From NCBI GenBank assembly GCA_020160935.1, contig JAIUPL010000006.1:1-64000 (forward strand): DNA of 64,000 nt, in the 5' to 3' direction. Positions within the stretch are counted from its first letter, which is position 1, and each line of letters starts with the position of its first letter. This document shows positions 1 through 64,000 of the stretch, piece by piece. The position numbers and the translations under genes are program-made. The DNA is from Bacteroidota bacterium (GTDB lineage Bacteria > Bacteroidota > Bacteroidia > Chitinophagales > Saprospiraceae). The notes under the pieces were generated by a model. It saw only the letters and a list, made by a program, of their open reading frames with translations, searched no databases and was not told the origin of the DNA.

Positions 1-917
1 GCATCAACAATGCCCTGATGCGCCGCGAACAAATTCGTTCGGTGAACAACGAACCGTATCGCGACTGGCTGGCGCCCATCATCGCCGACGCAGAAGCGGG
101 TTTTGGCGGCAATTTGAATGCGTACGAACTCATGAAGGATATGATCGAGGCCGGCGCGGCAGGTGTGCATTTTGAAGACCAACTTTCCTCCGCCAAAAAA
201 TGCGGCCACCTGGGCGGGAAAGTATTGGTACCTACCCGTGAGGCCATCGACAAACTGGTGGCGGCCCGACTGGCTGCCGACGTACTGGATGTGCCTACCG
301 TGCTCATCGCGCGCACGGATGCGGAAGCGGCTACACTGATTACTTCGGATATCGACGAACGCGATCGAGCATTCCTGACCGGTGAACGCACCATAGAAGG
401 TTTTTATGGCGTGCGCAACGGACTGGAAGCCTGTATTGCCCGGGGTATTTCCTATGCGCCGTATGCCGATCTGTTGTGGATGGAAACGTCTCACCCCGAT
501 CTGGGTATGGCGCGCGAATTTGCACAAGGCATCCTGAAAGAATTTCCCGGAAAAATGCTGGCATACAACTGCTCGCCGTCGTTCAACTGGGCCGCACAAA
601 TGGGTGTAAGTGAAATGGAGTCATTCCGCGAGGACCTGGCTGATATGGGTTACAAATTCCAGTTTATCACCCTGGCAGGTTTCCATGCGCTGAATACCTC
701 CATGTTCGAATTGTCGGCAGCGTATGCCGAGCGCGGCATGGCTGGTTTTTCCGAACTGCAACAACGGGAGTTCGCCCTGCAATCGAAAGGCTTTACGGCG
801 GTGAAACACCAGAACTTTGTTGGAACGGGTTATTTCGACTTTGTGCAGAATACGGTACAACAAGGTATTTCCTCTACTGTGGCCATGTCGGGCAGCACGG
901 AAGTGGAGCAGTTCTGA
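1..917 (+). CDS. aceA: Isocitrate lyase (5'-truncated by window edge)
   Basis: Cleaves isocitrate to glyoxylate and succinate, the first step of the cytoplasmic glyoxylate shunt, which allows growth on acetate and fatty acids. The reading frame is already open at the left edge (in phase from base 3), so the N-terminal part lies outside the window; about 305 residues are seen. The catalytic loop KKCGHLGGK, carrying the essential Cys, is present, as are the Mg-binding neighbourhood ADAEAGFGG, the segment NCSPSFNW and the typical C-terminal ending GSTEVEQF, close to the GSTEESQF-type end of the enterobacterial enzyme. The stop is TGA at 915-917. Downstream comes the long fold-back repeat, not a partner gene. 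The usual partner malate synthase is not in view. Assignment is firm; the exact subfamily cannot be told without the N-terminus. Confidence 0.96.
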
Positions 918-993
918 TTGGTAATTTGACAGGGTGCGGAAACTTGACACATCCCGAATTTTGGTAGCAGCCAGGGTTCGGGATTGTGTTTTT

Positions 994-1271
994 GTAGGGT
1001 ACTTTTCTGTAGAGTAGTTTCTCGTAGAGTAGTTTCCTGTAGAGTAGTTTCCCGTAGAGTAGTTTCCTGTAGAGTGATTTCCCGTAGAGTAGTTTCCCGC
1101 AGATTTACGCGCAGATTTACGCAGATCGTAGATTACACGTTACTTCAACGATCAAATAAAATACGTGTACTCTACGATCTGCGTAAATCTGCGGGAAAAT
1201 CTGCGTAAATCTGCGGGAAACTACTCTACGGGAAACCACTCTACGGGAAACCACTCTACAGGAAACCACTT
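994..1271. repeat. Long fold-back array of 15-bp tandem repeats
   Basis: This fills the gap of about 370 bases between aceA and the convergent YciI-like gene. From 994 to 1098 seven near-identical 15-bp units (type GTAGAGTAGTTTCCC) follow each other directly. They are followed by GCAGATTTACGC-type units to about 1140, a short loop (about 1141-1160), and then the reverse complement of the same units in reverse order up to about 1271. The whole could fold into a hairpin with arms above 100 nt containing few mismatches. It may act as a two-way transcription terminator for the convergent genes. A long ORF that can be read through it (Arg/Val/Ser repeats) is only translated repeat. There are no unique spacers, so it is not a CRISPR array. 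Confidence 0.9.
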
Positions 1272-1286
1272 AAACAGTACCACGCT

Positions 1287-1745
1287 CTAAAACCCGTATT
1301 TCCCCACTTTTTCCGACGATTCAAGGTACACCGGCAGCGCAGCCGACCCATACCATTTGAACAACTCCGGTTCGAGCAGTTTTTGCTGAATGGCCGGGTC
1401 GCCTTCCATCAGTTGCAGGGCTTCTTCGAACGTGGTGACGTTGAGGATAAAAATGCCGCGGTAGGATTGATCGTTTTTACCCATCGGGCCTGCAACGACT
1501 AATTTGTCAATATCGACCAAATGCTGGATGTTATTCATGTGCCCTGCGAAAAGACTGTCGCGAACAGCCTTGTCGTCGATGGTAACAGGGCCTGTTTTAA
1601 GAATAACAAACACATACATTTTCATCCCGTAGTCGTCGGCGCCCAGGTTTTTGGCCAGGGTGGAGTCGTATTTGGGGTTCAATTTTTGAGAAAAACCGGC
1701 AATAGACAGGCACAGGAATGCCGGAAGAAGGAGCAATGATTTCAT
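1287..1745 (-). CDS. Secreted YciI-like (YCII domain) protein
   Basis: A 152-residue protein. The first ~19 residues form a signal peptide (MKSLLLLPAF...GFSQ), followed by a YCII/DUF1330-like ferredoxin-type fold (about residues 42-140): strand MYVFVILKTGP, a HMNNIQHLVDIDKLVVAGPM segment matching the family's His/Asp pocket, then GIFILNVTTFEEALQLMEGDPA. YCII proteins are small dimeric alpha-beta enzymes or enzyme-like proteins; few have a known reaction. An exported copy is common in Bacteroidota but its substrate is unknown. It is transcribed alone, convergent with aceA. The family call is good; function is open. Confidence 0.8.
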   Translation of the reverse strand: MKSLLLLPAFLCLSIAGFSQKLNPKYDSTLAKNLGADDYGMKMYVFVILKTGPVTIDDKAVRDSLFAGHMNNIQHLVDIDKLVVAGPMGKNDQSYRGIFILNVTTFEEALQLMEGDPAIQQKLLEPELFKWYGSAALPVYLESSEKVGKYGF

Positions 1746-1862
1746 AGCATGGAAAATTTAGACAATGCGCCAAGATAATACGATTGATGCGATTGTTTGT
1801 AACAGCGGGCAGGTGACAATTTTATTACAGTGTGTTTTCGACGGATGTTTTTTATACGGCAC

Positions 1863-1870
1863 TATTTTTG
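1863..1870 (+). promoter_or_regulatory. Bacteroidota -7 box (TATTTTTG)
   Basis: TATTTTTG fits the TAnnTTTG -7 element of the Bacteroidota primary sigma factor and lies about 95 nt before the chosen ATG of the DUF3298 lipoprotein gene. A weak -33-like TTTTCG lies 23 nt upstream. Inferred by motif only. Confidence 0.4.
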
Positions 1871-1964
1871 CCAAATATTTCATTTCCAACAAGATACCTC
1901 CGAGATTTGCCTTTCAAATTTTATTAATCCCTCATCGCCGCCGCAAACGGTTATTAAATTTTTT

Positions 1965-3482
1965 ATGCGGAATACATCCTTGCTTTTTACCTGCCTGCTG
2001 CTTACAGGTCTTGTCATTTCATGCAAAAGAAATGCACAGGACGCCTCGACGCCCGTCGTGATTCGTGAACTCATCCTGGAACATCAAAACGGAGCGGACT
2101 GCGACAAGGCCGATACCCTGGCCCGAACGGATTGTGCCCACATCTCGCTGCACTGGCCTGAGGTACAACAGGGGAGCGATGCCCTGAAAATGAGTGTTGC
2201 AAAATGGGCCGGCGCGTACCTCTGCGGTATGCTGAACCCCTCGCCGGACGGAGCGCCAACCACCAACACAAATGTAGAAGAATCTGCCCGCGCCTTTTTT
2301 GCCGAGCACCAAAAAATGGAAAAATCGGCCATGACCGGCGGATGGACGACGGAAAGTAAGTTCAAGGTGCTGCTGAACGACGGCCAATACCTCACCCTCG
2401 AAATTACAGGATTCACCTACCAGGGCGGCGCGCATGGCAGCCCTTCAGCGGCAGTTGCAACGTTTGATACCAAAACGGGTAAACAACTGACCTGGGATGA
2501 TCTGGTTGCCGACAAGGCTTCTTTCCAAAGCATGGCCGAAGAAGAGTTCCGCTACGCCCGATCCGATATTTTTCAGCCCACCGACGGCAATGAACCCTTT
2601 GAATTTGATTCGATAACGCCCTTTGCACTGGCGCAAAACTATGGCCTGGTGCAGGAAGGCATGTACATGCACTACATCCCGTACGAAGTGGGCCCGTATG
2701 CTATCGGCAATACACAAATGGTGGTGCCTTATGCAGCATGGAAATCGCTGGCAAAAGTGCCACTGCCCGCCATGGCAAACCTGAACCCCGTGAGCCGCCC
2801 GCGCCCGGCACAACCGGCTGTTGTCCCTTCCAAAACACCGGCAACGGCCACCCAACCAAAAACAACAACAAAGGCGCCCAAACAGGTGCAAAAAACAGCA
2901 GTGGCACCCAAAAAGCCTGCTCCTGCCAAACCTGCCGGCCCCACCGTCACCCTGAAACAGAACGGCGATATGCTGGTGGGCAGCAAAAAAGTAGCCGACC
3001 TCGACGCCATGCGCAAGGAATTGCAATCGCTCCTGCTGGCCTATCCGGTTATTCCGGCGACGGTGCCGCTGAACACCGTTGGACAAACGGGCATGGGTAT
3101 GCGCGCCGAAATCCGCGATATTATCCAAGAGTCCATTGCAGGCGCCAAATGGGTGCGCAAAAAAGCGGCTCTGGCCGCGCTGAATACAGCCGTAGGCAAA
3201 AAATTAGGCATGTCTACTACCCTGGAACCCGTTGTGTACAAAACCAGTGGCCAGTTTGCCTACATCAGCGCCCGACCCAAAATGGCCAACGGCGCCCCCG
3301 TCGATTACAGCCGCACCGACTTTGCCCGCGACCAATCGGCTAAATGGTTTTCCGATAACGCCATCGGACTGCTGCGGTATGAAAAAGGCGCCTGGAAGGT
3401 GTTGACGTACAGCATCGGGGTGAAACAGGCGCCGGTGAGTACGTGGGTGAAGAAGTATGGGGCGCCGAAGAGCGTGTTTTGA
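1965..3482 (+). CDS. DUF3298/DUF4163-type lipoprotein with Pro/Lys linker and extra C-terminal domain
   Basis: A 505-residue protein. I start at the ATG at 1965 rather than at an earlier in-frame codon, because the sequence then opens with a lipoprotein signal (LLLTGLVISC; lipid-modified Cys about residue 20). Residues ~30-280 match the DUF4163 plus DUF3298 architecture also found in the anti-sigma factor RsiV and in PdaC deacetylase: GAHGSPSAAVATFDTKTGK is the family's GGAHG signature, followed by the 'EFxFDSITPFAL' and 'Y..YEVGPYAIG' segments. A low-complexity Pro/Ala/Lys/Thr linker (~290-350) leads to a C-terminal domain (~355-505) I do not recognise. It probably works at the outer membrane, periplasmic side. 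It stands alone, just before the AT-rich SPARTA island. Confidence 0.8.
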   Translation: MRNTSLLFTCLLLTGLVISCKRNAQDASTPVVIRELILEHQNGADCDKADTLARTDCAHISLHWPEVQQGSDALKMSVAKWAGAYLCGMLNPSPDGAPTTNTNVEESARAFFAEHQKMEKSAMTGGWTTESKFKVLLNDGQYLTLEITGFTYQGGAHGSPSAAVATFDTKTGKQLTWDDLVADKASFQSMAEEEFRYARSDIFQPTDGNEPFEFDSITPFALAQNYGLVQEGMYMHYIPYEVGPYAIGNTQMVVPYAAWKSLAKVPLPAMANLNPVSRPRPAQPAVVPSKTPATATQPKTTTKAPKQVQKTAVAPKKPAPAKPAGPTVTLKQNGDMLVGSKKVADLDAMRKELQSLLLAYPVIPATVPLNTVGQTGMGMRAEIRDIIQESIAGAKWVRKKAALAALNTAVGKKLGMSTTLEPVVYKTSGQFAYISARPKMANGAPVDYSRTDFARDQSAKWFSDNAIGLLRYEKGAWKVLTYSIGVKQAPVSTWVKKYGAPKSVF

Positions 3483-3545
3483 GCGTTGTACGTTCCTGTT
3501 CTTTATTTTCTTTTAACCTCACACATTCATGTCTTTCTGTAAGTA

Positions 3546-5069
3546 TTATATGTAATATTTAAATGCAAGTGGCGGTGTTTTTAAGTCCGTACTGGCTGTT
3601 AATATTTCTCCAATCTTGTTGGCAAAACGAAGTGTTACCGGAACTCCGTCTGCATAGATACAAGCATTGTAATTTAATTTGGTCAACGCTAAAATATCTT
3701 TTAATACTTGTTCAATGTCGCCTTCTCCTTTATTGATTTCTATGAATATTGGATTTGGTACTTCCATTGATAAAGTTGATTCTGTCTTAGGAACATAACC
3801 AGTCGTCCATAAGAAAGCACTCTTCTCATTTACAACAAAAGCATTACCTCTCATTATTGGATAATTTCCTTCGGATTTAAACAACTTTAGCGGTTTGGTC
3901 TTTGTGATAGTTACACCCACCAAATTTGTTCCCTCTGGAGTTACTTCTTGAAACGCTTTCCATTCACGACCGTTAAATCGTGTCTTGGCATGAATGAAAA
4001 TCTCTTTGGGATATTCTCCGTTTTGTTCAGAGTACGAATGGATTGCCTGAGATAATAATGTCTTAGCCTCTTTTGGATTCAAATGAAATTCTCCTTTCTC
4101 AGGATTATACCATGGGCCAACCTCTCCTTTAAATACGGTTCCATCACCATTGTCCAAAAACATTTGAGCAGCGCAACAAGCATTTTTAGGATTTTTACTT
4201 TTTTCAATTTGCTTGTAAACCAACCCTAAATAACATACTCCTTTCCTTACATCCGATAACTTCCAAGGTTTACCGCCTGCCTTGTAAAAGGCAGCAGTAG
4301 AAACAGTCCAAGCCAAGTGACCTTCAATTTTTGAAAAGTCTCTTTTTGGTGCGCCATACTTGTTTTTAAAATCTCTCCATGCTAGAGTGCTTTCACGAAA
4401 AATTTGAGTTGGTAGTGTATATTCAAGCAGTCTTGCTTTTAATTGGTCATGAAATTGAGCATCAAAATTATATGTTTTAGATTCGATAACCTTCTCTTTA
4501 ATTTCCTGCTCTTTGTTCTCAAATATATCAAGTTGAAAAGAAATCTTCTTTGCAGTTGACTTTGTTAAAAGAGACTTTTTTTGAACCAAGTCTTTCGGTA
4601 AAACTGAATTAGGTCGACAGTATTGATAGATTTCATCTGGAACTACCACAAACCAAACATCTACGTTGTCGTCTTCGTTTTTATTGGCTGCAATTATCTT
4701 GTTTATGAATAACGTAACCAAGTCATAGGTTCGTTTATGTGTACTGTCAGTATATAAAAGTTTTCCGATTTCTTCATTGGTTACTTCTTTGAAGACCACA
4801 TCGTCTGCATCCCACTTGCAACCAAATACAGATTCAAAACCAGGAAACATTGGACGGGTAATATTATTGGCATTGTATATGGGTTTTTGAATATGTTTAA
4901 TGTAGTTTTTGAAAATATTTAACCCGCTCTGAGTTGCTACCACACCGCTTTTAATGCCATATATTTTATTAAGCGGACCAAACAGAGCAAGCCCATCTCT
5001 TGCATCTGCACATTTCTGTTCGTTTGCAAAGAGAATATTGGGTTCGGGTATGTAAATCACTTCTTTCAT
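3546..5069 (-). CDS. Short prokaryotic Argonaute (MID-PIWI), SPARTA subunit
   Basis: A 507-residue short Argonaute consisting only of MID and PIWI domains, with no PAZ. It resembles from memory, almost block for block, the Argonaute of the characterised SPARTA system of Maribacter polysiphoniae: segments such as KCADARDGLALFGPLN, RPMFPGFE, FFVVPDE-type strand VWFVVVPDEIY, FRESTLAWRDFKNKYG, AWTVSTAAFYKAGGKPWKL, and the C-terminal end FKYYI, whose terminal carboxylate lies near the guide 5'-phosphate pocket. In this family PIWI is catalytically dead: it uses an RNA guide to recognise invading (plasmid) DNA and then activates its partner TIR NADase. Its ATG overlaps the stop of the TIR-APAZ gene (ATGA at 5066-5069), so the two proteins are translationally coupled into one heterodimer. 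AT-rich compared with neighbours, fitting horizontal transfer. Confidence 0.96.
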   Translation of the reverse strand: MKEVIYIPEPNILFANEQKCADARDGLALFGPLNKIYGIKSGVVATQSGLNIFKNYIKHIQKPIYNANNITRPMFPGFESVFGCKWDADDVVFKEVTNEEIGKLLYTDSTHKRTYDLVTLFINKIIAANKNEDDNVDVWFVVVPDEIYQYCRPNSVLPKDLVQKKSLLTKSTAKKISFQLDIFENKEQEIKEKVIESKTYNFDAQFHDQLKARLLEYTLPTQIFRESTLAWRDFKNKYGAPKRDFSKIEGHLAWTVSTAAFYKAGGKPWKLSDVRKGVCYLGLVYKQIEKSKNPKNACCAAQMFLDNGDGTVFKGEVGPWYNPEKGEFHLNPKEAKTLLSQAIHSYSEQNGEYPKEIFIHAKTRFNGREWKAFQEVTPEGTNLVGVTITKTKPLKLFKSEGNYPIMRGNAFVVNEKSAFLWTTGYVPKTESTLSMEVPNPIFIEINKGEGDIEQVLKDILALTKLNYNACIYADGVPVTLRFANKIGEILTASTDLKTPPLAFKYYI

Positions 5070-6418
5070 TGTGAATCAGTTTCTTCAATCATTTCTTCAT
5101 CCATATCATCTAACAGATTGCTCTCTAAAATCTCGGCTTCATCTTCAAGTGTATTTTTCTCTGGAACGTTATAACTTACTTTCCCGATAAACTTGATTGG
5201 CTCGTTTGAAATTTGAATTTTTTCTTCACTACCAACTTCCAAATAGAAACTAGTTTCATCATCAGACAGATACTTCACAAAAGCCAACATCTTATTTCGC
5301 CAATCGTCATTCCACCAGTTTTTACCTTGCCTTCTGCGTGCGGCATGTTGAATGCTTTTGCTCTCAATAGGCGTAATTCCATCTTGTGTAAAATAAATAT
5401 GCGAAGAAACCATCAATACAGGAAAAGGGTAAAGCTTACTTGCAGCAGAAATAGCGAAATGCCAGTTTTTTCCCTTTTGCTTACCAACTAATTGAACCTT
5501 GCAGAATTTGTCCTTTTCAAGTTTCCCCTTTTCGAACCAGTAACCTACTTTGTTTGACATGGGATATTCCCTTACTCCTTTGACTTTCATTCTTAGTTCA
5601 AAAGCCTTATTAACCAACTGAACAATTAATCTTTGGCATTCGTAGTTTGCGATGAAATTAGTGTCGTAATTTCCTGAAAGAATCTCCTCAGTTGATATTC
5701 TAATGGTGTTGTTCCTGTTGTATGTTTCTGTTTGGGGCAGATGATACAAGAAATCGTACTCCCAAGCAAACGTGCAAAGATGATTTTTAAATCGAACTGC
5801 AGGAAATGTAAGTTCACGAACATCAAATCCCCTTGGGATCAGTTTATCAAAAGCATGAAACCTAAGTTCTTTTGGAAAAGACTGAATAGAGAACCAATTG
5901 GAATCATAAATTTCATCTCTTTCGATGATGCCTTTGTTATGCAAAAATATCTGCTGATATAAAGCATTGCTTATGGCCGGATTTGGGCTACAATTATTAA
6001 CCTTCTGTGTGGCCAATGCCTCCAATAAATCCTTCAAACCTGTTGCCCATGATTTTCTGAAGTCAATAGCATTTAATCGAATTATTTCGGGTGGTAAATC
6101 ATCGTAAGAAAGGTTTTCGTCAATAATTAAGGGAATGATGAAATTATCATCTTTCAATTGCTTTTTCACCTTCTCTGCAATAGCAACTTCCTTTAAAACA
6201 CCTTCCTTCTTTATAGCAATTTTAGAGGTAGCAAGTAAAAACTTAATGGCACCTTCTCTTATTTCTTTATCAATAATTTTCCAAAAATCAGCTCCTTTAT
6301 CGAGAAACAAAACATCACACCATACTTCATAGCCCAAAGCAATAAGTTTTAAGGATAACCAGTTGGTGAAGTCGTTGTCATCAGGTGCTGCATGGCTTAT
6401 AAAGATTTTGTTTCTCAT
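5066..6418 (-). CDS. TIR-APAZ effector, SPARTA subunit
   Basis: A 450-residue partner of the short Argonaute. Residues 1-~140 form a TIR domain (KIFISHAAPDDNDFTNWLS; GYEVWCDVLFLDKG; the Glu at position 77 in KEGVLKEVAIAEK falls at the same position as the catalytic E77 reported for the Maribacter enzyme). Residues ~150-420 form the APAZ domain, which replaces the missing N/PAZ lobe of Argonaute (LRFHAFDKLIPRGFDVREL, CTFAWEYDFLYHLPQTETYN, ECQRLIVQLVNKAFELRMK, HAARRRQGKNWWNDDWR). A strongly acidic tail (~425-450: DDMDEEMIEETDSQ) matches the guide-mimicking tail described for SPARTA. On guide-target binding the complexes oligomerise and the TIR domains degrade NAD(P)+, killing or stalling plasmid-bearing cells. 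First gene of the operon; hairpin element A lies directly upstream. Confidence 0.96.
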   Translation of the reverse strand: MRNKIFISHAAPDDNDFTNWLSLKLIALGYEVWCDVLFLDKGADFWKIIDKEIREGAIKFLLATSKIAIKKEGVLKEVAIAEKVKKQLKDDNFIIPLIIDENLSYDDLPPEIIRLNAIDFRKSWATGLKDLLEALATQKVNNCSPNPAISNALYQQIFLHNKGIIERDEIYDSNWFSIQSFPKELRFHAFDKLIPRGFDVRELTFPAVRFKNHLCTFAWEYDFLYHLPQTETYNRNNTIRISTEEILSGNYDTNFIANYECQRLIVQLVNKAFELRMKVKGVREYPMSNKVGYWFEKGKLEKDKFCKVQLVGKQKGKNWHFAISAASKLYPFPVLMVSSHIYFTQDGITPIESKSIQHAARRRQGKNWWNDDWRNKMLAFVKYLSDDETSFYLEVGSEEKIQISNEPIKFIGKVSYNVPEKNTLEDEAEILESNLLDDMDEEMIEETDSQ

Positions 6419-6464
6419 CTATCGTAAAGTGCTCTGTTTATGGGCGATTTTTTTATTTGCACTT

Positions 6465-6518
6465 GAACACTGCTTATGCGGCCGCGCTTAGTCGGCCCAA
6501 AAAAGCAATGCAGAGTTC
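6465..6518. repeat. Hairpin element A (attC-like)
   Basis: A 54-bp imperfect palindrome bounded by GAAC and GTTC, with inner pairs TGCTT/AAGCA and GGCCG/CGGCC around the centre CGCTTAGT. It closely resembles element B at 8393-8452 in outline and in its centre (CCGCGCTTAG then CGGC). The nested geometry with spacers and GTT at the outer end recalls integron attC sites, but the core is GTTC rather than GTTRRRY. It sits between the SPARTA start and the PIN gene. Confidence 0.6.
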
Positions 6519-6528
6519 GCTGTGTTTA

Positions 6529-6972
6529 TTATTCAAGTAAGTCGCGTAACTTGTACAGTTCGTCGGTTGTGATAAAATTAGTATAACCTTTTCTCGCAAG
6601 GCCTTTCATTAGCGCCCTGTCACCTGTCCACAATTTTATGCTCAGAAATTCTGCAAGTGTCACAAAAGCAATATCATCCATATCGATATCCCGAACGAGA
6701 TTGGCGGCTTTCACCCAATACTCGAATGGTACGAGTGCTTCATTGGTGAAAGTCAAGCAATTAGTGATCTGATATATAGATTGATCTAACTGTTCTTCAT
6801 TCATTTTGGAGAGTTCAAGCAGTATTGATCGATGCTTTTTGAGTTCCGAGCGCAATGTATCGCAGGCATGAAATTCAAGGACTCCATGTGAGTTCATAAT
6901 CAGGTCGCCAATCCTGCTTTCGGTATTCAGGACTGCGCTGAAGGCAATATTGGTATCGACGACGAATTTCAC
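6529..6972 (-). CDS. PIN-domain toxin (putative ribonuclease)
   Basis: A 147-residue PIN-fold protein, the usual toxin of VapBC-like toxin-antitoxin pairs, which cleaves RNA using Mg2+. The acidic residues expected are visible: D6 in KFVVDTNIAFSAV, the glutamate of RSELKKH, and the C-terminal acidic cluster in DIDMDDIAFVTLAEFLSIKLWTGDRAL. The start overlaps the stop of the upstream antitoxin gene by ATGA (6969-6972). It is a PIN protein of the type found widely in Bacteroidota genomes, longer than classical VapC. The RNA target cannot be read from the sequence. Confidence 0.85.
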   Translation of the reverse strand: MKFVVDTNIAFSAVLNTESRIGDLIMNSHGVLEFHACDTLRSELKKHRSILLELSKMNEEQLDQSIYQITNCLTFTNEALVPFEYWVKAANLVRDIDMDDIAFVTLAEFLSIKLWTGDRALMKGLARKGYTNFITTDELYKLRDLLE

Positions 6973-7175
6973 TCCGGTAAAAAGCGTTGTTTATTTTCTT
7001 CCCACCATTGTTTATTGGCATCACGGGCCAATTTATCCACGTCTTCCTGCTTGGCCTTGCTGTCTTTGGTGGCCTCTTTGTAAAGCAAGTAATTGATCAA
7101 ACGTTGCACACCTTCCAGGTCAACTGATGCTGGGAGGGTGATAATTATTTGGTTATCAAGCCGCTGCACTGTCAT
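6969..7175 (-). CDS. Antitoxin partner of the PIN protein
   Basis: A 68-residue protein. I use the internal ATG at 7175: upstream codons would translate the promoter/operator repeats, and the sequence MTVQRLDNQIIITLPASVD then begins a compact N-terminal beta strand-rich DNA-binding-like segment, followed by a helix (EGVQRLINYLLYKEAT) and a charged helical tail (DKLARDANKQWWEENKQRF) suitable for wrapping the toxin. No named antitoxin family is recognised with certainty. It is the first gene of the pair, overlaps the toxin by 4 nt, and probably represses its own promoter. Confidence 0.7.
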   Translation of the reverse strand: MTVQRLDNQIIITLPASVDLEGVQRLINYLLYKEATKDSKAKQEDVDKLARDANKQWWEENKQRFLPE

Positions 7176-7192
7176 TTTAAAACATTTTGATG

Positions 7193-7229
7193 CAAATATA
7201 AGCAATTCCCCAAGCAATTCCAAGCAAAT
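7193..7229 (-). promoter_or_regulatory. Autoregulated-looking promoter of the PIN TA pair
   Basis: On the minus strand TATATTTG (7200-7193) is a perfect TAnnTTTG -7 box 18 nt before the antitoxin ATG, with a TTGG -33-like element about 20 nt further up. The spacer is made of direct repeats: AAGCAATTCC at 7200-7209 and 7212-7221 and a third partial copy at 7222-7229 (plus-strand reading). Such repeats over the promoter are typical antitoxin operators. Confidence 0.55.
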
Positions 7230-7283
7230 AGTAGCGATCGCAATCTTAAGAATTTTACGCTTTCCTGAATTCTGGTCTCAGCG

Positions 7284-7529
7284 AGCGTTTGCTTCCCTAT
7301 GTGGTATGCTTACTCGCGCAAAGGCGGCTGGCGACTGTCATACAGCCCTGTGATGGGGATGACCGTCACGGAAGAACGACTGAAACAACGCGGCTTTCAC
7401 TCCTTCAAAGACTACTACCACCACGTTCGACCAAAGACGAATGCTCCATGAACCGCCGTGTACGAAGACCGTACGCACGGTGGTGTGAGAGGGCTGAGGT
7501 GGGCTTTATGGCACCTCTCCCTACTCGAT
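7284..7529 (+). mobile_element. Group II intron 3' remnant (domains V and VI)
   Basis: After the maturase remnant comes a domain V-like hairpin (about 7452-7484: ACCGCCGTG pairing with CACGGTGGT, inner TACG/CGTA and a two-base bulge), then a domain VI-like hairpin (GAGGTG with CACCTC, about 7495-7517) and the terminal CCTACTCGAT, the classical 3' end of a bacterial group II intron. The 5' half of the element is absent. The element ends only about 10 bp beyond the stop codon of the minus-strand JAMM gene, so it inserted at, or deleted up to, the end of that operon. This covers the gap between the TA promoter and the JAMM gene. Confidence 0.8.
7287..7451 (+). pseudogene. C-terminal remnant of a group II intron reverse transcriptase/maturase
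   Basis: An open frame ending in TGA at 7449-7451 encodes WYAYSRKGGWRLSYSPVMGM followed by TVTEERLKQRGFHSFKDYY. This is the usual C-terminal end of group II intron-encoded proteins (the 'RKGxWR.S.SP..' and 'LxxxGF.SL..Y' segments). Everything N-terminal to it (RT and maturase domains) is missing, so it is a 5'-truncated remnant, likely inert. It sits immediately before the intron's domain V. Confidence 0.75.
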
Positions 7530-7538
7530 TCGACGATT

Positions 7539-7970
7539 TTATTCAATTCTATATTCTATCTTTATTGGAACTGCCCCCATATTGTAAATGCTTAATCTAT
7601 TAAGCCTAACTGAATAGATAGCCCAGACTTTTAAATTAGATTTCGATGCACATAAAATATCTTTTGTGGATGGAATGTCTCGTCCTTTTGGATGCGAATG
7701 ATAACATCCACACAAACTATAGCCTAAAGACTTACACCGTTTTTGAATTAATAAAATATCTTGGTCAGAAATTAAGAACCTATTGTTTTTTTTCGATTTA
7801 TTCAAAACTGGAAAGACAACAAGGTTAATGTTCCCGTCAGATAGCCTTTGCGCCCCAATTAGACCGCATGCCTCTTTGGGAAGGTGTTTAATAGCCTCAT
7901 TGGCTATTATTTTTATTGTATCTTTTTGAAGAAATACGCCTTCGATATTCTCCAACATCATTCTCCCCAA
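7539..7970 (-). CDS. JAMM/MPN+ metalloprotease (JAB domain)
   Basis: A 143-residue single-domain JAB1/Mov34/MPN protein with a complete zinc site: E33 in PKEACGLIG, then HSHPKGRDIPSTKD giving H91, H93, S101 and D104 (the HxHx7Sx2D motif). Such bacterial enzymes remove or mature ubiquitin-like or sulfur-carrier proteins, and act in ubiquitin-like conjugation systems (Bil, type II CBASS). Here no E1, E2 or beta-grasp gene is adjacent. The gene starts inside the end of the 125-residue upstream gene (ATG at 7970 overlaps by 13 nt; a second ATG lies at 7958-7961), so the two are co-translated. The downstream side is cut short by the group II intron remnant, so further partners may have been lost. 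Confidence 0.88.
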   Translation of the reverse strand: MGRMMLENIEGVFLQKDTIKIIANEAIKHLPKEACGLIGAQRLSDGNINLVVFPVLNKSKKNNRFLISDQDILLIQKRCKSLGYSLCGCYHSHPKGRDIPSTKDILCASKSNLKVWAIYSVRLNRLSIYNMGAVPIKIEYRIE

Positions 7971-8335
7971 CCAAATATTTCCGATAATAAACCAGCGAAG
8001 AATTTCTTATCTTCCCTGATAATGTCAGTAATTTGCTTAAAGGCATCAATGATGTGCTGAATGTCGTCCCATGTATCTGCTCCTTCCAAACCTCCCTCAT
8101 TTTTAGCCATTCTAACAGTAGAAGAGCCTGACGATGACAGTTTGCTGATAAAATCAGGGTTTTCTTGGATGTATCTGGCGACCGTTCCGGTAAACACCGT
8201 GCAATGTCCTACCAGTTCATTATCCCTTTCCATGAAAATGAGTGCTTGAGCGAAAACTTGCCGAGCGAACTCTTTCTTCTCCTCATCCCATGTTGGTTTC
8301 GGAGCAAAGTCTGCGTTTTTAACTTCTTTAGCCAT
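7958..8335 (-). CDS. Small unknown protein paired with the JAMM protease
   Basis: 125 residues, no signal peptide or membrane segment, family not recognised. Composition suggests mainly helices: TWDEEKKEFARQVFAQALIF, an amphipathic middle with FTGTVARYIQENPDFISKL, a Ser/Gly-rich stretch (SSSGSS) and a second helical part (DDIQHIIDAFKQITDIIRED) ending in SEIFGWGE. It is first in a two-gene unit with the JAMM protease, overlapping it by 13 nt, so the two products probably work together: it could be a substrate, a regulator or a toxin. It lies within the hairpin-bounded defence segment. Function not inferred further. Confidence 0.7.
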   Translation of the reverse strand: MAKEVKNADFAPKPTWDEEKKEFARQVFAQALIFMERDNELVGHCTVFTGTVARYIQENPDFISKLSSSGSSTVRMAKNEGGLEGADTWDDIQHIIDAFKQITDIIREDKKFFAGLLSEIFGWGE

Positions 8336-8392
8336 TTTTTGAAAATTTAATTGTGATTTTATTTATTCATTCATTTTTATTCTTATCTCGTC

Positions 8393-8452
8393 GAACGTGA
8401 GCACTGCCTGACGTAGCCGCGCTTAGCGGCTATGATCGGCAGTGCATAGTTC
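8393..8452. repeat. Hairpin element B (attC-like)
   Basis: A 60-bp imperfect palindrome bounded by GAAC (8393) and GTTC (ends 8452), with inner arms GCACTGCC/GGCAGTGC and TAGCCGC/GCGGCTA around GCTTA. The outer heptamers GTCGAAC and GTTCTAC pair at six of seven positions. It shares its centre and plan with element A (6465-6518). Together they delimit the PIN/intron/JAMM segment. It sits just upstream of the small unknown gene and just downstream of the T9SS protein gene. Confidence 0.6.
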
Positions 8453-8460
8453 TACACATT

Positions 8461-9978
8461 TTATTTATTGACGTAAACCTTTTTTCTAATACATATTCCG
8501 CCTTCCATTTGTATTTCTACAAAATAGAATCCGGCAGTTACAAAAACCGGCACATCGATCGTGGCATCATTTCCAACGTTCGGACGCTTCAAAACCGGTT
8601 TTCCCAGAGCGTCCAGCACCGTCACCTGCACTATTTCTACCGGAGAGCGTATCGTGAAATACTTGGAGGCCGGCACCGGATAAATATCCACCTCCGGGCG
8701 CTGGTTGTCAGGAAGGGCCACTGTTGTGGACACCGACTCACAAAACAAGGTATCCACACAGCCATCGTTGGTCACTTTCACCAGCCAGGCATACTGCGTA
8801 TTACCTTCATTGGAGGAACCGCCTGCAATGATATTACCACTGCTGAGCACGCCCACGCCGGCAAAAAAGCCGCTGTTGGTATAGTACAGCGGCAGAAAAG
8901 GTGCATTGATCTTGCGCTCCCAGATACTGTCTCCGTCTGTCGAAAACTTGTACAGCCAACCTACCCGGCGGGTCGGGTCATTGCCGTCCTTCACCAGCGT
9001 TTCACCCGCGCCGATGTAATGACCATCGGGGGTGGGGGCGAAATCCCAAAGCATGATGGAGGCGCTCAAGCCGCTGATACGGCCGAAATGACGCACCCAT
9101 TCTGTCTGAAAAGTACTATTAAGTTTATAAAGAGTAGGTTGAAATAATGCAGTATTTCCGTTCATCCCAGTCTTATATACACTGAAACAAAAAATTCCGT
9201 CATCTGAAGCGTGGACAAATTTTCGGAAATAGCCAATTTCAGGATCAACTGGGGAAGACCATGAATCTATATCCATACCTTCCAAATTAAAATACAACAA
9301 TGATGCGATTCCTTGATTTGGATTTGGATTGGTTTCTGTTCCAATTCCGGCAACATAAGTTGAATCATTTAATTGATATATATCAAGAACAGCATTATTA
9401 TATCCACTAAATGTAATGGTCTTAAACCAAATGGTCTCTCCCTGTTTATCCACATACTGGATAAAACCGTCAAGGTAGTAATCGGGTCGTTGAATATCTC
9501 CATAAAGCAGATAACCATCCGGGGTTTCGAGCAGTTTGTAAAAATAGTTGCTCAGGTTTACCGTATCGGGGTATTCCTTGATAAACTCCACCTGCAGGTC
9601 GTTGGCCATTTTGATCAGAAAAGCGCTTTCCCGGCCTACCGTCGCTGCCATCGCTGCATATCCGCCGTCGGCAGTCCGGATGAGGTTGCCCCAGGCGTGA
9701 TGGGTAGCAAATTTATCTCCTGCTGAATCTAATATAAAATTGTGTGCCAGAACGTTGCCAAGGGTATCCAACTTTGCTACTACCAATCCTTGCTTCCATT
9801 CAATCTCATTGTTGAAGCCAACCCCATATCCTATAATAGTATCCTCATGCACGATCACGTGAAAAAAATCTCCCCGTGGATATGGCAGGGTTACAGCCAT
9901 ATTGGAAGCACTGTTTTGAGCATAGCCAGTATAAATGACTAACAGATGAATAATTATTAATATTTGGCACTTTGTCAT
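8461..9978 (-). CDS. Secreted T9SS-sorted protein, WD/kelch-like repeats
   Basis: A 505-residue exported protein. Signal peptide at residues 1-20 (ending GYAQ); a body of repeated strands of the 'LIRTADGGYAAMAAT', 'LLETPDGYLLYGD', 'FAPTPDGHYIGAGE' type, which suggest a beta-propeller; and a C-terminal type IX sorting domain (~430-505: VDIYPVPASKYFTI ... GKPVLKRP ... AGFYFVEIQMEGG ... KKVYVNK). It should be transported across the outer membrane by T9SS and anchored or released. Last gene of the minus-strand surface block, separated from the metalloprotease gene by a strong terminator. The middle of the gene (about 9110-9480) is visibly more AT-rich than both ends, which suggests recombination within the gene. 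Confidence 0.85.
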   Translation of the reverse strand: MTKCQILIIIHLLVIYTGYAQNSASNMAVTLPYPRGDFFHVIVHEDTIIGYGVGFNNEIEWKQGLVVAKLDTLGNVLAHNFILDSAGDKFATHHAWGNLIRTADGGYAAMAATVGRESAFLIKMANDLQVEFIKEYPDTVNLSNYFYKLLETPDGYLLYGDIQRPDYYLDGFIQYVDKQGETIWFKTITFSGYNNAVLDIYQLNDSTYVAGIGTETNPNPNQGIASLLYFNLEGMDIDSWSSPVDPEIGYFRKFVHASDDGIFCFSVYKTGMNGNTALFQPTLYKLNSTFQTEWVRHFGRISGLSASIMLWDFAPTPDGHYIGAGETLVKDGNDPTRRVGWLYKFSTDGDSIWERKINAPFLPLYYTNSGFFAGVGVLSSGNIIAGGSSNEGNTQYAWLVKVTNDGCVDTLFCESVSTTVALPDNQRPEVDIYPVPASKYFTIRSPVEIVQVTVLDALGKPVLKRPNVGNDATIDVPVFVTAGFYFVEIQMEGGICIRKKVYVNK

Positions 9979-9980
9979 GT

Positions 9981-10022
9981 CTATAAAAATATGCGGCGAT
10001 ACCGGAGCATCCGGTATCGCCG
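9981..10022 (-). terminator. Rho-independent terminator after metalloprotease gene
   Basis: Perfect 13-bp stem (GGCGATACCGGA/TCCGGTATCGCC plus a C-G closing pair, 9994-10022) with a 3-nt loop, followed in minus-strand reading by a T-rich run (ATTTTTATAG). It ends transcription of the metalloprotease gene, 17 nt after its stop. Confidence 0.85.
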
Positions 10023-10038
10023 TGTTGAAAGATGAATC

Positions 10039-13000
10039 TTAGTGGGAAATAAGCACTTTGGTGTAGCCCGTCTGCCCGTTGCAGAACCATTGTGCTACAT
10101 AAATGCCATGAGGGAAATCGCTCACCGGAATTTCCAGCAAGCCACCGGATGCAGGCAGTTGCAGTGTATGCCTGAGCCGGCCCTGAAGGTCGAACAAGCG
10201 TACATTCCCTTCCAAACGACTCACCGGATATTCGATGCGCAGCAGGTCGTTAGCAGGGTTAGGGTACACTTTCAGGTTTTGCGGCCCGTTCCTTACCGTT
10301 CTCGTTTGTTTTTCCGGCATCGACCGGAGTTGCGTTTCCGAACAGTCCGGGCTTTGCTCCACACCGTTGCGGCGCAGGATCACCTCGGATAAAAAACCGG
10401 CCTCATCGCACTGGTTCGTGTATCTTCGGAGTGTACCCAACAGATCATCCGGCAAGGCGTTCAAAAGCGCTCCTTTTTGTTCCAAATGGGTACGCAATGC
10501 GCTGTACACGTAACCCAACCGTTCGATCTCGTCCTGCCGCTTCCCATCGAGCACGTATCTTACGGGGATTTGGCCCCAGAGCGTATCAAAAAGATCAAAC
10601 GCGCCTGTGAAAAAATAATGACGCGCCAGGCGCAGGTCGGCCGGATAAGTGTACACTAATCCCAGCCACCGAACGATGGAATCGGTCTGCACATGCAGGG
10701 TGTCCAGGCTGTATTGTGTCAGAATGCGGTTGGCATCCCGGTTCATAGCGATGCGCAGGCCTTTTATGGCCTCAGCCTCTGCTGCTTGTTGTACAGGGTT
10801 GGTAATGGTATCGAATGCAGCGGTTTTGATGTGCCACTGCTGGCGGTTTTGTCCAAACCGCGTTTTCCAGGTCTCCACCTCGGTGGTTGGGCAGAGGAAA
10901 CAAGGCTCAGGGTCGGCGCAATTGCTGTTGGGCTGTGTGGTTGGAAATTCATCAAATCCCCTTACATCACAAGCGTTATTCGGGTCGCCCGGCGTCCCCG
11001 GATCCTGCGCCGGATCGTCTTCGTAGAAGTAATAATTGATTTCAAGGCCATCATTCACGATGGTACACCAGATGTCTGTCGGAGAGCCGGAAAAGATGTT
11101 GCCTGCGGCAAGAATATTGGGAGCTTGTGGGGTAATCTCACCTTGCGTTTGTCTGATACTTCCATTGATGATATGGAAGTCACCGCCGAGGTTTTCCTTA
11201 TTGGAATTGCACAGATAAAGCAGGCCGTCCTGCTCGTAACCATTGAATCCGGAAGCCCGATTGCCGGTAGTGAGATTGGAATACTGGTTTTTGACAATGG
11301 TATTACTCATGCCTTCTTCCAGCGCGATACAGTCTGTCCCGATGCGCGTTTCAGCAAATAAATCCACGCCATCGAAATAAAAGTCATTTCCGGACACAGA
11401 AAATCCGGTTGTCATACCCCTGATCTCAATGCCTTTTGCAAAAGAAGAAGAACACGCATCCGGTTTTGCCACCGAAAAATCATTTCCTATGACAACGAAA
11501 CTTCCAGATGAGATCAATTCCATTTCTTTCTGACAAGCAACGAAGTTGGAAGCGGAAACGGAAAGCGAACCGTTGGTTTCGGTTAGTTTGTCCGCTCGTA
11601 TGCCACGAAAGAGTTGCTCAAAATGATTAGAAAGCGAGAGCCTGAAACCAGCGTTCCAGGAATCTATACCGATTGCACGGGATGCAGTTAGCGGACAATC
11701 GGTACGCATATCTTCAAAACGAGACAACCGTATGCTCAGACCTTTAATAGCGTCTAATTTGAGCAGGATGGGTTGCTGACTACCGCCTCTATAGTTATCC
11801 GTTATAGAAAATGTGGGGCCGGCAAAACTGCTGTGGTTCTGAAAATAGTACTCTCCAAAACGGACGCCGATGATATTGTCTCTTATCTGAGCATTATTCC
11901 AAAGGCGGACAATTCCTCCTCCTGTACTCGTTCCGTTGTTGGGAGCAGATAAGTCCTGAACATCGATACCACATTTGGCATGTTCAATGACGCCACCGTT
12001 TACCACATCCACCTGCCCTCGATAGGCGAGGGACTGGTCGGGGTCAAACGCGTCGCCTTCTACCACAATACCCTGCCACATTTCATCGCAGTAGGCGGTG
12101 ATAGTGGAGGCGACTCTTAGTTTTGCTCCTTTTTTCACCCGAATGGTTGCTCCCGGCAGCATTTGCAAGGGTGAAGTAATGTTTAGTTGCCCCGATTCAA
12201 CAACAATGCTTCCCGAAACGCCGGAGGGAGTTGAAGAGGGATATCTTACATCAGGTATGTGGATGCTTTGAAGTACGGATGCGAGCGCAATATGGACGCG
12301 CATGCGCATGACTTGTTCAGGGGAAAATCTGTCTCGACATTGTGCCGGTTCGGCATAAGACATATAGTTCCTGAAAACTTCCTCCGGTAGCCCCGGCGGG
12401 TCAATAGATTCTTCACAATTAGAACTAACTGTGATACTCTGCGGAGAAATAGGGGTATCGCAAACATAATCGCCACAGCAATAGCAATCAGGCTGCCCAT
12501 TCTGACACAGCGCTCCGGTTTCCACACACTCTCCAGGGCCAGGATCTGACCCGGCAAATGTATGATATAAGCCGAGGCAGTGCCCCACTTCATGTACTAC
12601 TATCGCCGAGTGGCTGGCTGGTATGCCAGGATAGGAACCTACCACTTCACAATAAGGGCCGGGAGTCGTATTGGCATAACCTGCCGCCGGGCCATCATCG
12701 CCCCGGTCGAATATATCCAGGGCATTTTCGTGTATGTGATAAGGGGTAAAATTAGATTCGGTAATCACCTGAAAAGCAACATCGCAGGGATCTTCCAGGC
12801 CAATAAAATAAATATCGTGTGGATTGTATGCCGCATTCAATCTATCGATGATGCCGGCAGTTCTGGTGGGTAGATTTACCGAACTCGTCCACTGCTGGTT
12901 GGGGCCGGATGATTGCACGTAATTGACGAAGACCCGGATGTATTGGGGACCTCCGATTTTAGCAAAAGCATCTTCATAAGGGCCTTGTATTTCGGAAGTT

Positions 13001-13071
13001 TGCCCCGTCAAACTATTGATAAAATTGAAGGCGAGAATTGAAAAAAGCGCCCGGTAAATAAGAGTTTTCAT
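10039..13071 (-). CDS. Secreted M43-like (pappalysin-type) metalloprotease with beta-helix and T9SS sorting domain
   Basis: A 1010-residue exported protease. Start at the ATG at 13071, where a signal peptide begins (MKTLIYRALFSILAFNFINSLTGQ); earlier codons would run through intergenic hairpins. Zinc motif HEVGHCLGLYH at residues 160-170 is the metzincin HExxHxxGxxH, and the Cys-rich stretch CYCCGDYVCDTP plus the Met-turn NYMSY (about 270) fit the pappalysin/M43 family. Residues ~310-680 look like a right-handed beta-helix (repeated short strands with N/G turns). The C-terminus (~930-1010: LKVYPNPANDLLRIEYP ... GIYVAQWFCNGQTGYTKVLI) is a T9SS type A sorting domain. Likely a cell-surface or released protease for degrading proteins outside the cell. 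Confidence 0.9.
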   Translation of the reverse strand: MKTLIYRALFSILAFNFINSLTGQTSEIQGPYEDAFAKIGGPQYIRVFVNYVQSSGPNQQWTSSVNLPTRTAGIIDRLNAAYNPHDIYFIGLEDPCDVAFQVITESNFTPYHIHENALDIFDRGDDGPAAGYANTTPGPYCEVVGSYPGIPASHSAIVVHEVGHCLGLYHTFAGSDPGPGECVETGALCQNGQPDCYCCGDYVCDTPISPQSITVSSNCEESIDPPGLPEEVFRNYMSYAEPAQCRDRFSPEQVMRMRVHIALASVLQSIHIPDVRYPSSTPSGVSGSIVVESGQLNITSPLQMLPGATIRVKKGAKLRVASTITAYCDEMWQGIVVEGDAFDPDQSLAYRGQVDVVNGGVIEHAKCGIDVQDLSAPNNGTSTGGGIVRLWNNAQIRDNIIGVRFGEYYFQNHSSFAGPTFSITDNYRGGSQQPILLKLDAIKGLSIRLSRFEDMRTDCPLTASRAIGIDSWNAGFRLSLSNHFEQLFRGIRADKLTETNGSLSVSASNFVACQKEMELISSGSFVVIGNDFSVAKPDACSSSFAKGIEIRGMTTGFSVSGNDFYFDGVDLFAETRIGTDCIALEEGMSNTIVKNQYSNLTTGNRASGFNGYEQDGLLYLCNSNKENLGGDFHIINGSIRQTQGEITPQAPNILAAGNIFSGSPTDIWCTIVNDGLEINYYFYEDDPAQDPGTPGDPNNACDVRGFDEFPTTQPNSNCADPEPCFLCPTTEVETWKTRFGQNRQQWHIKTAAFDTITNPVQQAAEAEAIKGLRIAMNRDANRILTQYSLDTLHVQTDSIVRWLGLVYTYPADLRLARHYFFTGAFDLFDTLWGQIPVRYVLDGKRQDEIERLGYVYSALRTHLEQKGALLNALPDDLLGTLRRYTNQCDEAGFLSEVILRRNGVEQSPDCSETQLRSMPEKQTRTVRNGPQNLKVYPNPANDLLRIEYPVSRLEGNVRLFDLQGRLRHTLQLPASGGLLEIPVSDFPHGIYVAQWFCNGQTGYTKVLISH

Positions 13072-13100
13072 ACGTATATGATTTTTGTTATTGTGTAGAA

Positions 13101-13150
13101 CGTCGGCACACCTGCCCGTGCCGACGCTTAGGAGGCATGGACAGGTGTGC
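13101..13150 (-). promoter_or_regulatory. Two mutually exclusive hairpins between genes
   Basis: CGTCGGCAC (13101-13109) pairs with GTGCCGACG (13118-13126). The alternative GCACACCTG (13106-13114) pairs with CAGGTGTGC (13142-13150). They share bases, so only one can form, an arrangement like an attenuator. It lies between the 177-residue gene and the metalloprotease gene in the direction of transcription. Function inferred only. Confidence 0.45.
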
Positions 13151-13165
13151 ATTGATGGCGGCGTA

Positions 13166-13699
13166 TTATTCAATCACCAAATCCCAAATTTTTATATACT
13201 TTCCAGATTTAATTTTTATCTTGTATTTTCCCTTAGGCTTTTCGGAGAAATCAAGCATGATTTGCGCATTTGAAGCAAGAACCGAAAAAGTAGTTTCCTC
13301 TTTTTCATTCAATATTTCTACAACACCATCTGTACTTTGTGATACTTTCTCATTCAAGTATAGTGTAAGATGTGCAAGATGTTTATTTGCCACGACGGAA
13401 ACACCATACCCTTTCTGGAAATCTATGATTTCTTGCGAAGATTGGGCTTGGACAACAGAAGTAGTATCCCATTTTAGTAGGATAGGAGCCGATAGGCTTG
13501 TGTTTTCTGAGTTAGCGTTAGTAATTTCAGATGCAGGGATGATTGCTTCTCTTTTTGATGTGCCTGAACTACCGCCACCGCCTGACGATACCGCCTTAGT
13601 GAGACGGTTGCCAGACTGGTCATAAGAGAAACCGTAAGTTTGAGAATAACTCAATAAACTTACAAAATTTAAGCCAATGAAAAACAGCAATTCTTTCAT
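13166..13699 (-). CDS. Small secreted protein with one YD motif and T9SS-like C-terminus
   Basis: 177 residues: signal peptide (~1-19, ending SYSQ), a single YD/RHS-type motif right after it (YGFSYDQSGNRL), a Gly/Ser linker, and a C-terminal ~75 residues with the strand pattern of a T9SS type A sorting domain (GVSVVANKHLAHLTLYLNE ... KGKYKIKIKSGKYIKIWDL). It follows the large RHS gene in the same direction with a 34-nt gap, so it is probably co-expressed. It may help anchor or present the RHS protein; an immunity role is possible but it carries an export signal. Not a recognised family. Confidence 0.75.
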   Translation of the reverse strand: MKELLFFIGLNFVSLLSYSQTYGFSYDQSGNRLTKAVSSGGGGSSGTSKREAIIPASEITNANSENTSLSAPILLKWDTTSVVQAQSSQEIIDFQKGYGVSVVANKHLAHLTLYLNEKVSQSTDGVVEILNEKEETTFSVLASNAQIMLDFSEKPKGKYKIKIKSGKYIKIWDLVIE

Positions 13700-13733
13700 T
13701 TTGCATATTTTTTAAATAAACTGATTATTTGTG

Positions 13734-16700
13734 CTATCTGATTAAATATGGCGAACTATAGATTCCCATTTGTCTGACGGCCAATTCAAAATTCAAGAAT
13801 ACAGGAGATGTGATAGGCAAAAATGCGTTTACCGTTGGCACCCCAGCATACAGTAGAGCCCTTGAAGTATAGTTTACACAGCCTCGCATAACACCATATT
13901 TAAAACTCCCAAACCCAAGCAAGTTGCAATTTTGATTCAAATTATTTGTCATTCTGTTCAATATATTTCCGTTAATGTTATTTATTTGAGAAGAGAAGTG
14001 GGCATCTCCACGAGGAATGTTAATATACTGTGAGTTTTCTGCATGAACTGAATGGGTAAGATATTGAGACTCCCATTCTAGGCCGTTGGCATCAGGCTTT
14101 AAATCTACTGCATTTCGATCTGGACCAACTGAAATGGAGATATCTTTGCCTCTAACCTCGCTATGCCCAGCTAACTTTTTCCTTGATAAAACATCTATTT
14201 TAGTGCCGTGGTTCCATGCAATAATATCTTGAAGATTGGCTAAAGCCCCAAATCCATAACCTATATCTTCTAAATTAGAATTTCCTTTTTCTAGAAAATA
14301 ATCAAAAGAATTTTGTGAAATATTATATGATGCGAACCCGATACTCAAAGAAACGTCAGAGTTTCCCCCGCTTAATATGTGCATCCCGACACTATTACTA
14401 AAGGAACTAGCGACAATGCCTGCTGTATTTGCTCCTATCATTCCTGAAGTAGAGACCAAGTGCGATAAATATCCTGATGCTCCACCAATTACTGCCCCCC
14501 CTGCTATATAACCATAAGTCTGCCAATCATTAAAATCATAACCTTTTGAATGTGCAATTTGATATCCAGCAAAGCCGCCAAATGCAGCTCCAATTGCAAT
14601 AGGAATCCAGATAACATCACCTGTTGGATCTGTATATATTAATGGGTTGTTTAAAGCATATGAGTACCTGTTATAATTTTGTGTATATAGCGGAGATTGA
14701 ACAAAATCATCCGGGCTTAAAACCCTTCCTACAATCGGCTCATACAACCTAGCATTCATATTAACCAACCCAAACTCTTTCAAATGCTCATGCCCTGTGA
14801 AACCTCTGTCCAGCCACCAGGGGTTTTGCCCTTGTATATTGTAAGTATATACGTTTGGATCTCTACTTCTACCCCATGCATCAAAATTCTGCTCGGCAGC
14901 AACCAAACCAGAATCATCTATAAGCGTCCTTATTGAGCCCAAATGATCAGTAATTACATGATAATATTTTCCAACTACTCCACTTTCCTTAACATATAAC
15001 CCAGTCAGTCCTTCTCCTCCAAATATATAATGAATTTCTGCTGACAAACTGCCATTTGTTACTTTTTCATAGTTCCGAAGAAAAAGTTTAGTCGCAGTAA
15101 CGTTACCATTGGTTTTTAACACAGTTTTCTTGCGTGTATAATCCGGGCCGTAAGTAAAGTCTAACTGATAAGTGCCTTGTGAAATGCTTGAAACTTTTTG
15201 AAAGGGGGTATAAGTAGTATTTTGAGTTAATGCAGTCAACACGGTATTCGAAGGTGGTGTAATCGAACTTACAGCATTTGATTTGATAGGATCGTATGTA
15301 TATTGGCCAATATCTGATTTGCTTAGAATGTTGCCATTAGGAGCATAGGTAACAGCAATGCTCGGTTGCCCATCTACTTTGGAATCAATCAGCCTGTTTA
15401 AATTGTCATACGTGAAAGTTTCTCCCAAACCTTTTTGTAAATCATTTATTTTTATGAGGTTTCCTGTTTGTGGGTTAAAGGTATATTGTAAATTTTGTAC
15501 GTAACCATTCCCCAATACCTTGGATGATGTGAGGAATCCCAAATTATTATACGACTTGTTATTGAGTAATCCGCCTTGTTTATATTCAGTATACTGCCCT
15601 AAAGCATTCATAATGGGTTTATGAAAAAATACTCCTGTCCCTCCGGTAACAGCAAGTAAATATCCATTGGGATCATAATCTCTTTTGATTTTAAAACCAG
15701 ATGGATAAGTTTGCCCAATTTGATTATCGTATTGATCATATTCAAATAGCGTAGTAAAATTATCCGAACCAATTGTTTCCTTTTCCATGTTAATCCGGCC
15801 AAAGTAATCGTAACCATATTCTTGGCTAGTACCATTTGATGCAGTTATTTTATATAGTTGGTTTAGGCCTTTTCCTGATTGGATATATTGGTAGGTTGTT
15901 GTACCATCAGGTCCAGTCTTAATAGTCAATCGTCCTGCGGCATCATATTGCAGTAAGTATTGATTAGAGTTAGCATCAACCTGTTTTGTAAGTTGCCTAT
16001 AAGCATTATATTCGTAAGTAGTAATACCAGCATTTTTATCAACTAGTTTAGTTTGATTTCCGTATATATCATATTCCATAGACGCTATTTCAACACCACT
16101 CAAGTTGATTTTCTTTTGTTGCCCATTACTAAAATACTCATATGTTAGTGTGCCTCCATTATCGGCTGCCGATACTATTTTTCCAGTTGGGTCGGTAGTT
16201 TGACTATATTGTTGGTTTGCAGGCGTAGTAGTCGCGACTGTAGCCTGCCCTCCTGAATACGAATAAGAATAGTTGGTTGCATAAATATCCAAAGTGGATT
16301 TTACAAGCCTATTTAAGCCATCATAGTCGTTTATCGTTTTGACCGGGGTATCTCCTGCAAAATATGGATTAGTTTGTAGGACAATGTTGCCACGCTGATC
16401 ATATTGTCGTTCAATAAATGTTGTGTTGTTCAAACCATTGTTAATTCCTTCTGTTTCGCTGAAAATTTCCCGGCCGAGTAGGTCGTACCATACTTTGGAG
16501 GATGGGCTTCCTTGTCTCTGTGAACTTATAAAATAGATTGCTTTGGATAATGTATTTTGATTATTGGCAGATGTTTTCCATCCATAGGAATTAGTGCTTT
16601 CAATGCCCCTTGAGTTAACGGCTTTTTTTAATCCTCCAAATCCATTATATTCAAATGTCTCTATTAAACCATCTATACCTTTCTTTTTTAAGGGCAAGCC

Positions 16701-19700
16701 TGTAACAATATCATAACTGATTTCCTCAGATTGAGAAAGGGTGTTGGTAATTTTGATGGGGTATCGGCCCGTTACATCGAATTCATAAAGCGTACTAACA
16801 CTTGGAAGACCTGTTGCTTGCACATTTTTACCAGTCATATTACCCAGAGTATTGTACGTAAAATTGGTCGTTACCATTTTAGGTTGTCCATTGTCTCGCT
16901 TTTCACGTAATAATGCACCTCTGCTATCATATTCATAAGTGCTGGTTCTTGAATACACAGATTGCCCAGTTCTTGTATTCTTTACTGTAGTTGAACTTAG
17001 TTTTGAAGGAAGCCAAGCCCCGGAAGTTATATACTGATTGATGATTTCAATAAATTCAATACCCCCTCCAATATTTTTAGTTGCATTTGTCAAATTGCCA
17101 TTTCCGTCATATGCAAAAGTTTGATGAGTATTAAATCCTTGCAAGTAGTCAATAGTCAGATTCTGGCTGGTGTAGCGAAAATATCGTTTGCCTCCCAGAT
17201 TATTGAATGCAATAACATCTGCTGAACTCGATAATTGAACATTGTTATCTAACCTATATACTTTTTGGCTTTTAGGACTAAGTACAAAATAGGTTAAGTT
17301 CAAATCATTTTCACTTATTGAATTCTTATTTCCAGTATAGTCAGTTGTTGTAGTCTTTTTAAATCCTAAAAATCCCTTACCTTGGCGATGAAGCAATGCT
17401 TCTTCATAGGCGTAATTGATATTCCTTAAACCACCTACACCATCAGAATTGCTTATTTTTATTACTACTTGTAGTGGCGCTTGAAAATCAATAAGAGGAT
17501 AAATTGCGCTGTTACCCTTTGTATATAAAAAACCTCTCGATAATGGCGAATAACTGAAAGAGGTAAGGTAATTGTGCCCGTTTTTTATTTTTTCTAAATA
17601 AAATTCTTTGCTCCACTTATTGAAAGTAAAGACATCTAGGGGGGTCTGATAATGAGTTTTCATAATTTCATCAGTTTTCCCGTCACCATTTACGTCCAGC
17701 GACACAAAACCGATATTTCTATAGTTTTCTTTTATGTATGATCCTCCCAATACGCCAGATACAGTTCTGCCATCTAAAATAAACGATTGGCTTTGGCGAT
17801 AATATATGTTTAGATAGTATGAACTACTTGAACCATTTGACCATATTGCCTTTGCATTTAGTATGTCACTTTTCCCATCTCCGTTATAATCACCTATTTT
17901 TATTCTATCGGCATAGGCACTAAATTGGTTTGAGTTACTAATACCCAAATTAAATGGGAAGTTTTGAGTCTCACTAACGAAAGAGTTCCCTGTTGAAAAA
18001 CCAATTTCCCAAATAGTTCCATTTCCTGAGGATAAAAGATCAGTTTTACCATCACCATTAAAATCGCCAGGAAAAACTTTGTGCCATTTCGTAGGGTATC
18101 CAGCGTTATATAGAATTTTTGCATTTACCTGAGAGCCTGATTTTTCAAATGAATAGATTGTCGTATTTCCATCTTTCGTAAACATCAAATCATTTTTACC
18201 ATCTCCATTAAAGTCAATAACTAATAAGTCATCTGCTTTTGCTAAAAATGAACTTTGGCCAATAACTAAATAATTTGTAATTCCAGTTCGAGGATAAACT
18301 ATATATGTCTTATATGAACTTTTATCGCTTAGAAAACAAATAAAGTCCGTAGCACCATCTCCATCAAAATCTCCTGGGATAAAGTATGTGCTAGAACCCG
18401 GGTAAATAACCTTGTTAGTGGCGGGAGATGGAATTGTCACAGAATTAAATCCTGCACCATTTGAATAATATAGTAATGTATAATCTAATGTGGTGTATCC
18501 ATTATTATAAGTCTTTACTGGAATTGCTAAGTCTTCTTTTCCATCTCCATTATAATCTGAATTATACAAACTTAGTAAATTTGAAATAGATACTTTGGAT
18601 TTAGTTTCATCTATCTCAAATAAAAAAGGAGGCAAAGCCTGCGGAGACCCAACTAAGTTATATGATCCTAAATTGTTTATATATAAGCTATAGTTAGTAT
18701 GATATTTCATCGCATTATTGGGGTGATATGTGTAATCGGCAGAAACAAAATCAGTATATCCATCGCCGTTAAAATCACCCGGAATTATGTCAGATGACGC
18801 ACCTCTTAAAACTGACTCATATGACCGTTCAAAGGGGACGGTTTTGTCACCATATTTAAATATTGTTGAATTTAAGGGTTTGTTTTCGCTGCCAAACTCT
18901 TGAATTTCGGTCAAAAAACTGTACATATCAAACCCATACCTTAACTCATATCTTCTACAAAGTTTACTGCCGGATATATTTACAATAATTTTTGTCAACA
19001 GTAAATTGCTTTCAACTTTTGAGCCTGCAATGAATACAAAATTTTTATCTGATCTGTTTTCATAAACAAATTTGATAGAGCAAAATGGAGCAAGTGACGC
19101 TGCCGTGTTTCCAGTATACAGTATCTCGTCAATAACATTTTCTCGGCCGACATTTTTATATTTAAAGAGAATATAATTCCCGAAGTTGTCTATTAATTTA
19201 GTAATCCTCCAAGCAATAGGAGATGAAGAGCCTTCTGCAAAAATCTTTGAATCAGCACTGTTTCCATATTCAACTGTAGCACCTTCTTTTGATTCTACTT
19301 TAAACCAATCGACCAGAGAGCCAGAATTGATGTAGGAAGTAATTTGAGCAAAAGATTCTTGCTCTGTTCTATATTTTGTATTGTTGGCTCCGTAAAGGCC
19401 ATTTACTGCCAAGAGTCTATTACCATCCAAAGAATAGATATCAGAATTATCAATTTTCACAGGATCAACTTTGCCATCATGGTAAATTGTCTTTGGAGTC
19501 CTTGAAATGATGGAAAGACCGGAAATGTCCCAGCCATATCCAGCAATACCATTGCCGCCTTGACTATTATAGGTCAATGCAATTGTTGGAGTGAGACCAT
19601 TTGTACCTGAAGGTAAAGCAATAGGTATGGAATATAATCCGCCTCCTGTGGGACTAACTGCTTCTTTTCCAGGCGTAAATCCTACTTCTAAGTTATAGTT

Positions 19701-19970
19701 AATTGGTCGCGTGTCAAATGAAGATTGAGATGCACTCAGATTGACATAATTCGTTGCTTCTATCTTGTTGTTATCAGTATATGCACGCATAGATTGGCCA
19801 TTCTTTGAAGAATACTGATATTTGGGATCAAACTCGATCTGATCCCGCGCTATATACGTTTTATTTCCATTATCAGGCTGATTTTGGGTTATCTGAATTT
19901 GGCATAAGATAACGGAAGGTAAAAGTAGGGTTATCCATAAAATGGTAAATATTATTCTTTTGATTGCCAT
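13734..19970 (-). CDS. SpvB/RHS-repeat surface protein with putative papain-like tip
   Basis: 2078 residues. Order of parts: signal peptide (~1-23); SpvB-type N-terminal domain (~85-330; PTGGGLYSIPIALPSGTNGL, YNSQGGNGIAGYGWDISGLS); FG-GAP/VCBS repeats (~390-800; GDFNGDGYTDFVSADY, DYNGDGKSDIL); YD repeats (~1000-1650); RHS core (~1690-1770; YYHVITDHLGSIRTLID, LNMNARLYEPIVGRVLSPD, NPLIYTDPTGD); a Gly-rich hydrophobic stretch (~1780-1860); and a unique tip of ~200 residues. The tip contains an HSVHAE segment and GCVNYTSRALLYAGVP, which looks like the Cys region of a papain/LRAT-like hydrolase fold. RHS cores form a shell that encapsulates and delivers the tip. AT-rich throughout relative to core genes. 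No cytosolic immunity gene is obvious. Confidence 0.92.
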   Translation of the reverse strand: MAIKRIIFTILWITLLLPSVILCQIQITQNQPDNGNKTYIARDQIEFDPKYQYSSKNGQSMRAYTDNNKIEATNYVNLSASQSSFDTRPINYNLEVGFTPGKEAVSPTGGGLYSIPIALPSGTNGLTPTIALTYNSQGGNGIAGYGWDISGLSIISRTPKTIYHDGKVDPVKIDNSDIYSLDGNRLLAVNGLYGANNTKYRTEQESFAQITSYINSGSLVDWFKVESKEGATVEYGNSADSKIFAEGSSSPIAWRITKLIDNFGNYILFKYKNVGRENVIDEILYTGNTAASLAPFCSIKFVYENRSDKNFVFIAGSKVESNLLLTKIIVNISGSKLCRRYELRYGFDMYSFLTEIQEFGSENKPLNSTIFKYGDKTVPFERSYESVLRGASSDIIPGDFNGDGYTDFVSADYTYHPNNAMKYHTNYSLYINNLGSYNLVGSPQALPPFLFEIDETKSKVSISNLLSLYNSDYNGDGKEDLAIPVKTYNNGYTTLDYTLLYYSNGAGFNSVTIPSPATNKVIYPGSSTYFIPGDFDGDGATDFICFLSDKSSYKTYIVYPRTGITNYLVIGQSSFLAKADDLLVIDFNGDGKNDLMFTKDGNTTIYSFEKSGSQVNAKILYNAGYPTKWHKVFPGDFNGDGKTDLLSSGNGTIWEIGFSTGNSFVSETQNFPFNLGISNSNQFSAYADRIKIGDYNGDGKSDILNAKAIWSNGSSSSYYLNIYYRQSQSFILDGRTVSGVLGGSYIKENYRNIGFVSLDVNGDGKTDEIMKTHYQTPLDVFTFNKWSKEFYLEKIKNGHNYLTSFSYSPLSRGFLYTKGNSAIYPLIDFQAPLQVVIKISNSDGVGGLRNINYAYEEALLHRQGKGFLGFKKTTTTDYTGNKNSISENDLNLTYFVLSPKSQKVYRLDNNVQLSSSADVIAFNNLGGKRYFRYTSQNLTIDYLQGFNTHQTFAYDGNGNLTNATKNIGGGIEFIEIINQYITSGAWLPSKLSSTTVKNTRTGQSVYSRTSTYEYDSRGALLREKRDNGQPKMVTTNFTYNTLGNMTGKNVQATGLPSVSTLYEFDVTGRYPIKITNTLSQSEEISYDIVTGLPLKKKGIDGLIETFEYNGFGGLKKAVNSRGIESTNSYGWKTSANNQNTLSKAIYFISSQRQGSPSSKVWYDLLGREIFSETEGINNGLNNTTFIERQYDQRGNIVLQTNPYFAGDTPVKTINDYDGLNRLVKSTLDIYATNYSYSYSGGQATVATTTPANQQYSQTTDPTGKIVSAADNGGTLTYEYFSNGQQKKINLSGVEIASMEYDIYGNQTKLVDKNAGITTYEYNAYRQLTKQVDANSNQYLLQYDAAGRLTIKTGPDGTTTYQYIQSGKGLNQLYKITASNGTSQEYGYDYFGRINMEKETIGSDNFTTLFEYDQYDNQIGQTYPSGFKIKRDYDPNGYLLAVTGGTGVFFHKPIMNALGQYTEYKQGGLLNNKSYNNLGFLTSSKVLGNGYVQNLQYTFNPQTGNLIKINDLQKGLGETFTYDNLNRLIDSKVDGQPSIAVTYAPNGNILSKSDIGQYTYDPIKSNAVSSITPPSNTVLTALTQNTTYTPFQKVSSISQGTYQLDFTYGPDYTRKKTVLKTNGNVTATKLFLRNYEKVTNGSLSAEIHYIFGGEGLTGLYVKESGVVGKYYHVITDHLGSIRTLIDDSGLVAAEQNFDAWGRSRDPNVYTYNIQGQNPWWLDRGFTGHEHLKEFGLVNMNARLYEPIVGRVLSPDDFVQSPLYTQNYNRYSYALNNPLIYTDPTGDVIWIPIAIGAAFGGFAGYQIAHSKGYDFNDWQTYGYIAGGAVIGGASGYLSHLVSTSGMIGANTAGIVASSFSNSVGMHILSGGNSDVSLSIGFASYNISQNSFDYFLEKGNSNLEDIGYGFGALANLQDIIAWNHGTKIDVLSRKKLAGHSEVRGKDISISVGPDRNAVDLKPDANGLEWESQYLTHSVHAENSQYINIPRGDAHFSSQINNINGNILNRMTNNLNQNCNLLGFGSFKYGVMRGCVNYTSRALLYAGVPTVNAFLPITSPVFLNFELAVRQMGIYSSPYLIR

Positions 19971-19987
19971 GACTGATATTTATAGGT

Positions 19988-20013
19988 TAATAATAATGCC
20001 TTAAACAGGCATT
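19988..20013 (-). terminator. Possible weak terminator after fibre-like gene
   Basis: AATGCC (19995-20000) pairs with GGCATT (20008-20013), followed in minus-strand reading by ATTATTATTA. It is short and the tail is not pure T, so read-through into the RHS gene is likely. Confidence 0.35.
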
Positions 20014-20014
20014 G

Positions 20015-21340
20015 CTATTTTCTTTGGAGCAATTGAAGTATTAACTCATTTTGCTTTTTCAATTCGTCTATTTGCCTCTGCTGGTCTATCGTATAAAGAG
20101 TTAACTCTTCAATTTTTTGAAGTAACTTTTTATTCATTTCGCCCAAATTTATTCCATCGCAAGATACTTCTTCCGCTGATGGGATTTCAGGCAAACGACT
20201 ATGTTTTTGAATAAACAATTCAAGGTCTTTAAGTGGGAGTAGTTGATAGCCCTTTTTAAAAACATAATCTGGGAAGTTATCTGTGGTAACTGTAACTGAT
20301 TTTGCAAATAAGTTACCACTCCAATCTACTGCAAGCATTTTGTCTGTCCATTGTGTTGTACTGTTTCCTGTCCAACGATTCAGTCTTAAATATGAAGTTG
20401 TATTACCTCCGCCCTCCTGAGAAAACTCCCAGGGGCCAAGCCTAAATTTTGCATTATCTGGCAAGTGTAGTTGCGCTTGAGGATTTGATTCACCAACGCC
20501 CACAAATCCTGAGGGTTGTATCGAAACGCCTAATTTAAAATTGACAGGTGTATTTGCTGTTCCTCCTCCTGCTGTCCATAAAGTCATATTTCCATCGGAG
20601 CCAAATCGAATTTGGGAGGAACCTTCGCTAAAAATTCTTTTATCTTGACCATCATAAAATACATTATAGCCAATGTACTTTACTCCTCCATTATGAAACG
20701 TCCATCTATCTCCAATTTGAAACTGCTCTTTGGGAGTATCAAAACCTACACCCAACTTCCCTTTAATAAACATTTTTGGTCCCCAATCCTCTATTCCACC
20801 TTCAAAATCTCCATCATAATTCAGTATTAGTGCATCATTTGTATTAGAATGTACTAATGCTCTGTTCAATAATTTCGAACCCTGAGGACGACCGTCAAAG
20901 AGTCCAAGTTTCAAATCTGCCCCATCTGCAAGTATATTTCCTCGAATTCGTAAATTTCCCAAAATATCAAGTTGCTCAGTTGGTGCAGAATGGCCTATGC
21001 CTACTTTCCCATTGGGTTGTACAGTTAATCCAATGTTTAATGAATTCAAATTTGTTCCCGATTCAGCAGTTTTGATTGCAATTTCACCATTACCATCAAA
21101 TGATAGCAATGAGGCAACTCCTGGCGAAAACCTTTGAAGTGATCCATTATAGAATATATTATATCCTATAAACTTGGAACCTCCATTATGAAATGTCCAC
21201 CTATCTCCAATTTGGAGTTGTTCTTTGGGGGGCGCTGATACTCCTAAACCCACATTACCAGTTGCTGGTAATGTATTTTGTGCTTTTACAAAAAAGCACA
21301 TGAATAAAATCATACCGAATGCTACTGCTGCTTTTTTCAT
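20015..21340 (-). CDS. Secreted fibre-like protein with C-terminal coiled coil
   Basis: 441 residues from the ATG at 21340, where a signal peptide starts (MKKAAVAFGMILFMCFFVKAQ); the longer frame would begin in non-coding sequence. Two long homologous blocks repeat within the protein (PKEQLQIGDRWTFHNGG at ~35 and again at ~195, each followed by a YIGYN(I/V)FY segment), with phrases like PNGKVGIGHSAPTEQLDILG typical of tail-fibre-like Bacteroidota proteins. The C-terminus has LPEIPSAEEVSCDGINLGEM then a coiled coil of heptads (NKKLLQKIEELTLYTIDQQRQ...), like the endosialidase-type intramolecular chaperone region that trimerises and may be clipped. First gene of the minus-strand surface block, upstream of the RHS gene by 45 nt. 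Confidence 0.8.
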   Translation of the reverse strand: MKKAAVAFGMILFMCFFVKAQNTLPATGNVGLGVSAPPKEQLQIGDRWTFHNGGSKFIGYNIFYNGSLQRFSPGVASLLSFDGNGEIAIKTAESGTNLNSLNIGLTVQPNGKVGIGHSAPTEQLDILGNLRIRGNILADGADLKLGLFDGRPQGSKLLNRALVHSNTNDALILNYDGDFEGGIEDWGPKMFIKGKLGVGFDTPKEQFQIGDRWTFHNGGVKYIGYNVFYDGQDKRIFSEGSSQIRFGSDGNMTLWTAGGGTANTPVNFKLGVSIQPSGFVGVGESNPQAQLHLPDNAKFRLGPWEFSQEGGGNTTSYLRLNRWTGNSTTQWTDKMLAVDWSGNLFAKSVTVTTDNFPDYVFKKGYQLLPLKDLELFIQKHSRLPEIPSAEEVSCDGINLGEMNKKLLQKIEELTLYTIDQQRQIDELKKQNELILQLLQRK

Positions 21341-21460
21341 TTTTTGTATTTTTATTTTATTTATTTTTGGTTGCCGCCATCTCTGGTTTGCCGTCAACTC
21401 TATCTATATGCTTCTCTATTGCGTCAAATTCCGCTTTGTCACCTCAGTATCAGTACATGC

Positions 21461-21503
21461 CAGTTGCGTCAAGATAACCAACCAGGTTAGCTTGACGCAA
21501 CTG
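21461..21503. repeat. 18-bp-arm inverted repeat in long intergenic region
   Basis: CAGTTGCGTCAAG (from 21461) pairs with CTTGACGCAACTG (to 21503), and the inner TAACC/GGTTA extends the stem with one mismatch around a 5-nt loop. It lies about 120 bp upstream of the fibre gene start. Could be an operator, a small RNA stem or a mobile repeat; nothing else is coded in this stretch. Confidence 0.65.
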
Positions 21504-21673
21504 CTCAATCGACACATTGTAGGGGACATCAGGTTCATGGACAGGAGGTTTAACAATGTAAATGTAGGATAAGGTCTCAAATTTCCAAATCATCTAGCGG
21601 ACTTTTTATTCGGTCCCAACTAATTTTTTGCCTCGTCAGGTCTGCCAAACTTTCTTGCTAACCCATCCTTATC

Positions 21674-21773
21674 GCCGCAGCAGTGTCTCCAACATGCTGC
21701 AATCGTACAGCACGATTTTTGAATCCACATGGTAACAATTATACATGCAGCAGGTCAGAGACACTGCTGCGGC
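21674..21773. repeat. Inverted-repeat element (15-bp arms), MITE-like
   Basis: GCCGCAGCAGTGTCT (21674-21688) is exactly the reverse complement of 21759-21773. Between the arms two ACATGC(T/A)GC-type motifs and a TGCAGCA motif occur. Together with the hairpin at 21461 this is the only structure seen in the ~500-bp gap 21341-21846; no gene was found there. Confidence 0.65.
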
Positions 21774-21846
21774 TTCGGGCTTGGCTTTGAGATGGACATG
21801 CAGCAACACAAAAGCCTTGCTTCTTTAAAGGAGAAAGCAATAAAAA

Positions 21847-22512
21847 CTACTCTTTTTGATTGATTTTCAATATCTTATACTCAAAATCAAACGTATCCTT
21901 TCCGCCTTGAACAATGTACAGAGCCGAAACCAATTTACCAACCCCGGTATCCATCCACAGGGTTGGAACAATTTCAATCTCCTGCGTTGAATCAGCAGGG
22001 TTAAGTAAATCGACCCTTGAAATCCGCTTTTCCTTGTTGTCGAAAAACAATTCGACCGGAGCATTCAGCCTGTTTTTGGCCTGAAACACATGGGTATGTG
22101 CATCCACTTTCTTTTGAAAGGAAATGGCCTGAAAAAGGTCCTGCGGCCGGGCAAACATGCGGGTAAAATCATGGCTTCTAATCATTTCGACGGCTTCGGC
22201 AGACAGCGTATCCAGGATTTTTCCGCTTGAATCAATGCTAAAACCCTGGTAGTCGGGCCTTATTTGTGCCCGATACGGCGTGTTTTTGTAGGAATATTTT
22301 TGGGAAAAAGAACATGTGCCCCCTGTAAACGAGAGAACACTGGTTGTGTATGCTCCTTTGGGGCCACGGCACTGGGCTTCGGCCTCGATGGATTTGATTT
22401 GCATGTATTCAGCCGGGAGAACCAGCGAAGGGGGCTCGTTGTTGGTACAGGCTGGATATATGGAGGTAAAAACGATTTGGCAGGCAAAGCAGACAAGGAG
22501 AAGTGTTCTCAT
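21847..22512 (-). CDS. Hypothetical secreted protein
   Basis: 221 residues with an N-terminal signal (MRTLLLVCFACQIVFTSIYPAC); the Cys at ~22 following IYPA makes a lipoprotein possible. The body has a beta-rich pattern (AYTTSVLSFTGGTCSFSQKYSYK, TQEIEIVPTLWMDTGVGKLVSALYIVQGGKDTFDFEYKI) with no motif I recognise. It stands after the sigma/anti-sigma operon in the same direction but behind a terminator, so it probably has its own promoter. It could be an envelope protein of the regulon controlled by that sigma factor; this is only proximity. Confidence 0.75.
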   Translation of the reverse strand: MRTLLLVCFACQIVFTSIYPACTNNEPPSLVLPAEYMQIKSIEAEAQCRGPKGAYTTSVLSFTGGTCSFSQKYSYKNTPYRAQIRPDYQGFSIDSSGKILDTLSAEAVEMIRSHDFTRMFARPQDLFQAISFQKKVDAHTHVFQAKNRLNAPVELFFDNKEKRISRVDLLNPADSTQEIEIVPTLWMDTGVGKLVSALYIVQGGKDTFDFEYKILKINQKE

Positions 22513-22569
22513 GCAGGGATACGAATTGTTTCCCCAAGGACAGTTTTTTCTTCAAAAGTTGCCTCCCCA

Positions 22570-22601
22570 CAAAAAACCTCCTGTACTCGCGCACAGGAGG
22601 T
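22570..22601 (-). terminator. Rho-independent terminator of the sigma/anti-sigma operon
   Basis: ACCTCCTGT/ACAGGAGGT stem (22576-22584 and 22593-22601) with an 8-nt loop, followed by TTTTTTG in minus-strand reading, 30 nt after the anti-sigma stop. Confidence 0.85.
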
Positions 22602-22630
22602 CTTACCATTCACAAATCAAAAGTCAATAA

Positions 22631-23215
22631 TTATTTTTCTTGCCGGTCTACCCGATCGGGCAGCACAGGCAGTGGTTGGAGCGGTGTTTGCCACATGCGG
22701 CCCTGATTGAGCACCGTGGTATTCGGTGCATCGTCCTGGCTGCCGGGCAGCGGTGCGCTGCCTGTCGGGCGTTGTGGGGCCGGGCGGTCGATGGTCGGCT
22801 TTTCAAGCGGCAACACCGGCGTGAGGCGTTTGGTCCGGCTGGGCACGACGCTGGCAGGCCTGTTCGGGGAAGTAATTTCAGCAGAGGATTTTGTCGATTC
22901 CGCCACAGCCGGGGTAGCGGCCGGAGTTGGAATAGTCACCACAGGTACTTCGGGTGTTACGGGTGTTTCTGTAGGCGAAGAAGAGCGGCTGACAAAAAGG
23001 TATAAGCCCACAACGATCGTTACGGCAAGTGCCGATACCAGTGTGATCGCCTTCGTGCTCCACCCGCTTCTGGGTGGCTGGATGGTTGACTGAACGTGTT
23101 GCCACACGCGGTCGGAGGGGCGATCCCAACCGGATGGTGAAGCGTTTTCCGGCAGCCCGTCAAAGGTTTTTCGGAACAATTCGTCCAGTGATTCAAAGTC
23201 TTGTGGCTCAGTCAT
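22631..23215 (-). CDS. Single-pass membrane anti-sigma-like protein
   Basis: 194 residues. N-terminal cytoplasmic part (~1-52: DELFRKTFDGLPENASPSGWDRPSDRVWQHVQ, the layout of the Bacteroidota anti-sigma N-terminus), one membrane helix (~54-75: KAITLVSALAVTIVVGLYLF), then a long Pro/Ser/Thr-rich periplasmic tail with no fold evident. It follows the ECF sigma gene by 30 nt in the same direction. By position and topology it should hold the sigma factor at the inner membrane until an envelope signal releases it. It lacks a zinc-binding HxxxCxxC motif. Confidence 0.75.
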   Translation of the reverse strand: MTEPQDFESLDELFRKTFDGLPENASPSGWDRPSDRVWQHVQSTIQPPRSGWSTKAITLVSALAVTIVVGLYLFVSRSSSPTETPVTPEVPVVTIPTPAATPAVAESTKSSAEITSPNRPASVVPSRTKRLTPVLPLEKPTIDRPAPQRPTGSAPLPGSQDDAPNTTVLNQGRMWQTPLQPLPVLPDRVDRQEK

Positions 23216-23245
23216 CGGTTTGATTTACAGCCTTCGGCGGATGAT

Positions 23246-23791
23246 TTAAGAGATAAAGGATTTGTCGATAATCCGTTTCAGATATTCCCGTGCTTTGAAC
23301 AACTGGCTTTTGCTGGTGCCAATGGAAATGTCGAGTTGCGCCGCAATTTCTTCGTGGCTATACCCGTCAATGGCATATAGGTTGAACACAGTACGGTATC
23401 CGGGCGGTAGTTTCTGGAGTGTTTGTGTCAGCGTCTCGGCATCCATATTGGCCGCAAAATCTTCCTCGGTCTGAAAGCGGTTTTCAAACGGGGTGAAATC
23501 GGATACATCGCGCAGGAAATCCCGTTGTTTGCGCAAATGGCTCAAAGCGGTATTTACCATAATCCGCCGGATCCATCCGCCCAAAGCCCCGTCTCCCCTG
23601 AACTGCGCAATATCCCTGAACACCCTGACAAATCCATCCTGCAACATATCCTCTGCTTCGGCGTGATCGCGGGCAAAACGCAGCAATACACGAAACATCG
23701 GGACGCTGAACTTTTTGTAAAGCGCCAACTGGTGCGTTGGTTTCCCTTGAAGCACTCCCTGTACCAATTCCTGATCTTCCAATTGTTGCAT
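23246..23791 (-). CDS. ECF-type RNA polymerase sigma factor
   Basis: 181 residues with sigma region 2 (LRFARDHAEAEDMLQDGFVRVFRDIAQFRG, followed by ALGGWIRRIMVNTALSHLRKQ) and region 4 (LQKLPPGYRTVFNLYAIDGYSHEEIAAQLDISIGTSKSQLFKAREYLKRII, a helix-turn-helix for -35 recognition), with regions 1 and 3 absent as expected. It directs RNA polymerase to a set of envelope or stress genes. First gene of a two-gene operon with its probable anti-sigma factor. The start ATG at 23791 gives the normal family length. Confidence 0.93.
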   Translation of the reverse strand: MQQLEDQELVQGVLQGKPTHQLALYKKFSVPMFRVLLRFARDHAEAEDMLQDGFVRVFRDIAQFRGDGALGGWIRRIMVNTALSHLRKQRDFLRDVSDFTPFENRFQTEEDFAANMDAETLTQTLQKLPPGYRTVFNLYAIDGYSHEEIAAQLDISIGTSKSQLFKAREYLKRIIDKSFIS

Positions 23792-23908
23792 GAGGCGCTG
23801 AATGGTATGATGATGGTGTTTTAGAAGGTCGGGTTGCCCCGTGTCGAAATTTTTTTACAAAAAAAGTAATCTTCGGGTATTCCTGCAGAATGTGCAGCAG
23901 AAAATCTG

Positions 23909-24673
23909 TTAAAAACCCAGGGTTCGTTGTACTGCGGGCATCAGCAAATGTACCCATTGCCGGTATTGCTCGGCCGAAGGGTGCAGTCCGTCACTTGCCA
24001 CCAGATCGGGCGAAGCAATTCCTTGCCTTGAAATGCCGGTAATATTGACGTAATTCACCTGATATTGTTGTGCGATCGAATAATTTGCCGCATTGTACTG
24101 GTCAATTTTCTTGGAAATGGCCATTGGCCCGCCGGGATAGTTCTGCCCGTACGGTGTGTAGGTCCAGTCGGGAATCGACAGCACAAAAACCCGCTCCTTG
24201 CGCCCGCCCGCCCGGGCAATGGCTGTTTGCAGCAATTGTTCGAATTCCAGTTTGTAGGTATTGAAATTGCCATTCTGGTACTGGTTGTTGACGCCAATAC
24301 ACAGCGTGACGATGCTGAAGGTGCTATCCTGAATATCAGGAGCGTTGGCAATGGCATTTTTTAATTGATCGGTGCGCCAGCCCGTCTGTGCAATTACCCG
24401 CAACCCTGTGACTTGTCTGCCCGCCGCCAGCAGGCTGTCGCGGAGTTGGTTGGGGAAATTTTTGGTGGCGACCACACTTTCCCCCTTGGTGTAGGAATCT
24501 CCCAGTGCCAGGATGTCAATTTTTTCGGGTACGGCGGGCGTATCAGGTGGAGTAACGATCACGGTAGTATCAATGGAAGGTGGCGTAACGGGTGGAATAG
24601 GCTCGTCTGGCGTGTGCATACAACTGGACACTGCCGCCAAACAGGTCAACAAAATTGATTTTATTATAGTCAT
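23909..24673 (-). CDS. SGNH/GDSL-family lipoprotein hydrolase
   Basis: 254 residues. Lipoprotein signal with lipobox ending at C18 (CLAAVSSC), a Pro/Thr-rich linker (~22-50), then an SGNH esterase/lipase-type domain: block I GDSYTKG (Ser60), block II/III QTGWRTD and GVNNQYQ, block V DGLHPS (D228, H231). Hydrolyses ester bonds, possibly acetyl groups on polysaccharides; the substrate cannot be told. Divergent from the T9SS type B protein gene. Confidence 0.9.
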   Translation of the reverse strand: MTIIKSILLTCLAAVSSCMHTPDEPIPPVTPPSIDTTVIVTPPDTPAVPEKIDILALGDSYTKGESVVATKNFPNQLRDSLLAAGRQVTGLRVIAQTGWRTDQLKNAIANAPDIQDSTFSIVTLCIGVNNQYQNGNFNTYKLEFEQLLQTAIARAGGRKERVFVLSIPDWTYTPYGQNYPGGPMAISKKIDQYNAANYSIAQQYQVNYVNITGISRQGIASPDLVASDGLHPSAEQYRQWVHLLMPAVQRTLGF

Positions 24674-24775
24674 AAGTAATTTTTTAGCGAAAACAGCAGG
24701 GGGAAAGCGTTTGTTGCGCGTCTGGAATCTTGCAATTCAACTACATTCGTGGTCTCCTTACCAGATTTATCGCTT

Positions 24776-26914
24776 ATGCGCCTTACCGTTTTCGTTTTTT
24801 TGTTTTTCAGCCACCTTTCCAACCTCATGGCCACGCACATCGTGGGCGGAGAAATTACCTACAAATGCCTGGGCAATGACCTGTACCGGGTGCGACTGAC
24901 TGTTTACCGGGATTGTTACAATGGAGAGCCCTGGTTCGATGACCCCGCATCCGTAGGTATATACGACAAAGACTGGAATCTGGTAGGAGAATTGCCCATA
25001 GAAGTCATCGATAGCGACAACGATACCCTGCCGATCATACTGTCCAATCCTTGCCTCGTAGCGCCTCCCAATGTGTGTGTACACCGTATGACCTACGACG
25101 GGGTAGTAGAACTTCGGGTAAAAGATGGGGGCTATACCGTTGTGTACCAACGCTGCTGCCGCAATACCCTGATCCGCAACATCATCAATCCCCTGGCTAC
25201 CGGGGCGTCTTTTATTGCTGAAATTTCCAAGCGAGCCTTACAGGAATGCAATACCAGCGCTGTTTTCAACAACTGGCCGCCAGTGGCCATCTGCGTCCAC
25301 GAACCCATCGATTTCGACCACTCTGCCTCGGATGCTGATGGCGATTCGCTGGTGTATCGCCTTTGTACGCCGCTGACCGGGGCTTCCGAAATGTTTCCCA
25401 TTCCGCAGCCGCCCAATCCGGGCCCTTACCAGCAAATCACCTGGAAAAATCCGTACAATATCAGCAATATGCTGGGCGGCGACCCGCTTACCATCGATCC
25501 CGCCACCGGGTTTCTCACAGGCGTGCCGAACACGCTCGGGAATTTTGTCGTCGGCATTTGTGTCGATGAATTTCGGGACGGACAAATTCTGTCGACCACT
25601 CGCCGCGACTTCCAGTACAACGTAGCGGATTGCGGGCAGCCGGTGGCGGCGTTTTTTGCGCCTGCTGTGGTGTGCGACACCTTGCGGGTGGCTTTTGAAA
25701 ACCAAAGCACAACGGCCAATATTTATAAGTGGTATTTTGACCTGGAAGGCAATCCCGAACTTACTTCCACACTGCAAAATCCGGTGTTTGTTTATCCGGA
25801 CACCGGCTCTTACCTGGTTGCGCTGATTGCCGGTACGGAAGGCGCCTGCAGCGATACGGTGTACCAAATCATCCACCTCACGCGCTCGACAGCCAATGCA
25901 CAGATCGATATTGATTTTCCGGATTGCAATGAAACGGGTGCTGTTTTGCATGTGACCGACCTGAGCAGCGACCCTGCTAATGGTATTCAGGCCTGGAAAT
26001 GGCGACTGACCGGCCCCAACAACACCCTGCTGCAATCGACCGTGCAGAATCCGGATTTTATTTTGGCGCATTCGGGGGTGTACCAATTGATGCTGACCGT
26101 CACTTCGGGCAACGGCTGCACTAATACCCTCACTTTACCCCTGGAATCGCCATATCCGCCGGTCGATTTACTGGCCGACAGTCTGGCTATTTGTACGGGC
26201 GAAAGCATTGCCTTGTTCCCAAGCGCCGATCCGGATTTTACCTACACTTGGTCGCCCGATGAAGATATTTCCGATCCGCATGCTTCCAACCCGCTCGCTT
26301 CTCCAGATTCTACAAGGGTGTACACGGTTTCTATTTCGGGAAATGGGCCTTGTGTGATTCAAAAGCAGGTAAAAGTGGCGGTGTTAAATCCCGGCGCACT
26401 GGTGGTAACAGCGACACCCGATATTATTCTGGCTGGCGGCAGTTCACAACTGGAAGCCACATTCCCGGGCGCAACCGGATTCGTATGGGAGCCCCCTGCG
26501 AGCCTTTCCAATCCTGATATTTACAACCCTGTGGCGACTCCGGTGGATTCTACAACCTATCACGTAATGGCTTTGTTGTCAAGTGGTTGTGACGTGAGTG
26601 GCATGGTTACTGTGCGGGTCTTGTATCCCGAATGCGGGGAGCCGTATATCTTTTTTCCTACCGCTTTTTCACCCAATGGAGACAACGAAAACGATGTGCT
26701 GAAACTGGAAAGCAGTTATGTCAAGGACGTTTACTGGATGGTGTACAATCGTTTCGGCGAGAAATTATTTGAAGCATTTGGCCCGGACGACGCCTGGGAT
26801 GGGACGTACAAGGGTGTGCCGCAACCAGCCGAAACGTATGGGTATTATCTGCGGGTGCGCTGCGCCAACGAACGGGAATTGATACGAAAAGGCAACATAA
26901 CTTTGTTGCGATAA
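24776..26914 (+). CDS. Large surface protein with PKD-like domains and T9SS type B (gliding-associated) sorting domain
   Basis: 712 residues from the ATG at 24776, which begins the signal peptide (MRLTVFVFLFFSHLSNLMA). The N-terminal part starts THIVGGEITYKCLGND, a signature of a common Bacteroidota adhesin family. In the middle are PKD/Ig-like beta-sandwiches (~320-620: YPDTGSYLVALIAGTEG, LAHSGVYQLMLTVTSGNGC, YTWSPDEDISDPHASNP). The end is a gliding motility-associated C-terminal domain (~640-712: FFPTAFSPNGDNENDV, YNRFGEKLFEA, WDGTYKGVPQPAETYGYYL), the type B T9SS signal. Probably an adhesin displayed on or released from the surface. Next gene is 25 nt downstream on the same strand. Confidence 0.92.
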   Translation: MRLTVFVFLFFSHLSNLMATHIVGGEITYKCLGNDLYRVRLTVYRDCYNGEPWFDDPASVGIYDKDWNLVGELPIEVIDSDNDTLPIILSNPCLVAPPNVCVHRMTYDGVVELRVKDGGYTVVYQRCCRNTLIRNIINPLATGASFIAEISKRALQECNTSAVFNNWPPVAICVHEPIDFDHSASDADGDSLVYRLCTPLTGASEMFPIPQPPNPGPYQQITWKNPYNISNMLGGDPLTIDPATGFLTGVPNTLGNFVVGICVDEFRDGQILSTTRRDFQYNVADCGQPVAAFFAPAVVCDTLRVAFENQSTTANIYKWYFDLEGNPELTSTLQNPVFVYPDTGSYLVALIAGTEGACSDTVYQIIHLTRSTANAQIDIDFPDCNETGAVLHVTDLSSDPANGIQAWKWRLTGPNNTLLQSTVQNPDFILAHSGVYQLMLTVTSGNGCTNTLTLPLESPYPPVDLLADSLAICTGESIALFPSADPDFTYTWSPDEDISDPHASNPLASPDSTRVYTVSISGNGPCVIQKQVKVAVLNPGALVVTATPDIILAGGSSQLEATFPGATGFVWEPPASLSNPDIYNPVATPVDSTTYHVMALLSSGCDVSGMVTVRVLYPECGEPYIFFPTAFSPNGDNENDVLKLESSYVKDVYWMVYNRFGEKLFEAFGPDDAWDGTYKGVPQPAETYGYYLRVRCANERELIRKGNITLLR

Positions 26915-26939
26915 ATGATATTTCACCCAAACCACTCCC

Positions 26940-28688
26940 ATGTTCCGATTAATCTGTTTTCTTGTAATATCTGTGTTTCCGGTATTTTCATTTGCCCAGA
27001 TTTCTTTTCTGCCATTTGAATCGAAACCACTGAACACTTACCTGCAATCTGTCGGCATTGCCGACTTTAACCGCGATAACAGAAACGACCTGGCAGTAAT
27101 GACCGGATTTTCCAACAATCCGGAAATAGATTTTAAGTTGCTGGTGTATTACCAAAACCAACAACGCAAATTCGATTCGCCGATCATGTATGCAACGGTC
27201 GACAATTTTCAGGGCTCGCGAGACATGGTCGTACACGATCTGAATGCGGATTTTTACCCGGACATTGTTTTCATTTTTCAGGATTCTGTCGGCATTATTT
27301 ACAATGATCAGAACGGTGGATTTATGCCGGTTGTCAAAATGTATTCGGGCGTTATCACAAGTGCTCTGGCTGTGGGCGATCTCAATCACGATGGCATACC
27401 GGATATTGCTACCACCAACGGAAATGAGCAGTTTTTAACCTTGTTTATCGGTTCTGCAAATAATACTTATTCCATAAGCCACCTGCCAGCGCCATACAAT
27501 TGTGGCCGGGATATGGAAATTGCTGATTTCAATTACGATGGTTTGTACGACCTGGCTTATATCTACGCGGGCCTGACCGGCGGCTTTTACATTACCTATC
27601 AACAGACCGATGGTACATTCGGCACACCCCAGTTTTTTCTTCCGGATGTTACGGAGCCGCTTCCCACTTTGCCGTATAGTTTGGGTTTGGGTGATTTGAA
27701 TGCTGACGGAAAAATGGATCTGGTCACAAGTTCGCCCTGGAATACGCCTTATTGCAACCTGAACCTGTGGTTTCAGGGAGCCAATGGTATTCCCGGCCAA
27801 CCGCAGACTCGTCCTGCATATGATATCCCCGAACCGGTGGAAGTGACGGATATAAACTGTGACGGCAAGCCGGAGATTATGGTGTTGAATGGCGGCTGGT
27901 TGAAAATGACTGTGTATGATGGCAATCCGACAGGCGATTACAGTTCGTATCACCAGATCGAAATTCCGTATTGCACGCATTATGGAGCCAAGGGATTGGC
28001 CGTAGAAGACCTGAATGGCGATGGCATGAAAGATGTAGCCATAGCGGGGTTCAGAGAAGTGGTGATCCTGTATAACAATGCTCCCAAGTCGGTATTTCAA
28101 CCCGTTTCAACACACATTTACCTGTCGGGCGTTCAAACAACAGTACAATCAGACACCGCTTTTACCATTCCTGCTTCATTTACCCGTACCACCATCGATA
28201 CGGTTGATTATGTGCGACTTGTACGGTTCGATTCATTGGTTACAACGCAATACTGGATAGAGAAGATTATTCACCAGGACAGTGTGTACTTAGAGGAAAA
28301 AACGACCTGCGCAGGGGTATTGAAGGATACCATATTTTCGAATTATTCCTATTCGGAATTTTCGCCTGCCGGTATCGATACGGTGCTGGTTTTTTCGAAA
28401 GTCGATTCGTTTTTCCTTCCCAGACCCACGCTCACTTATTCCATGTATCCAAATCCCGGAAATGGAGAACTGTTTGTGAAGTTTTCGGACAACCTGTACT
28501 TGAATTTTCACACCGTCGATCTGTATGCCTCTGACGGAAAGAGGGTAGGGGCGAACACCTATCAGGTGATTTGGCCCACTGCCAGCCTGCTGGAACTTGA
28601 TTTCAAACATTTGCCCGCCGACGTTTATGTGTTGAAGTTTGCTTCAGAAAAAATATCCTTTACTGAAAAGTGGGTAAAAGTGGATTGA
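26940..28688 (+). CDS. FG-GAP/VCBS repeat protein with T9SS type A sorting domain
   Basis: 582 residues: signal peptide (~1-20), then about six FG-GAP/VCBS repeats (VGIADFNRDNRNDLAVMTGF, VGDLNHDGIPDIATTNG, IADFNYDGLYDLAYIY, LGDLNADGKMDLVTSS, VTDINCDGKPEIMVLNG, VEDLNGDGMKDVAIAG) that build an integrin-like beta-propeller with Ca-binding Asp loops. A linker follows, then the type IX sorting domain (~500-582: YSMYPNPGNGELFVKFSD ... DVYVLKFASEK ... KWVKVD). It follows the type B protein closely and is likely in one transcript. Surface or secreted binding protein. Confidence 0.9.
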   Translation: MFRLICFLVISVFPVFSFAQISFLPFESKPLNTYLQSVGIADFNRDNRNDLAVMTGFSNNPEIDFKLLVYYQNQQRKFDSPIMYATVDNFQGSRDMVVHDLNADFYPDIVFIFQDSVGIIYNDQNGGFMPVVKMYSGVITSALAVGDLNHDGIPDIATTNGNEQFLTLFIGSANNTYSISHLPAPYNCGRDMEIADFNYDGLYDLAYIYAGLTGGFYITYQQTDGTFGTPQFFLPDVTEPLPTLPYSLGLGDLNADGKMDLVTSSPWNTPYCNLNLWFQGANGIPGQPQTRPAYDIPEPVEVTDINCDGKPEIMVLNGGWLKMTVYDGNPTGDYSSYHQIEIPYCTHYGAKGLAVEDLNGDGMKDVAIAGFREVVILYNNAPKSVFQPVSTHIYLSGVQTTVQSDTAFTIPASFTRTTIDTVDYVRLVRFDSLVTTQYWIEKIIHQDSVYLEEKTTCAGVLKDTIFSNYSYSEFSPAGIDTVLVFSKVDSFFLPRPTLTYSMYPNPGNGELFVKFSDNLYLNFHTVDLYASDGKRVGANTYQVIWPTASLLELDFKHLPADVYVLKFASEKISFTEKWVKVD

Positions 28689-28701
28689 CCTTGACCATGC
28701 T

Positions 28702-29400
28702 TTACCAGTCCAGGTTTTCCTGAAAAATCACCTGTCTGTTGCTCATATCGAACGCACAGAGATACCCCAGTCCTGCTTTGTCTACAAATCGCTCATGGGA
28801 AAATACACACCCTGTGTCGATATCCAGATATTGCTGATTATCAAGGTGTTGCAACTGGATTTTAGTGGTTTGTACTTGCACTGGCGTATGGCCGTGTACA
28901 ATGGTTCGCTGGCCCAGCCAGTCATACTGAATATCACCGTACCAATGGCGAATCCAGCACATGCGATTGGACGGCAGCAAAGGATCGGGCATGGAAAAAT
29001 CTAGCCCGGCATGCACCAGAATGTAGTCGTTTGTTTCGATTACATAAGGCAAGGTTTGCATCCAGGCCAGATATTTCTCCGGAATTTCAGCAATGGTTTT
29101 TACGCCAAAACTATCCATAGTATCTTTTCCGTCGGTGAGCAGCCAACGATCCAGGCCGGTAAAATCGCCCTTGGCCGCCTGTAATACCAGTTCTTCGTGG
29201 TTGCCGCACAAGCATTGTACCTGATAACCGCGTTCTTGCAATTTAAAAATCGTGTCGATCACGCCTTTGGAGTCGGGGCCCCGGTCGACATAATCACCCA
29301 AAAGAAACAACTGATCGGTTGTGCCCAGCGCCAGCCGATCGAGCAAGGCGAGGAACGTAACACTGCATCCGTGAATATCTGAAATGGCTATCTGGCGCAT
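28702..29400 (-). CDS. Metallophosphoesterase, serine/threonine protein phosphatase type
   Basis: 232 residues from the ATG at 29400. The five phosphoesterase blocks of the PrpA/lambda phosphatase group are visible: SDIHGC (D8, H10), GDYVDRGPDSKGVID, CGNHEELVL, VHAGLDFSMPD, and HGHTPVQ near the C-terminus. Binds two metal ions and dephosphorylates phosphoproteins or nucleotides such as Ap4A; the DRGPDSKG block favours the protein phosphatase branch. Downstream of recQ on the same strand with a 39-nt gap. Confidence 0.92.
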   Translation of the reverse strand: MRQIAISDIHGCSVTFLALLDRLALGTTDQLFLLGDYVDRGPDSKGVIDTIFKLQERGYQVQCLCGNHEELVLQAAKGDFTGLDRWLLTDGKDTMDSFGVKTIAEIPEKYLAWMQTLPYVIETNDYILVHAGLDFSMPDPLLPSNRMCWIRHWYGDIQYDWLGQRTIVHGHTPVQVQTTKIQLQHLDNQQYLDIDTGCVFSHERFVDKAGLGYLCAFDMSNRQVIFQENLDW

Positions 29401-29439
29401 AAAATCTCTGGGTAAAATGTGGAACAAGGATCAGAAAAC

Positions 29440-31344
29440 CTATTCTGCCCACGATAAGTTCCCGTCTTCGTTTTGCACGAGTTTTTGCTCGTCGAGTAAA
29501 TACGCCAGCACTTTGGCTACCGTTTCCTGTCGTTTCAGCGCGAAAGCCTTGAGCACTTCGCCCGGCGGCAGGGCTTCTTTTTTCAGGATTTCCCTGATCT
29601 TTTTCTCGTAGGATTCGAATGCGTCCGTCGACACATCACTTTTGTTTCTGCCGGTACACACATCGCAAATGCCGCATCGTTTGCTGTCGGATTCTCCAAA
29701 ATAAGCCAAGAGCAACTGACTGCGGCATTGCAGGGTTTCGGCATATTCGATGGCCTTTCTGACGCGTTCGGCGGCACGTTCCTTGCGCCAGTTGAGTTTT
29801 TGGTAGTCAATGCGCAGGTTTTCGGCGGCTACGCGTTCGTGGGTAAAGGTGAGTTGCGGTTTGTCTTTTTGCGGCTCGTACAGGAGCAGCCCTTCTTTGC
29901 CGGCCGTGTTCAGCACCTGTCGGATGTTTTCTACCGGCAGATTGGCGTAACGCGCCAGCAAGGCTTCACTGATTTCCAGAAACTGGCTGTTGATGCCCGG
30001 ATAGGCCCGCAGCATTACTTTTATGACGGTATCTGCCTGTGGCTGCCGGAGTTGGTAGTCGTAAATGGCTTCCCGACTGGCCGTGACTTGTGCGCGCGCC
30101 ATGGTAATTTCTGCGTCGTTAAGCGCTAACCAGCCTTCCTGTTCCAGGATTTTCAGCGCGGCATGGGTAGGGCCTTGCTCCAGTTTGAAGGCGGCACAAA
30201 AGGCGGCCAGGTCAAAATCGAACGACTCTCCCAGTCCTGCTCCAATGGCTAATTGGGTATAACTCCCCAGGGCCTGATATACCCTGCTCATCATTTCAAT
30301 GGTCGGGAATGCCGTTTCCAGGTGGTACCGCAGGCTGTCGGCATCGGATGGTGCAAACAGCAGCGTAGCGTATGCCTTTTTCCCGTCGCGGCCCGCGCGG
30401 CCTGCCTCCTGAAAATAGGCTTCGAGGCTTTCCGGCAAATGCAGGTGTACCACAATCCGAACATCGGGTTTGTCGATGCCCATGCCGAATGCATTGGTAC
30501 ACACCATGATACGCATTTGCCCGTCTACCCATTGCGCCTGTCGCGTGTTGCGCTCTTCCGGAGTCAAACCTGCATGGTAAAACCCCGCGTTGATAAGGTT
30601 TTGTTGTAAAAAATGGCTGATTTCCTTCGCTTCACCCCTGCTTCGGACATACACAATGCCAGAACCGGGTACGTTTTTCAGAATATCCAGCAGTTTTTCC
30701 CGCTTTTTTGATTCATATAAAACAGAATAGGATAAGTTCGAACGCTGAAAACTCTGCTGAAAAAAGCAGGGTTTCCGAAAGCCCAGTTTTTCCTGAATAT
30801 CCGTCACCACATCTGAAGTGGCAGTGGCCGTAAGCGCCAGCACGGGAACGCCGGGAAGAATCTCGCGCAACTCGGCTATGCGCAGATACGGCGGCCGAAA
30901 ATCGTAGCCCCACTGACTGATACAATGCGCTTCGTCGACCGCCAGCAGGTTGACGTTCATACGCTGGATGCGCGCCTGCGCCAGATCGGTCAACAAACGT
31001 TCGGGGCTGAGGTACAGCAACTTGTAAGCGCCATTGCAGGCATTTTCCAACACAATATCAATCTCGCGGCGGCTCATGCCGGAATACAGCGCGGCAGAAG
31101 GAACGCCGCGTTTTTGCAGGTTGGCTACCTGGTCTTTCATCAGGGCGATGAGGGGAGAGATGACCAGGCAAATGCCTTCCCGGCACAAAGCCGGCACTTG
31201 GTAACAAATGGATTTTCCGCCTCCAGTAGGCAATAATGCCAGTGTATCTTTCCCCTCAAGTACCGAACGAATAATATCCTCCTGCAAGGGCCGAAATGCG
31301 TCGTAGCCCCAGTATTGTTGCAGGATGGAATGTGGTTCGGCCAT
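29440..31344 (-). CDS. recQ: ATP-dependent DNA helicase RecQ
   Basis: 634 residues. Helicase core: Walker A LLPTGGGKS (~38-45), DEAH box (137-140, VDEAHCISQWGYDFRP), motif VI QEAGRAGRDGK. RQC domain follows with the zinc cysteines near 545-570 (CRSQLLLAYFGESD...CGICDVC). Shorter than RecQ enzymes with HRDC: the end (~570-634) is only a small winged region. Unwinds DNA in recombination repair. The gene's 5' leader is the TTATTGG fold-back repeat, which begins about 8 nt upstream of the ATG. Confidence 0.96.
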   Translation of the reverse strand: MAEPHSILQQYWGYDAFRPLQEDIIRSVLEGKDTLALLPTGGGKSICYQVPALCREGICLVISPLIALMKDQVANLQKRGVPSAALYSGMSRREIDIVLENACNGAYKLLYLSPERLLTDLAQARIQRMNVNLLAVDEAHCISQWGYDFRPPYLRIAELREILPGVPVLALTATATSDVVTDIQEKLGFRKPCFFQQSFQRSNLSYSVLYESKKREKLLDILKNVPGSGIVYVRSRGEAKEISHFLQQNLINAGFYHAGLTPEERNTRQAQWVDGQMRIMVCTNAFGMGIDKPDVRIVVHLHLPESLEAYFQEAGRAGRDGKKAYATLLFAPSDADSLRYHLETAFPTIEMMSRVYQALGSYTQLAIGAGLGESFDFDLAAFCAAFKLEQGPTHAALKILEQEGWLALNDAEITMARAQVTASREAIYDYQLRQPQADTVIKVMLRAYPGINSQFLEISEALLARYANLPVENIRQVLNTAGKEGLLLYEPQKDKPQLTFTHERVAAENLRIDYQKLNWRKERAAERVRKAIEYAETLQCRSQLLLAYFGESDSKRCGICDVCTGRNKSDVSTDAFESYEKKIREILKKEALPPGEVLKAFALKRQETVAKVLAYLLDEQKLVQNEDGNLSWAE

Positions 31345-31351
31345 GCCGTTT

Positions 31352-31544
31352 TAGTTATTGGTTATTGGTTACTGGTTATTGGTTATTAAGTTATTGGTTA
31401 TTAAGTTATTGGGAGTTGGTAAGGGTTGATTTAAAAAAAATACTATGCCACCCAACTTGGAAAGCCGGAAGTAGATTCAAGCCAACCCTTATCAACCCCT
31501 AATAACTTAATAACCAATAACCAATAACTAAACAACCAATAACA
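31352..31544. repeat. TTATTGG tandem fold-back repeat in recQ leader
   Basis: Left arm from 31352: repeats of GTTATTGG / AAGTTATTGG then GAGTTGGTAAGGGTTGAT. Right arm to about 31544: the reverse complement AACCCTTATCAACCCCTAATAACTTAATAACC and so on, with a ~50-nt non-repeated loop (about 31432-31483). The right-hand end of the structure reaches to within about 25 nt of the ATPase stop codon. Nothing else is in this 224-bp gap. Confidence 0.85.
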
Positions 31545-31568
31545 AAACGCAAAGAAAATGAAAACCCT

Positions 31569-32246
31569 TCACGAAACAATTCGCCCGTCTTCCATTTCAA
31601 TAATACGGTGGGTGTTTTCCGCAAAACCCTGGTCGTGGGTGACGATGAGCAAGGTCTGGTGATATACCTCGGCCAGTTCCTTAAAAATATCGAAAACGAT
31701 TTCGCTGTTTTTTTTGTCGAGATTGCCCGTTGGTTCGTCGCCCATCACAATGAGCGGGTCGTTGATAAGTGCCCGGGCAATGGCTACGCGTTGTTTCTGC
31801 CCGCCGGAAAGTTGGTTGGCATTTTTGTGAGCCTGATCGTCGATACCCAGGATTTTGAGGCGTTCCATGGCGCGGTGCTCCACTTCCTGCCGGGAATATT
31901 TTCCGAGTTTGAGGCCGGGCAGCATGACATTGTGCAGGACACTAAATTCATTCAGCAGGTAGTGGAACTGAAAAACAAAACCGATTTTTTCATTTCGCAC
32001 ACGCGCCAGTTCCGCTTCTTTTTTTTCGCGCATGTTTTGTCCGTCAATCACCAGATCGCCGCTGTAATCAGTATCCATCGTGGACAGGATGTATAGCAGG
32101 GTAGACTTTCCACAACCGGATTTGCCGATAACGGAAATGAATTCGCCGGAATTGACAGAAAAATTGATGCGATCCAATACCTGAATGGTCACCGGATCAT
32201 GGAAGTTTTTACTGATGTTTTTTGCTTCTAATACCGTACGAATCAT
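31569..32246 (-). CDS. ABC transporter ATPase (LolD/MacB type)
   Basis: 225 residues with Walker [10 protein letters not shown] (41-49), the [13 protein letters not shown] signature, Walker [12 protein letters not shown] and the switch His in IVTHDQGF. It belongs to the LolD/MacB/FtsE cluster and drives a membrane permease. Third gene of the operon adaptor, permease, ATPase, all reading leftwards. Its leader, between permease stop and ATG, is the (GGGGCAA)n repeat, so its translation could be tuned separately. Substrate could be a lipoprotein, a macrolide-like toxin or an outer-membrane component. Confidence 0.93.
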
Positions 32247-32278
32247 GCAAATAACTATTTGATTATTATTGTTTTAAC

Positions 32279-32338
32279 TTGCCCCTTGCCCCTTGCCCCT
32301 TGCCCCTTGCCCCTTGCCCCTTGCCCCTTGCCCCTTGC
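32279..32338 (-). repeat. (GGGGCAA)8 heptamer repeat in ATPase leader
   Basis: Eight perfect TTGCCCC units (plus-strand reading) plus a partial one. In the mRNA of the minus-strand operon this reads (GGGGCAA)8 and ends 32 nt before the ATPase ATG, directly after the permease stop. Four G4 runs separated by 3-nt loops make it a strong candidate RNA G-quadruplex. Confidence 0.95.
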
Positions 32339-32339
32339 C

Positions 32340-33599
32340 TCACTTACCTCTAATAATCACCACCGGGTCAATTTTGCTCGCTTTTCTCGCAGGAAAATAA
32401 CCGGCGAAGAAAGTAGTGATAATGGAAAATGTAATTCCAATTACATAATACACCAGGTCGTAATTGACCGGATACGTTGTGATAGTGGGCAATGCACTGG
32501 TATTAAACGGAATCTGATCGATGAGGAGCGATAAAACCAAACCAATGGCCAGGCCCACTGCGCCGCCAAAAAATCCGATGCTGACGGCGATACTCAGGAA
32601 AATGCGTCGCACATCCGAGCCCGAAAAACCAGTGGCTTTCAGAATAGCGATGGAGTCCATTTTTTCGTAGATCATCATGTTCAGGATATTGTAAATCCCG
32701 AATCCCGCTACGATCAGCAGCGTGATACCAACCACATAAGAGAGGAGTGAACGAATGAAACTGCCCGTTTCAAACTGTGCATTGACGCTTTTGATGTCTT
32801 CGGCATCCGTTTGAAAAATGCGGGCGTACTCTTTCGCTACGGCCGGCGCCAGGTTCAGGTCCTTCAGTTTGATCTGAATATCGGTGATGTAATTGGCCGA
32901 CTTTCCCATCAGTTTCTGGGCCGTTTCTACCGAAGTATAACTCTGAATTTTATCAAAATCCATAAACCCGGTTTGGAAAAAGCCCACCACTTTGAGCGGC
33001 ACCTGTTCCCCGCGGGAGGTGGTGACAAAAACAGTTTCACCGATGTCTGCCTGGAGTTTTTCAGCCACTCCTTTTCCCAATAAAATACTGTTGGGTATGT
33101 TTTTCAGGTCGATCGCCTTGCCTGCCACAATGTAGTCGTTGAAGGAGAAAAGGGACACTTCTGCCACCACATCCACGCCGTTGACAATTCCGTTGATGTC
33201 GACCACGCCTGCATTGTACAACACCGGTGCTACCACCCGAGGAGCCAGACCCAAGGCCCGATCGTCGGCACGAATAGCCTGCATGACGGCGCCGCTGTTG
33301 TAAATGTCCAGCCTTCCGCCGCTGGATTTAACCGACTCGATAAAATTATGACTTGATGCAAAAGACTCGCTCAGATTGACCGGCTGATCCGGGTTGGGTT
33401 TTATTTCTTTGAAAAGTCGGATATGCGGGGTGCGATTGAGCACCAGGTCGTCGAGCATGTCATTCAGCCCGTTCATGAAGCCGAGCAGGGTAATGAACAT
33501 GGCAATGCTGAAAGTAACGCCGATGGCGGCAACCAGTGTTTGTCGCCAGCGCGCCAGCAAAAGCGAACGAGCGATGCTGATGATAAGGCGCTGATTCAT
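32340..33599 (-). CDS. ABC transporter permease (MacB/LolC/FtsX family)
   Basis: 419 residues. One N-terminal membrane helix (~15-40), a large periplasmic MacB_PCD-like domain (~45-275), then three C-terminal helices (~290-310, ~340-365, ~375-400) with the FtsX-like segment GFSGSDVRRIFLSIAVSIGFFGG. It works with the ATPase and the periplasmic adaptor in a MacAB-like mechanotransmission pump. It overlaps the adaptor gene by ATGA (33596-33599). The ATG at 33599 is the first of the frame. Confidence 0.92.
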   Translation of the reverse strand: MNQRLIISIARSLLLARWRQTLVAAIGVTFSIAMFITLLGFMNGLNDMLDDLVLNRTPHIRLFKEIKPNPDQPVNLSESFASSHNFIESVKSSGGRLDIYNSGAVMQAIRADDRALGLAPRVVAPVLYNAGVVDINGIVNGVDVVAEVSLFSFNDYIVAGKAIDLKNIPNSILLGKGVAEKLQADIGETVFVTTSRGEQVPLKVVGFFQTGFMDFDKIQSYTSVETAQKLMGKSANYITDIQIKLKDLNLAPAVAKEYARIFQTDAEDIKSVNAQFETGSFIRSLLSYVVGITLLIVAGFGIYNILNMMIYEKMDSIAILKATGFSGSDVRRIFLSIAVSIGFFGGAVGLAIGLVLSLLIDQIPFNTSALPTITTYPVNYDLVYYVIGITFSIITTFFAGYFPARKASKIDPVVIIRGK

Positions 33600-34693
33600 T
33601 TTTCCGGCTTGATGATAATGTCCGAGGCGCTAAGTCCCGACAGGATTTCTACTTTCTGATAGTCTTTCAAACCGGTTTCTACCCTTCGTTTCTCTTCATT
33701 TTTCAGCATAACAAAGGAGTCCTGTACCAGAAATGCACGCGGAATGGTCAGCACTTGTTGTTTGGTACGCACCACAATATTGGCTTCTGCTGTGAGATTG
33801 GGATACAGTACTTCCGGTTTGCGCACAAAGGATGCTTCCACGACAAAAGTTCGGGTACGTTCGTTCATAATCGGATGAATCCGGTCGATCACGGCTTCGA
33901 AAGATTGTCCTTTGTAACTGTCGAGGCTGAGCAGCACTTTTTGTCCAGGGCGCAGCCGAACAATATCGAATTCATCCACTTGAAGTTCGATGTAGTAATC
34001 GCTGGCATCGCCTACGACGGCCAGCGGCATTTGAGGCGTTACGATTTCGCCGTTTTCCACCAGAATCGTGAATACCCGGCCGTCAGCAAGGCTTTTGATG
34101 GTGTAATCGTTTTGAAGCGTCCGGCTGATGGACAGGTTTTTTTGCGCTTGCTCTGCGGAAAACTGCAATTGGCGGCGCAATTCGTTGTAGCGAAGGATAG
34201 CCGTTTCGAGTGCCGTTTTTGAACCGGAAAAAGCCAGTTCCCGCGCTTCCAGTTCCACTTTGGAGCCGATTTGCTGCGCCCAAAGGCTTTGCTGACGAAC
34301 CATAAGTATGGAGTCGTTGCGGAGTTTCTGGCGGGCCAGGTCAATGTTTGCCCGCAATTCGTTGAGTTTGTCCTGTTGCGCTTGTACGGCTGCGAATTCT
34401 GCTGCCAGGCGCGCATTTTCGGTATTCAGTCGGGACGCCTCGCCGGAAACAACAAAGATTGGGTCGCCTTTTTTTACCAGGCTGCCTTCTTTTACCAGGG
34501 TTTGCTGGAGCAAGCCGCTGACGGTAGAGTGGACGTCGTACTGGTTTTTGCTTTTGATAACGCCTGAAGCGTAGACAGATTCAGTGATACTTTCTGTTTT
34601 GGGCTGAATTTGCTCGGCAGATTTCTTGCAGGCAGTATATAGAAACAAGACTGCTGTTAGTACAATGGCCGGGCGCAGTAAGGTGGGAAGCAT
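33596..34693 (-). CDS. Periplasmic adaptor (HlyD/MacA-like membrane fusion) lipoprotein
   Basis: 365 residues from the ATG at 34693. An upstream GTG would place the start within the promoter's -7 box, so it is unlikely. Lipobox near residues 17-22 (FLYTAC). Barrel-sandwich hybrid halves (~40-80, ASGVIKSKNQYDVHSTVSGLL; ~190-225, LADGRVFTILVENGEIV), a helical hairpin with heptads between (~85-185), then a beta-barrel/membrane-proximal part. It connects the permease to an outer-membrane channel; none is encoded nearby. First gene of the three-gene operon. Confidence 0.9.
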   Translation of the reverse strand: MLPTLLRPAIVLTAVLFLYTACKKSAEQIQPKTESITESVYASGVIKSKNQYDVHSTVSGLLQQTLVKEGSLVKKGDPIFVVSGEASRLNTENARLAAEFAAVQAQQDKLNELRANIDLARQKLRNDSILMVRQQSLWAQQIGSKVELEARELAFSGSKTALETAILRYNELRRQLQFSAEQAQKNLSISRTLQNDYTIKSLADGRVFTILVENGEIVTPQMPLAVVGDASDYYIELQVDEFDIVRLRPGQKVLLSLDSYKGQSFEAVIDRIHPIMNERTRTFVVEASFVRKPEVLYPNLTAEANIVVRTKQQVLTIPRAFLVQDSFVMLKNEEKRRVETGLKDYQKVEILSGLSASDIIIKPEK

Positions 34694-34710
34694 AGGTTTC
34701 GGCTTTGCCA

Positions 34711-34732
34711 CAAAATTACTGCATTCGTGCAG
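34711..34732 (-). promoter_or_regulatory. Promoter of the MacAB-like operon with palindrome
   Basis: Minus-strand TAATTTTG (34718-34711) is a good TAnnTTTG -7 box 18 nt before the ATG. Directly upstream lies the palindrome CTGCAcgaaTGCAG (34719-34732), possibly an operator. The -33 element is not clear. Confidence 0.45.
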
Positions 34733-34980
34733 CGAAAAGCATAGCCAAAGAATAATATTTTATGACAGAAATTTCCAACCAGACGTCATCCACACCTTCC
34801 GGCATGGATGACATCGGTTGGGCTTGGTTTTTGGGTAACCATGGCGGGAATAAACTTACACACGAGGGTTAATGTGCTGTATTTTGCAAGCGTGAACAGC
34901 CCAGATTACCAAGTTGGAAATTTTAACAAAGAATTAAATTCTGATTATCTGTTAATTTTACCCCGTAAATCAGAAACAAA
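34733..34980. other. Intergenic region without gene
   Basis: Only a small hairpin was seen (GTCATCC 34785-34791 with GGATGAC 34806-34812). A 62-codon open frame starting near 34808 has no composition or start signal suggesting a gene. Confidence 0.5.
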
Positions 34981-35013
34981 TTTGGGTGATTTGTAATTAT
35001 TTGTCTAATTTTG
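34981..35013 (+). promoter_or_regulatory. Promoter of lipopeptide-ytxJ unit
   Basis: TTTG (34981-34984) and TAATTTTG (35006-35013) are a good Bacteroidota -33/-7 pair with 21 nt between. The likely transcript has a ~95-nt leader before the 33-residue lipoprotein gene. Confidence 0.55.
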
Positions 35014-35117
35014 CAAAAAAAATTGGCGGTGGCATCCTTTTTGTCACAATAAGGCCGGACACATTCCGTTTTTGGGTTCAACTACATCGTCATTCACAAA
35101 TTAAAATACTGATAATA

Positions 35118-35219
35118 ATGAAGAACTGGAAGAAAATGCTCGCTTTCGCATTCATGGCCACTCTTTTCCTGCTCGAAGCCTGCCACCGTGGCAGCGGTTG
35201 CCCTGGCAGCGATTTCTAA
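35118..35219 (+). CDS. 33-residue lipopeptide gene upstream of ytxJ
   Basis: MKNWKKMLAFAFMATLFLLE followed by ACHRGSGCPGSDF. It has a lysine-rich start, hydrophobic core and lipobox LLEAC (Cys22), leaving a mature peptide of only about 12 residues with a second Cys and the end GSGCPGSDF. The ATG (35118) follows an AT-rich leader with a good promoter, and the gene ends 27 nt before ytxJ, so it is very probably real and co-transcribed. Too short for homology. Linked by position to a bacillithiol redox protein; the second Cys is suggestive. Not described to my knowledge. Confidence 0.65.
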   Translation: MKNWKKMLAFAFMATLFLLEACHRGSGCPGSDF

Positions 35220-35246
35220 ATCCGACTGAAATATTTATCTGTCTGC

Positions 35247-35594
35247 ATGGCTCTCCAATGGATTGATATTTCGTCGGCCGACGATATCGAGCGCATCATT
35301 TCCCGCTCCCGGGAAGTTCCCTGCCTCATTTTCAAACACAGTACGCGTTGCAACATCAGCGCTATCGCCCGGTACCGTCTGGAAGACGACTGGGAAAGCA
35401 CTCCTGAAGAAATTGAAACGTATTACCTCGATTTACTCCGCTACAGAAGCGTATCCGACCTCGTAGCCGACACATTTCAGGTGTATCACGAATCGCCGCA
35501 AGTACTGCTGATTTCCAATGGAACGTGTATTTACGACGCCTCTCACCTGGATATTACCGTAGAGGAATTGAAAGAAATACTGGAAACCGTGTAG
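35247..35594 (+). CDS. ytxJ: Monothiol bacilliredoxin YtxJ (DUF2847)
   Basis: 115 residues with a thioredoxin-like fold: strand CLIFKHSTRCNIS carrying the active Cys35 (single-cysteine HSTRCNIS motif), helix, strand VYHESPQVLLISNGTCIYDASHLDI with the cis-Pro-type 'ESPQ' segment. YtxJ is a bacillithiol-dependent redox protein thought to reverse S-bacillithiolation, so this organism likely makes bacillithiol. Follows the small lipopeptide gene; a strong terminator ends the unit. Confidence 0.92.
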   Translation: MALQWIDISSADDIERIISRSREVPCLIFKHSTRCNISAIARYRLEDDWESTPEEIETYYLDLLRYRSVSDLVADTFQVYHESPQVLLISNGTCIYDASHLDITVEELKEILETV

Positions 35595-35634
35595 TTCCCA
35601 ACAAGAAGATTGCTAATCCAAATACCGATTTTAG

Positions 35635-35663
35635 AGGCGCGGGCATCAGCCCGCGCCTTTTTT
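35635..35663 (+). terminator. Rho-independent terminator of ytxJ unit
   Basis: AGGCGCGGGC (35635-35644), loop ATCA, GCCCGCGCCT (35649-35658), then a run of T. A perfect 10-bp GC-rich stem. Confidence 0.92.
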
Positions 35664-35790
35664 GTAACACGGATTGCACGGATGGAATGCGGATTACACG
35701 GATTGTATCTGTTTAAAAGAATAAACAGTAGTACCTCTACCCACAATCCAATCCGTGTAATCTGCATTCCTCAGTGAAATCCGTGTTACA
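35663..35790. repeat. Fold-back repeat of ACACGGATT units before plsC
   Basis: Left arm 35663-35705 (TAACACGGATTGC..., ...GGATTACACGGATTG) and right arm 35749-35790 (its reverse complement CAATCCGTGTAATC... to CCGTGTTACA) with a ~43-nt loop. The right arm continues into the upstream part of the longest plsC reading frame, so it reaches the 5' leader of that gene. Same general design as the other fold-back elements. Confidence 0.85.
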
Positions 35791-35815
35791 ATCTGTGTTT
35801 CTCTATATTTGCCGC

Positions 35816-36532
35816 GTGAAAACCCTCCGGCTCATTTACCGACTTTCCTTTTTTGCCCTGTACACCTTGTTCACTGTGCTGCGCATCTGGCTGCTGGGAG
35901 CAATGCTGGGCCACGACATTCGCCGCGCCATGCGTATCCGCAGGCGCTGGGCACGCAGGCTGATGCGCGTCATGGGCATCCATATCGAGGTGCATGGCAC
36001 ACCGCCCGACTATCCTTGCCTGATTGTGGGCAATCACCGTTCGTACCTCGACCCGATTATCCTGCTCTGCGATGTAGACGCCTATCCGGTTGCCAAAGCC
36101 GAACTGGCCGGTTGGCCCATCATTGGCAAGGGCGCGCGTATGGCCGGTATCCTGTACGTGCAGCGGGAAAGTGCTGCCAGCCGCAGTGATACCCTCCGCC
36201 TGATCGACCGGCGTATTCAGGCTGGGTTTCCAGTCATTATTTTCCCGGAAGGTACTACTTCCGACCTGCCGGGAACCTTGCCTTTTCGGCGTGGCGGGTT
36301 TCAGTTAGCCGCTCGTTCGGGTTTTCCGGTAGTGCCAGTGGCTTTTTGCTTCGCCGACCCGGCCGACTTCTGGATCAATGACGACACCTTTGCCGGACAT
36401 GCTGTTCGCCGATTTGGTGAAAAACGCATTGATATTCAATTGTTTTGGGGGCCTACCCTGCAAGGGGAAGATGCGGATGCACTGATGAATGGTGCGCGCG
36501 ACTGGATCGAAGATCGCCTGGTTGCGAAATAG
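35816..36532 (+). CDS. plsC: 1-acyl-sn-glycerol-3-phosphate acyltransferase (PlsC family)
   Basis: 238 residues from GTG 35816. I prefer this to the longer frame from 35774, whose first 14 codons are the end of the fold-back repeat. Residues ~10-30 form a membrane helix; motif I NHRSYLDP (H74, D79 in the HX4D arrangement), motif III FPEGTTS (~144-150) and motif IV 'VVPVAF' are visible. Adds the second acyl chain to make phosphatidic acid at the inner membrane, or acylates ornithine lipids. Monocistronic as far as seen. Confidence 0.9.
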   Translation: MKTLRLIYRLSFFALYTLFTVLRIWLLGAMLGHDIRRAMRIRRRWARRLMRVMGIHIEVHGTPPDYPCLIVGNHRSYLDPIILLCDVDAYPVAKAELAGWPIIGKGARMAGILYVQRESAASRSDTLRLIDRRIQAGFPVIIFPEGTTSDLPGTLPFRRGGFQLAARSGFPVVPVAFCFADPADFWINDDTFAGHAVRRFGEKRIDIQLFWGPTLQGEDADALMNGARDWIEDRLVAK

Positions 36533-36589
36533 TGGAAGTTTGAATAGCAAATTTAATCAACGAAAGGCTGTCCATTCTTATGTAACATA

Positions 36590-36603
36590 TTGATAAAGAT
36601 CAA
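36590..36603 (+). promoter_or_regulatory. FNR/Crp-type binding site
   Basis: TTGATAAAGATCAA is an exact match to TTGATnnnnATCAA, the FNR consensus, 72 nt upstream of the outer-membrane barrel ORF at 36675. It is followed by a second half-site-like TTGATC (36612-36617). Suggests oxygen- or redox-linked control. Confidence 0.6.
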
Positions 36604-36674
36604 TCACTTTCTTGATCCGGCACACTGCGCTTAGGCCCGTGAATAGTCCATCTTTGTAGAAAATGACATCAGTT

Positions 36675-37313
36675 ATGAAAAGATTAGTCATATTCTCGAT
36701 ATTGGCGTTCACAGTACACTGGAGCGCATTTTCCCAACTTTTTAATCAGGGAAATTTTCTGATTGGTTCTACGGTAGGTTTTTCTACTGCCGATTCTAAA
36801 GTCACTTCAGGTGGCCAGAGCAATGAGGGGCTTTCTGCCAACCAAATCAGTATTGCACCTAATATTGGTTATTTTCTGCTGAACAACTTTGCACTGGGAG
36901 TCGGCGCCGACTATACACTCCATTCTGTTTCAGAACCCAACGGTGACAAAACCGACGACAGTGACCTGCTTTTCGGGCCATTTGCAAGACTGTACCTTCC
37001 TGCATCAGAAAGCGTGTCTTTTTTTGCGGTGGCCAATGTGGGGTTTGGAAATTCCGCCGATAACCAAACTGTCAGTGGTGTTGACCAAAGTATCAGGACG
37101 AATATCGTCGCATTTGGTGCAGGGCCTGGTATTACAGTATATACCAGAGGCGGTTTCGGGATAGAGGCAATCCTCAAGTACAATTATGCCAAAAGTACTT
37201 TTGATACGGAAATTTCAGGCGTAAAAACCTCCAATACTACGCGTACTAATCAGTTGGCAATTTCATTGGGTATGCAATACTATTTTGGAGGATTCCGCAG
37301 TATCAGGTCATAG
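36675..37313 (+). CDS. Outer-membrane beta-barrel protein (porin-like family)
   Basis: 212 residues from the ATG at 36675 (a second ATG 12 nt upstream is possible). Signal peptide (~1-21, ending AFSQ), then alternating strands of an 8-stranded barrel of the OmpX/OmpW-like 'outer membrane protein beta-barrel' type: FLIGSTVGFSTADS, SIAPNIGYFLLNNFALGVGADYTLH, FGPFARLYLPASESVSFFAVANVGFG, GFGIEAILKYNYAKS, LAISLGMQYYFGG with the aromatic end. Controlled by a likely FNR-type site and a downstream terminator. Confidence 0.85.
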   Translation: MKRLVIFSILAFTVHWSAFSQLFNQGNFLIGSTVGFSTADSKVTSGGQSNEGLSANQISIAPNIGYFLLNNFALGVGADYTLHSVSEPNGDKTDDSDLLFGPFARLYLPASESVSFFAVANVGFGNSADNQTVSGVDQSIRTNIVAFGAGPGITVYTRGGFGIEAILKYNYAKSTFDTEISGVKTSNTTRTNQLAISLGMQYYFGGFRSIRS

Positions 37314-37370
37314 AAATACTGAAGTGTATCCTGGAATGTATGATTCAGGATGATTAAAACATGACCGGGA

Positions 37371-37416
37371 TTTAATGCCGGGGGCTGCAAAACCATCTTT
37401 TCACCCCGGCATTAAA
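37371..37416. terminator. Terminator between the two barrel genes
   Basis: 13-bp arms TTTAATGCCGGGG (37371-37383) and CCCCGGCATTAAA (37404-37416) around a 20-nt loop. The A/T base pairs at the foot give a T run in both directions. Confidence 0.65.
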
Positions 37417-37465
37417 TTCTGTTAGTATACTCTGATCAACTTCTAACTCGATAAATACATACTAC

Positions 37466-38065
37466 ATGAAATACATTGCTTTATTTCTCCTTGTATTCTG
37501 TACTGTTCCCTTATCGGCTCAAGGCAATGAAGAGGTCGTGTTCGACCGGGTAACTATACAGGGGGGCTTTGGCGGTCCCATTATTGAAATGACCAGTATA
37601 GATGACCAGGCAGGTGTTTTATTTGGTGGCGGCGGCGGGGTCATTTTAAATAACTTTTTTATTGGCGGATTCGGGCAGGGAAGCGGTTTTGCGGAACACC
37701 CGATAGACGATCACATTTATTCCATTCAATTGGCCTATGGCGGCCTGTGGATGGGTTACGGAACCCCCAACAACAAAGCCATCCATTTTTTTAGCAGTTT
37801 AAAAATAGGTGGGGGCTCTGTCAATATTCCGGGTGATGATAATGGCGATCCGCTTTTTGAAGAAAATATCTTTGTGGTGCAGCCTGAAATTGGGGTCGAA
37901 ATCAACCTTCTTAAATGGTGCCGGCTTGCACTTACGGCCGATTATCGGGTTGTTGGAGGGATACAATCAAGCAGACTGGCAGGTTTGAGCAACAGTGACT
38001 TCGATTCTCCGGGTGGAACACTGACCTTGCGATTTGGCACGTTTTCCCGCAATCGGAAAGAATAA
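37466..38065 (+). CDS. Outer-membrane beta-barrel-like protein
   Basis: 199 residues. Signal peptide (~1-18, ending LSAQ). Gly-rich strands (TIQGGFGGPIIEMTSIDD, VLFGGGGGVILNNFFIGGFGQGSGF, SIQLAYGGLWMGYG, SSLKIGGGSVNIP, VVQPEIGVEINLLKWCRLALTADYR, GTLTLRFGTF) fit a small outer-membrane barrel. No named family. Likely not co-transcribed with the previous barrel because of the terminator between them. Confidence 0.75.
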   Translation: MKYIALFLLVFCTVPLSAQGNEEVVFDRVTIQGGFGGPIIEMTSIDDQAGVLFGGGGGVILNNFFIGGFGQGSGFAEHPIDDHIYSIQLAYGGLWMGYGTPNNKAIHFFSSLKIGGGSVNIPGDDNGDPLFEENIFVVQPEIGVEINLLKWCRLALTADYRVVGGIQSSRLAGLSNSDFDSPGGTLTLRFGTFSRNRKE

Positions 38066-38076
38066 ACGATGCTTGC

Positions 38077-39114
38077 TTAATGGCCACACCAACAGTCCTG
38101 ATTGTCGCCCGAGTATAGCGCAACAACGCTTTTCCCAACAACTTTTTTTCTGCTGACACGAGGCGGATATACGTCCTTGTAGCGTAGCGTATCCCCGGTA
38201 TTGCTTTCCTCGAACAGGTCATACCGTATCACTACTTTGGTTCCGATCGGAGCATAGTAGTATACCCGCCATGCGTCGGCCTCTTTCAAACCGATACAAC
38301 CATTGGAAGCGGGTTTGCCAAGTGTGCGGGGATTGGTAGTGGGGTGTATCATCTGACCATATCTATTTCCGTCAATAGCAGGTTCAATCCATGGGATGAG
38401 GGGCATCCAGGTCGTTCTTTGGTCGTCTCTTTTGGTATGTGTAAACTGTTTCCCGGTAACCGGGTCGAAGAAAACAGGACGCCGGTTGATTCGAATGATT
38501 TCGCCGGTTCCTGTATGCGTTCGCAAATCCACATTGCCTCCTGCCAGTGCCAGGTATTTTTTTTGATTTTTTCCGATTCGAACCGGAAAATCGTACAGCA
38601 CACTGTCTTTTTCCATAATGCGTAATCTGAACGCTGGCAGGTTAATATCGAGACTAGTGGCTTGTATGCTGGACTGTAACAAATTCGCAGCCTTGGGCCC
38701 GGGCAGGATAAGTGTGTCGCCCGTTTGAAGGATGGTCATCTTGCGTTGGTCAGCGACGAAATTACCCCGTGCAATCTGACGATAATAATCCGTATTTTCC
38801 AGGGAGTCGATTATCCACGGATTGGCCCGCACCAGCATATGTTCAGTTAAGGCGTATGGAACCAGGGTGTCGTATTGGCGAACCAGGGCATCCATAAATG
38901 AAAAATAACGCTCGATCGTCACTGGCTGTGTTATCGGGATACTAAAAGCAGGTTTTTCAAATGGCGCCGTACTGTCTGTCCGAACGGATACAGGCTCCAC
39001 ATAAGTGGGTATTTGGTTGCGATTTTCCAATGGCCTGTTCCAAAAGAGAATGAAGGCAGATGCAAGTGCCAGCAGCAAGAAAGCAGTTCCGATCAAATAT
39101 TTATTGGACTTCAT
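38077..39114 (-). CDS. L,D-transpeptidase (YkuD)-type envelope protein
   Basis: 345 residues from the ATG at 39114 (an earlier in-frame start lacks a better signal). One N-terminal membrane helix (~6-26) keeps it at the inner membrane. The middle part resembles a LysM-like 'DTLILPGPKAANLLQ' segment; the YkuD domain (~190-300) includes HPTTNPRTLGKPASNGCIGL with the catalytic SNGCIG Cys (about 273). Such enzymes form 3-3 cross-links in peptidoglycan or attach proteins to it. Convergent with the barrel gene. Confidence 0.92.
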   Translation of the reverse strand: MKSNKYLIGTAFLLLALASAFILFWNRPLENRNQIPTYVEPVSVRTDSTAPFEKPAFSIPITQPVTIERYFSFMDALVRQYDTLVPYALTEHMLVRANPWIIDSLENTDYYRQIARGNFVADQRKMTILQTGDTLILPGPKAANLLQSSIQATSLDINLPAFRLRIMEKDSVLYDFPVRIGKNQKKYLALAGGNVDLRTHTGTGEIIRINRRPVFFDPVTGKQFTHTKRDDQRTTWMPLIPWIEPAIDGNRYGQMIHPTTNPRTLGKPASNGCIGLKEADAWRVYYYAPIGTKVVIRYDLFEESNTGDTLRYKDVYPPRVSRKKVVGKSVVALYSGDNQDCWCGH

Positions 39115-39212
39115 GTTTTTTAACGGCGAATACGCGCAAAAGCCATTCAGCCAAACGATGCATGGGTACTTCGACTTCTGCATGTAAAGGCTGAATGGCT
39201 CTTATGTTTTAT

Positions 39213-39965
39213 TTACCGGGCAATCATTCCTCCGTCAATCACCAATTCGCTGCCTGTCACATACGATGACTCGTCGGACGCCAGGTACAAGGCTCCGTAC
39301 GCGATTTCTTCGGCTGTTCCGATGCGGCCCAGGGGGCACATGGCAGCCAGCATGGCCGATCGTTGTGCTTCATCGGCCGGGAACAGATGTTCGGTCATAG
39401 GCGTCAGTACGCCGCCAGGGTGGATGGAGTTGACGCGGATATTGAACGGCGCAAATTCAACGGCCTGGTCCTTGGTAAGCAGTCGCATAGCGCCTTTTGA
39501 AGAGGAGTAGGCCGCACCGTTTCCTCCTACCATACCTGCAATGGACGCGATATTGACAATGGCTGCCTTACCTGATTTTTTCAAATGTGGCAGGGCGCTT
39601 TTTGCTCCCAGAAATGCGCTGGTTACGTTTATGGAAAGCACCTGGTTCCAGCGTTCGAGGGTAGTGGCTTCTGTGGTCTCCATGGGTTGGTACACGCCGG
39701 CATTGTTGACCAGAATATCAATTTTTCCAAACAATTCCAGCGCCTTGTCCACCACCTGCTGCCAGTTGGCGGCCGATTGAACGTCGTGCTGGATGCAGGC
39801 GAGTTTCGGCAGATTGGCATTTTTTACCCAGGCATCCAGTTTGTCAAACTGAATATCCGTAGCCAGCACAGCCGCGCCTTCCTGTGTGAACAGGCGAGCA
39901 ATGGCTGCTCCCATGCCACCGGCAGCGCCGGTAACGATCGCAACTTTATTTTGCAAGCGATTCAT
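39213..39965 (-). CDS. Short-chain dehydrogenase/reductase
   Basis: 250 residues starting at the ATG at 39965. Rossmann motif TGAAGGMG (~12-19), NNAG (~88-91), catalytic Ser in NIASIAGMVGG and YxxxK in YSSSK (~153-157), and the C-terminal GSELVIDGGMIA typical of 3-oxoacyl-ACP or glucose dehydrogenase-like SDRs. NAD(P)-dependent; the substrate cannot be told. It follows ppsA by 10 nt in the same direction, so probably one operon. Confidence 0.9.
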   Translation of the reverse strand: MNRLQNKVAIVTGAAGGMGAAIARLFTQEGAAVLATDIQFDKLDAWVKNANLPKLACIQHDVQSAANWQQVVDKALELFGKIDILVNNAGVYQPMETTEATTLERWNQVLSINVTSAFLGAKSALPHLKKSGKAAIVNIASIAGMVGGNGAAYSSSKGAMRLLTKDQAVEFAPFNIRVNSIHPGGVLTPMTEHLFPADEAQRSAMLAAMCPLGRIGTAEEIAYGALYLASDESSYVTGSELVIDGGMIAR

Positions 39966-39975
39966 AATCAAGTGT

Positions 39976-42387
39976 TTATTTGATGAGTGGTTGGAGATTT
40001 TCGTGCATTTCTGCTTCTGCTGCTGTCATGTTTTCAATGCCTTTCAGCAAAGCGTCGGCGTTGAAGGAAATACTGTTGATGCCTTCGCGTACCAGGAAGC
40101 GGGCAAATTCCGGTAGGTCGCTGGGCGCCTGTCCGCACAAACCGATTGGTATGCCTTTGCGTCGGGCTGCGCGAATCGCCCGGGCGATCAATTCCATGAC
40201 AGCAGGATTTTGCTCGCTGAAAAGTCCGCTCACCAGCGCCGAGTCGCGATCGAGGCCGAGCGTGAGTTGTGTCAGGTCGTTGGAGCCGATGGAGAAGCCG
40301 TCAAAAATGTCGGCGAATTGTTCTGCCATCAGCACATTGCTCGGGATTTCCACCATGACATAGATTTGAAGGTCGTTTTTCCCTTGTTCGAGTCCAAATT
40401 CGCGCATGGTAGCGATCACTTGCTGGCCTTCTTCCACGGTGCGGCAGAACGGGATCATCAGTTTTACGTTTTTGAAGCCCATTTCTTCGCGAACGTATTT
40501 CATGGCCTGGCATTCGAGCGCAAAACCGTCTTTGTACAGCGGCGAATAGTAGCGCGACGCGCCCCGGAACCCGATCATCGGATTTTCTTCAGCCGGTTCG
40601 AACTGTTTGCCGCCCATCAGATTGGCGTACTCGTTGGTTTTAAAATCGCTCATCCGCACAATGACGTCGTGCGGATAAAAGGCTGCGGCAATGGTGGCCA
40701 CGCCTTGCGACAGTTTGTCCACGAAATAATCTTCTTTCTGCGGATATTGGCCGGTCAGGCGCTCAATATCTGCCCGGATGCCGACATCTTCGATCTGTTC
40801 AAAGCGCGTCAGCGCCAGCGGATGCACCTGAATATGGTGCGTAATCAGAAATTCCATGCGCAACAGCCCTACACCGCGATTTGGCAAAAAAGACTGTTGA
40901 AAAGCCAGCGACGGGTCGCCGAGAATGAGCATGGGCGCCGTTTCGGGCATTTGAAGGAGGGAAATATCTCGTTCCTGCACCGTCCATTCGGCTTTGCCTT
41001 CGTACACAAATCCGGTTTTGCCTTCGGCACAACTGACGGTCACCAGGTCTCCGTTTTTGATGTGCTCAGTGGCTTGTCCGCAACCTACCACAGCGGTTGT
41101 ACCCAGTTCGCGAGCCACGATGGCGGCATGGCTGGTGCGGCCGCCTTTGTTGGTGACGATGGCTGCCGCGCGTTTCATAATCGGATCCCAGTCGGGGTTG
41201 GTGATGTCGGTTACCAGCACTTCGCCTTGCTGCAATAAATGGGCTTCCTGCGGACTATTCAGCAAGCGTGCCTTTCCGAAAGCGATTTTTTCTCCGAGGG
41301 CAATACCTTGCGCCAGCCGCCGGCCTTTCGATTTTATTTTGAAGGTTCGGATGGTGCTTTGTTTGCCTTTTCCGGTGTACACCGTTTCCGGGCGTGCCTG
41401 TACAATGAAAAGTTTGCCGTCGACGCCGTCTTTTGCCCATTCGATATCCATGGGTCGGCCGTAATGTTGCTCGATCTTCAGGCACCATTTGCCCAAGGTT
41501 TCCACATCTGCCTGAGACAGTGAAAAGGTGTTGCGTTTTTCCTCTGGAGTGGCTTGATTTTCAATGGTTTCTGTGCTGTCCGAATCCGGCGCGTAGATCA
41601 TTGTCCATTCCTTTTCCCCACATTTCTTTTGAATGACCGGGTTGAACCGGGAGTGGATATGGGGTTTGAACAAAACAAACTCGTCGGGGGTCGAACGACC
41701 CTGTACGATGTTTTCGCCCAGGCCGAAAATGCTGTTGATGACGACCACATTTTCAAAACCGGTGTCGGGGTCCAGGGTAAATGCCACGCCGGACGCGCTT
41801 AAATCGGAACGCACCATCATTTGTACGCCGACGGAAATGGCCACATCGTGGTTGCCAAACCCCTGGTCTTCGCGGTATTTGATCGCCCGATTGGTGAAAA
41901 GCGAAGCAAAGCACCGTTGTACCGTTTCGATCAGCGCTGTTTCACCACGGATATTCAGAAAACTTTCCAGTTGGCCTGCAAAACTGGCAGCGGGCAGGTC
42001 TTCGGCCGTGGCACTGCTGCGCACGGCGAAAGAAATATCGGCTCCGCAACGAGCCAGCAAGGCATGGCAGGCTGCCCGGATATTGGATTCTACATCGGGC
42101 GGCATGGTTGCTTTCGCGATCAGCCCGCGCGCCTGTTCGCCAATCTTTGCAAGATTGGAATATGCGCTGCGATCCAGTTCGGCCAGCAGTTCCTGTAGCG
42201 GCTTTTCCAGGTTATTGGCTTTTAGAAAAGCGCGGTATGCATCGGATGTAACGGCAAAGCCATCGGGGACAGGTATGCCTTGCAATGTGAGCCGTGAGAA
42301 CATTTCACCCAGCGAGGCATTTTTACCACCCACGAGCGGCAAATCGCTTATGGAAATATCGGAAAAATTCTTGATGAAAGGGGACAT
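39976..42387 (-). CDS. ppsA: Phosphoenolpyruvate synthase
   Basis: 803 residues, the normal length. N-terminal ATP-grasp nucleotide-binding domain (GGKNASLGEM; SSATAEDLPAASFAGQLES), the phosphohistidine domain with GGRTSHAAIVAREL (His about 420), and the PEP/pyruvate domain with GLLRMEFLI, GFRGASRYY, GIGSNDLTQLTLGLDRDS and CGQAPSD with the catalytic Cys. Converts pyruvate, ATP and water to phosphoenolpyruvate, AMP and phosphate, needed for growth on acetate or lactate. Together with aceA at the left it suggests gluconeogenic growth. First gene of the unit with the SDR gene. Confidence 0.97.
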   Translation of the reverse strand: MSPFIKNFSDISISDLPLVGGKNASLGEMFSRLTLQGIPVPDGFAVTSDAYRAFLKANNLEKPLQELLAELDRSAYSNLAKIGEQARGLIAKATMPPDVESNIRAACHALLARCGADISFAVRSSATAEDLPAASFAGQLESFLNIRGETALIETVQRCFASLFTNRAIKYREDQGFGNHDVAISVGVQMMVRSDLSASGVAFTLDPDTGFENVVVINSIFGLGENIVQGRSTPDEFVLFKPHIHSRFNPVIQKKCGEKEWTMIYAPDSDSTETIENQATPEEKRNTFSLSQADVETLGKWCLKIEQHYGRPMDIEWAKDGVDGKLFIVQARPETVYTGKGKQSTIRTFKIKSKGRRLAQGIALGEKIAFGKARLLNSPQEAHLLQQGEVLVTDITNPDWDPIMKRAAAIVTNKGGRTSHAAIVARELGTTAVVGCGQATEHIKNGDLVTVSCAEGKTGFVYEGKAEWTVQERDISLLQMPETAPMLILGDPSLAFQQSFLPNRGVGLLRMEFLITHHIQVHPLALTRFEQIEDVGIRADIERLTGQYPQKEDYFVDKLSQGVATIAAAFYPHDVIVRMSDFKTNEYANLMGGKQFEPAEENPMIGFRGASRYYSPLYKDGFALECQAMKYVREEMGFKNVKLMIPFCRTVEEGQQVIATMREFGLEQGKNDLQIYVMVEIPSNVLMAEQFADIFDGFSIGSNDLTQLTLGLDRDSALVSGLFSEQNPAVMELIARAIRAARRKGIPIGLCGQAPSDLPEFARFLVREGINSISFNADALLKGIENMTAAEAEMHENLQPLIK

Positions 42388-42485
42388 GACAAACCGTTTT
42401 TAGTACCCCAAAATTGCCGAAAATGATTCGGGAATGCAGTGATGGCTGTCATGAAATGGATTGATTTTGGGGTGGGGTAGGCAAA

Positions 42486-42523
42486 CAAAAACGCCTCATA
42501 AGTCTCACAACTTACAAGGCGTT
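42486..42523 (-). terminator. Terminator of tRNA-Arg
   Basis: AACGCCT (42490-42496) pairs with AGGCGTT (42517-42523), with an inner TAAGT/ACTTA stem, followed by T-rich TTTTTGTTTG in minus-strand reading, ~17 nt after the tRNA. Confidence 0.85.
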
Positions 42524-42539
42524 ATCCCATTTATGTGTG

Positions 42540-42611
42540 TAGCCCCGAGTGGAATCGAACCACTATCTTAAGTTCCGGAAACTTACATTCTATCCGTTGA
42601 ACTACGGAGCC
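42540..42611 (-). tRNA. tRNA-Arg (CCG)
   Basis: Reading the minus strand: acceptor GGCTCCG with CGGGGCT (a G-U pair at position 1), D-arm with AACGGAT, anticodon stem TAAGT/ACTTA around loop TTCCGGA giving anticodon CCG (reads CGG, Arg), T-arm AGTGG-TTCGATT-CCACT. 72 nt without an encoded CCA. Confidence 0.95.
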
Positions 42612-42711
42612 GTGCTTTACAGCGGGCGCAAAGATACGGTTTACTGCGGTTTTTCAAAACGCAGGGCCGGAGAATTGTCGGCACACCCGTATCTTTCCCA
42701 AAACTTTGAGC

Positions 42712-43290
42712 ATGAGCCCAAAAACAGCGCATTACATTTCTACATTCGGCAACCCGCTGCTCACCATACCCTTGTATTCGGTGGTGGCCGTTTTTTTGAA
42801 GGAAGATTCAGGTACGGCCTGGACGGTGACCCTGCTGTTGCTGGGTGGGGTAGTGGCGCCTATCCTGATCAAGTCGTACCGGGGCGTGCAAAAAGGGGAG
42901 TACACCAACTACGACATTTCCGACCGGAAGCAGCGGCAGTCCTGGTATATGCTGCCTACATTGCTGTTGAGCGTGGTGACCATCGCGCTGTACCTGAGCG
43001 GACAAAGCCGCATCATCTGGATGGCTACCTTGTTTGCACTGGTGCTTTTTGTGGCTTCGCAATTGATTAACCTGTTTGTCAAAACATCCCTGCACGTAGG
43101 ATTTAATGCCTATTTGGGTTTTCTTGCCTTGCCCCTGAGCAAGTGGCTGGGTGTGTCTTTGTTGCTGTTTACGATCCCGCTGGCATGGTCGAGGATTGTG
43201 TTGAAACGACATACCCTGCTGGAAGTGACGGTGGGCGCGATACTGGGGCTTGCAGTGGGTTGGACATATTTGTACATGCTGAACCCATGA
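42712..43290 (+). CDS. PAP2-superfamily-like integral membrane protein
   Basis: 192 residues from the ATG at 42712. Five or more membrane helices, FTIPL/HTLLEVTVGAILG near the C-terminus resembles the last conserved His motif of PAP2 phosphatases, and 'HVGFNAYLGFLAL' is a middle motif; the first KxxxxxxRP motif is not clearly present (DRKQRQSWY is its likely trace). Probably acts on lipid phosphates or has lost activity. Precedes dinB in the same direction by 46 nt. Confidence 0.75.
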   Translation: MSPKTAHYISTFGNPLLTIPLYSVVAVFLKEDSGTAWTVTLLLLGGVVAPILIKSYRGVQKGEYTNYDISDRKQRQSWYMLPTLLLSVVTIALYLSGQSRIIWMATLFALVLFVASQLINLFVKTSLHVGFNAYLGFLALPLSKWLGVSLLLFTIPLAWSRIVLKRHTLLEVTVGAILGLAVGWTYLYMLNP

Positions 43291-43336
43291 GCGCGCCAGG
43301 CATGCTGAAACGGGCCTGAGACGACCATTTACGCCC

Positions 43337-44422
43337 ATGCGCAAAATCATCCACATCGACATGGACGCATTCTATGCCTCCGTTGAGCAGCGCGACAACC
43401 CCGAACTGCGCGGCATTCCATTGGCCGTAGGTGGTGGTGGCCCCAGGGGCGTCGTGGCGGCAGCGAGTTATGAGGCCCGAAAATTCGGGGTGCGTTCTGC
43501 CATGTCGGGCGCCAAGGCGCGCAAATTGTGCCCACACCTGGTTTTTGTCAGGCCTCATTTTGAAAAGTACAAAGAGGTTTCCCAGCAAATCAGGGCCTTG
43601 TTTCACGAATACACCGACCTGGTCGAACCGTTGTCGCTCGATGAGGCCTATTTAGACGTGACCAACCCGAAAATGGGGCCGCCTTCAGCCACGATCATTG
43701 CCCGGGAGTTGCGGCGGCGCATTTTTGAAACAACGCAACTGACTGCTTCGGCAGGCGTATCGTATTGCAAGTTCCTGGCGAAAGTGGCCTCCGACCTGAA
43801 CAAACCCAACGGAATGGCAATCATTTTGCCCGAAGAAGCCGAGGCATTTCTGGAAAAACTGGAAGTAGAAAAATTTCACGGCATCGGCAAGGCTACAGCG
43901 GCCAAAATGCACCGAATGGGCATTTTCAACGGCCGCGACCTCAAACAATTTGCCTTGCATGATCTGGTGCGCCGTTTTGGCAAAGTGGGCCGCTTTTACT
44001 ACAACATCGTGCGTGGCATCGACGATCGGGCAGTACACAGCCACTGGGTACGCAAGTCCATCAGCACGGAAGAAACCTTCCGCACCGATCTGGACAACAC
44101 CGAAGACATGATGGAGCAAATTGCCCTGATTGCCGACCACCTGCAACGGCTGATAGAACGCAGCGACAACCCCGGGCGCACGCTGACGCTCAAGGTGCGG
44201 TACGCCGATTTCCGAGTCGTCACACGTTCCAAAACGGTCGATCACGAGATTACCAAAGCCGAAGAAATGATAGCCCTGGCAGCGCCCTTGCTGGCAGATA
44301 CGGATGCGCTGGAGAAAAAGGTACGCCTCCTGGGGCTGGGACTTTCCAACCTGCGCAAGGAACGAGAGGAACAACTTCGGGAGCCGATAGGGCCAGGGGA
44401 ACAACTGGTGCTGGAATTTTGA
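43337..44422 (+). CDS. dinB: DNA polymerase IV (Y family)
   Basis: 361 residues with HIDMDAFYASVEQRD (D8 binds metal), LSLDEAYLDV (D102, E103), 'SAGVSYCKFLAKVASDLNKPNGM' and two helix-hairpin-helix-type segments (FHGIGKATAAKMHRMGI). The C-terminal little-finger domain is complete; the beta-clamp motif is probably the last residues 'QLVLEF'. Translesion synthesis after damage; error-prone. Followed by the fold-back repeat before the glycosyltransferase gene. Confidence 0.97.
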   Translation: MRKIIHIDMDAFYASVEQRDNPELRGIPLAVGGGGPRGVVAAASYEARKFGVRSAMSGAKARKLCPHLVFVRPHFEKYKEVSQQIRALFHEYTDLVEPLSLDEAYLDVTNPKMGPPSATIIARELRRRIFETTQLTASAGVSYCKFLAKVASDLNKPNGMAIILPEEAEAFLEKLEVEKFHGIGKATAAKMHRMGIFNGRDLKQFALHDLVRRFGKVGRFYYNIVRGIDDRAVHSHWVRKSISTEETFRTDLDNTEDMMEQIALIADHLQRLIERSDNPGRTLTLKVRYADFRVVTRSKTVDHEITKAEEMIALAAPLLADTDALEKKVRLLGLGLSNLRKEREEQLREPIGPGEQLVLEF

Positions 44423-44424
44423 AA

Positions 44425-44605
44425 CACGGATTACACGGATTTTTGACGGTTTACGCGGATTGTTGTAGGTTTAAACGGATTTTTTTGATTAATTCAATCG
44501 AAACTATTAGTACATTCTACGCATAGTGTCCTTTGTGAAACCTTTGTGCTCTTCGTGGTAAAAAATTTTACCACAACGGACACAAAGGTTTCACAAAGGA
44601 CACAA
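44425..44605. repeat. Fold-back repeat in leader of glycosyltransferase gene
   Basis: Opens with ACACGGATT-type units (44425-44480). Then a hairpin with perfect 23-bp arms (44526-44548 with 44581-44603; GTGTCCTTTGTGAAAC...) encloses a second hairpin GTGGTAAAA/TTTTACCAC (~44555-44574). It fills the 228-bp gap after dinB and ends about 46 nt before the next start codon. Confidence 0.9.
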
Positions 44606-44650
44606 GGCGTAGCGTGTGCAGGTTGTATTTTTTAGCCGTAACATTGACGT

Positions 44651-46108
44651 GTGAAGCACAGATACTGTTTTTTAGGCGCGTTGATCTTCTTGCTGGCACT
44701 TCGATTCCTGCACTTCGGCACCGCTATCGATGCCCCGCACGACTGGCGGCAATGCGACACCGCCTATTACATCCGCGACTTTTATGAAAACGGAATCGAC
44801 CTGCTTCATCCTGCCGTATGCTGGATGGGCGCGTCGGATAAGCTGGCGCTGGAATTTCCACTGCCGGAAGCGATCGCGACTCTTGCGTACCAATGCACAG
44901 GCGGCGAATCGATACCGCTGGCGCGAGCCGTGTTTTTGTGCTTTTTTATGGTTGCGCTTTTTTATTTTTATAAAATTGTTTGCCTGTTGTTCGGGAAGCA
45001 ATTGGCGCAGTGGGCGACGCTGGTTTACCTCGTGTTGCCACTCAGCATCTATTATTCCAGGGCTGTTCACATCGACTTCTCCGCAGTCGCGAGCGCACAT
45101 GCCATGGTATATTACTTTTTGCTCGGAGTGCAGGAAAAACGTCGGCGATACATGGCGGCAAGCGGGCTGGCGGCTGTGTTCGTTTTTTTGATCAAGCCGC
45201 CGTATGCGTTTTATTTTTCACTGCCGATGCTGGCATACGCTGCTTCGTCGAAGCAGTTGAAATGGGTGCTCCGCCAGGCATTCTGGTACCTGCCGGTCGT
45301 CGTGGCATTCTGGCTTTGGCAAAAACACGTCAATGCCATCAACGGTGCGGCCCCCAACCTGGATTATATCCTGCACTACCGTAAAATGACGCAACATGCA
45401 GGCTGGTATTTTGGCACTTTGCAGCAAAGGTTATCGCTGTATCCTTGGTGGATTCTCTTGCAGCGTGGAGTGCTGGAAGTGGCAGGCGCGGTAGGGTTCG
45501 TGTTTTTTCTACTGGGCTGGCGCGGTTTTCAAGCACTGCCCAATCGGCATTTTTTGTTGTTTTGGATGCTGGGGCTAGCCCTGTATGTGTTGTTGTTTTT
45601 CAACCTGAATTTTGTGCACAACTATTACCAAATCCCGCTTCTGGCCCCGGTGGCCGTGCTTGCTGCGAGAGGCATACGGAGCATTTCACCATCCAGGCCC
45701 TGGATGAAATGGCTGCTTTTGGGCCTGCTTTTGCTGGCCAACTGGATGTACTGCGAAAAATATTATTACGAAGTGGCTGCCGATCATGTTGAAATCGGAA
45801 CCCTGATCCGGGAAAACACGCCCGATACTGCCCTGGTAATCGTTTCGTATAACACCATGGATTGCCGGAACCCGAAAATCCTGTATCGTGCGCGGCGCAG
45901 GGGCTGGTCGGTAGAAGAGGCCGCGATCAAACCGGAGGTGATCCGAAGATTACAACAGGAACAAAGGGCCCGATACTGGGCATATGCGGGGCCTCCCCTG
46001 GAACAAAAAGGCATGGAAGATTATCTGAAAACGTTGCCACCACCACGTGTTTTTAACCTGAATTCCATTTCACAACCACTTTATATCTTCGATCTCACAA
46101 CGAAATAA
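44651..46108 (+). CDS. ArnT-like membrane glycosyltransferase (GT39/PMT superfamily)
   Basis: 485 residues from GTG at 44651. About nine to eleven membrane helices and the lipid-linked-sugar transferase motif near the N-terminus (DAPHDWRQCDTAYYI, with Asp/Arg, after the first helix). A C-terminal periplasmic segment (~390-485) holds soluble strands. It transfers a sugar from a polyprenyl phosphate donor to an envelope acceptor, for example lipid A or a surface glycan. The next gene starts at the very next base after the stop. Confidence 0.88.
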   Translation: MKHRYCFLGALIFLLALRFLHFGTAIDAPHDWRQCDTAYYIRDFYENGIDLLHPAVCWMGASDKLALEFPLPEAIATLAYQCTGGESIPLARAVFLCFFMVALFYFYKIVCLLFGKQLAQWATLVYLVLPLSIYYSRAVHIDFSAVASAHAMVYYFLLGVQEKRRRYMAASGLAAVFVFLIKPPYAFYFSLPMLAYAASSKQLKWVLRQAFWYLPVVVAFWLWQKHVNAINGAAPNLDYILHYRKMTQHAGWYFGTLQQRLSLYPWWILLQRGVLEVAGAVGFVFFLLGWRGFQALPNRHFLLFWMLGLALYVLLFFNLNFVHNYYQIPLLAPVAVLAARGIRSISPSRPWMKWLLLGLLLLANWMYCEKYYYEVAADHVEIGTLIRENTPDTALVIVSYNTMDCRNPKILYRARRRGWSVEEAAIKPEVIRRLQQEQRARYWAYAGPPLEQKGMEDYLKTLPPPRVFNLNSISQPLYIFDLTTK

Positions 46109-46480
46109 ATGGCAAAAACAAAGATGACACCGTTCATGCTGGACAATCGCTTTTTTACTACCCAATCCAACTCCGGAAACGGAGAGGTTTCCTCCGCAAC
46201 TATCTTTCATTACCATCAGGATGCCGATCTGGTGTATGCTGACTATTCTGGCGGCGAAATTGTAAAAGGGCATTTGCTGGGTAATATGATCGACAGTGAA
46301 CGCCTGGAATTTGTGTACCATCACCTGAACCGGCAGGGCGAAATCATGACCGGGCGCTGCACTTCCTACCCTGAAACCGGCGCAGACGGGCTATTGCGTT
46401 TGAAAGAATACTGGCAATGGACTTGCCGGGATTTCAGCAAAGGTGAATCTGTGATCGTAGAAATACCTTCAGGGGCGTAA
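46109..46480 (+). CDS. Small beta-barrel-type protein of unknown role
   Basis: 123 residues. Repeated strand pairs: FFTTQSNSGNGEVSSATIFHYHQDADLVYADYSGGEIVKGHLLG, LEFVYHHLNRQGEIMTGRCTS, LRLKEYWQWTCRDFSKGESVIVEI. This group is sometimes annotated as N-acetylglutamate synthase in Bacteroidota without evidence; the fold looks like a small lipocalin-type barrel, with no GNAT motif. Starts directly after the glycosyltransferase stop and overlaps the convergent deacetylase by 12 nt. Cytoplasmic. Confidence 0.7.
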   Translation: MAKTKMTPFMLDNRFFTTQSNSGNGEVSSATIFHYHQDADLVYADYSGGEIVKGHLLGNMIDSERLEFVYHHLNRQGEIMTGRCTSYPETGADGLLRLKEYWQWTCRDFSKGESVIVEIPSGA

Positions 46481-47404
46481 CAACTTGCCCACCGTTTTCC
46501 AGCCAATCAGTTGAATACCTTGCTCTTGCAGCAGTTTTTTGCAGGCTTCGCTGGTGAAAAAATTGTAGTCGTCCTGTCGCCAGGCCGCATCCCATTTTCC
46601 GGGAAAACCGGCGGTGATGCCGGTCATTTCGTCGTTTTCAAAAGCAGTGTGCATCACCAGTACGTTTACACCCGGTTGCAAATTTTTGAATACCGACGTA
46701 TAAAAGGCTGCCATACCGCCTTCGTAGTCGCGAGGAGTAGCCGTAATCGTGCGATCTACCACGATATCCTGCGGCGTAATGAGTTTGCGATACGCATCGG
46801 AAGCATGGGTCAGAAACTCGCCGCCAACCATGACCGGCACATGGTATTCGCGACCAAGTTGGAGATACACTTCAAAAAATGCAGGGCTCTGATAAAACAG
46901 GCATCGCATGTGGCTGTCGAAATGCGTGGGTTCGAGCCCCATAGCCCGCGCGCGTTCGATTTGTGCTTTCAGTTCGCGTTTCACTTCAGCCGGCGTAGCA
47001 TGTGCACTCATCGACGCACAGTCGGGGTAAAAATAGCCCATCGAATCCACCAGTCCGGGCACCTCACTTCTGGAACACACCGGCCCCCAACGATACGGCA
47101 GCCATTCGCTGGTGAGGGTGAGGTGCAGACCCAGATCGTGTCCGGGATGTGTTTTGGCATACCGCGCGATTTCCGGAAACCAGGGGCAGGGCACCATCAC
47201 ACTGGCTGATGTGACAATACCACGTTCGAGCGCCTGAGTGCTCGCTTCATTTTCGGAATGCGCTACGGCCAGGTCGTCGGCATGGATAACGAGTAGTTTG
47301 GCATTGGCAGGATAGCCGAGGCGCTCGGCGAGGCTCGTCTGGTTTTGAGCCTGCAGGATTTGGAGCGACAGGCAGCAGCACAAGATTATCAAAGTGTGAT
47401 TCAT
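46469..47404 (-). CDS. ChbG/YdjC-like secreted carbohydrate deacetylase
   Basis: 311 residues from the ATG at 47404 (signal peptide MNHTLIILCCCLSLQILQAQ). The metal-binding Asp is in HADDLAVAHSEN, the His in DLGLHLTLTSEW and a further one in THFDSHMR, and the end VLVMHTAFEN resembles ChbG chitooligosaccharide deacetylases. Likely removes an acetyl group from diacetylchitobiose or similar sugars in the periplasm or outside. The ATG 70 nt from the LysE ATG gives a divergent promoter region. Confidence 0.88.
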   Translation of the reverse strand: MNHTLIILCCCLSLQILQAQNQTSLAERLGYPANAKLLVIHADDLAVAHSENEASTQALERGIVTSASVMVPCPWFPEIARYAKTHPGHDLGLHLTLTSEWLPYRWGPVCSRSEVPGLVDSMGYFYPDCASMSAHATPAEVKRELKAQIERARAMGLEPTHFDSHMRCLFYQSPAFFEVYLQLGREYHVPVMVGGEFLTHASDAYRKLITPQDIVVDRTITATPRDYEGGMAAFYTSVFKNLQPGVNVLVMHTAFENDEMTGITAGFPGKWDAAWRQDDYNFFTSEACKKLLQEQGIQLIGWKTVGKLLRP

Positions 47405-47473
47405 AGAATGTCCGTATTGTTGGCTTTTCAAATTTCATCCATCGCCCGGATGATCACACGAAGATAGATTTTC

Positions 47474-48091
47474 ATGGTTCTTTTATTATTGGCAGGCATG
47501 TTTTTAAGCCTTATTGGTTCCCTGCCACCCGGATTTATCAGCCTTTTGATTGCCCAGACTTCCATCCAGCGCGGCATGAAACCTGCCTTGTGGGCTGCTG
47601 CGGGCGCCGCTTCTGTAGAAACCGTGCAGGCCTGGCTTGCTAGTATTGCTGCAGTGTGGGTATTGGCGCACCCTGCTGTGCAAACCTGGTTTCAATACGC
47701 TGCACTCATAGTGTTTTTGAGCGTAGGGACTTATCTGATGTTCTTTGCGCCGCCCCCCAAACCGCGCACGGAGGTTGTCACTCAGGTGTCGACCTGGCAG
47801 CAATTCGGGAAGGGTATGCTGGTCAGCATTTTCAATATGATGGCTATGCCTTACTGGTTTGCCTATTGCGGCTGGCTGAAAATGAGCGGCTGGTGGCCGG
47901 AAAGCCCCTATTCAGTTGTGTTTTTCTCCATCGGTGTAGGGCTGGGTACATTATCTGCGCTGGCCTTGTACGCCTGGGCTGCACAACGTGTGATTGAGCG
48001 TTCGGCAGAAATCGCCCGTTCTATCAACCGCATCATTGCCGTCATTTTTTATCTGCTGGCGTGTAAAATTTTGGTGAATTTGTTCTGGTAG
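47474..48091 (+). CDS. LysE-family exporter
   Basis: 205 residues with six membrane helices and the LysE start MVLLLLAGMFLSLIGSLPPG, where the G-(S/P)-P-P-G motif is typical. Exports amino acids or similar small molecules. Divergent from the deacetylase. Confidence 0.85.
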   Translation: MVLLLLAGMFLSLIGSLPPGFISLLIAQTSIQRGMKPALWAAAGAASVETVQAWLASIAAVWVLAHPAVQTWFQYAALIVFLSVGTYLMFFAPPPKPRTEVVTQVSTWQQFGKGMLVSIFNMMAMPYWFAYCGWLKMSGWWPESPYSVVFFSIGVGLGTLSALALYAWAAQRVIERSAEIARSINRIIAVIFYLLACKILVNLFW

Positions 48092-48177
48092 TTGTCCGTG
48101 TATTGACTTTTTTGCCAGTAAATTGCACTCCGATGTGAAAACCCGGATGATCGGGAGCACCTTTGAGTTGTCGAAAT

Positions 48178-49221
48178 ATGGCATATATCGGACTGAAACG
48201 AACATGGGTACGCTGGACCACTTGGGAGTACCTGCCGATGTGGGTAAGCAACCTTCCTGTCGCAGGGTTTTACCTGTGGTTTGCCATGCGCGCCCGGCAT
48301 CCGTTGTTTTTTAGTGCCGCCAATCCTGCCATTCCCCTGGGCGGGGCTATGGGTGAGTCGAAATTCGATATTTTAGAGCGCTTACCGGCTTCTATTTTAC
48401 CAAAAATGGTGCTCGCCAAAGCGGGAATGCCGCTGGATGCAGTAAAAAATGCATTGCTGGAAGCGGGCCTTTCTTTTCCTTTCATTGCCAAACCGGATGT
48501 GGGAGAACGTGGATTTTTAGTTAAAAAAATTACCTCGGAAGAAACCCTGCAGGCGCACCTGGCTCGTTATCCCGTTGATTTCATTTTGCAGGAATGGATT
48601 GATTTGCCCTTTGAAGCCAGCGTTTTGTTTACGCTGTTTCCCGGACACAAAAGCCGTTTTGAAATTACATCGGTTTGTGTGAAAGAGTTTTTGCAGGTGA
48701 CCGGCGACGGACAACGCAACCTGCGTGCTCTCATTTTGAGCAACCCGCGCGCCGCATTTCAACTGGAACGACTTGAACTGGAGCATCCGGAGCGCATGGA
48801 AGTGGTGCCTGAAGCCGATGAGGTGGTGCGCCTCGGCGCCATTGGGAATCATTGCCTCGGAACAAAATTTGTAAATGGCAACCACCTGATAAACAAGTCG
48901 TTGTGCGACTCTTTTGAATCCATCTGCCGACAGATCGACGGCATTCACTATGGCCGTTTCGACCTGAAATGCGCCGATGCGGAGGCCCTGCAAAAAGGCA
49001 ATGTGAAGGTCATGGAACTCAATGGCGTGCTGGGCGAACCCGCGCATGTGTACGACCCCTCCGTGGGGGCTTTGCGCGCTTACAGGGAATTCTGGCGGCA
49101 CTGGCGGCTTATTTTTGAAGTGAGCCAGGCCAATCGCAAGCGTGGGGTAGAGGTGGCTACCTGGCAGGAAGGAAGGGAGCAGGTTCGGCAGTATTTCGCG
49201 TACAAGAAGCAGTTGGGGTGA
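48178..49221 (+). CDS. ATP-grasp ligase of unknown substrate
   Basis: 347 residues from the ATG at 48178. Central ATP-grasp parts: FPFIAKPDVGERGFLVKKI (~100-118), DFILQEWIDLPFEASVLF, YGRFDLKCADAEAL and VMELNGVLGEPAHVYDPS with the metal-binding Glu-Asn pair. The fold matches D-Ala-D-Ala ligase and RimK-type enzymes, which join a carboxylate to an amine. The next gene (49386) is an OlsB-like acyltransferase with the same direction, so a joint role in making an amino-acid lipid or peptide is possible. N-terminal ~45 residues carry a hydrophobic piece (LPVAGFYLWFAMRA) that may touch the membrane. Confidence 0.8.
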   Translation: MAYIGLKRTWVRWTTWEYLPMWVSNLPVAGFYLWFAMRARHPLFFSAANPAIPLGGAMGESKFDILERLPASILPKMVLAKAGMPLDAVKNALLEAGLSFPFIAKPDVGERGFLVKKITSEETLQAHLARYPVDFILQEWIDLPFEASVLFTLFPGHKSRFEITSVCVKEFLQVTGDGQRNLRALILSNPRAAFQLERLELEHPERMEVVPEADEVVRLGAIGNHCLGTKFVNGNHLINKSLCDSFESICRQIDGIHYGRFDLKCADAEALQKGNVKVMELNGVLGEPAHVYDPSVGALRAYREFWRHWRLIFEVSQANRKRGVEVATWQEGREQVRQYFAYKKQLG

Positions 49222-49335
49222 GTGGGGAAGGGGCAATGAGCAAGAGGCAAGGGGCAAGAGGCAAAAAGGGCAAAGGGCAAGGGGCAAAAAGGGCAAGGGG
49301 CAAGGGGCAAGAGGCAAGAGGCAAGGGCAAATTGG
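49222..49335 (+). repeat. GGGGCAA-type degenerate heptamer repeats in olsB-like leader
   Basis: Units of GGGGCAA, GAGGCAA and AGGGCAA run for about 110 bp, in the sense direction of the downstream acyltransferase gene and ~50 nt before its ATG (49386). The ORF that would extend through it codes only Gly/Lys/Gln/Arg repeats, so the true start is downstream. Confidence 0.9.
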
Positions 49336-49385
49336 TGGAACAGAATGTATTTTCTAAATATGCTCAAGAACTCCGGAGAAAACAC

Positions 49386-50321
49386 ATGGTAAACGTATCT
49401 CCAACCGTATTCAACAACACCCGTGTGCAGGAGCCGATCGTGGCTCCTGTCGATCCGGATTTGCTTGCTGCAGAAATCGAACAGTTGCGCGTCGATAATC
49501 TGGTATGTCATCAGTCGCATTTTGAAGTGTTTGTGGCGCACAGCACACAGATTCCCAATTTGTTACACGAAATCGGACGACTTCGTGAAATCACCTTCAG
49601 AAGCGTTGGAGAGGGTTCTGGAAAGTGCTGCGATGTGGATGAATTCGATGCCTATTATCGCCAGTTGATTATCTGGGATACGGACGAGCACCAGATTGTG
49701 GGCGGGTACAGACTGGGTTGTGGCGACGAAATTTTTGAACAATACGGCGTTGCGGGATTTTACATTTCTTCCCTTTTTCACATTCAGGAAGGCTTTTTTC
49801 CAATTTTAAAACAATCGCTGGAATTGGGTCGCTCCTATGTGCTGGAAGAATACCAGCGCAAGCCCCTGCCACTTTTTTTACTCTGGAAAGGCATACACGT
49901 TTTTTTGCTGGAACACCCTCGGTATCGTTACATTCTGGGCCCGGTGAGCATCAGCCGGCAGTTTTCCGACCTTTCTCGCGGGTTGATGGTCGGTTTTCTG
50001 GAACGCCACTATTTTGATGCTCATTTGGCTGCGCATTTGTCGCCCCGCACCCCTTTCAAAGTCCTGGCGGAAAAACAGGTGGATATCAGTGAATTGATAC
50101 AAAACATGGGGGGCGATATCCATTTGCTCGACAAATTCATAGAAGGCGTGGAAACCAAAGGTGCGCGCATACCTGTTTTGCTGAAACAATACCTGCGACA
50201 AAATGCGCGGTTCATCGGCTTCAACCTGGATCCTAATTTTTCGGATTGCCTGGACGGGTTTATGATTCTGGATATGAATGATCTGCCAACTACAACCATT
50301 GAAAACCTGCATCGTTCCTGA
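49386..50321 (+). CDS. OlsB-like / GNAT-type acyltransferase (hemolysin-type)
   Basis: 311 residues from the ATG at 49386; earlier in-frame starts would translate the GGGGCAA repeat. The motif LREITFRSVGEGSGKCCDVDEFD, then DTDEHQIVGGYRLGCGDE, YISSLFHIQEGFF and LELGRSYVLEEYQRKPLPLFLLWKGI match the OlsB/ornithine-acyl-ACP N-acyltransferase/autoinducer-synthase-like family. Links a hydroxy-fatty acid from acyl-ACP to an amino acid, as in ornithine or glycine lipids, at the inner face of the membrane. Followed by a strong terminator. Confidence 0.85.
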   Translation: MVNVSPTVFNNTRVQEPIVAPVDPDLLAAEIEQLRVDNLVCHQSHFEVFVAHSTQIPNLLHEIGRLREITFRSVGEGSGKCCDVDEFDAYYRQLIIWDTDEHQIVGGYRLGCGDEIFEQYGVAGFYISSLFHIQEGFFPILKQSLELGRSYVLEEYQRKPLPLFLLWKGIHVFLLEHPRYRYILGPVSISRQFSDLSRGLMVGFLERHYFDAHLAAHLSPRTPFKVLAEKQVDISELIQNMGGDIHLLDKFIEGVETKGARIPVLLKQYLRQNARFIGFNLDPNFSDCLDGFMILDMNDLPTTTIENLHRS

Positions 50322-50452
50322 ACAGAGAAACGATTTTCAGCCACGTCAAATTATTTTTTTATAAATATTTGCAAATTGACAATAAGTACACTTAAATTCG
50401 CCTTGCAAAAAATAATCTAACAAATGAGTTACGCGCAATTCATTTAATCGCC

Positions 50453-50502
50453 AGCCCTTGCTTTACCACTGATTCGAAGTGGTAAAGCAAGGGCTTTTTT
50501 TC
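50453..50502 (+). terminator. Rho-independent terminator after olsB-like gene
   Basis: A 17-bp stem (AGCCCTTGCTTTACCAC at 50453-50469 with its complement 50479-50495) and a 9-nt loop, followed by a run of T (50496-50502). Between this and 50746 no gene or clear element was seen. Confidence 0.93.
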
Positions 50503-50746
50503 TTCTCCTTACTTTTTCCATTCACGGCGTTTTGTAACAGCATCCTGTTACCTGCTATCTGTTTGCCCCAATCGCATGGTTTTGCTTTTACATCGGTACA
50601 GCGTTTGGCTTGTGCCCGGGTGTACTTGTGCGTTTCTGAAACATGAAAGTACGATGCGAATTTCATGCAATGTGCTGTAAATCAAATTGTTAAATTAGTG
50701 TTTCCCTCGAATGAGCCGCGAAATACTCATACCAAATCACGTTCAA

Positions 50747-53700
50747 ATGAAACTTTTACACGCCATCTTTTTTTGTTGCGCCTCTTATTGGCTCGTATTT
50801 CCCGCATCCGGGCAAAACGTTTTTTCATCCTGTAACAGTTGTTTATCGGGTCTTCCCGGGCCTGTTTCGCAAGGGGCTTTTGGCGATTATGACAACGACG
50901 GCGACCTCGATTTGCTGGTTGGCGGCCTGGGTAATTTTACAGGTGGCTCCAGTGTCGGTAGCCAAACTGCTTTCACTTCCCTGTACACCAACGACGGAAC
51001 AGGTAAGTACACCTTGAACAACAACACCAGTTTTACCGGCCTCACGAGCGGAGAAATTACCTGGGTGGATTACAACCGCGATGGCTATCTGGACATAGCC
51101 ATGATGGGCGTTTATGTCTATTTCGCTACCAATACCAATCAAAAAGTGGTACATGTTCAAATCTACCGCAACCAGGGCAATGGCACATTTGCTGCTCCTA
51201 TAGAACTCTCCGGACTGGAATATGGTGGCCTCGATTGGGCAGATTACGATAATGACGGTGATCCTGATCTGGTAATTACCGGCGTGAGTGGGAATCTGGC
51301 TTCCAGTGCGATGGCTACTCGCATTTATCGCAACGACGGAAATAATGTGTTTACTTACATTCCTACCAATCTGCCGGCGTTGTGCTGGGGCAATGTCAAA
51401 TGGGGCGATTATGACAATGATGGCGACCCCGATGTACTGGTCTGCGGGCAAAATGCTGCGGCCGCATATGGAATCTGCTCGGGCAATAGCGTCACCAAAA
51501 TTTATAGAAACGACGGAAATAACACCTTCACAGATATTCAGGCCGGGTTAATCGCCGCCACGGCCAGTTGGGCGGCCTGGAAAGATTATGACAACGATGG
51601 GTACCTTGATGTAGCCATTCAGGGGCAAAATAATAGCAGTTTGATCCTTAAAATTTACCGCAATCAGCAGGACGGCACCTTTACAGATATGAACCTGGGC
51701 TTGAACGGCAACTACCAGGGCAACCTTGCCTGGGGCGATCTAAACGGAGATGGCCTGTCTGACCTTGCCAGCGGTGGCCAAAATGGCATATCGATTTATT
51801 TGCAATCGAGTGGGGGCAGTTTTTCCAAAAATCAAACCCTGACTGGAAGTTTTGCTGCCTTGGGCGATTGCAACGGCGATCACAAACCCGATCTCGTGGG
51901 TACTACCAGCAGTTACCCTGTGTATTTGAATCAGAAAACTGCCGCGAGCCTTCCGGCGGTTCCTTCCGGGGCTACTGTTCATGCATTTGGCAACGATGTA
52001 TTGTTTACCTGGGAAGTCCCCACCCATCTGGGGGGGGTGTTAAATGGCAATACTTATAATGTACGTGCAGGCACCAGTACCAATGCTGTAAATATTGTAA
52101 GTCCAATGTCGATCGTGGGCTCCGGCTCTCGTCAGGTATTCAACGATGGCAACGCAGGGCACAACCACAAAATGTATGTGAAAGGGCTTGCCTCTGGTTC
52201 TTACCATTGGGCTGTTCAGGCACAAAATACAGCAGGGCAGGGTGGCAATTTTTCATCCGAGCAAATTGTCTCCTTGCCTGCAAACGATGTGGTCGCATAC
52301 ATAGACAATGAAGGAAATGACACGATTTGCTCCGGAAGTAGCGCATTGTTGAAAGCATATGCCTATCCGCACCCTGTTTCCTATCAATGGTATAAAAACA
52401 ACAGCCCTATTTCCGGTTCCAATACGCAGGAATACGCTGCTACACAGTCAGGACAGTACAAGGTATTGGTCACTACTGCCAATGGAACAGTCACGTCCAA
52501 CACTGTAAATATTGCTGCCTATCAGAATATTGCAGCCCCGCAGACAAGCAGCGCTTCGGCTTGTCAGGGGCAGTCACTTACCCTGAACGCCACGCCTGCT
52601 TCCGGCGCAAGCACTTGTTACTGGTATGACAGCAATGGCAATTTCCTGACAAGCGGCACTTCTTACACACCGGTGCCTACGCCCACAGCCACTACTTTTT
52701 ACAGGGTTTATTCGTATAATGCCTCAAACGGATGCAAAAGTTCGGCATCCAATGCATCATACGCCACGATCAACCCGGTACCAACCGCAGCCGTAGCACT
52801 CGGGGAAAGTGCCTGCCAGCCGCAAGCCTTCACACTTTCAGGAAGTCCCGGTAACTATGGTAACACTTGCCGTTGGTACGACCATTCCAGCAGCAGCACC
52901 CCTCTGGCAGAAGGCAACTTTTTCAATACCGGTGTCATTCAGCAAACAAAAACATGGCATGTAAGCACCTACAACACTACCACGCAGTGTGAAAGTGCAA
53001 GCAGAACCCCGGTAACGACGTCCATAAACCCCGTCACAGCAGCACCGATCACCACAGATGCGGTCATTTGTGCGCCCGGTCGGGCTATCCTCACTGCCCG
53101 TCCTGGGGCCAATGCTACTACGTGTTATTGGTACAATGACATGAACAGCGGCTCACCCGTGTACACCGATACGGTCGTTATCTTGCCAAATGCGACGGCC
53201 ACACAAACCTTTTTTGTTTCTTCCGCCAATCCGGCCGGCCATTGTGAAAGCACGGCCAGAAGCCCGGTGACTGTGACAGTAGGCCCTGTCATCGGGGCGC
53301 CCAACACCTGGGATCAGCAGCGTTATGGTACCAACACGGTCACGCTCGAAGCCTGGCCCGGAAGCGGCGCCACCACTTGCAGATGGTATTCCAGTGCAGT
53401 CAAAACAACCCTGCTGGCCACCGGCCGAACGTACACGACACCTGTTTTGCACAGTACCACAACGTATTACGTGACCAGTTACGACGAAGCCCACGGCTGC
53501 GAAGGGCCGGATGTGGTGTCCGTTCAGGCGCAAATATTAACACCGCCATCAGTGACGGTGCATCCCGACCAGACCTACCCGATTCCCAACCTGTATTCAG
53601 GCGACAACTACAAAAATGTGAACCTCTTTACCGGCGATGTGAACATGACATTCAACTTGCTGGAAGCGAACGGGCCGATGCTGAGTTACTCGTTGAATGC

Positions 53701-56700
53701 TTTCTATAATTCACGTGGGGCCGGGGTGACACCTTTGTTTACGCAGAATCCGATGGGCGGACTTGGCTGGAAACTGATGGATTACCCCAAAATTGCATAC
53801 AATGCCGTCGATACAACCTATTACCTGCTGGACGGGTATCAGACTTATCCGCTCCGAAAATTGAGCCAGACCAGCACCTCAGTACAATACGCGGCCCCGG
53901 GCAGTTATCACCTGTGGAGTATCACCAGAGGGACCGTGCAGCCGCAAACGGGTAACAGTACCTGGCAACTCGTGAGCGACGATGGCACCCAGTACCGATT
54001 TACTTCTCCTGCTGTTAATCACCTTGATGGCAACCAGCCCGGGTATCTGTGGAACCTGAACCTGGTCAGGGAGACACAAGGGCGGGATTCCATTGTGTTT
54101 ACATACAGCAATGGCAGTTTGCAACAGATTCAAACCACCGATCTGAATACCTGGAATTTTTCCTACGACGGGAATGGCCGTATTTCCACCATTGAAAATG
54201 TGATCGCATCCACCAGCGCAGGTACGCAGTATCCACAGACCCAAACACAACTCACATATGGATCAACTTTTCCGGGGACCAGTAAAACCCAGTTGACTTC
54301 CGTATCGTATTTGCAAAATGTGGCGCCGCCCCCCTACACGCAGGCACAATACCAGCCTGCTGCGCCGCCTGTTTACTTCCGATACAACACCACCAATTTT
54401 CCGGGAGCGCTGGAAAGCATGCAGGCGCCTCAGGGCGGGGCCGTGGAATACCGTTACACCTTGCTTCCGGTGCAGTTTCGGCAATACCAGGTGGTGACGG
54501 GTGTGAATACCTTCTCCGGCACCACATTTACCCTGAACAGTCAGACCCAGCAGCAATACAGCCCTGTGAGCCTGAAATATTCCGGCGCCCGAGCCTCTTC
54601 CGATCATAAATACCTGCATTTCAATGAGTGCGAGGTGGTGCCGGGTGGCAATCAGATGTACGCAGCCATCGGAGATCAGAGCACCAGTTTTGAAAATGGT
54701 ACCAACGACCTGGTTTTCAGGGATTTGGACCCCGATTATATCTCCTCCACCTATGCGCTGTCCGGCTCGAAAAGTTATTATTTTGACGGAGTGGTGGAAG
54801 ATAACACCATCCACTCCAGGGTTTTTCCACTCAACAAAAAGACTTTCCAAACGTATGAAATAACCAGTTCGGGAACGCCGGTGGTGATGACCGGCTCGGA
54901 AGACTCAGTGCGGGTGGCATTCTATCTTTTTGCTACCCATGAACACCTGGATGTTGAGTTTTTGTGGACCATCACGTTTTACGACAGCCGTGGAAAATCG
55001 ATCAACAATGGCTCTGCGGGGGGGAGTATGGAAGTTGATTCGGATAACTTCGGCAACTGGGTACCTGTAGAAATCGTACAGGCTGTGCCTTCCAATGCGG
55101 TATCGTTCGATTTCAAAATTGTCGGTGGGCGTTCGCTCAATCATTATGATTTCTACATGGATGACCTGAGCGTCTCAGGTTCGCATAAAACCTTGAATGG
55201 CAAGGTGATATACCATTATTTCAATGGTAGCAGTTTGTCCGATCTGGTACACATTCCGGATGATTACTACACCCTCTACCCGGATGAACAGGTGCGCGGG
55301 GTGTACAGAACCGGTTTCGAACCGGGTGAAAACTATGCCGACTGGCTGAACCTGGATCACTCCGGTTCCTGCAAACCAGCGGCCACTGTGAGCGATGAAA
55401 CCCGAAAAATTGCCTACAATGGATCGGGCGCCATGGGGCTGAGCGCCTGCGACGGAAACTATTCGCGTATTTATCCAAAATCCGACCTGAATATTCCGTC
55501 CGGCACCAACAGGGTGTTGCTCACTTTTGAATACAGCAGTGCACAGTTCAGCGGCTTGCAGTTTTCCGTGAATGCGCATGTTGGTCAAACCAACTGGGAC
55601 ACAACCATCACCGTAAATGGCAGTTATTTCACCGACCAGCGCTACATCCGATTGAACAAATGGATGAATGTGGCCAGCACGCACGACGACTTTGGATTTA
55701 CCATTCAAGTGCAGAATGCCGGCGGCGGCAAAAGCATCAACGAGTTTTTTATCGACGACCTGAAAGTTGTATTTTTGGATAAAAATACCGGCACAAGCCT
55801 GCCGGCTACCCAGGTGACGAATACCATGTACCTGGGATTGCAGTACCACGGTGCATCTTTTACGTTGGACAATCAGGAACTCGAATCGATCGAGTCATTC
55901 TGGATTGCAGGCGCAGACGCGCAGGCCGGAAATACACCGCTGCCATTTTTATACCGCTCGTACAGCATAAAACAAGGCGTAGCAAGGGAATTTAAAACCT
56001 ACAACAGGAAATCTGATGGACGTGTCGTCAGCGAGCACACCACCCGCGACCTGGAGCATACCGATGGCACATATCAGGAAGTTTTCTACCTGGATACGTA
56101 TATCTATGCCGATTCGCTTTATCCGGCGCTGGGACGCACAGGTTTGCATATGCTGGACGAGGTAGCGGCCACGGTGAGTAGTTATTCCACCGGCCAGAAC
56201 GATGACTGGGTGACGTATACGGCAAATCTCAATGCCTGGTCGGGCGTGACCCCAACGGGTACGAACAGCCTCGGCACAATCTGGATGAACACCGCCTCCT
56301 ATGTACCGAAAGTGCAATTGAGTACATCGACGATTTATTCCGCCGTGCGGCACCTCAGCCGACAAACACCGGATGCTGCTTCCTGGCAGCAGACCGGCTC
56401 GATCATGAACATCAATGCCGATGGACGCCCATATCAGTCGCGTTCTGCCGATTCTATTATTACCTGGCAATTGTACAGCATGCGGCAGGTAGAAGATAAC
56501 TGGCACAAAAACTGGAATCGCGCCCCTGTGGCGGTCGCTTCTTTCAGCGACGCAACTCCGGCCAACTCGATTTATTACGGATTTGAGAATTATGAAACGC
56601 CACCACCTTCCCTGCATGCCACACCCAGCACCACTTATGCTTTCACTGGAGAAGCATCCAGTACCGGCTCTACCTATTTTACGATACCATTTAGCCAGGG

Positions 56701-59700
56701 TGAAACGCCAGGCAGCAATTATTCCATTTCATTTCAGTATCTGGCCATCAGTGGTTCTGTTAAATTGACGGTTACGGCAGGCTCTACTACAATTGTCGAC
56801 CAAACCATGACGCCCCCGAGCGGCCAGAACAACTACTGGCAATCGATACAACGCATTGTTACCGTTCCATCTGGCACCACACAGATCAAGATTCAACTGG
56901 ACGGTAACGGCAGCAATAACAACAGCGTTTATTTTGATGACATACGTTTTTTGCCTGCCACCTCTTCTTTTTCGGCTTCGGGTTATTCCATAGAGGATTA
57001 TCAATTACAATCCATGCTGGATAACAACGGCGCGGATATGCGATTCCTGTACAACTGGAAAGGCGAGCGGTATGCTACGATCGGGCCGGGTAAAGTGCCA
57101 CAATTGATCGAGACCAATTTTATGTCGGCCATGAACCCGAAAGGTACGGGGCAGTACAACCCTCTGAAACCCAACAACTCCTTCCATATCGAGCCCAGGG
57201 ATGGCGGTCATTATTTCGCCTTCAACGATCAAACAGATCGAATCGGATGGAGTATGACGAATTCATCGTACGTCCAGTTCAGTTTGAACAAAATGTACAT
57301 GACCAGCACGAACACCGCGCGTATGTCCTCTGCCTGGAATCCTGCCGACTGGAGCAATTTCGGGGTATCCTATCAGGTTTTGCCCGTATTCAGTGGCAAC
57401 TCCACCCTGGAAAGTGGTATTGTCGTGGGGTCTTACAAGTTTGCGACACGTATTGTTCGAAGCAACGGGCAGGATCAGGTATTTCTGTCGCTTTACAACG
57501 GCAGTACCCAAACGCCCATCGACACGATCACTTACACGACGCAATTGGCCAACCCCGCTTACCAGGTGATGGTGCTGTTTCAGCAGAATCATGTACACAT
57601 CTGGCTTAATGGCCAGTACATTTCCAATTCCTTCAATTACACTGGTTCTACCAGTTCTTCTTTGAGCCTTTATTTCACCAAAGTGAGTGGAAGCACCAGT
57701 ATTTCCTTTACGGATGTTTGTGTGCTGTATGCGCCGGAAATCAGCGGCAAATACATGGATGGACTGGACAACATGCTTCAAACAGTACAGGTAAATGGAA
57801 ATGACCTGATTGTGCAGGAAACACAATACGACCTGATGTTCAGGCCGGTGTTGCAAACCAAAAAAGTGCTGCTGACGGGCAAATGGCCTGTATTCCAAAC
57901 CGGGTTTATCAGCAGTTTCGACTGGAGTACCGGCAAAATGCTGGGCACGGTACAGCAAGCAAAAAACTACGTTTCCAACGGTGATGACGACCAGAAATAC
58001 ATGTACTGGCGTACGGTATGGAATGAATCGCCCAATACACAGTTGAAAATGCTCTTCAAGCCAGGAGCCGATTTTGCCCTGCGCAAACAATCGGACGTCG
58101 AAAAAGCAGAACGCTGGGCCTATACCCACGAAGAGCAGATTTTTGCAGCGATCAAGTATTCCCTCGACCTGGCCCAGATCATCGTCGATCCCGAAGCAGC
58201 GCCTTTTATCATCGGCATGGATGTGCTGGGGCTTGTGCGCAAGCATTTCAGAAGCAGCAAGGACAATGTGCAAAAGGAAGAGGCTATTACCAGCAAGTTT
58301 TATGATCCGCTGCAACAACAGATCCAGATCAAACTCCCGCTGGCCAATACGCCCAAACACACCAAACCGGAGCATATCCTGACCTATGGTTACGATTTCA
58401 ACGGCAATACGATCCTGAGAACTGCTCCGGAATCGGACACGACCAAAATGGTATACGATATATTCGGACAGTTGCGCTTTTCGCATACGGCAGAAATGGG
58501 CAACCGGATTACCTACTACAAATACGATCGCTGGGGACGCTCGGTAGAAAAAGGTATTTTTTCAGGTACATGGAACCAGTCGACGCTCCAGTCGCACGCT
58601 TCCGACCCGAATTATCCTTCCAGCGGAAATACCATTCAGAGTAAATATTATTACGATGGAACGGAAGGATCGAATGCCTTTCTGTCGCCGAATCGTGGCC
58701 AGTTGACCCGTTCGGAAACGTATGAAAACGGCGCGGTGTACAATATTCAGACATATCACTATGACCTGAACGGGAATTTGACCCAAACAGATAATAAAAT
58801 TTCCAGCACGACTTACACTACGTACTATCAATACGATGCCGCCGGGAATATCAAACTGGTCCAGTATCCAACATGGAACGGTAGCCAGTTCAAAGTGTCC
58901 TACACGTATGATTACGTGGGCAATATGTCGAACATCGGTGATCAAACGACCTCCAATGCTTACGCCTCGTATGAATGGAACCCGGATGGCAGCCTGTACC
59001 ACGAGAAACTCATGCAAACCAACCATGTAATTCTCCCGGTGTGGCACTGGTACAATGCACCTGGCTGGAAGGATTTTTCAGGTTATGGAGATACGGTTCG
59101 CATGCCGGGCCTGACATGGCACTGGTGGTCGGGCTTATGGCCCACCGTCAATTACTCGTTTTCCATGTTTTCCGAACAGCAGGATTACAACTTTCTGACG
59201 GACTGGTGGTCTGATTTGTGGGGACAAACCTATTACAACGGCGATGTTGCCAGTTCGACGTACACGCCCGGTTTAGGCAATCCGGCCAGTTCGCTGCAAC
59301 AGGGATATTTGTACAATGAATACGGCAATCTGGAAAGTTATTATAGCAGTTATGCCAATGAAACCTTCCTTTCCAGTGTCGCCAGCGATATTGCTGATCT
59401 CTATTTACGCGATACGCTCGTGTATGACCTGAACGGGAACCTGGCGGTGCGGAATTTTGGCAAACAACTGGAACTCATTTCCATTAAGGATGAACAGTAT
59501 GCCGGCGCCCGGTATGATTATGATATTTCGGACAGCCACAACCGGCCCACCTTCATGGCATACACGGAGTATTCCACTTTTCCAACACTGAATTACTATT
59601 TGTACGATACCCTTTATATCCGGTACAACAAAAACGGAAATGTCTACCAGCATCAGTGGAAACACCGCAATGCCTCTCCTTTGAAAGCACACCCGGGCAC

Positions 59701-61036
59701 AGTAGCATACCAATGCTGGAGCCGCTACAACTGGGACGTCTTCGGCCACCTGAACAGCCTGAGCAAACACAGTACCGATAATGATAGCACTTATGTGGCT
59801 TTCCATTACGACAGCCGGGGCATACGCCTGCAAAAACAGGTGAAGTGGTATTACGGAAATTCGTTGCAAAAGAGCCGAAACACCACCTACCTACGCAATG
59901 CCAACGGCGATCCATTGATGGAAATTATTTCAGGCGGCGCCCGAGACACAGTGAAATACTACATCTGGGGGCCGAATGGCATCGAAGTGATGTCCATGAA
60001 CGATGGGCAATCGACACACTCCTGGTTCGTATTAAAAGACCGCCTCGGCTCGGCCAAACAACTCGTCGACCGGGCTGATCGCTCCGTGGATGAGTATTAT
60101 GCTACGGATGAATACGGGCTGCTGAATGTCGACGATTCCCATTACAACGGCCTATTCAACTACATCTACACCGGGCAGGAATTCGACCGCGAAAGCGGCC
60201 TGCACTACTTCCGTGCCCGGATGTACGATCCGTTTAGTAAAATGTTCCTGTCGCCCGACCCGGCAGGGTCTAACCCGGCGACCCCTTATGCGTATGTGGG
60301 GAACGACCCGGTGAACAGTACGGACCCGACTGGCGAGATACCTTTTGATGCTGTTTTTGATGCAACATTACAAGAAGAGAGAATAGCAGAAGGTGAGTTT
60401 ACAAATGTTACTACCAGCAGATTGATGGATATGTTACCTACAACTGCGGAAGGGGCAGCCAAGGCCGAAAACAGGCAGGTTATGGTAGAGTTTAGAAGAA
60501 GATTTAATGATGTGAACATTCGACCGGGAGAATTCAATGATATTCGGATTGGCAAGCACGATAAAATGAAAAACATTTTGCGTCCGGGCGGCAAACATGA
60601 GATGATGCCGGTTGCTTCCTGGCAGGAACTAAGACGGATGGGAATCAAACTCGATGATATTCAGATACTTGCGCACCCGACAGGCGAAACTGTTTTTCAA
60701 ATTATCGACCCAATCAATGCACCGAATTGGCTGCCAAATGAAATAATACATGGGAGGTCATACCATTTTGACAGATATGGTAATTTAGCAGAAGGTTGGC
60801 AGGAAATGGGCTATAACGAACAGTACAAAACCATCGGTTCCGGTAAAGCCCACAATGAAATTTTCGACCTTATCAACTATTCAGTTGGGGAAGGGTACAA
60901 TAGAATAAATTTTCTTGAAGTACTGGAAGAATGGATGAGAGGCGACACTTGGGGTGTGAGTTTTACTCGTATGCACGAAAATCATATTCAACCGTGGCTC
61001 AATAAACTCACAATTGTTCGCAACCGACGATATTAA
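50747..61036 (+). CDS. Giant RHS/YD-repeat surface protein with variable C-terminal tip
   Basis: 3429 residues from the ATG at 50747 (signal peptide MKLLHAIFFCCASYWLVFPASGQ; an upstream ATG at 50711 is less likely). Order: FG-GAP/VCBS repeats (~40-400: FGDYDNDGDLDLLVGGLG, WADYDNDGDPDLVITG); Ig-like domains with Cys pairs (~500-950, C-Y/R-WY pattern); RHS N-part (~960-1070); long beta-rich middle with carbohydrate-binding-like modules; an unusual helical insert (~2440-2530, KAERWAYTHEEQIFAAIKYS); YD repeats (~2530-3080); RHS core (~3090-3195, FNYIYTGQEFDRESGLHYF, PYAYVGNDPVNSTDPTGE); tip of ~233 residues (~3197-3429). The tip is AT-richer and has His-containing motifs GGKHEMMP, GKAHNEIF and HENHIQPW that could be catalytic, perhaps nuclease-like, but no named family. 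Delivered to neighbours or kept on the surface. No immunity gene follows. Confidence 0.93.
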   Translation: MKLLHAIFFCCASYWLVFPASGQNVFSSCNSCLSGLPGPVSQGAFGDYDNDGDLDLLVGGLGNFTGGSSVGSQTAFTSLYTNDGTGKYTLNNNTSFTGLTSGEITWVDYNRDGYLDIAMMGVYVYFATNTNQKVVHVQIYRNQGNGTFAAPIELSGLEYGGLDWADYDNDGDPDLVITGVSGNLASSAMATRIYRNDGNNVFTYIPTNLPALCWGNVKWGDYDNDGDPDVLVCGQNAAAAYGICSGNSVTKIYRNDGNNTFTDIQAGLIAATASWAAWKDYDNDGYLDVAIQGQNNSSLILKIYRNQQDGTFTDMNLGLNGNYQGNLAWGDLNGDGLSDLASGGQNGISIYLQSSGGSFSKNQTLTGSFAALGDCNGDHKPDLVGTTSSYPVYLNQKTAASLPAVPSGATVHAFGNDVLFTWEVPTHLGGVLNGNTYNVRAGTSTNAVNIVSPMSIVGSGSRQVFNDGNAGHNHKMYVKGLASGSYHWAVQAQNTAGQGGNFSSEQIVSLPANDVVAYIDNEGNDTICSGSSALLKAYAYPHPVSYQWYKNNSPISGSNTQEYAATQSGQYKVLVTTANGTVTSNTVNIAAYQNIAAPQTSSASACQGQSLTLNATPASGASTCYWYDSNGNFLTSGTSYTPVPTPTATTFYRVYSYNASNGCKSSASNASYATINPVPTAAVALGESACQPQAFTLSGSPGNYGNTCRWYDHSSSSTPLAEGNFFNTGVIQQTKTWHVSTYNTTTQCESASRTPVTTSINPVTAAPITTDAVICAPGRAILTARPGANATTCYWYNDMNSGSPVYTDTVVILPNATATQTFFVSSANPAGHCESTARSPVTVTVGPVIGAPNTWDQQRYGTNTVTLEAWPGSGATTCRWYSSAVKTTLLATGRTYTTPVLHSTTTYYVTSYDEAHGCEGPDVVSVQAQILTPPSVTVHPDQTYPIPNLYSGDNYKNVNLFTGDVNMTFNLLEANGPMLSYSLNAFYNSRGAGVTPLFTQNPMGGLGWKLMDYPKIAYNAVDTTYYLLDGYQTYPLRKLSQTSTSVQYAAPGSYHLWSITRGTVQPQTGNSTWQLVSDDGTQYRFTSPAVNHLDGNQPGYLWNLNLVRETQGRDSIVFTYSNGSLQQIQTTDLNTWNFSYDGNGRISTIENVIASTSAGTQYPQTQTQLTYGSTFPGTSKTQLTSVSYLQNVAPPPYTQAQYQPAAPPVYFRYNTTNFPGALESMQAPQGGAVEYRYTLLPVQFRQYQVVTGVNTFSGTTFTLNSQTQQQYSPVSLKYSGARASSDHKYLHFNECEVVPGGNQMYAAIGDQSTSFENGTNDLVFRDLDPDYISSTYALSGSKSYYFDGVVEDNTIHSRVFPLNKKTFQTYEITSSGTPVVMTGSEDSVRVAFYLFATHEHLDVEFLWTITFYDSRGKSINNGSAGGSMEVDSDNFGNWVPVEIVQAVPSNAVSFDFKIVGGRSLNHYDFYMDDLSVSGSHKTLNGKVIYHYFNGSSLSDLVHIPDDYYTLYPDEQVRGVYRTGFEPGENYADWLNLDHSGSCKPAATVSDETRKIAYNGSGAMGLSACDGNYSRIYPKSDLNIPSGTNRVLLTFEYSSAQFSGLQFSVNAHVGQTNWDTTITVNGSYFTDQRYIRLNKWMNVASTHDDFGFTIQVQNAGGGKSINEFFIDDLKVVFLDKNTGTSLPATQVTNTMYLGLQYHGASFTLDNQELESIESFWIAGADAQAGNTPLPFLYRSYSIKQGVAREFKTYNRKSDGRVVSEHTTRDLEHTDGTYQEVFYLDTYIYADSLYPALGRTGLHMLDEVAATVSSYSTGQNDDWVTYTANLNAWSGVTPTGTNSLGTIWMNTASYVPKVQLSTSTIYSAVRHLSRQTPDAASWQQTGSIMNINADGRPYQSRSADSIITWQLYSMRQVEDNWHKNWNRAPVAVASFSDATPANSIYYGFENYETPPPSLHATPSTTYAFTGEASSTGSTYFTIPFSQGETPGSNYSISFQYLAISGSVKLTVTAGSTTIVDQTMTPPSGQNNYWQSIQRIVTVPSGTTQIKIQLDGNGSNNNSVYFDDIRFLPATSSFSASGYSIEDYQLQSMLDNNGADMRFLYNWKGERYATIGPGKVPQLIETNFMSAMNPKGTGQYNPLKPNNSFHIEPRDGGHYFAFNDQTDRIGWSMTNSSYVQFSLNKMYMTSTNTARMSSAWNPADWSNFGVSYQVLPVFSGNSTLESGIVVGSYKFATRIVRSNGQDQVFLSLYNGSTQTPIDTITYTTQLANPAYQVMVLFQQNHVHIWLNGQYISNSFNYTGSTSSSLSLYFTKVSGSTSISFTDVCVLYAPEISGKYMDGLDNMLQTVQVNGNDLIVQETQYDLMFRPVLQTKKVLLTGKWPVFQTGFISSFDWSTGKMLGTVQQAKNYVSNGDDDQKYMYWRTVWNESPNTQLKMLFKPGADFALRKQSDVEKAERWAYTHEEQIFAAIKYSLDLAQIIVDPEAAPFIIGMDVLGLVRKHFRSSKDNVQKEEAITSKFYDPLQQQIQIKLPLANTPKHTKPEHILTYGYDFNGNTILRTAPESDTTKMVYDIFGQLRFSHTAEMGNRITYYKYDRWGRSVEKGIFSGTWNQSTLQSHASDPNYPSSGNTIQSKYYYDGTEGSNAFLSPNRGQLTRSETYENGAVYNIQTYHYDLNGNLTQTDNKISSTTYTTYYQYDAAGNIKLVQYPTWNGSQFKVSYTYDYVGNMSNIGDQTTSNAYASYEWNPDGSLYHEKLMQTNHVILPVWHWYNAPGWKDFSGYGDTVRMPGLTWHWWSGLWPTVNYSFSMFSEQQDYNFLTDWWSDLWGQTYYNGDVASSTYTPGLGNPASSLQQGYLYNEYGNLESYYSSYANETFLSSVASDIADLYLRDTLVYDLNGNLAVRNFGKQLELISIKDEQYAGARYDYDISDSHNRPTFMAYTEYSTFPTLNYYLYDTLYIRYNKNGNVYQHQWKHRNASPLKAHPGTVAYQCWSRYNWDVFGHLNSLSKHSTDNDSTYVAFHYDSRGIRLQKQVKWYYGNSLQKSRNTTYLRNANGDPLMEIISGGARDTVKYYIWGPNGIEVMSMNDGQSTHSWFVLKDRLGSAKQLVDRADRSVDEYYATDEYGLLNVDDSHYNGLFNYIYTGQEFDRESGLHYFRARMYDPFSKMFLSPDPAGSNPATPYAYVGNDPVNSTDPTGEIPFDAVFDATLQEERIAEGEFTNVTTSRLMDMLPTTAEGAAKAENRQVMVEFRRRFNDVNIRPGEFNDIRIGKHDKMKNILRPGGKHEMMPVASWQELRRMGIKLDDIQILAHPTGETVFQIIDPINAPNWLPNEIIHGRSYHFDRYGNLAEGWQEMGYNEQYKTIGSGKAHNEIFDLINYSVGEGYNRINFLEVLEEWMRGDTWGVSFTRMHENHIQPWLNKLTIVRNRRY

Positions 61037-61041
61037 CGATT

Positions 61042-62364
61042 TTACTTCTTCTCACCAACCGCCTCCGGCTTTTTCCGCAGCAAAATATACTGGAAATTGC
61101 CGGGGGCGGTTTCTACCGAATCCAGGTAGTAATACTCGTTCAAATACTTCAGCCCCACAATTGTATCGCGCGTGCCTTCGGCGGCATCCAGCCAGTGAAA
61201 ATCGGGTACGGAAGCGCTGTCCAGCAAGGCTTCGCGCAGAAACGAACGCCGCAGGTCGGAATCCGTCAGATCGACACCCCGCAAATCGGTACCATACAAC
61301 GAGGCGCCCCGGAAATCTACATCCGTGATGTAGGTCTCCCGCAGGTCGGTATCGCTCAAATTGGCCCTGCGTAAATCCGCGCCTGCCAGAATGGCCCCAC
61401 TCAAATCCGCCTTGTCCAGATCGGCGCCTGCCATCCGCGCGCCGTTGAGGTTGGCCTTGCTCAGGTTGGCCTCCCGCAGGTTGATGCCTTCCAGAAATTC
61501 GCCGGCCAGCGAGGCGCTTTCCAATTCTGCATAGGAAAAATCGGCCGATTGAAAGATGCGGCGCAGTGAGCCGTTGTCGATTTCACTGCTCAGGATGGAC
61601 AGAAGCAACTGGCCACGTTCGGGGCTGGTTTCCTTGTCTATCAGCGAGTCGTTGTCGAGGTAACGGTATGGCTTGAGGCCACTGCTCAGCGCAATAACCC
61701 GCCCGATCAGTTGGGGCGAGAGGTCGCGGACGCCTGCCTGGCCAATATCGTCCTTCAATTCCTTGTCGAGCGCGTCGAGCAGATTGCCCATCAGCAGGAT
61801 GAGCGCGCTGCGGCGTTCGGCTTCCTGCAGGTAGGTTTGCTGATCCAGCCGAATATTCTGGTTGGTGAGCAGTTCGTTTTGGCGAATGAGCAGTTTGTTT
61901 TGGTTGTACAGCAGCAATGTGCCAAGCAAGCCCCCGAATCCGACGAAAAGCATCTGGAATATCGTCAGAATCCAGCGCCGGAAGTTCATCCATGAATACC
62001 AGGCGAAGACCTTGGCGAAGAGCGCATTGAAAGTCGTCTGTGCTGTTTTAAACTCCTTGTCCCAGATGTTTAAAAACAGTTTCTGGGCCAGGTTTTTTAC
62101 CTGCTTGAGGTCTGTATCTGAAACGCCAAAGAGTTTTTTGAGTACTTTCTCCTTGTTTTGGGCAATATAAAACGCAACCGCAGCGCTGATCAGAATCAGG
62201 CCAACAAAGCCTACCAGCAGGTGTGGCAAAAAGCGCTCAAGGGCATCCAGCCCCGTCAACGCCACAATGGCGCCCACCAAAATACCCAAAGTCAGCGCAA
62301 CGATGGTGCGTGACCAGATGTCGATTTGGTTGGAGGGGCCCGGATCGTGGTGCGGTTCTTGCAT
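61042..62364 (-). CDS. Membrane-anchored pentapeptide-repeat protein
   Basis: 440 residues. Two or three membrane helices (~17-39, ~47-70, ~135-160), a coiled-coil-like stretch (~165-190), a helical soluble part and a pentapeptide-repeat region (~275-375) with A(D/N)LSxA- and ADLRRANLSDTDLRE-type units folding into a right-handed quadrilateral helix. Similar to membrane-coupled pentapeptide proteins annotated near signalling or ion channels; function unknown. Convergent with the RHS gene with a 5-nt gap; it is not a plausible immunity partner on the opposite strand but cannot be excluded. Confidence 0.85.
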   Translation of the reverse strand: MQEPHHDPGPSNQIDIWSRTIVALTLGILVGAIVALTGLDALERFLPHLLVGFVGLILISAAVAFYIAQNKEKVLKKLFGVSDTDLKQVKNLAQKLFLNIWDKEFKTAQTTFNALFAKVFAWYSWMNFRRWILTIFQMLFVGFGGLLGTLLLYNQNKLLIRQNELLTNQNIRLDQQTYLQEAERRSALILLMGNLLDALDKELKDDIGQAGVRDLSPQLIGRVIALSSGLKPYRYLDNDSLIDKETSPERGQLLLSILSSEIDNGSLRRIFQSADFSYAELESASLAGEFLEGINLREANLSKANLNGARMAGADLDKADLSGAILAGADLRRANLSDTDLRETYITDVDFRGASLYGTDLRGVDLTDSDLRRSFLREALLDSASVPDFHWLDAAEGTRDTIVGLKYLNEYYYLDSVETAPGNFQYILLRKKPEAVGEKK

Positions 62365-62487
62365 ACCTTTTCAAATGATGATAGATTGCTGTTGGGCAAA
62401 TGTAGGTTTATTTCCGTTGTTGCATATTTGAGCCAAAGCCTCAAAATTGATATAACTTCGCGGCTGAATTGATTTAACACTGTTTAC

Positions 62488-63189
62488 ATGGCGGATTTTT
62501 CAGTAAAAATAAAAGGGTTTATCTTCAATCTGGACGGAGTGATCGTAGATACGGCCAAATACCACTACAAGGCGTGGCTCAGATTGGCCGATGAAATGGG
62601 TGTGGAGTTTCCACCCGAACAACACGAACAGTTGCGAAGCCTCAGCCGTATGGAAAGCCTCGAAAAAATTCTGGAATGGGGTGGATTGTATATGACCGAG
62701 GCTGAAAAACTGCATTGGGCGGATGTTAAGAACAATTGGTACCAGGGCCTTATCGCTCATATGACGCCCGATGAAGTGTTTAAGGGGGTGTTGCCATTTT
62801 TGGAAGAAGTGCGTGAGTATGGTGGTAAAACAGCGCTTTCGTCTGCATCGCGCAATGCTCATACAGTTCTGAAATCCACTCGTCTGGACAGCAGTTTTGA
62901 TGTCGTGCTGGATGGCAGCGCTGCCCGCAAAGCCAAACCGCACCCCGATTGTTTTTTGCAGGCGGCTTCGGCATTGGGGCTTGCTCCTTCGGAATGCATC
63001 GTATTCGACGATGCTGTACTTGGCGTGCAGGCTGCAAGAGATGGTGGTTTTCATACCGTTGGCGTAGGAAAACAGGAAGATTTGCCGGACGCTGACCTGG
63101 TGATACCCGGATTCGAAGGACTTTCTCTTTCCGACGTGTTGGAAATGATGCCCTGGACTCCTCTGAGTATGGTTGAAACAGAGGGATAG
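62488..63189 (+). CDS. pgmB: Beta-phosphoglucomutase-like HAD protein with nucleophile Asp replaced by Asn
   Basis: 233 residues. All typical parts of beta-PGM are present (KYHYKAWLRLADEMGV cap, SRMESLEKIL, LSSASRNA motif II, KAKPHP Lys, FDDAVLGVQAA acidic motif IV), so the relation is clear. But motif I reads FIFNLDGVIVDT: at residue 14, where the catalytic nucleophile Asp (D8 of the Lactococcus enzyme) should be, the codon is AAT (Asn). The second Asp (D16, the general acid/base) is kept. As read, it could not form the aspartyl-phosphate intermediate; it may be inactive, be repaired by deamidation, or be a sequencing error. The usual role is to interconvert beta-glucose 1- and 6-phosphate after maltose or trehalose phosphorolysis. 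Confidence 0.88.
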   Translation: MADFSVKIKGFIFNLDGVIVDTAKYHYKAWLRLADEMGVEFPPEQHEQLRSLSRMESLEKILEWGGLYMTEAEKLHWADVKNNWYQGLIAHMTPDEVFKGVLPFLEEVREYGGKTALSSASRNAHTVLKSTRLDSSFDVVLDGSAARKAKPHPDCFLQAASALGLAPSECIVFDDAVLGVQAARDGGFHTVGVGKQEDLPDADLVIPGFEGLSLSDVLEMMPWTPLSMVETEG

Positions 63190-63240
63190 TGCCTGCCGAT
63201 TTGTAATATTTCTTCACATACATCAAAAACTTCTTTGTTG

Positions 63241-63816
63241 ATGAAAATCAATATTTTGCTTGGTATTGCATTGCTTGCTGCGATTTATATGACTTGCAAG
63301 AATTTACAAAAAACGCAGCAGGAAGAAGCGGTCGCTGCTGCTCCGGCGCCCGTGCCAGCCCAATCCAAAGTGATCAAAATCATGGGCGAAGGGGCCGACA
63401 CAGCCAATCAGTTGCAATTCAGCGAACCTCCACCTCAAGTTGTTGTGCCCTGGCAGAAACCCGGGCGCCCAAGTACCAGCCGCCGCGCTTTTATGTCGAG
63501 CGGCTACTGGAATCCAATGACGGCGATTTCACCTACCGACACAACAATTTACCACCAGTACAGGCCCAAATGGCTCAAATTTCACGACGACCAGACGTTT
63601 GATATTATCATACAGAACAAAGTAGTGGAATCAGGCAACTGGGCATTCGATGAGGATAAATTTGTGTTGTACCTGTCTTGCAAAGACCCGTATTTCAACA
63701 ATACCTGGAACATCAAGGAACGTGGCTTTCGAATGATTTTGGTTGGAAACACGGACATCAATATTACAGGCATACAGATCAGGCTTGATATGAAAAATGA
63801 ATTGCCCGCCAACTGA
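63241..63816 (+). CDS. Hypothetical lipoprotein
   Basis: 191 residues from the ATG at 63241. N-terminal lipoprotein-like signal (LLAAIYMTC; Cys about 19), then an Ala/Pro-rich linker and a mainly beta domain (FHDDQTFDIIIQNKVVESGNWAFDEDKFVLYLSCKDPYFNNTW) with no recognised family. The last ~80 residues resemble a small lipocalin-like fold seen in Bacteroidota proteins of the 'lipocalin-like/DUF' type (a 'TFDIII...VESGNWAFDEDKFVLYL' pattern). Downstream is another lipoprotein gene, also plus strand. Confidence 0.75.
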   Translation: MKINILLGIALLAAIYMTCKNLQKTQQEEAVAAAPAPVPAQSKVIKIMGEGADTANQLQFSEPPPQVVVPWQKPGRPSTSRRAFMSSGYWNPMTAISPTDTTIYHQYRPKWLKFHDDQTFDIIIQNKVVESGNWAFDEDKFVLYLSCKDPYFNNTWNIKERGFRMILVGNTDINITGIQIRLDMKNELPAN

Positions 63817-63901
63817 AAATAAAACACTGCCATAGAACCCTTCACTGGAACCGGCGTCTTAATTCACCCGATAACCAAAGCATTTAGTGCAATCCTGAAT
63901 C

Positions 63902-64000
63902 ATGAAATATACAGGCATTTTTGTTCTCATTTTGCTCATTTGTTCCTGCCAGCAAAACAGTTCCAGCGTGCAGCAAAAAACACCATCTAACATTCCTGCA
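63902..64000 (+). CDS. Lipoprotein gene, cut by right window edge
   Basis: The frame from the ATG at 63902 runs open to the window end: MKYTGIFVLILLICSCQQN, with lipobox LICSC (Cys16), then a Ser/Gln-rich start of the mature protein. 33 residues seen; nothing can be said about function. Confidence 0.7.
   Translation, partial: MKYTGIFVLILLICSCQQNSSSVQQKTPSNIPA

What the first reader, a model, noticed from the sequence alone, without database searches (positions are those of the whole stretch)
3546..6418. Complete SPARTA (short Argonaute plus TIR-APAZ) NAD-depleting defence operon
Seen: TIR-APAZ (450 aa) and MID-PIWI Argonaute (507 aa) overlap by ATGA, with catalytic Glu at TIR position 77, an acidic APAZ tail and the YYI Argonaute C-terminus. 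Known: this pairing is the SPARTA system, which senses plasmid DNA by RNA guides and depletes NAD(P)+. Inferred: it is a recent acquisition, because its AT-rich composition contrasts with neighbours. It is very close from memory to the Maribacter polysiphoniae system, so likely functional.
Basis: partly seen in the sequence, partly recalled or inferred. Interest (0 to 1): 0.75.

Follow-up and report, generated by a model that had tools for sequence, protein, structure and literature searches.

The report
Ordinary intact SPARTA defence operon
This bacterium carries a complete, intact-looking copy of SPARTA, an already well-studied immune system that senses invading DNA with a guide RNA and kills the cell by destroying its NAD; it is one more member of a known family, sitting in a variable patch of the chromosome.

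Summary
TIR-APAZ (450 aa) and a short MID-PIWI Argonaute (507 aa) overlap by ATGA and match solved SPARTA complexes over their whole length. Glu77, Trp46, Tyr105, Arg114, the guide pocket (His207, Lys211, Asn468, Ile507) and sensor-loop Trp320 are present; the PIWI catalytic acids are absent, as in SPARTA. Best reading: a canonical RNA-guided, DNA-activated NAD(P)ase acting by abortive infection. Two corrections. The closest solved system is not Maribacter polysiphoniae (70% and 77% identical) but the pair of 8qlo/8qlp (82% and 86%). 'Recent acquisition' is partly shown: the Argonaute is in 1 of 42 genus genomes and an 18.4-kb segment holding the operon is missing at the same site in a congener, but the nearest relatives found are about 80% identical in DNA, with near-saturated synonymous change. 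Against full equivalence with Maribacter: Ala at TIR position 11, where alanine impaired the Maribacter enzyme; the 8qlo pair has it too. New member of a known kind; low interest.

The parts
5066..6418 (-). TIR-APAZ gene (450 aa): NAD(P)ase TIR domain about 1-138, linker 139-160, APAZ about 161-420, acidic C-terminal tail
   Evidence: phmmer to 8qlo_A E=1.1e-256 and to 8fex_A E=2.3e-217; PADLOC Aga_TIR-PNTD1-PNTD2 E=5.4e-138; Pfam TIR_2; domain limits of the Crenotalea protein from PMC11156904
3546..5069 (-). short prokaryotic Argonaute gene (507 aa), MID 1-269 and PIWI 270-507, PIWI without the catalytic acids
   Evidence: phmmer to 8qlo_B E=0 and 8fex_B E=1e-282; PADLOC pAgo_I E=1.2e-194; residues
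5066..5069 (-). ATGA overlap: stop of TIR-APAZ and start of Argonaute; suggests one translationally coupled operon
   Evidence: ORF coordinates and sequence
6188..6190 (-). codon of catalytic Glu77 of the TIR domain
   Evidence: Glu in 14 of 14 aligned TIR-APAZ sequences
4437..4451 (-). codons for His207 to Lys211, guide 5'-phosphate pocket of the MID domain
   Evidence: His and Lys in 16 of 16 Argonautes aligned; role from PMC11156904
3487..21852 (.). variable segment that holds the operon, absent from the same site in a congener (G028/L040), where about 0.95 kb of other DNA lies
   Evidence: blastn: window 3-913, 1285-3486, 21853-22420 and 22571-28685 collinear with L040 at 82-86% DNA identity, nothing of 3487-21852 found

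Best explanation
A complete two-gene SPARTA system. In the resting cell the two proteins form a 1:1 heterodimer. The Argonaute is loaded with a 5'-phosphorylated small RNA; pairing with complementary single-stranded DNA of an invader (plasmid in the published work) moves the PIWI sensor loop and unmasks a dimerisation surface, four heterodimers assemble, and the paired TIR domains hydrolyse NAD(P)+ with Glu77. The cell dies and the invader does not spread. Shown here: gene pair, overlap, full-length homology, presence of most residues tied to each step. Inferred from studied relatives: complex formation, RNA guide, DNA trigger, tetramer, NAD(P) loss, expression in this host.
For: Full-length matches of both subunits to solved SPARTA chains and PADLOC class I models. 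TIR-APAZ: all 13 Crenotalea positions tested are identical (W46, E77, Y105, R114, N116 and 8 APAZ nucleic-acid contacts), and of the 13 distinct Maribacter positions tested 9 are identical (F45, W46, E77, Y105, G42, D44, R54, R114, and Y154/L159 of the bridging helix make 10 with both counted; see the Against line for the 4 that differ). Argonaute: 25 of 31 Crenotalea positions tested are identical, among them the guide pocket (Y148, H207, K211, N468, I507), R243, D306, D309, K314, K504; Maribacter sensor-loop W320 is kept. The positions of the lost catalytic acids are V284, F328, K362, N484. Argonaute dN/dS is 0.024, 0.045 and 0.042 against L001, L002 and L003, rough because dS is 1.6-2.0. 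In 16 of 16 loci compared (one search's 17 loci less the fragments L014, L016, L017, plus L042 and the window) TIR-APAZ lies directly upstream of the Argonaute; it is cut by the contig end in L015 and interrupted in L042. Mechanism from PMC11156904 (introduction, and results and discussion read) and PMC10474274 (results read).
Against: Four Maribacter TIR positions differ: T11 is Ala here, I110 is Pro, D111 is Glu, V113 is Ile. PMC10474274 reports that alanine at T11 impaired NAD+ hydrolysis and that I110G/V113G and D111A weakened activity and assembly. Six Crenotalea Argonaute positions differ: Q35K (a Q35A/Y37A mutant lost activity), E133D, E134D, K287Q, Y328F, R362K. A11, P110, K35 and Q287 are shared by L001, L002 and L003, and L003 equals the 8qlo pair. 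dN/dS could not be computed for TIR-APAZ (synonymous sites saturated). No expression or activity data.
Confidence: 0.95

Rival explanations
1. A SPARTA complex that has drifted to weak or altered TIR chemistry (A11, P110), for example lower NADase activity or another substrate or product preference.
For: A11 replaces the Thr whose Ala mutant is impaired in M. polysiphoniae, and P110/E111/I113 lie in the interstrand interface.
Against: The catalytic Glu and the aromatic residues are intact; the same A11 and P110 occur in the 8qlo/8qlp pair, present in two entries with five chains of each protein, which fits one heterodimer plus one tetramer (inference; entry titles and paper not seen).
Confidence: 0.08
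2. The operon is a non-expressed passenger of a variable patch and confers nothing in this host.
For: AT-rich genes beside 50-54% G+C flanks, single occurrence among 42 genus genomes, a group II intron remnant nearby. The sigma-70 scan of 3400-7300 finds no excess of promoter-like sites (13 against 10.8 in shuffles), though that scan is not made for Bacteroidota promoters (recalled), so it has little weight.
Against: Both frames are open and the key residues conserved; low Argonaute dN/dS, which speaks for the lineage and not for this host in particular. An interrupted copy does exist elsewhere (G146/L042), so decay is visible where it happens.
Confidence: 0.1
3. Some other short-Ago class (SPARSA, SPARDA) or a TIR defence unrelated to Argonaute (Thoeris).
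For: Weak matches of the TIR half to ThsB and Thoeris type III models (13.7-17.4 bits), and of the Argonaute to a SIR2-fused pAgo model (96 bits).
Against: Against 459 bits for the TIR-APAZ model and 646 for pAgo_I; domain order and both whole proteins match SPARTA.
Confidence: 0.01

Closest known systems
SPARTA protein pair of PDB 8qlo/8qlp (identical to L003, a MAG contig labelled Bacillales bacterium Bu78)
   Same: Same gene order and lengths (450 and 507 in L003; the deposited TIR-APAZ chain has 452); A11, P110, K35 and Q287 shared; 369/449 and 435/507 identical residues
   Different: Differs most in the Argonaute stretch 161-200 (50% identity), the TIR-APAZ linker (73%) and the C-terminal tail (52%)
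MapSPARTA, Maribacter polysiphoniae (L009)
   Same: Same architecture; 315/450 and 391/507 identical; E77, F45, W46, Y105, R114 and the guide pocket kept
   Different: T11 to A, I110 to P, D111 to E, V113 to I; Map has an XRE-type regulator gene directly upstream of TIR-APAZ, no homologue of it was found near the window's operon
CrtSPARTA, Crenotalea (now Thermoflavifilum) thermophila (L010)
   Same: Same lengths (450 and 507), 300/450 and 393/507 identical; the only other one of 16 aligned Argonautes with Asn at 484
   Different: Q35 to K, E133 and E134 to D, K287 to Q, Y328 to F, R362 to K in the Argonaute
Flavobacteriales MAG CROMO_A_74 (L001), uncharacterised
   Same: Nearest Argonaute found, 469/507 identical, stretch 161-200 also close (85%)
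   Different: TIR-APAZ only 372/445; Y105 is F there

Membership tests
SPARTA | TIR-APAZ and short pAgo encoded as neighbouring genes in one operon | tested here: met
   ATGA overlap, same strand; co-transcription itself not tested
SPARTA | Whole-length homology of both subunits to characterised SPARTA proteins | tested here: met
SPARTA | Catalytic Glu of TIR NADases (Glu77) and active-site aromatics | tested here: met
   E77, F45, W46, Y105; position 11 is Ala instead of Thr, as in the 8qlo pair
SPARTA | Short Argonaute: MID and PIWI only, PIWI catalytic acids missing | tested here: met
   507 aa aligned end to end; V284, F328, K362, N484 at the four positions (positions)
SPARTA | Guide 5'-phosphate pocket and C-terminal Ile coordinating the metal | tested here: met
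   Y148, H207, K211, N468, I507
SPARTA | Surfaces for Argonaute dimerisation and TIR tetramerisation | tested here: inconclusive
   Kept: Ago Y37, K130, N131, K314, K504, D306, D309; TIR G42, D44, R54, R114, N116. Changed: Ago 35, 133, 134; TIR 110, 111, 113. Assembly itself cannot be tested here
SPARTA | RNA-guided, ssDNA-triggered NAD(P)+ hydrolysis and abortive infection | not testable with these tools
   needs biochemistry
Thoeris / SPARSA / SPARDA | ThsA partner, or SIR2- or nuclease-APAZ partner | tested here: not met
   the partner is TIR-APAZ; the other models score far lower

The most novel reading that the evidence does not exclude
The lineage of the window, L001, L002 and the 8qlo pair, which carries Ala11 and Pro110 in the TIR domain and Lys35 in the Argonaute dimer interface, could be a functional subtype of SPARTA with retuned NADase activity or assembly threshold. 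Alanine at position 11 weakens the Maribacter enzyme, so compensation or a different product is possible.
Probability: 0.08. Interest if true: 0.35.

Novelty: new member of a known kind. Interest (0 to 1): 0.12.

Why it matters
It adds an intact SPARTA to a genus in which the 41 other genomes searched show no relative of its Argonaute (29 of the 42 are at least 90% complete and at most 5% contaminated), and shows that it occupies a variable chromosomal segment. For the field this is an extra sequence, useful mainly as a natural test of TIR position 11 and of the fast-changing Argonaute insert, not a new mechanism.

Tried and rejected
Pfam Piwi (PF02171) finds nothing in the genome at E<=0.001, and Pfam finds no family in the Argonaute. 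I take this as a sensitivity limit of those models, since phmmer and PADLOC match strongly, and rejected it as evidence against an Argonaute. NCBIfam has no model that fits either protein.

A third component: all-against-all comparison of neighbouring frames of 70 codons or more within about 6 kb in 16 loci. The clusters that include the window are only the two genes and frames or antisense frames inside them. Recurrent neighbours elsewhere: an XRE-type regulator in 8 of 16 loci (L004-L009, L013, L042), directly upstream of TIR-APAZ in 4 (L006-L009; only the L009 protein was scanned with Pfam, HTH_3); a long frame of about 1,540-1,670 codons in 4 (L006, L008, L009, L015); a 168-173-codon frame in 3 (L006, L008, L009); a 128-152-codon frame in 3 (L001, L002, L042); and long shared flanks of L008, L009 and L015. 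Several contigs are short, so these are lower bounds. Beyond the regulator they were not identified.

A mobile element carrying the operon: no integrase or transposase was recognised among the 14 window proteins given to Pfam (not every frame was scanned). No direct repeats bound the segment among the 20 largest of 48 families shown. The 30-bp 3' end of the flank gene that is repeated in G028 occurs once in the window and once in the own genome. The scan of viral contigs found no relative (11 pattern matches, 0 confirmed); that scan reaches close relatives only. Plasmid records hold only distant relatives (101 of 72,556, all below 60% identity).

More empty sites: the flank gene matches in 37 of 60 genomes, but apart from the own genome only G028 is close (89% identity; next G020 at 57-59%), and the G020 stretch aligns with the window only inside that gene, so one congener informs the site. 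A search with the protein at 10039-13173 matched 42 of 42 genus genomes through widespread domains and told nothing about the site.

Literature: searches by entry code and by a recalled system name listed no paper on 8qlo/8qlp (20 of 6,505 listed, 10 of 248 listed), so absence is not shown and its biochemistry was not seen. Koopal and colleagues 2022 was not fetched and is known here only through PMC11156904. No structure prediction was run, because solved structures at 82-86% identity exist.

Full report
What is there. On the minus strand, 5066-6418 encodes a 450-aa TIR-APAZ protein and 3546-5069 a 507-aa short Argonaute; the stop of the first and the start of the second share ATGA. phmmer against PDB sequences matches TIR-APAZ to 8qlo_A at E=1.1e-256 and the Argonaute to 8qlo_B at E=0, followed by other SPARTA entries (8fex, 8ifk, 8j7s and others), end to end or nearly so. 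PADLOC names them Aga_TIR-PNTD1-PNTD2 (E=5.4e-138) and pAgo_I (E=1.2e-194).

Are the working parts intact? I aligned 14 TIR-APAZ and 16 Argonaute sequences: the window, L001-L013, and for the Argonaute also L015 and L042. The fragments L014, L016 and L017 were left out, and for TIR-APAZ also the contig-cut L015 and the interrupted L042. Residue roles are those given for the Crenotalea complex in PMC11156904 (introduction, and results and discussion read) and for the Maribacter complex in PMC10474274 (results read). In TIR-APAZ all 13 Crenotalea positions tested are identical, 8 of them APAZ nucleic-acid contacts. Of 14 Maribacter positions tested (E77, F45, W46, Y105, G42, D44, R54, R114, Y154, L159, T11, I110, D111, V113), 10 are identical and T11A, I110P, D111E and V113I differ. 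In the Argonaute 25 of 31 Crenotalea positions are identical, among them the guide pocket (Y148, H207, K211, N468, I507), R243, the masking D306 and D309 and the pocket lysines K314 and K504; Q35K, E133D, E134D, K287Q, Y328F and R362K differ. Maribacter W320 of the sensor loop is kept. The four positions of the lost catalytic acids hold V284, F328, K362 and N484.

The departure that matters most is A11, because PMC10474274 reports that alanine at this position impaired NAD+ hydrolysis. The same alanine is in L001, L002 and L003, and L003 is letter for letter the 8qlo pair over the residues compared (449/449 and 507/507). I have not seen activity data for that pair. (The tally in Best explanation counts the same 14 Maribacter positions: 10 identical, 4 different.)

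Closest relatives. Identity of the window to others, TIR-APAZ then Argonaute: L001 Flavobacteriales MAG 83.6 and 92.5%; L002 Flavobacterium fontis 84.4 and 88.4%; L003 (8qlo pair) 82.2 and 85.8%; L009 Maribacter polysiphoniae 70.0 and 77.1%; L010 Thermoflavifilum (Crenotalea) thermophilum 66.7 and 77.5%; L012 Acidobacteriota MAG 52.5 and 70.8% (synonymy of Crenotalea). The pattern scan behind these loci is not exhaustive. The 'Bacillales' label of L003 rests on a 4.8-kb MAG contig and may be a binning error. The Argonaute stretch 161-200, within the MID region where PMC11156904 places insert57 (overlap inferred), changes fastest: 42.5% and 50% identity to L002 and L003 against 86-93% for the other stretches, but 85% to L001.

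Where it sits. The genome is a 5.84-Mb assembly in 51 contigs. The Argonaute has one match in the own genome and is found in 1 of 42 genus genomes. Of 149 genomes of relatives 6 match, own included; only G146 (86%) and G109 (78%) are close, the other three at 28-31%. Of 395 class genomes, own included, 14 match TIR-APAZ at E<=0.001: close and full length besides the own one are G366 (74%) and G109 (67%); close but partial are G189 (84% over 272-450) and G418 (65% over 1-141); the rest are distant (28-37%), several through the TIR domain alone.

The site. In congener G028 the window's 3-913, 1285-3486, 21853-22420 and 22571-28685 are collinear at 82-86% DNA identity, while 3487-21852 is missing and about 0.95 kb of other DNA takes its place. 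The Argonaute's stop codon (3546) faces the flank gene's stop (3482) at a distance of 63 bp, so the operon lies at the edge of a variable segment. That segment also holds a PIN-domain gene with a small upstream partner, a JAB-domain gene, two proteins with T9SS-type sorting tails and a 2078-aa Rhs/SpvB-like protein.

How recent? G+C is 35.8% in both genes against 54% in the flank gene and 50% in 21847-64000, and the operon is sporadic, which fits horizontal acquisition. But the nearest relatives found are about 80% identical in DNA (L001 and L002), with Argonaute dS of 1.6-2.0 and TIR-APAZ synonymous sites saturated, so no sampled genome is a recent donor. With one congener aligned at the site, gain against loss is not formally polarised; absence from 41 other congeners favours gain.

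How it works. The published cycle applies with high probability: inactive heterodimer, 5'-phosphorylated RNA guide, ssDNA target, movement of the sensor loop, Argonaute dimers and TIR tetramer, hydrolysis of NAD(P)+, abortive infection. The sequence shows the parts; every biochemical step is inferred from relatives at 67-86% identity.

Verdict. A genuine, probably functional SPARTA system; a new member of a known kind, with no feature that would much surprise a specialist.

Noticed in passing
window 7451-7529 (+): Rfam match to the 3' end of a group II intron (RF00029, 40.4 bits, cut-off 40) between the PIN pair and the JAB gene; Pfam recognised nothing in two neighbouring frames (7289-7600 and 7093-7350), so it looks like a remnant.
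   Followed up: partly
window 6529-7223 (-): PIN_2-domain protein (147 aa) preceded by an 84-aa protein with a 4-bp overlap, 110 bp upstream of the SPARTA operon; has the look of a toxin-antitoxin pair.
   Followed up: partly
window 7539-8335 (-): Prok-JAB metalloprotease-like protein (143 aa) overlapping a 125-aa protein with no confident Pfam, PADLOC or NCBIfam match; PADLOC scores of the JAB protein are weak.
   Followed up: partly
L040 7940-7969 and 8890-8919: In congener G028 the 3' end of the flank gene (30 bp) is repeated on the far side of the 0.95-kb DNA that replaces the window's segment, as if the gene's 3' end were an insertion or recombination site; the window has only one copy.
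   Followed up: partly
L042 13839-16422: In G146 (same order) the TIR-APAZ gene next to an open Argonaute frame is interrupted by about 1.3 kb that encodes two frames resembling an IS3-type transposase (family recalled, not searched).
   Followed up: partly
L004-L009, L013, L042: An XRE-type HTH regulator gene lies near SPARTA in 8 of 16 loci and directly upstream of TIR-APAZ in 4, including M. polysiphoniae; no homologue lies near the window's operon.
   Followed up: partly
L050 1580-4499: On a Rhizobium brockwellii plasmid a distant short Argonaute is annotated as two overlapping hypothetical proteins behind a TIR-domain protein, so that copy may be split.
   Followed up: no
window 3546-5069, Argonaute residues 161-200: This stretch changes far faster than the rest of the Argonaute, except towards L001.
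   Followed up: no
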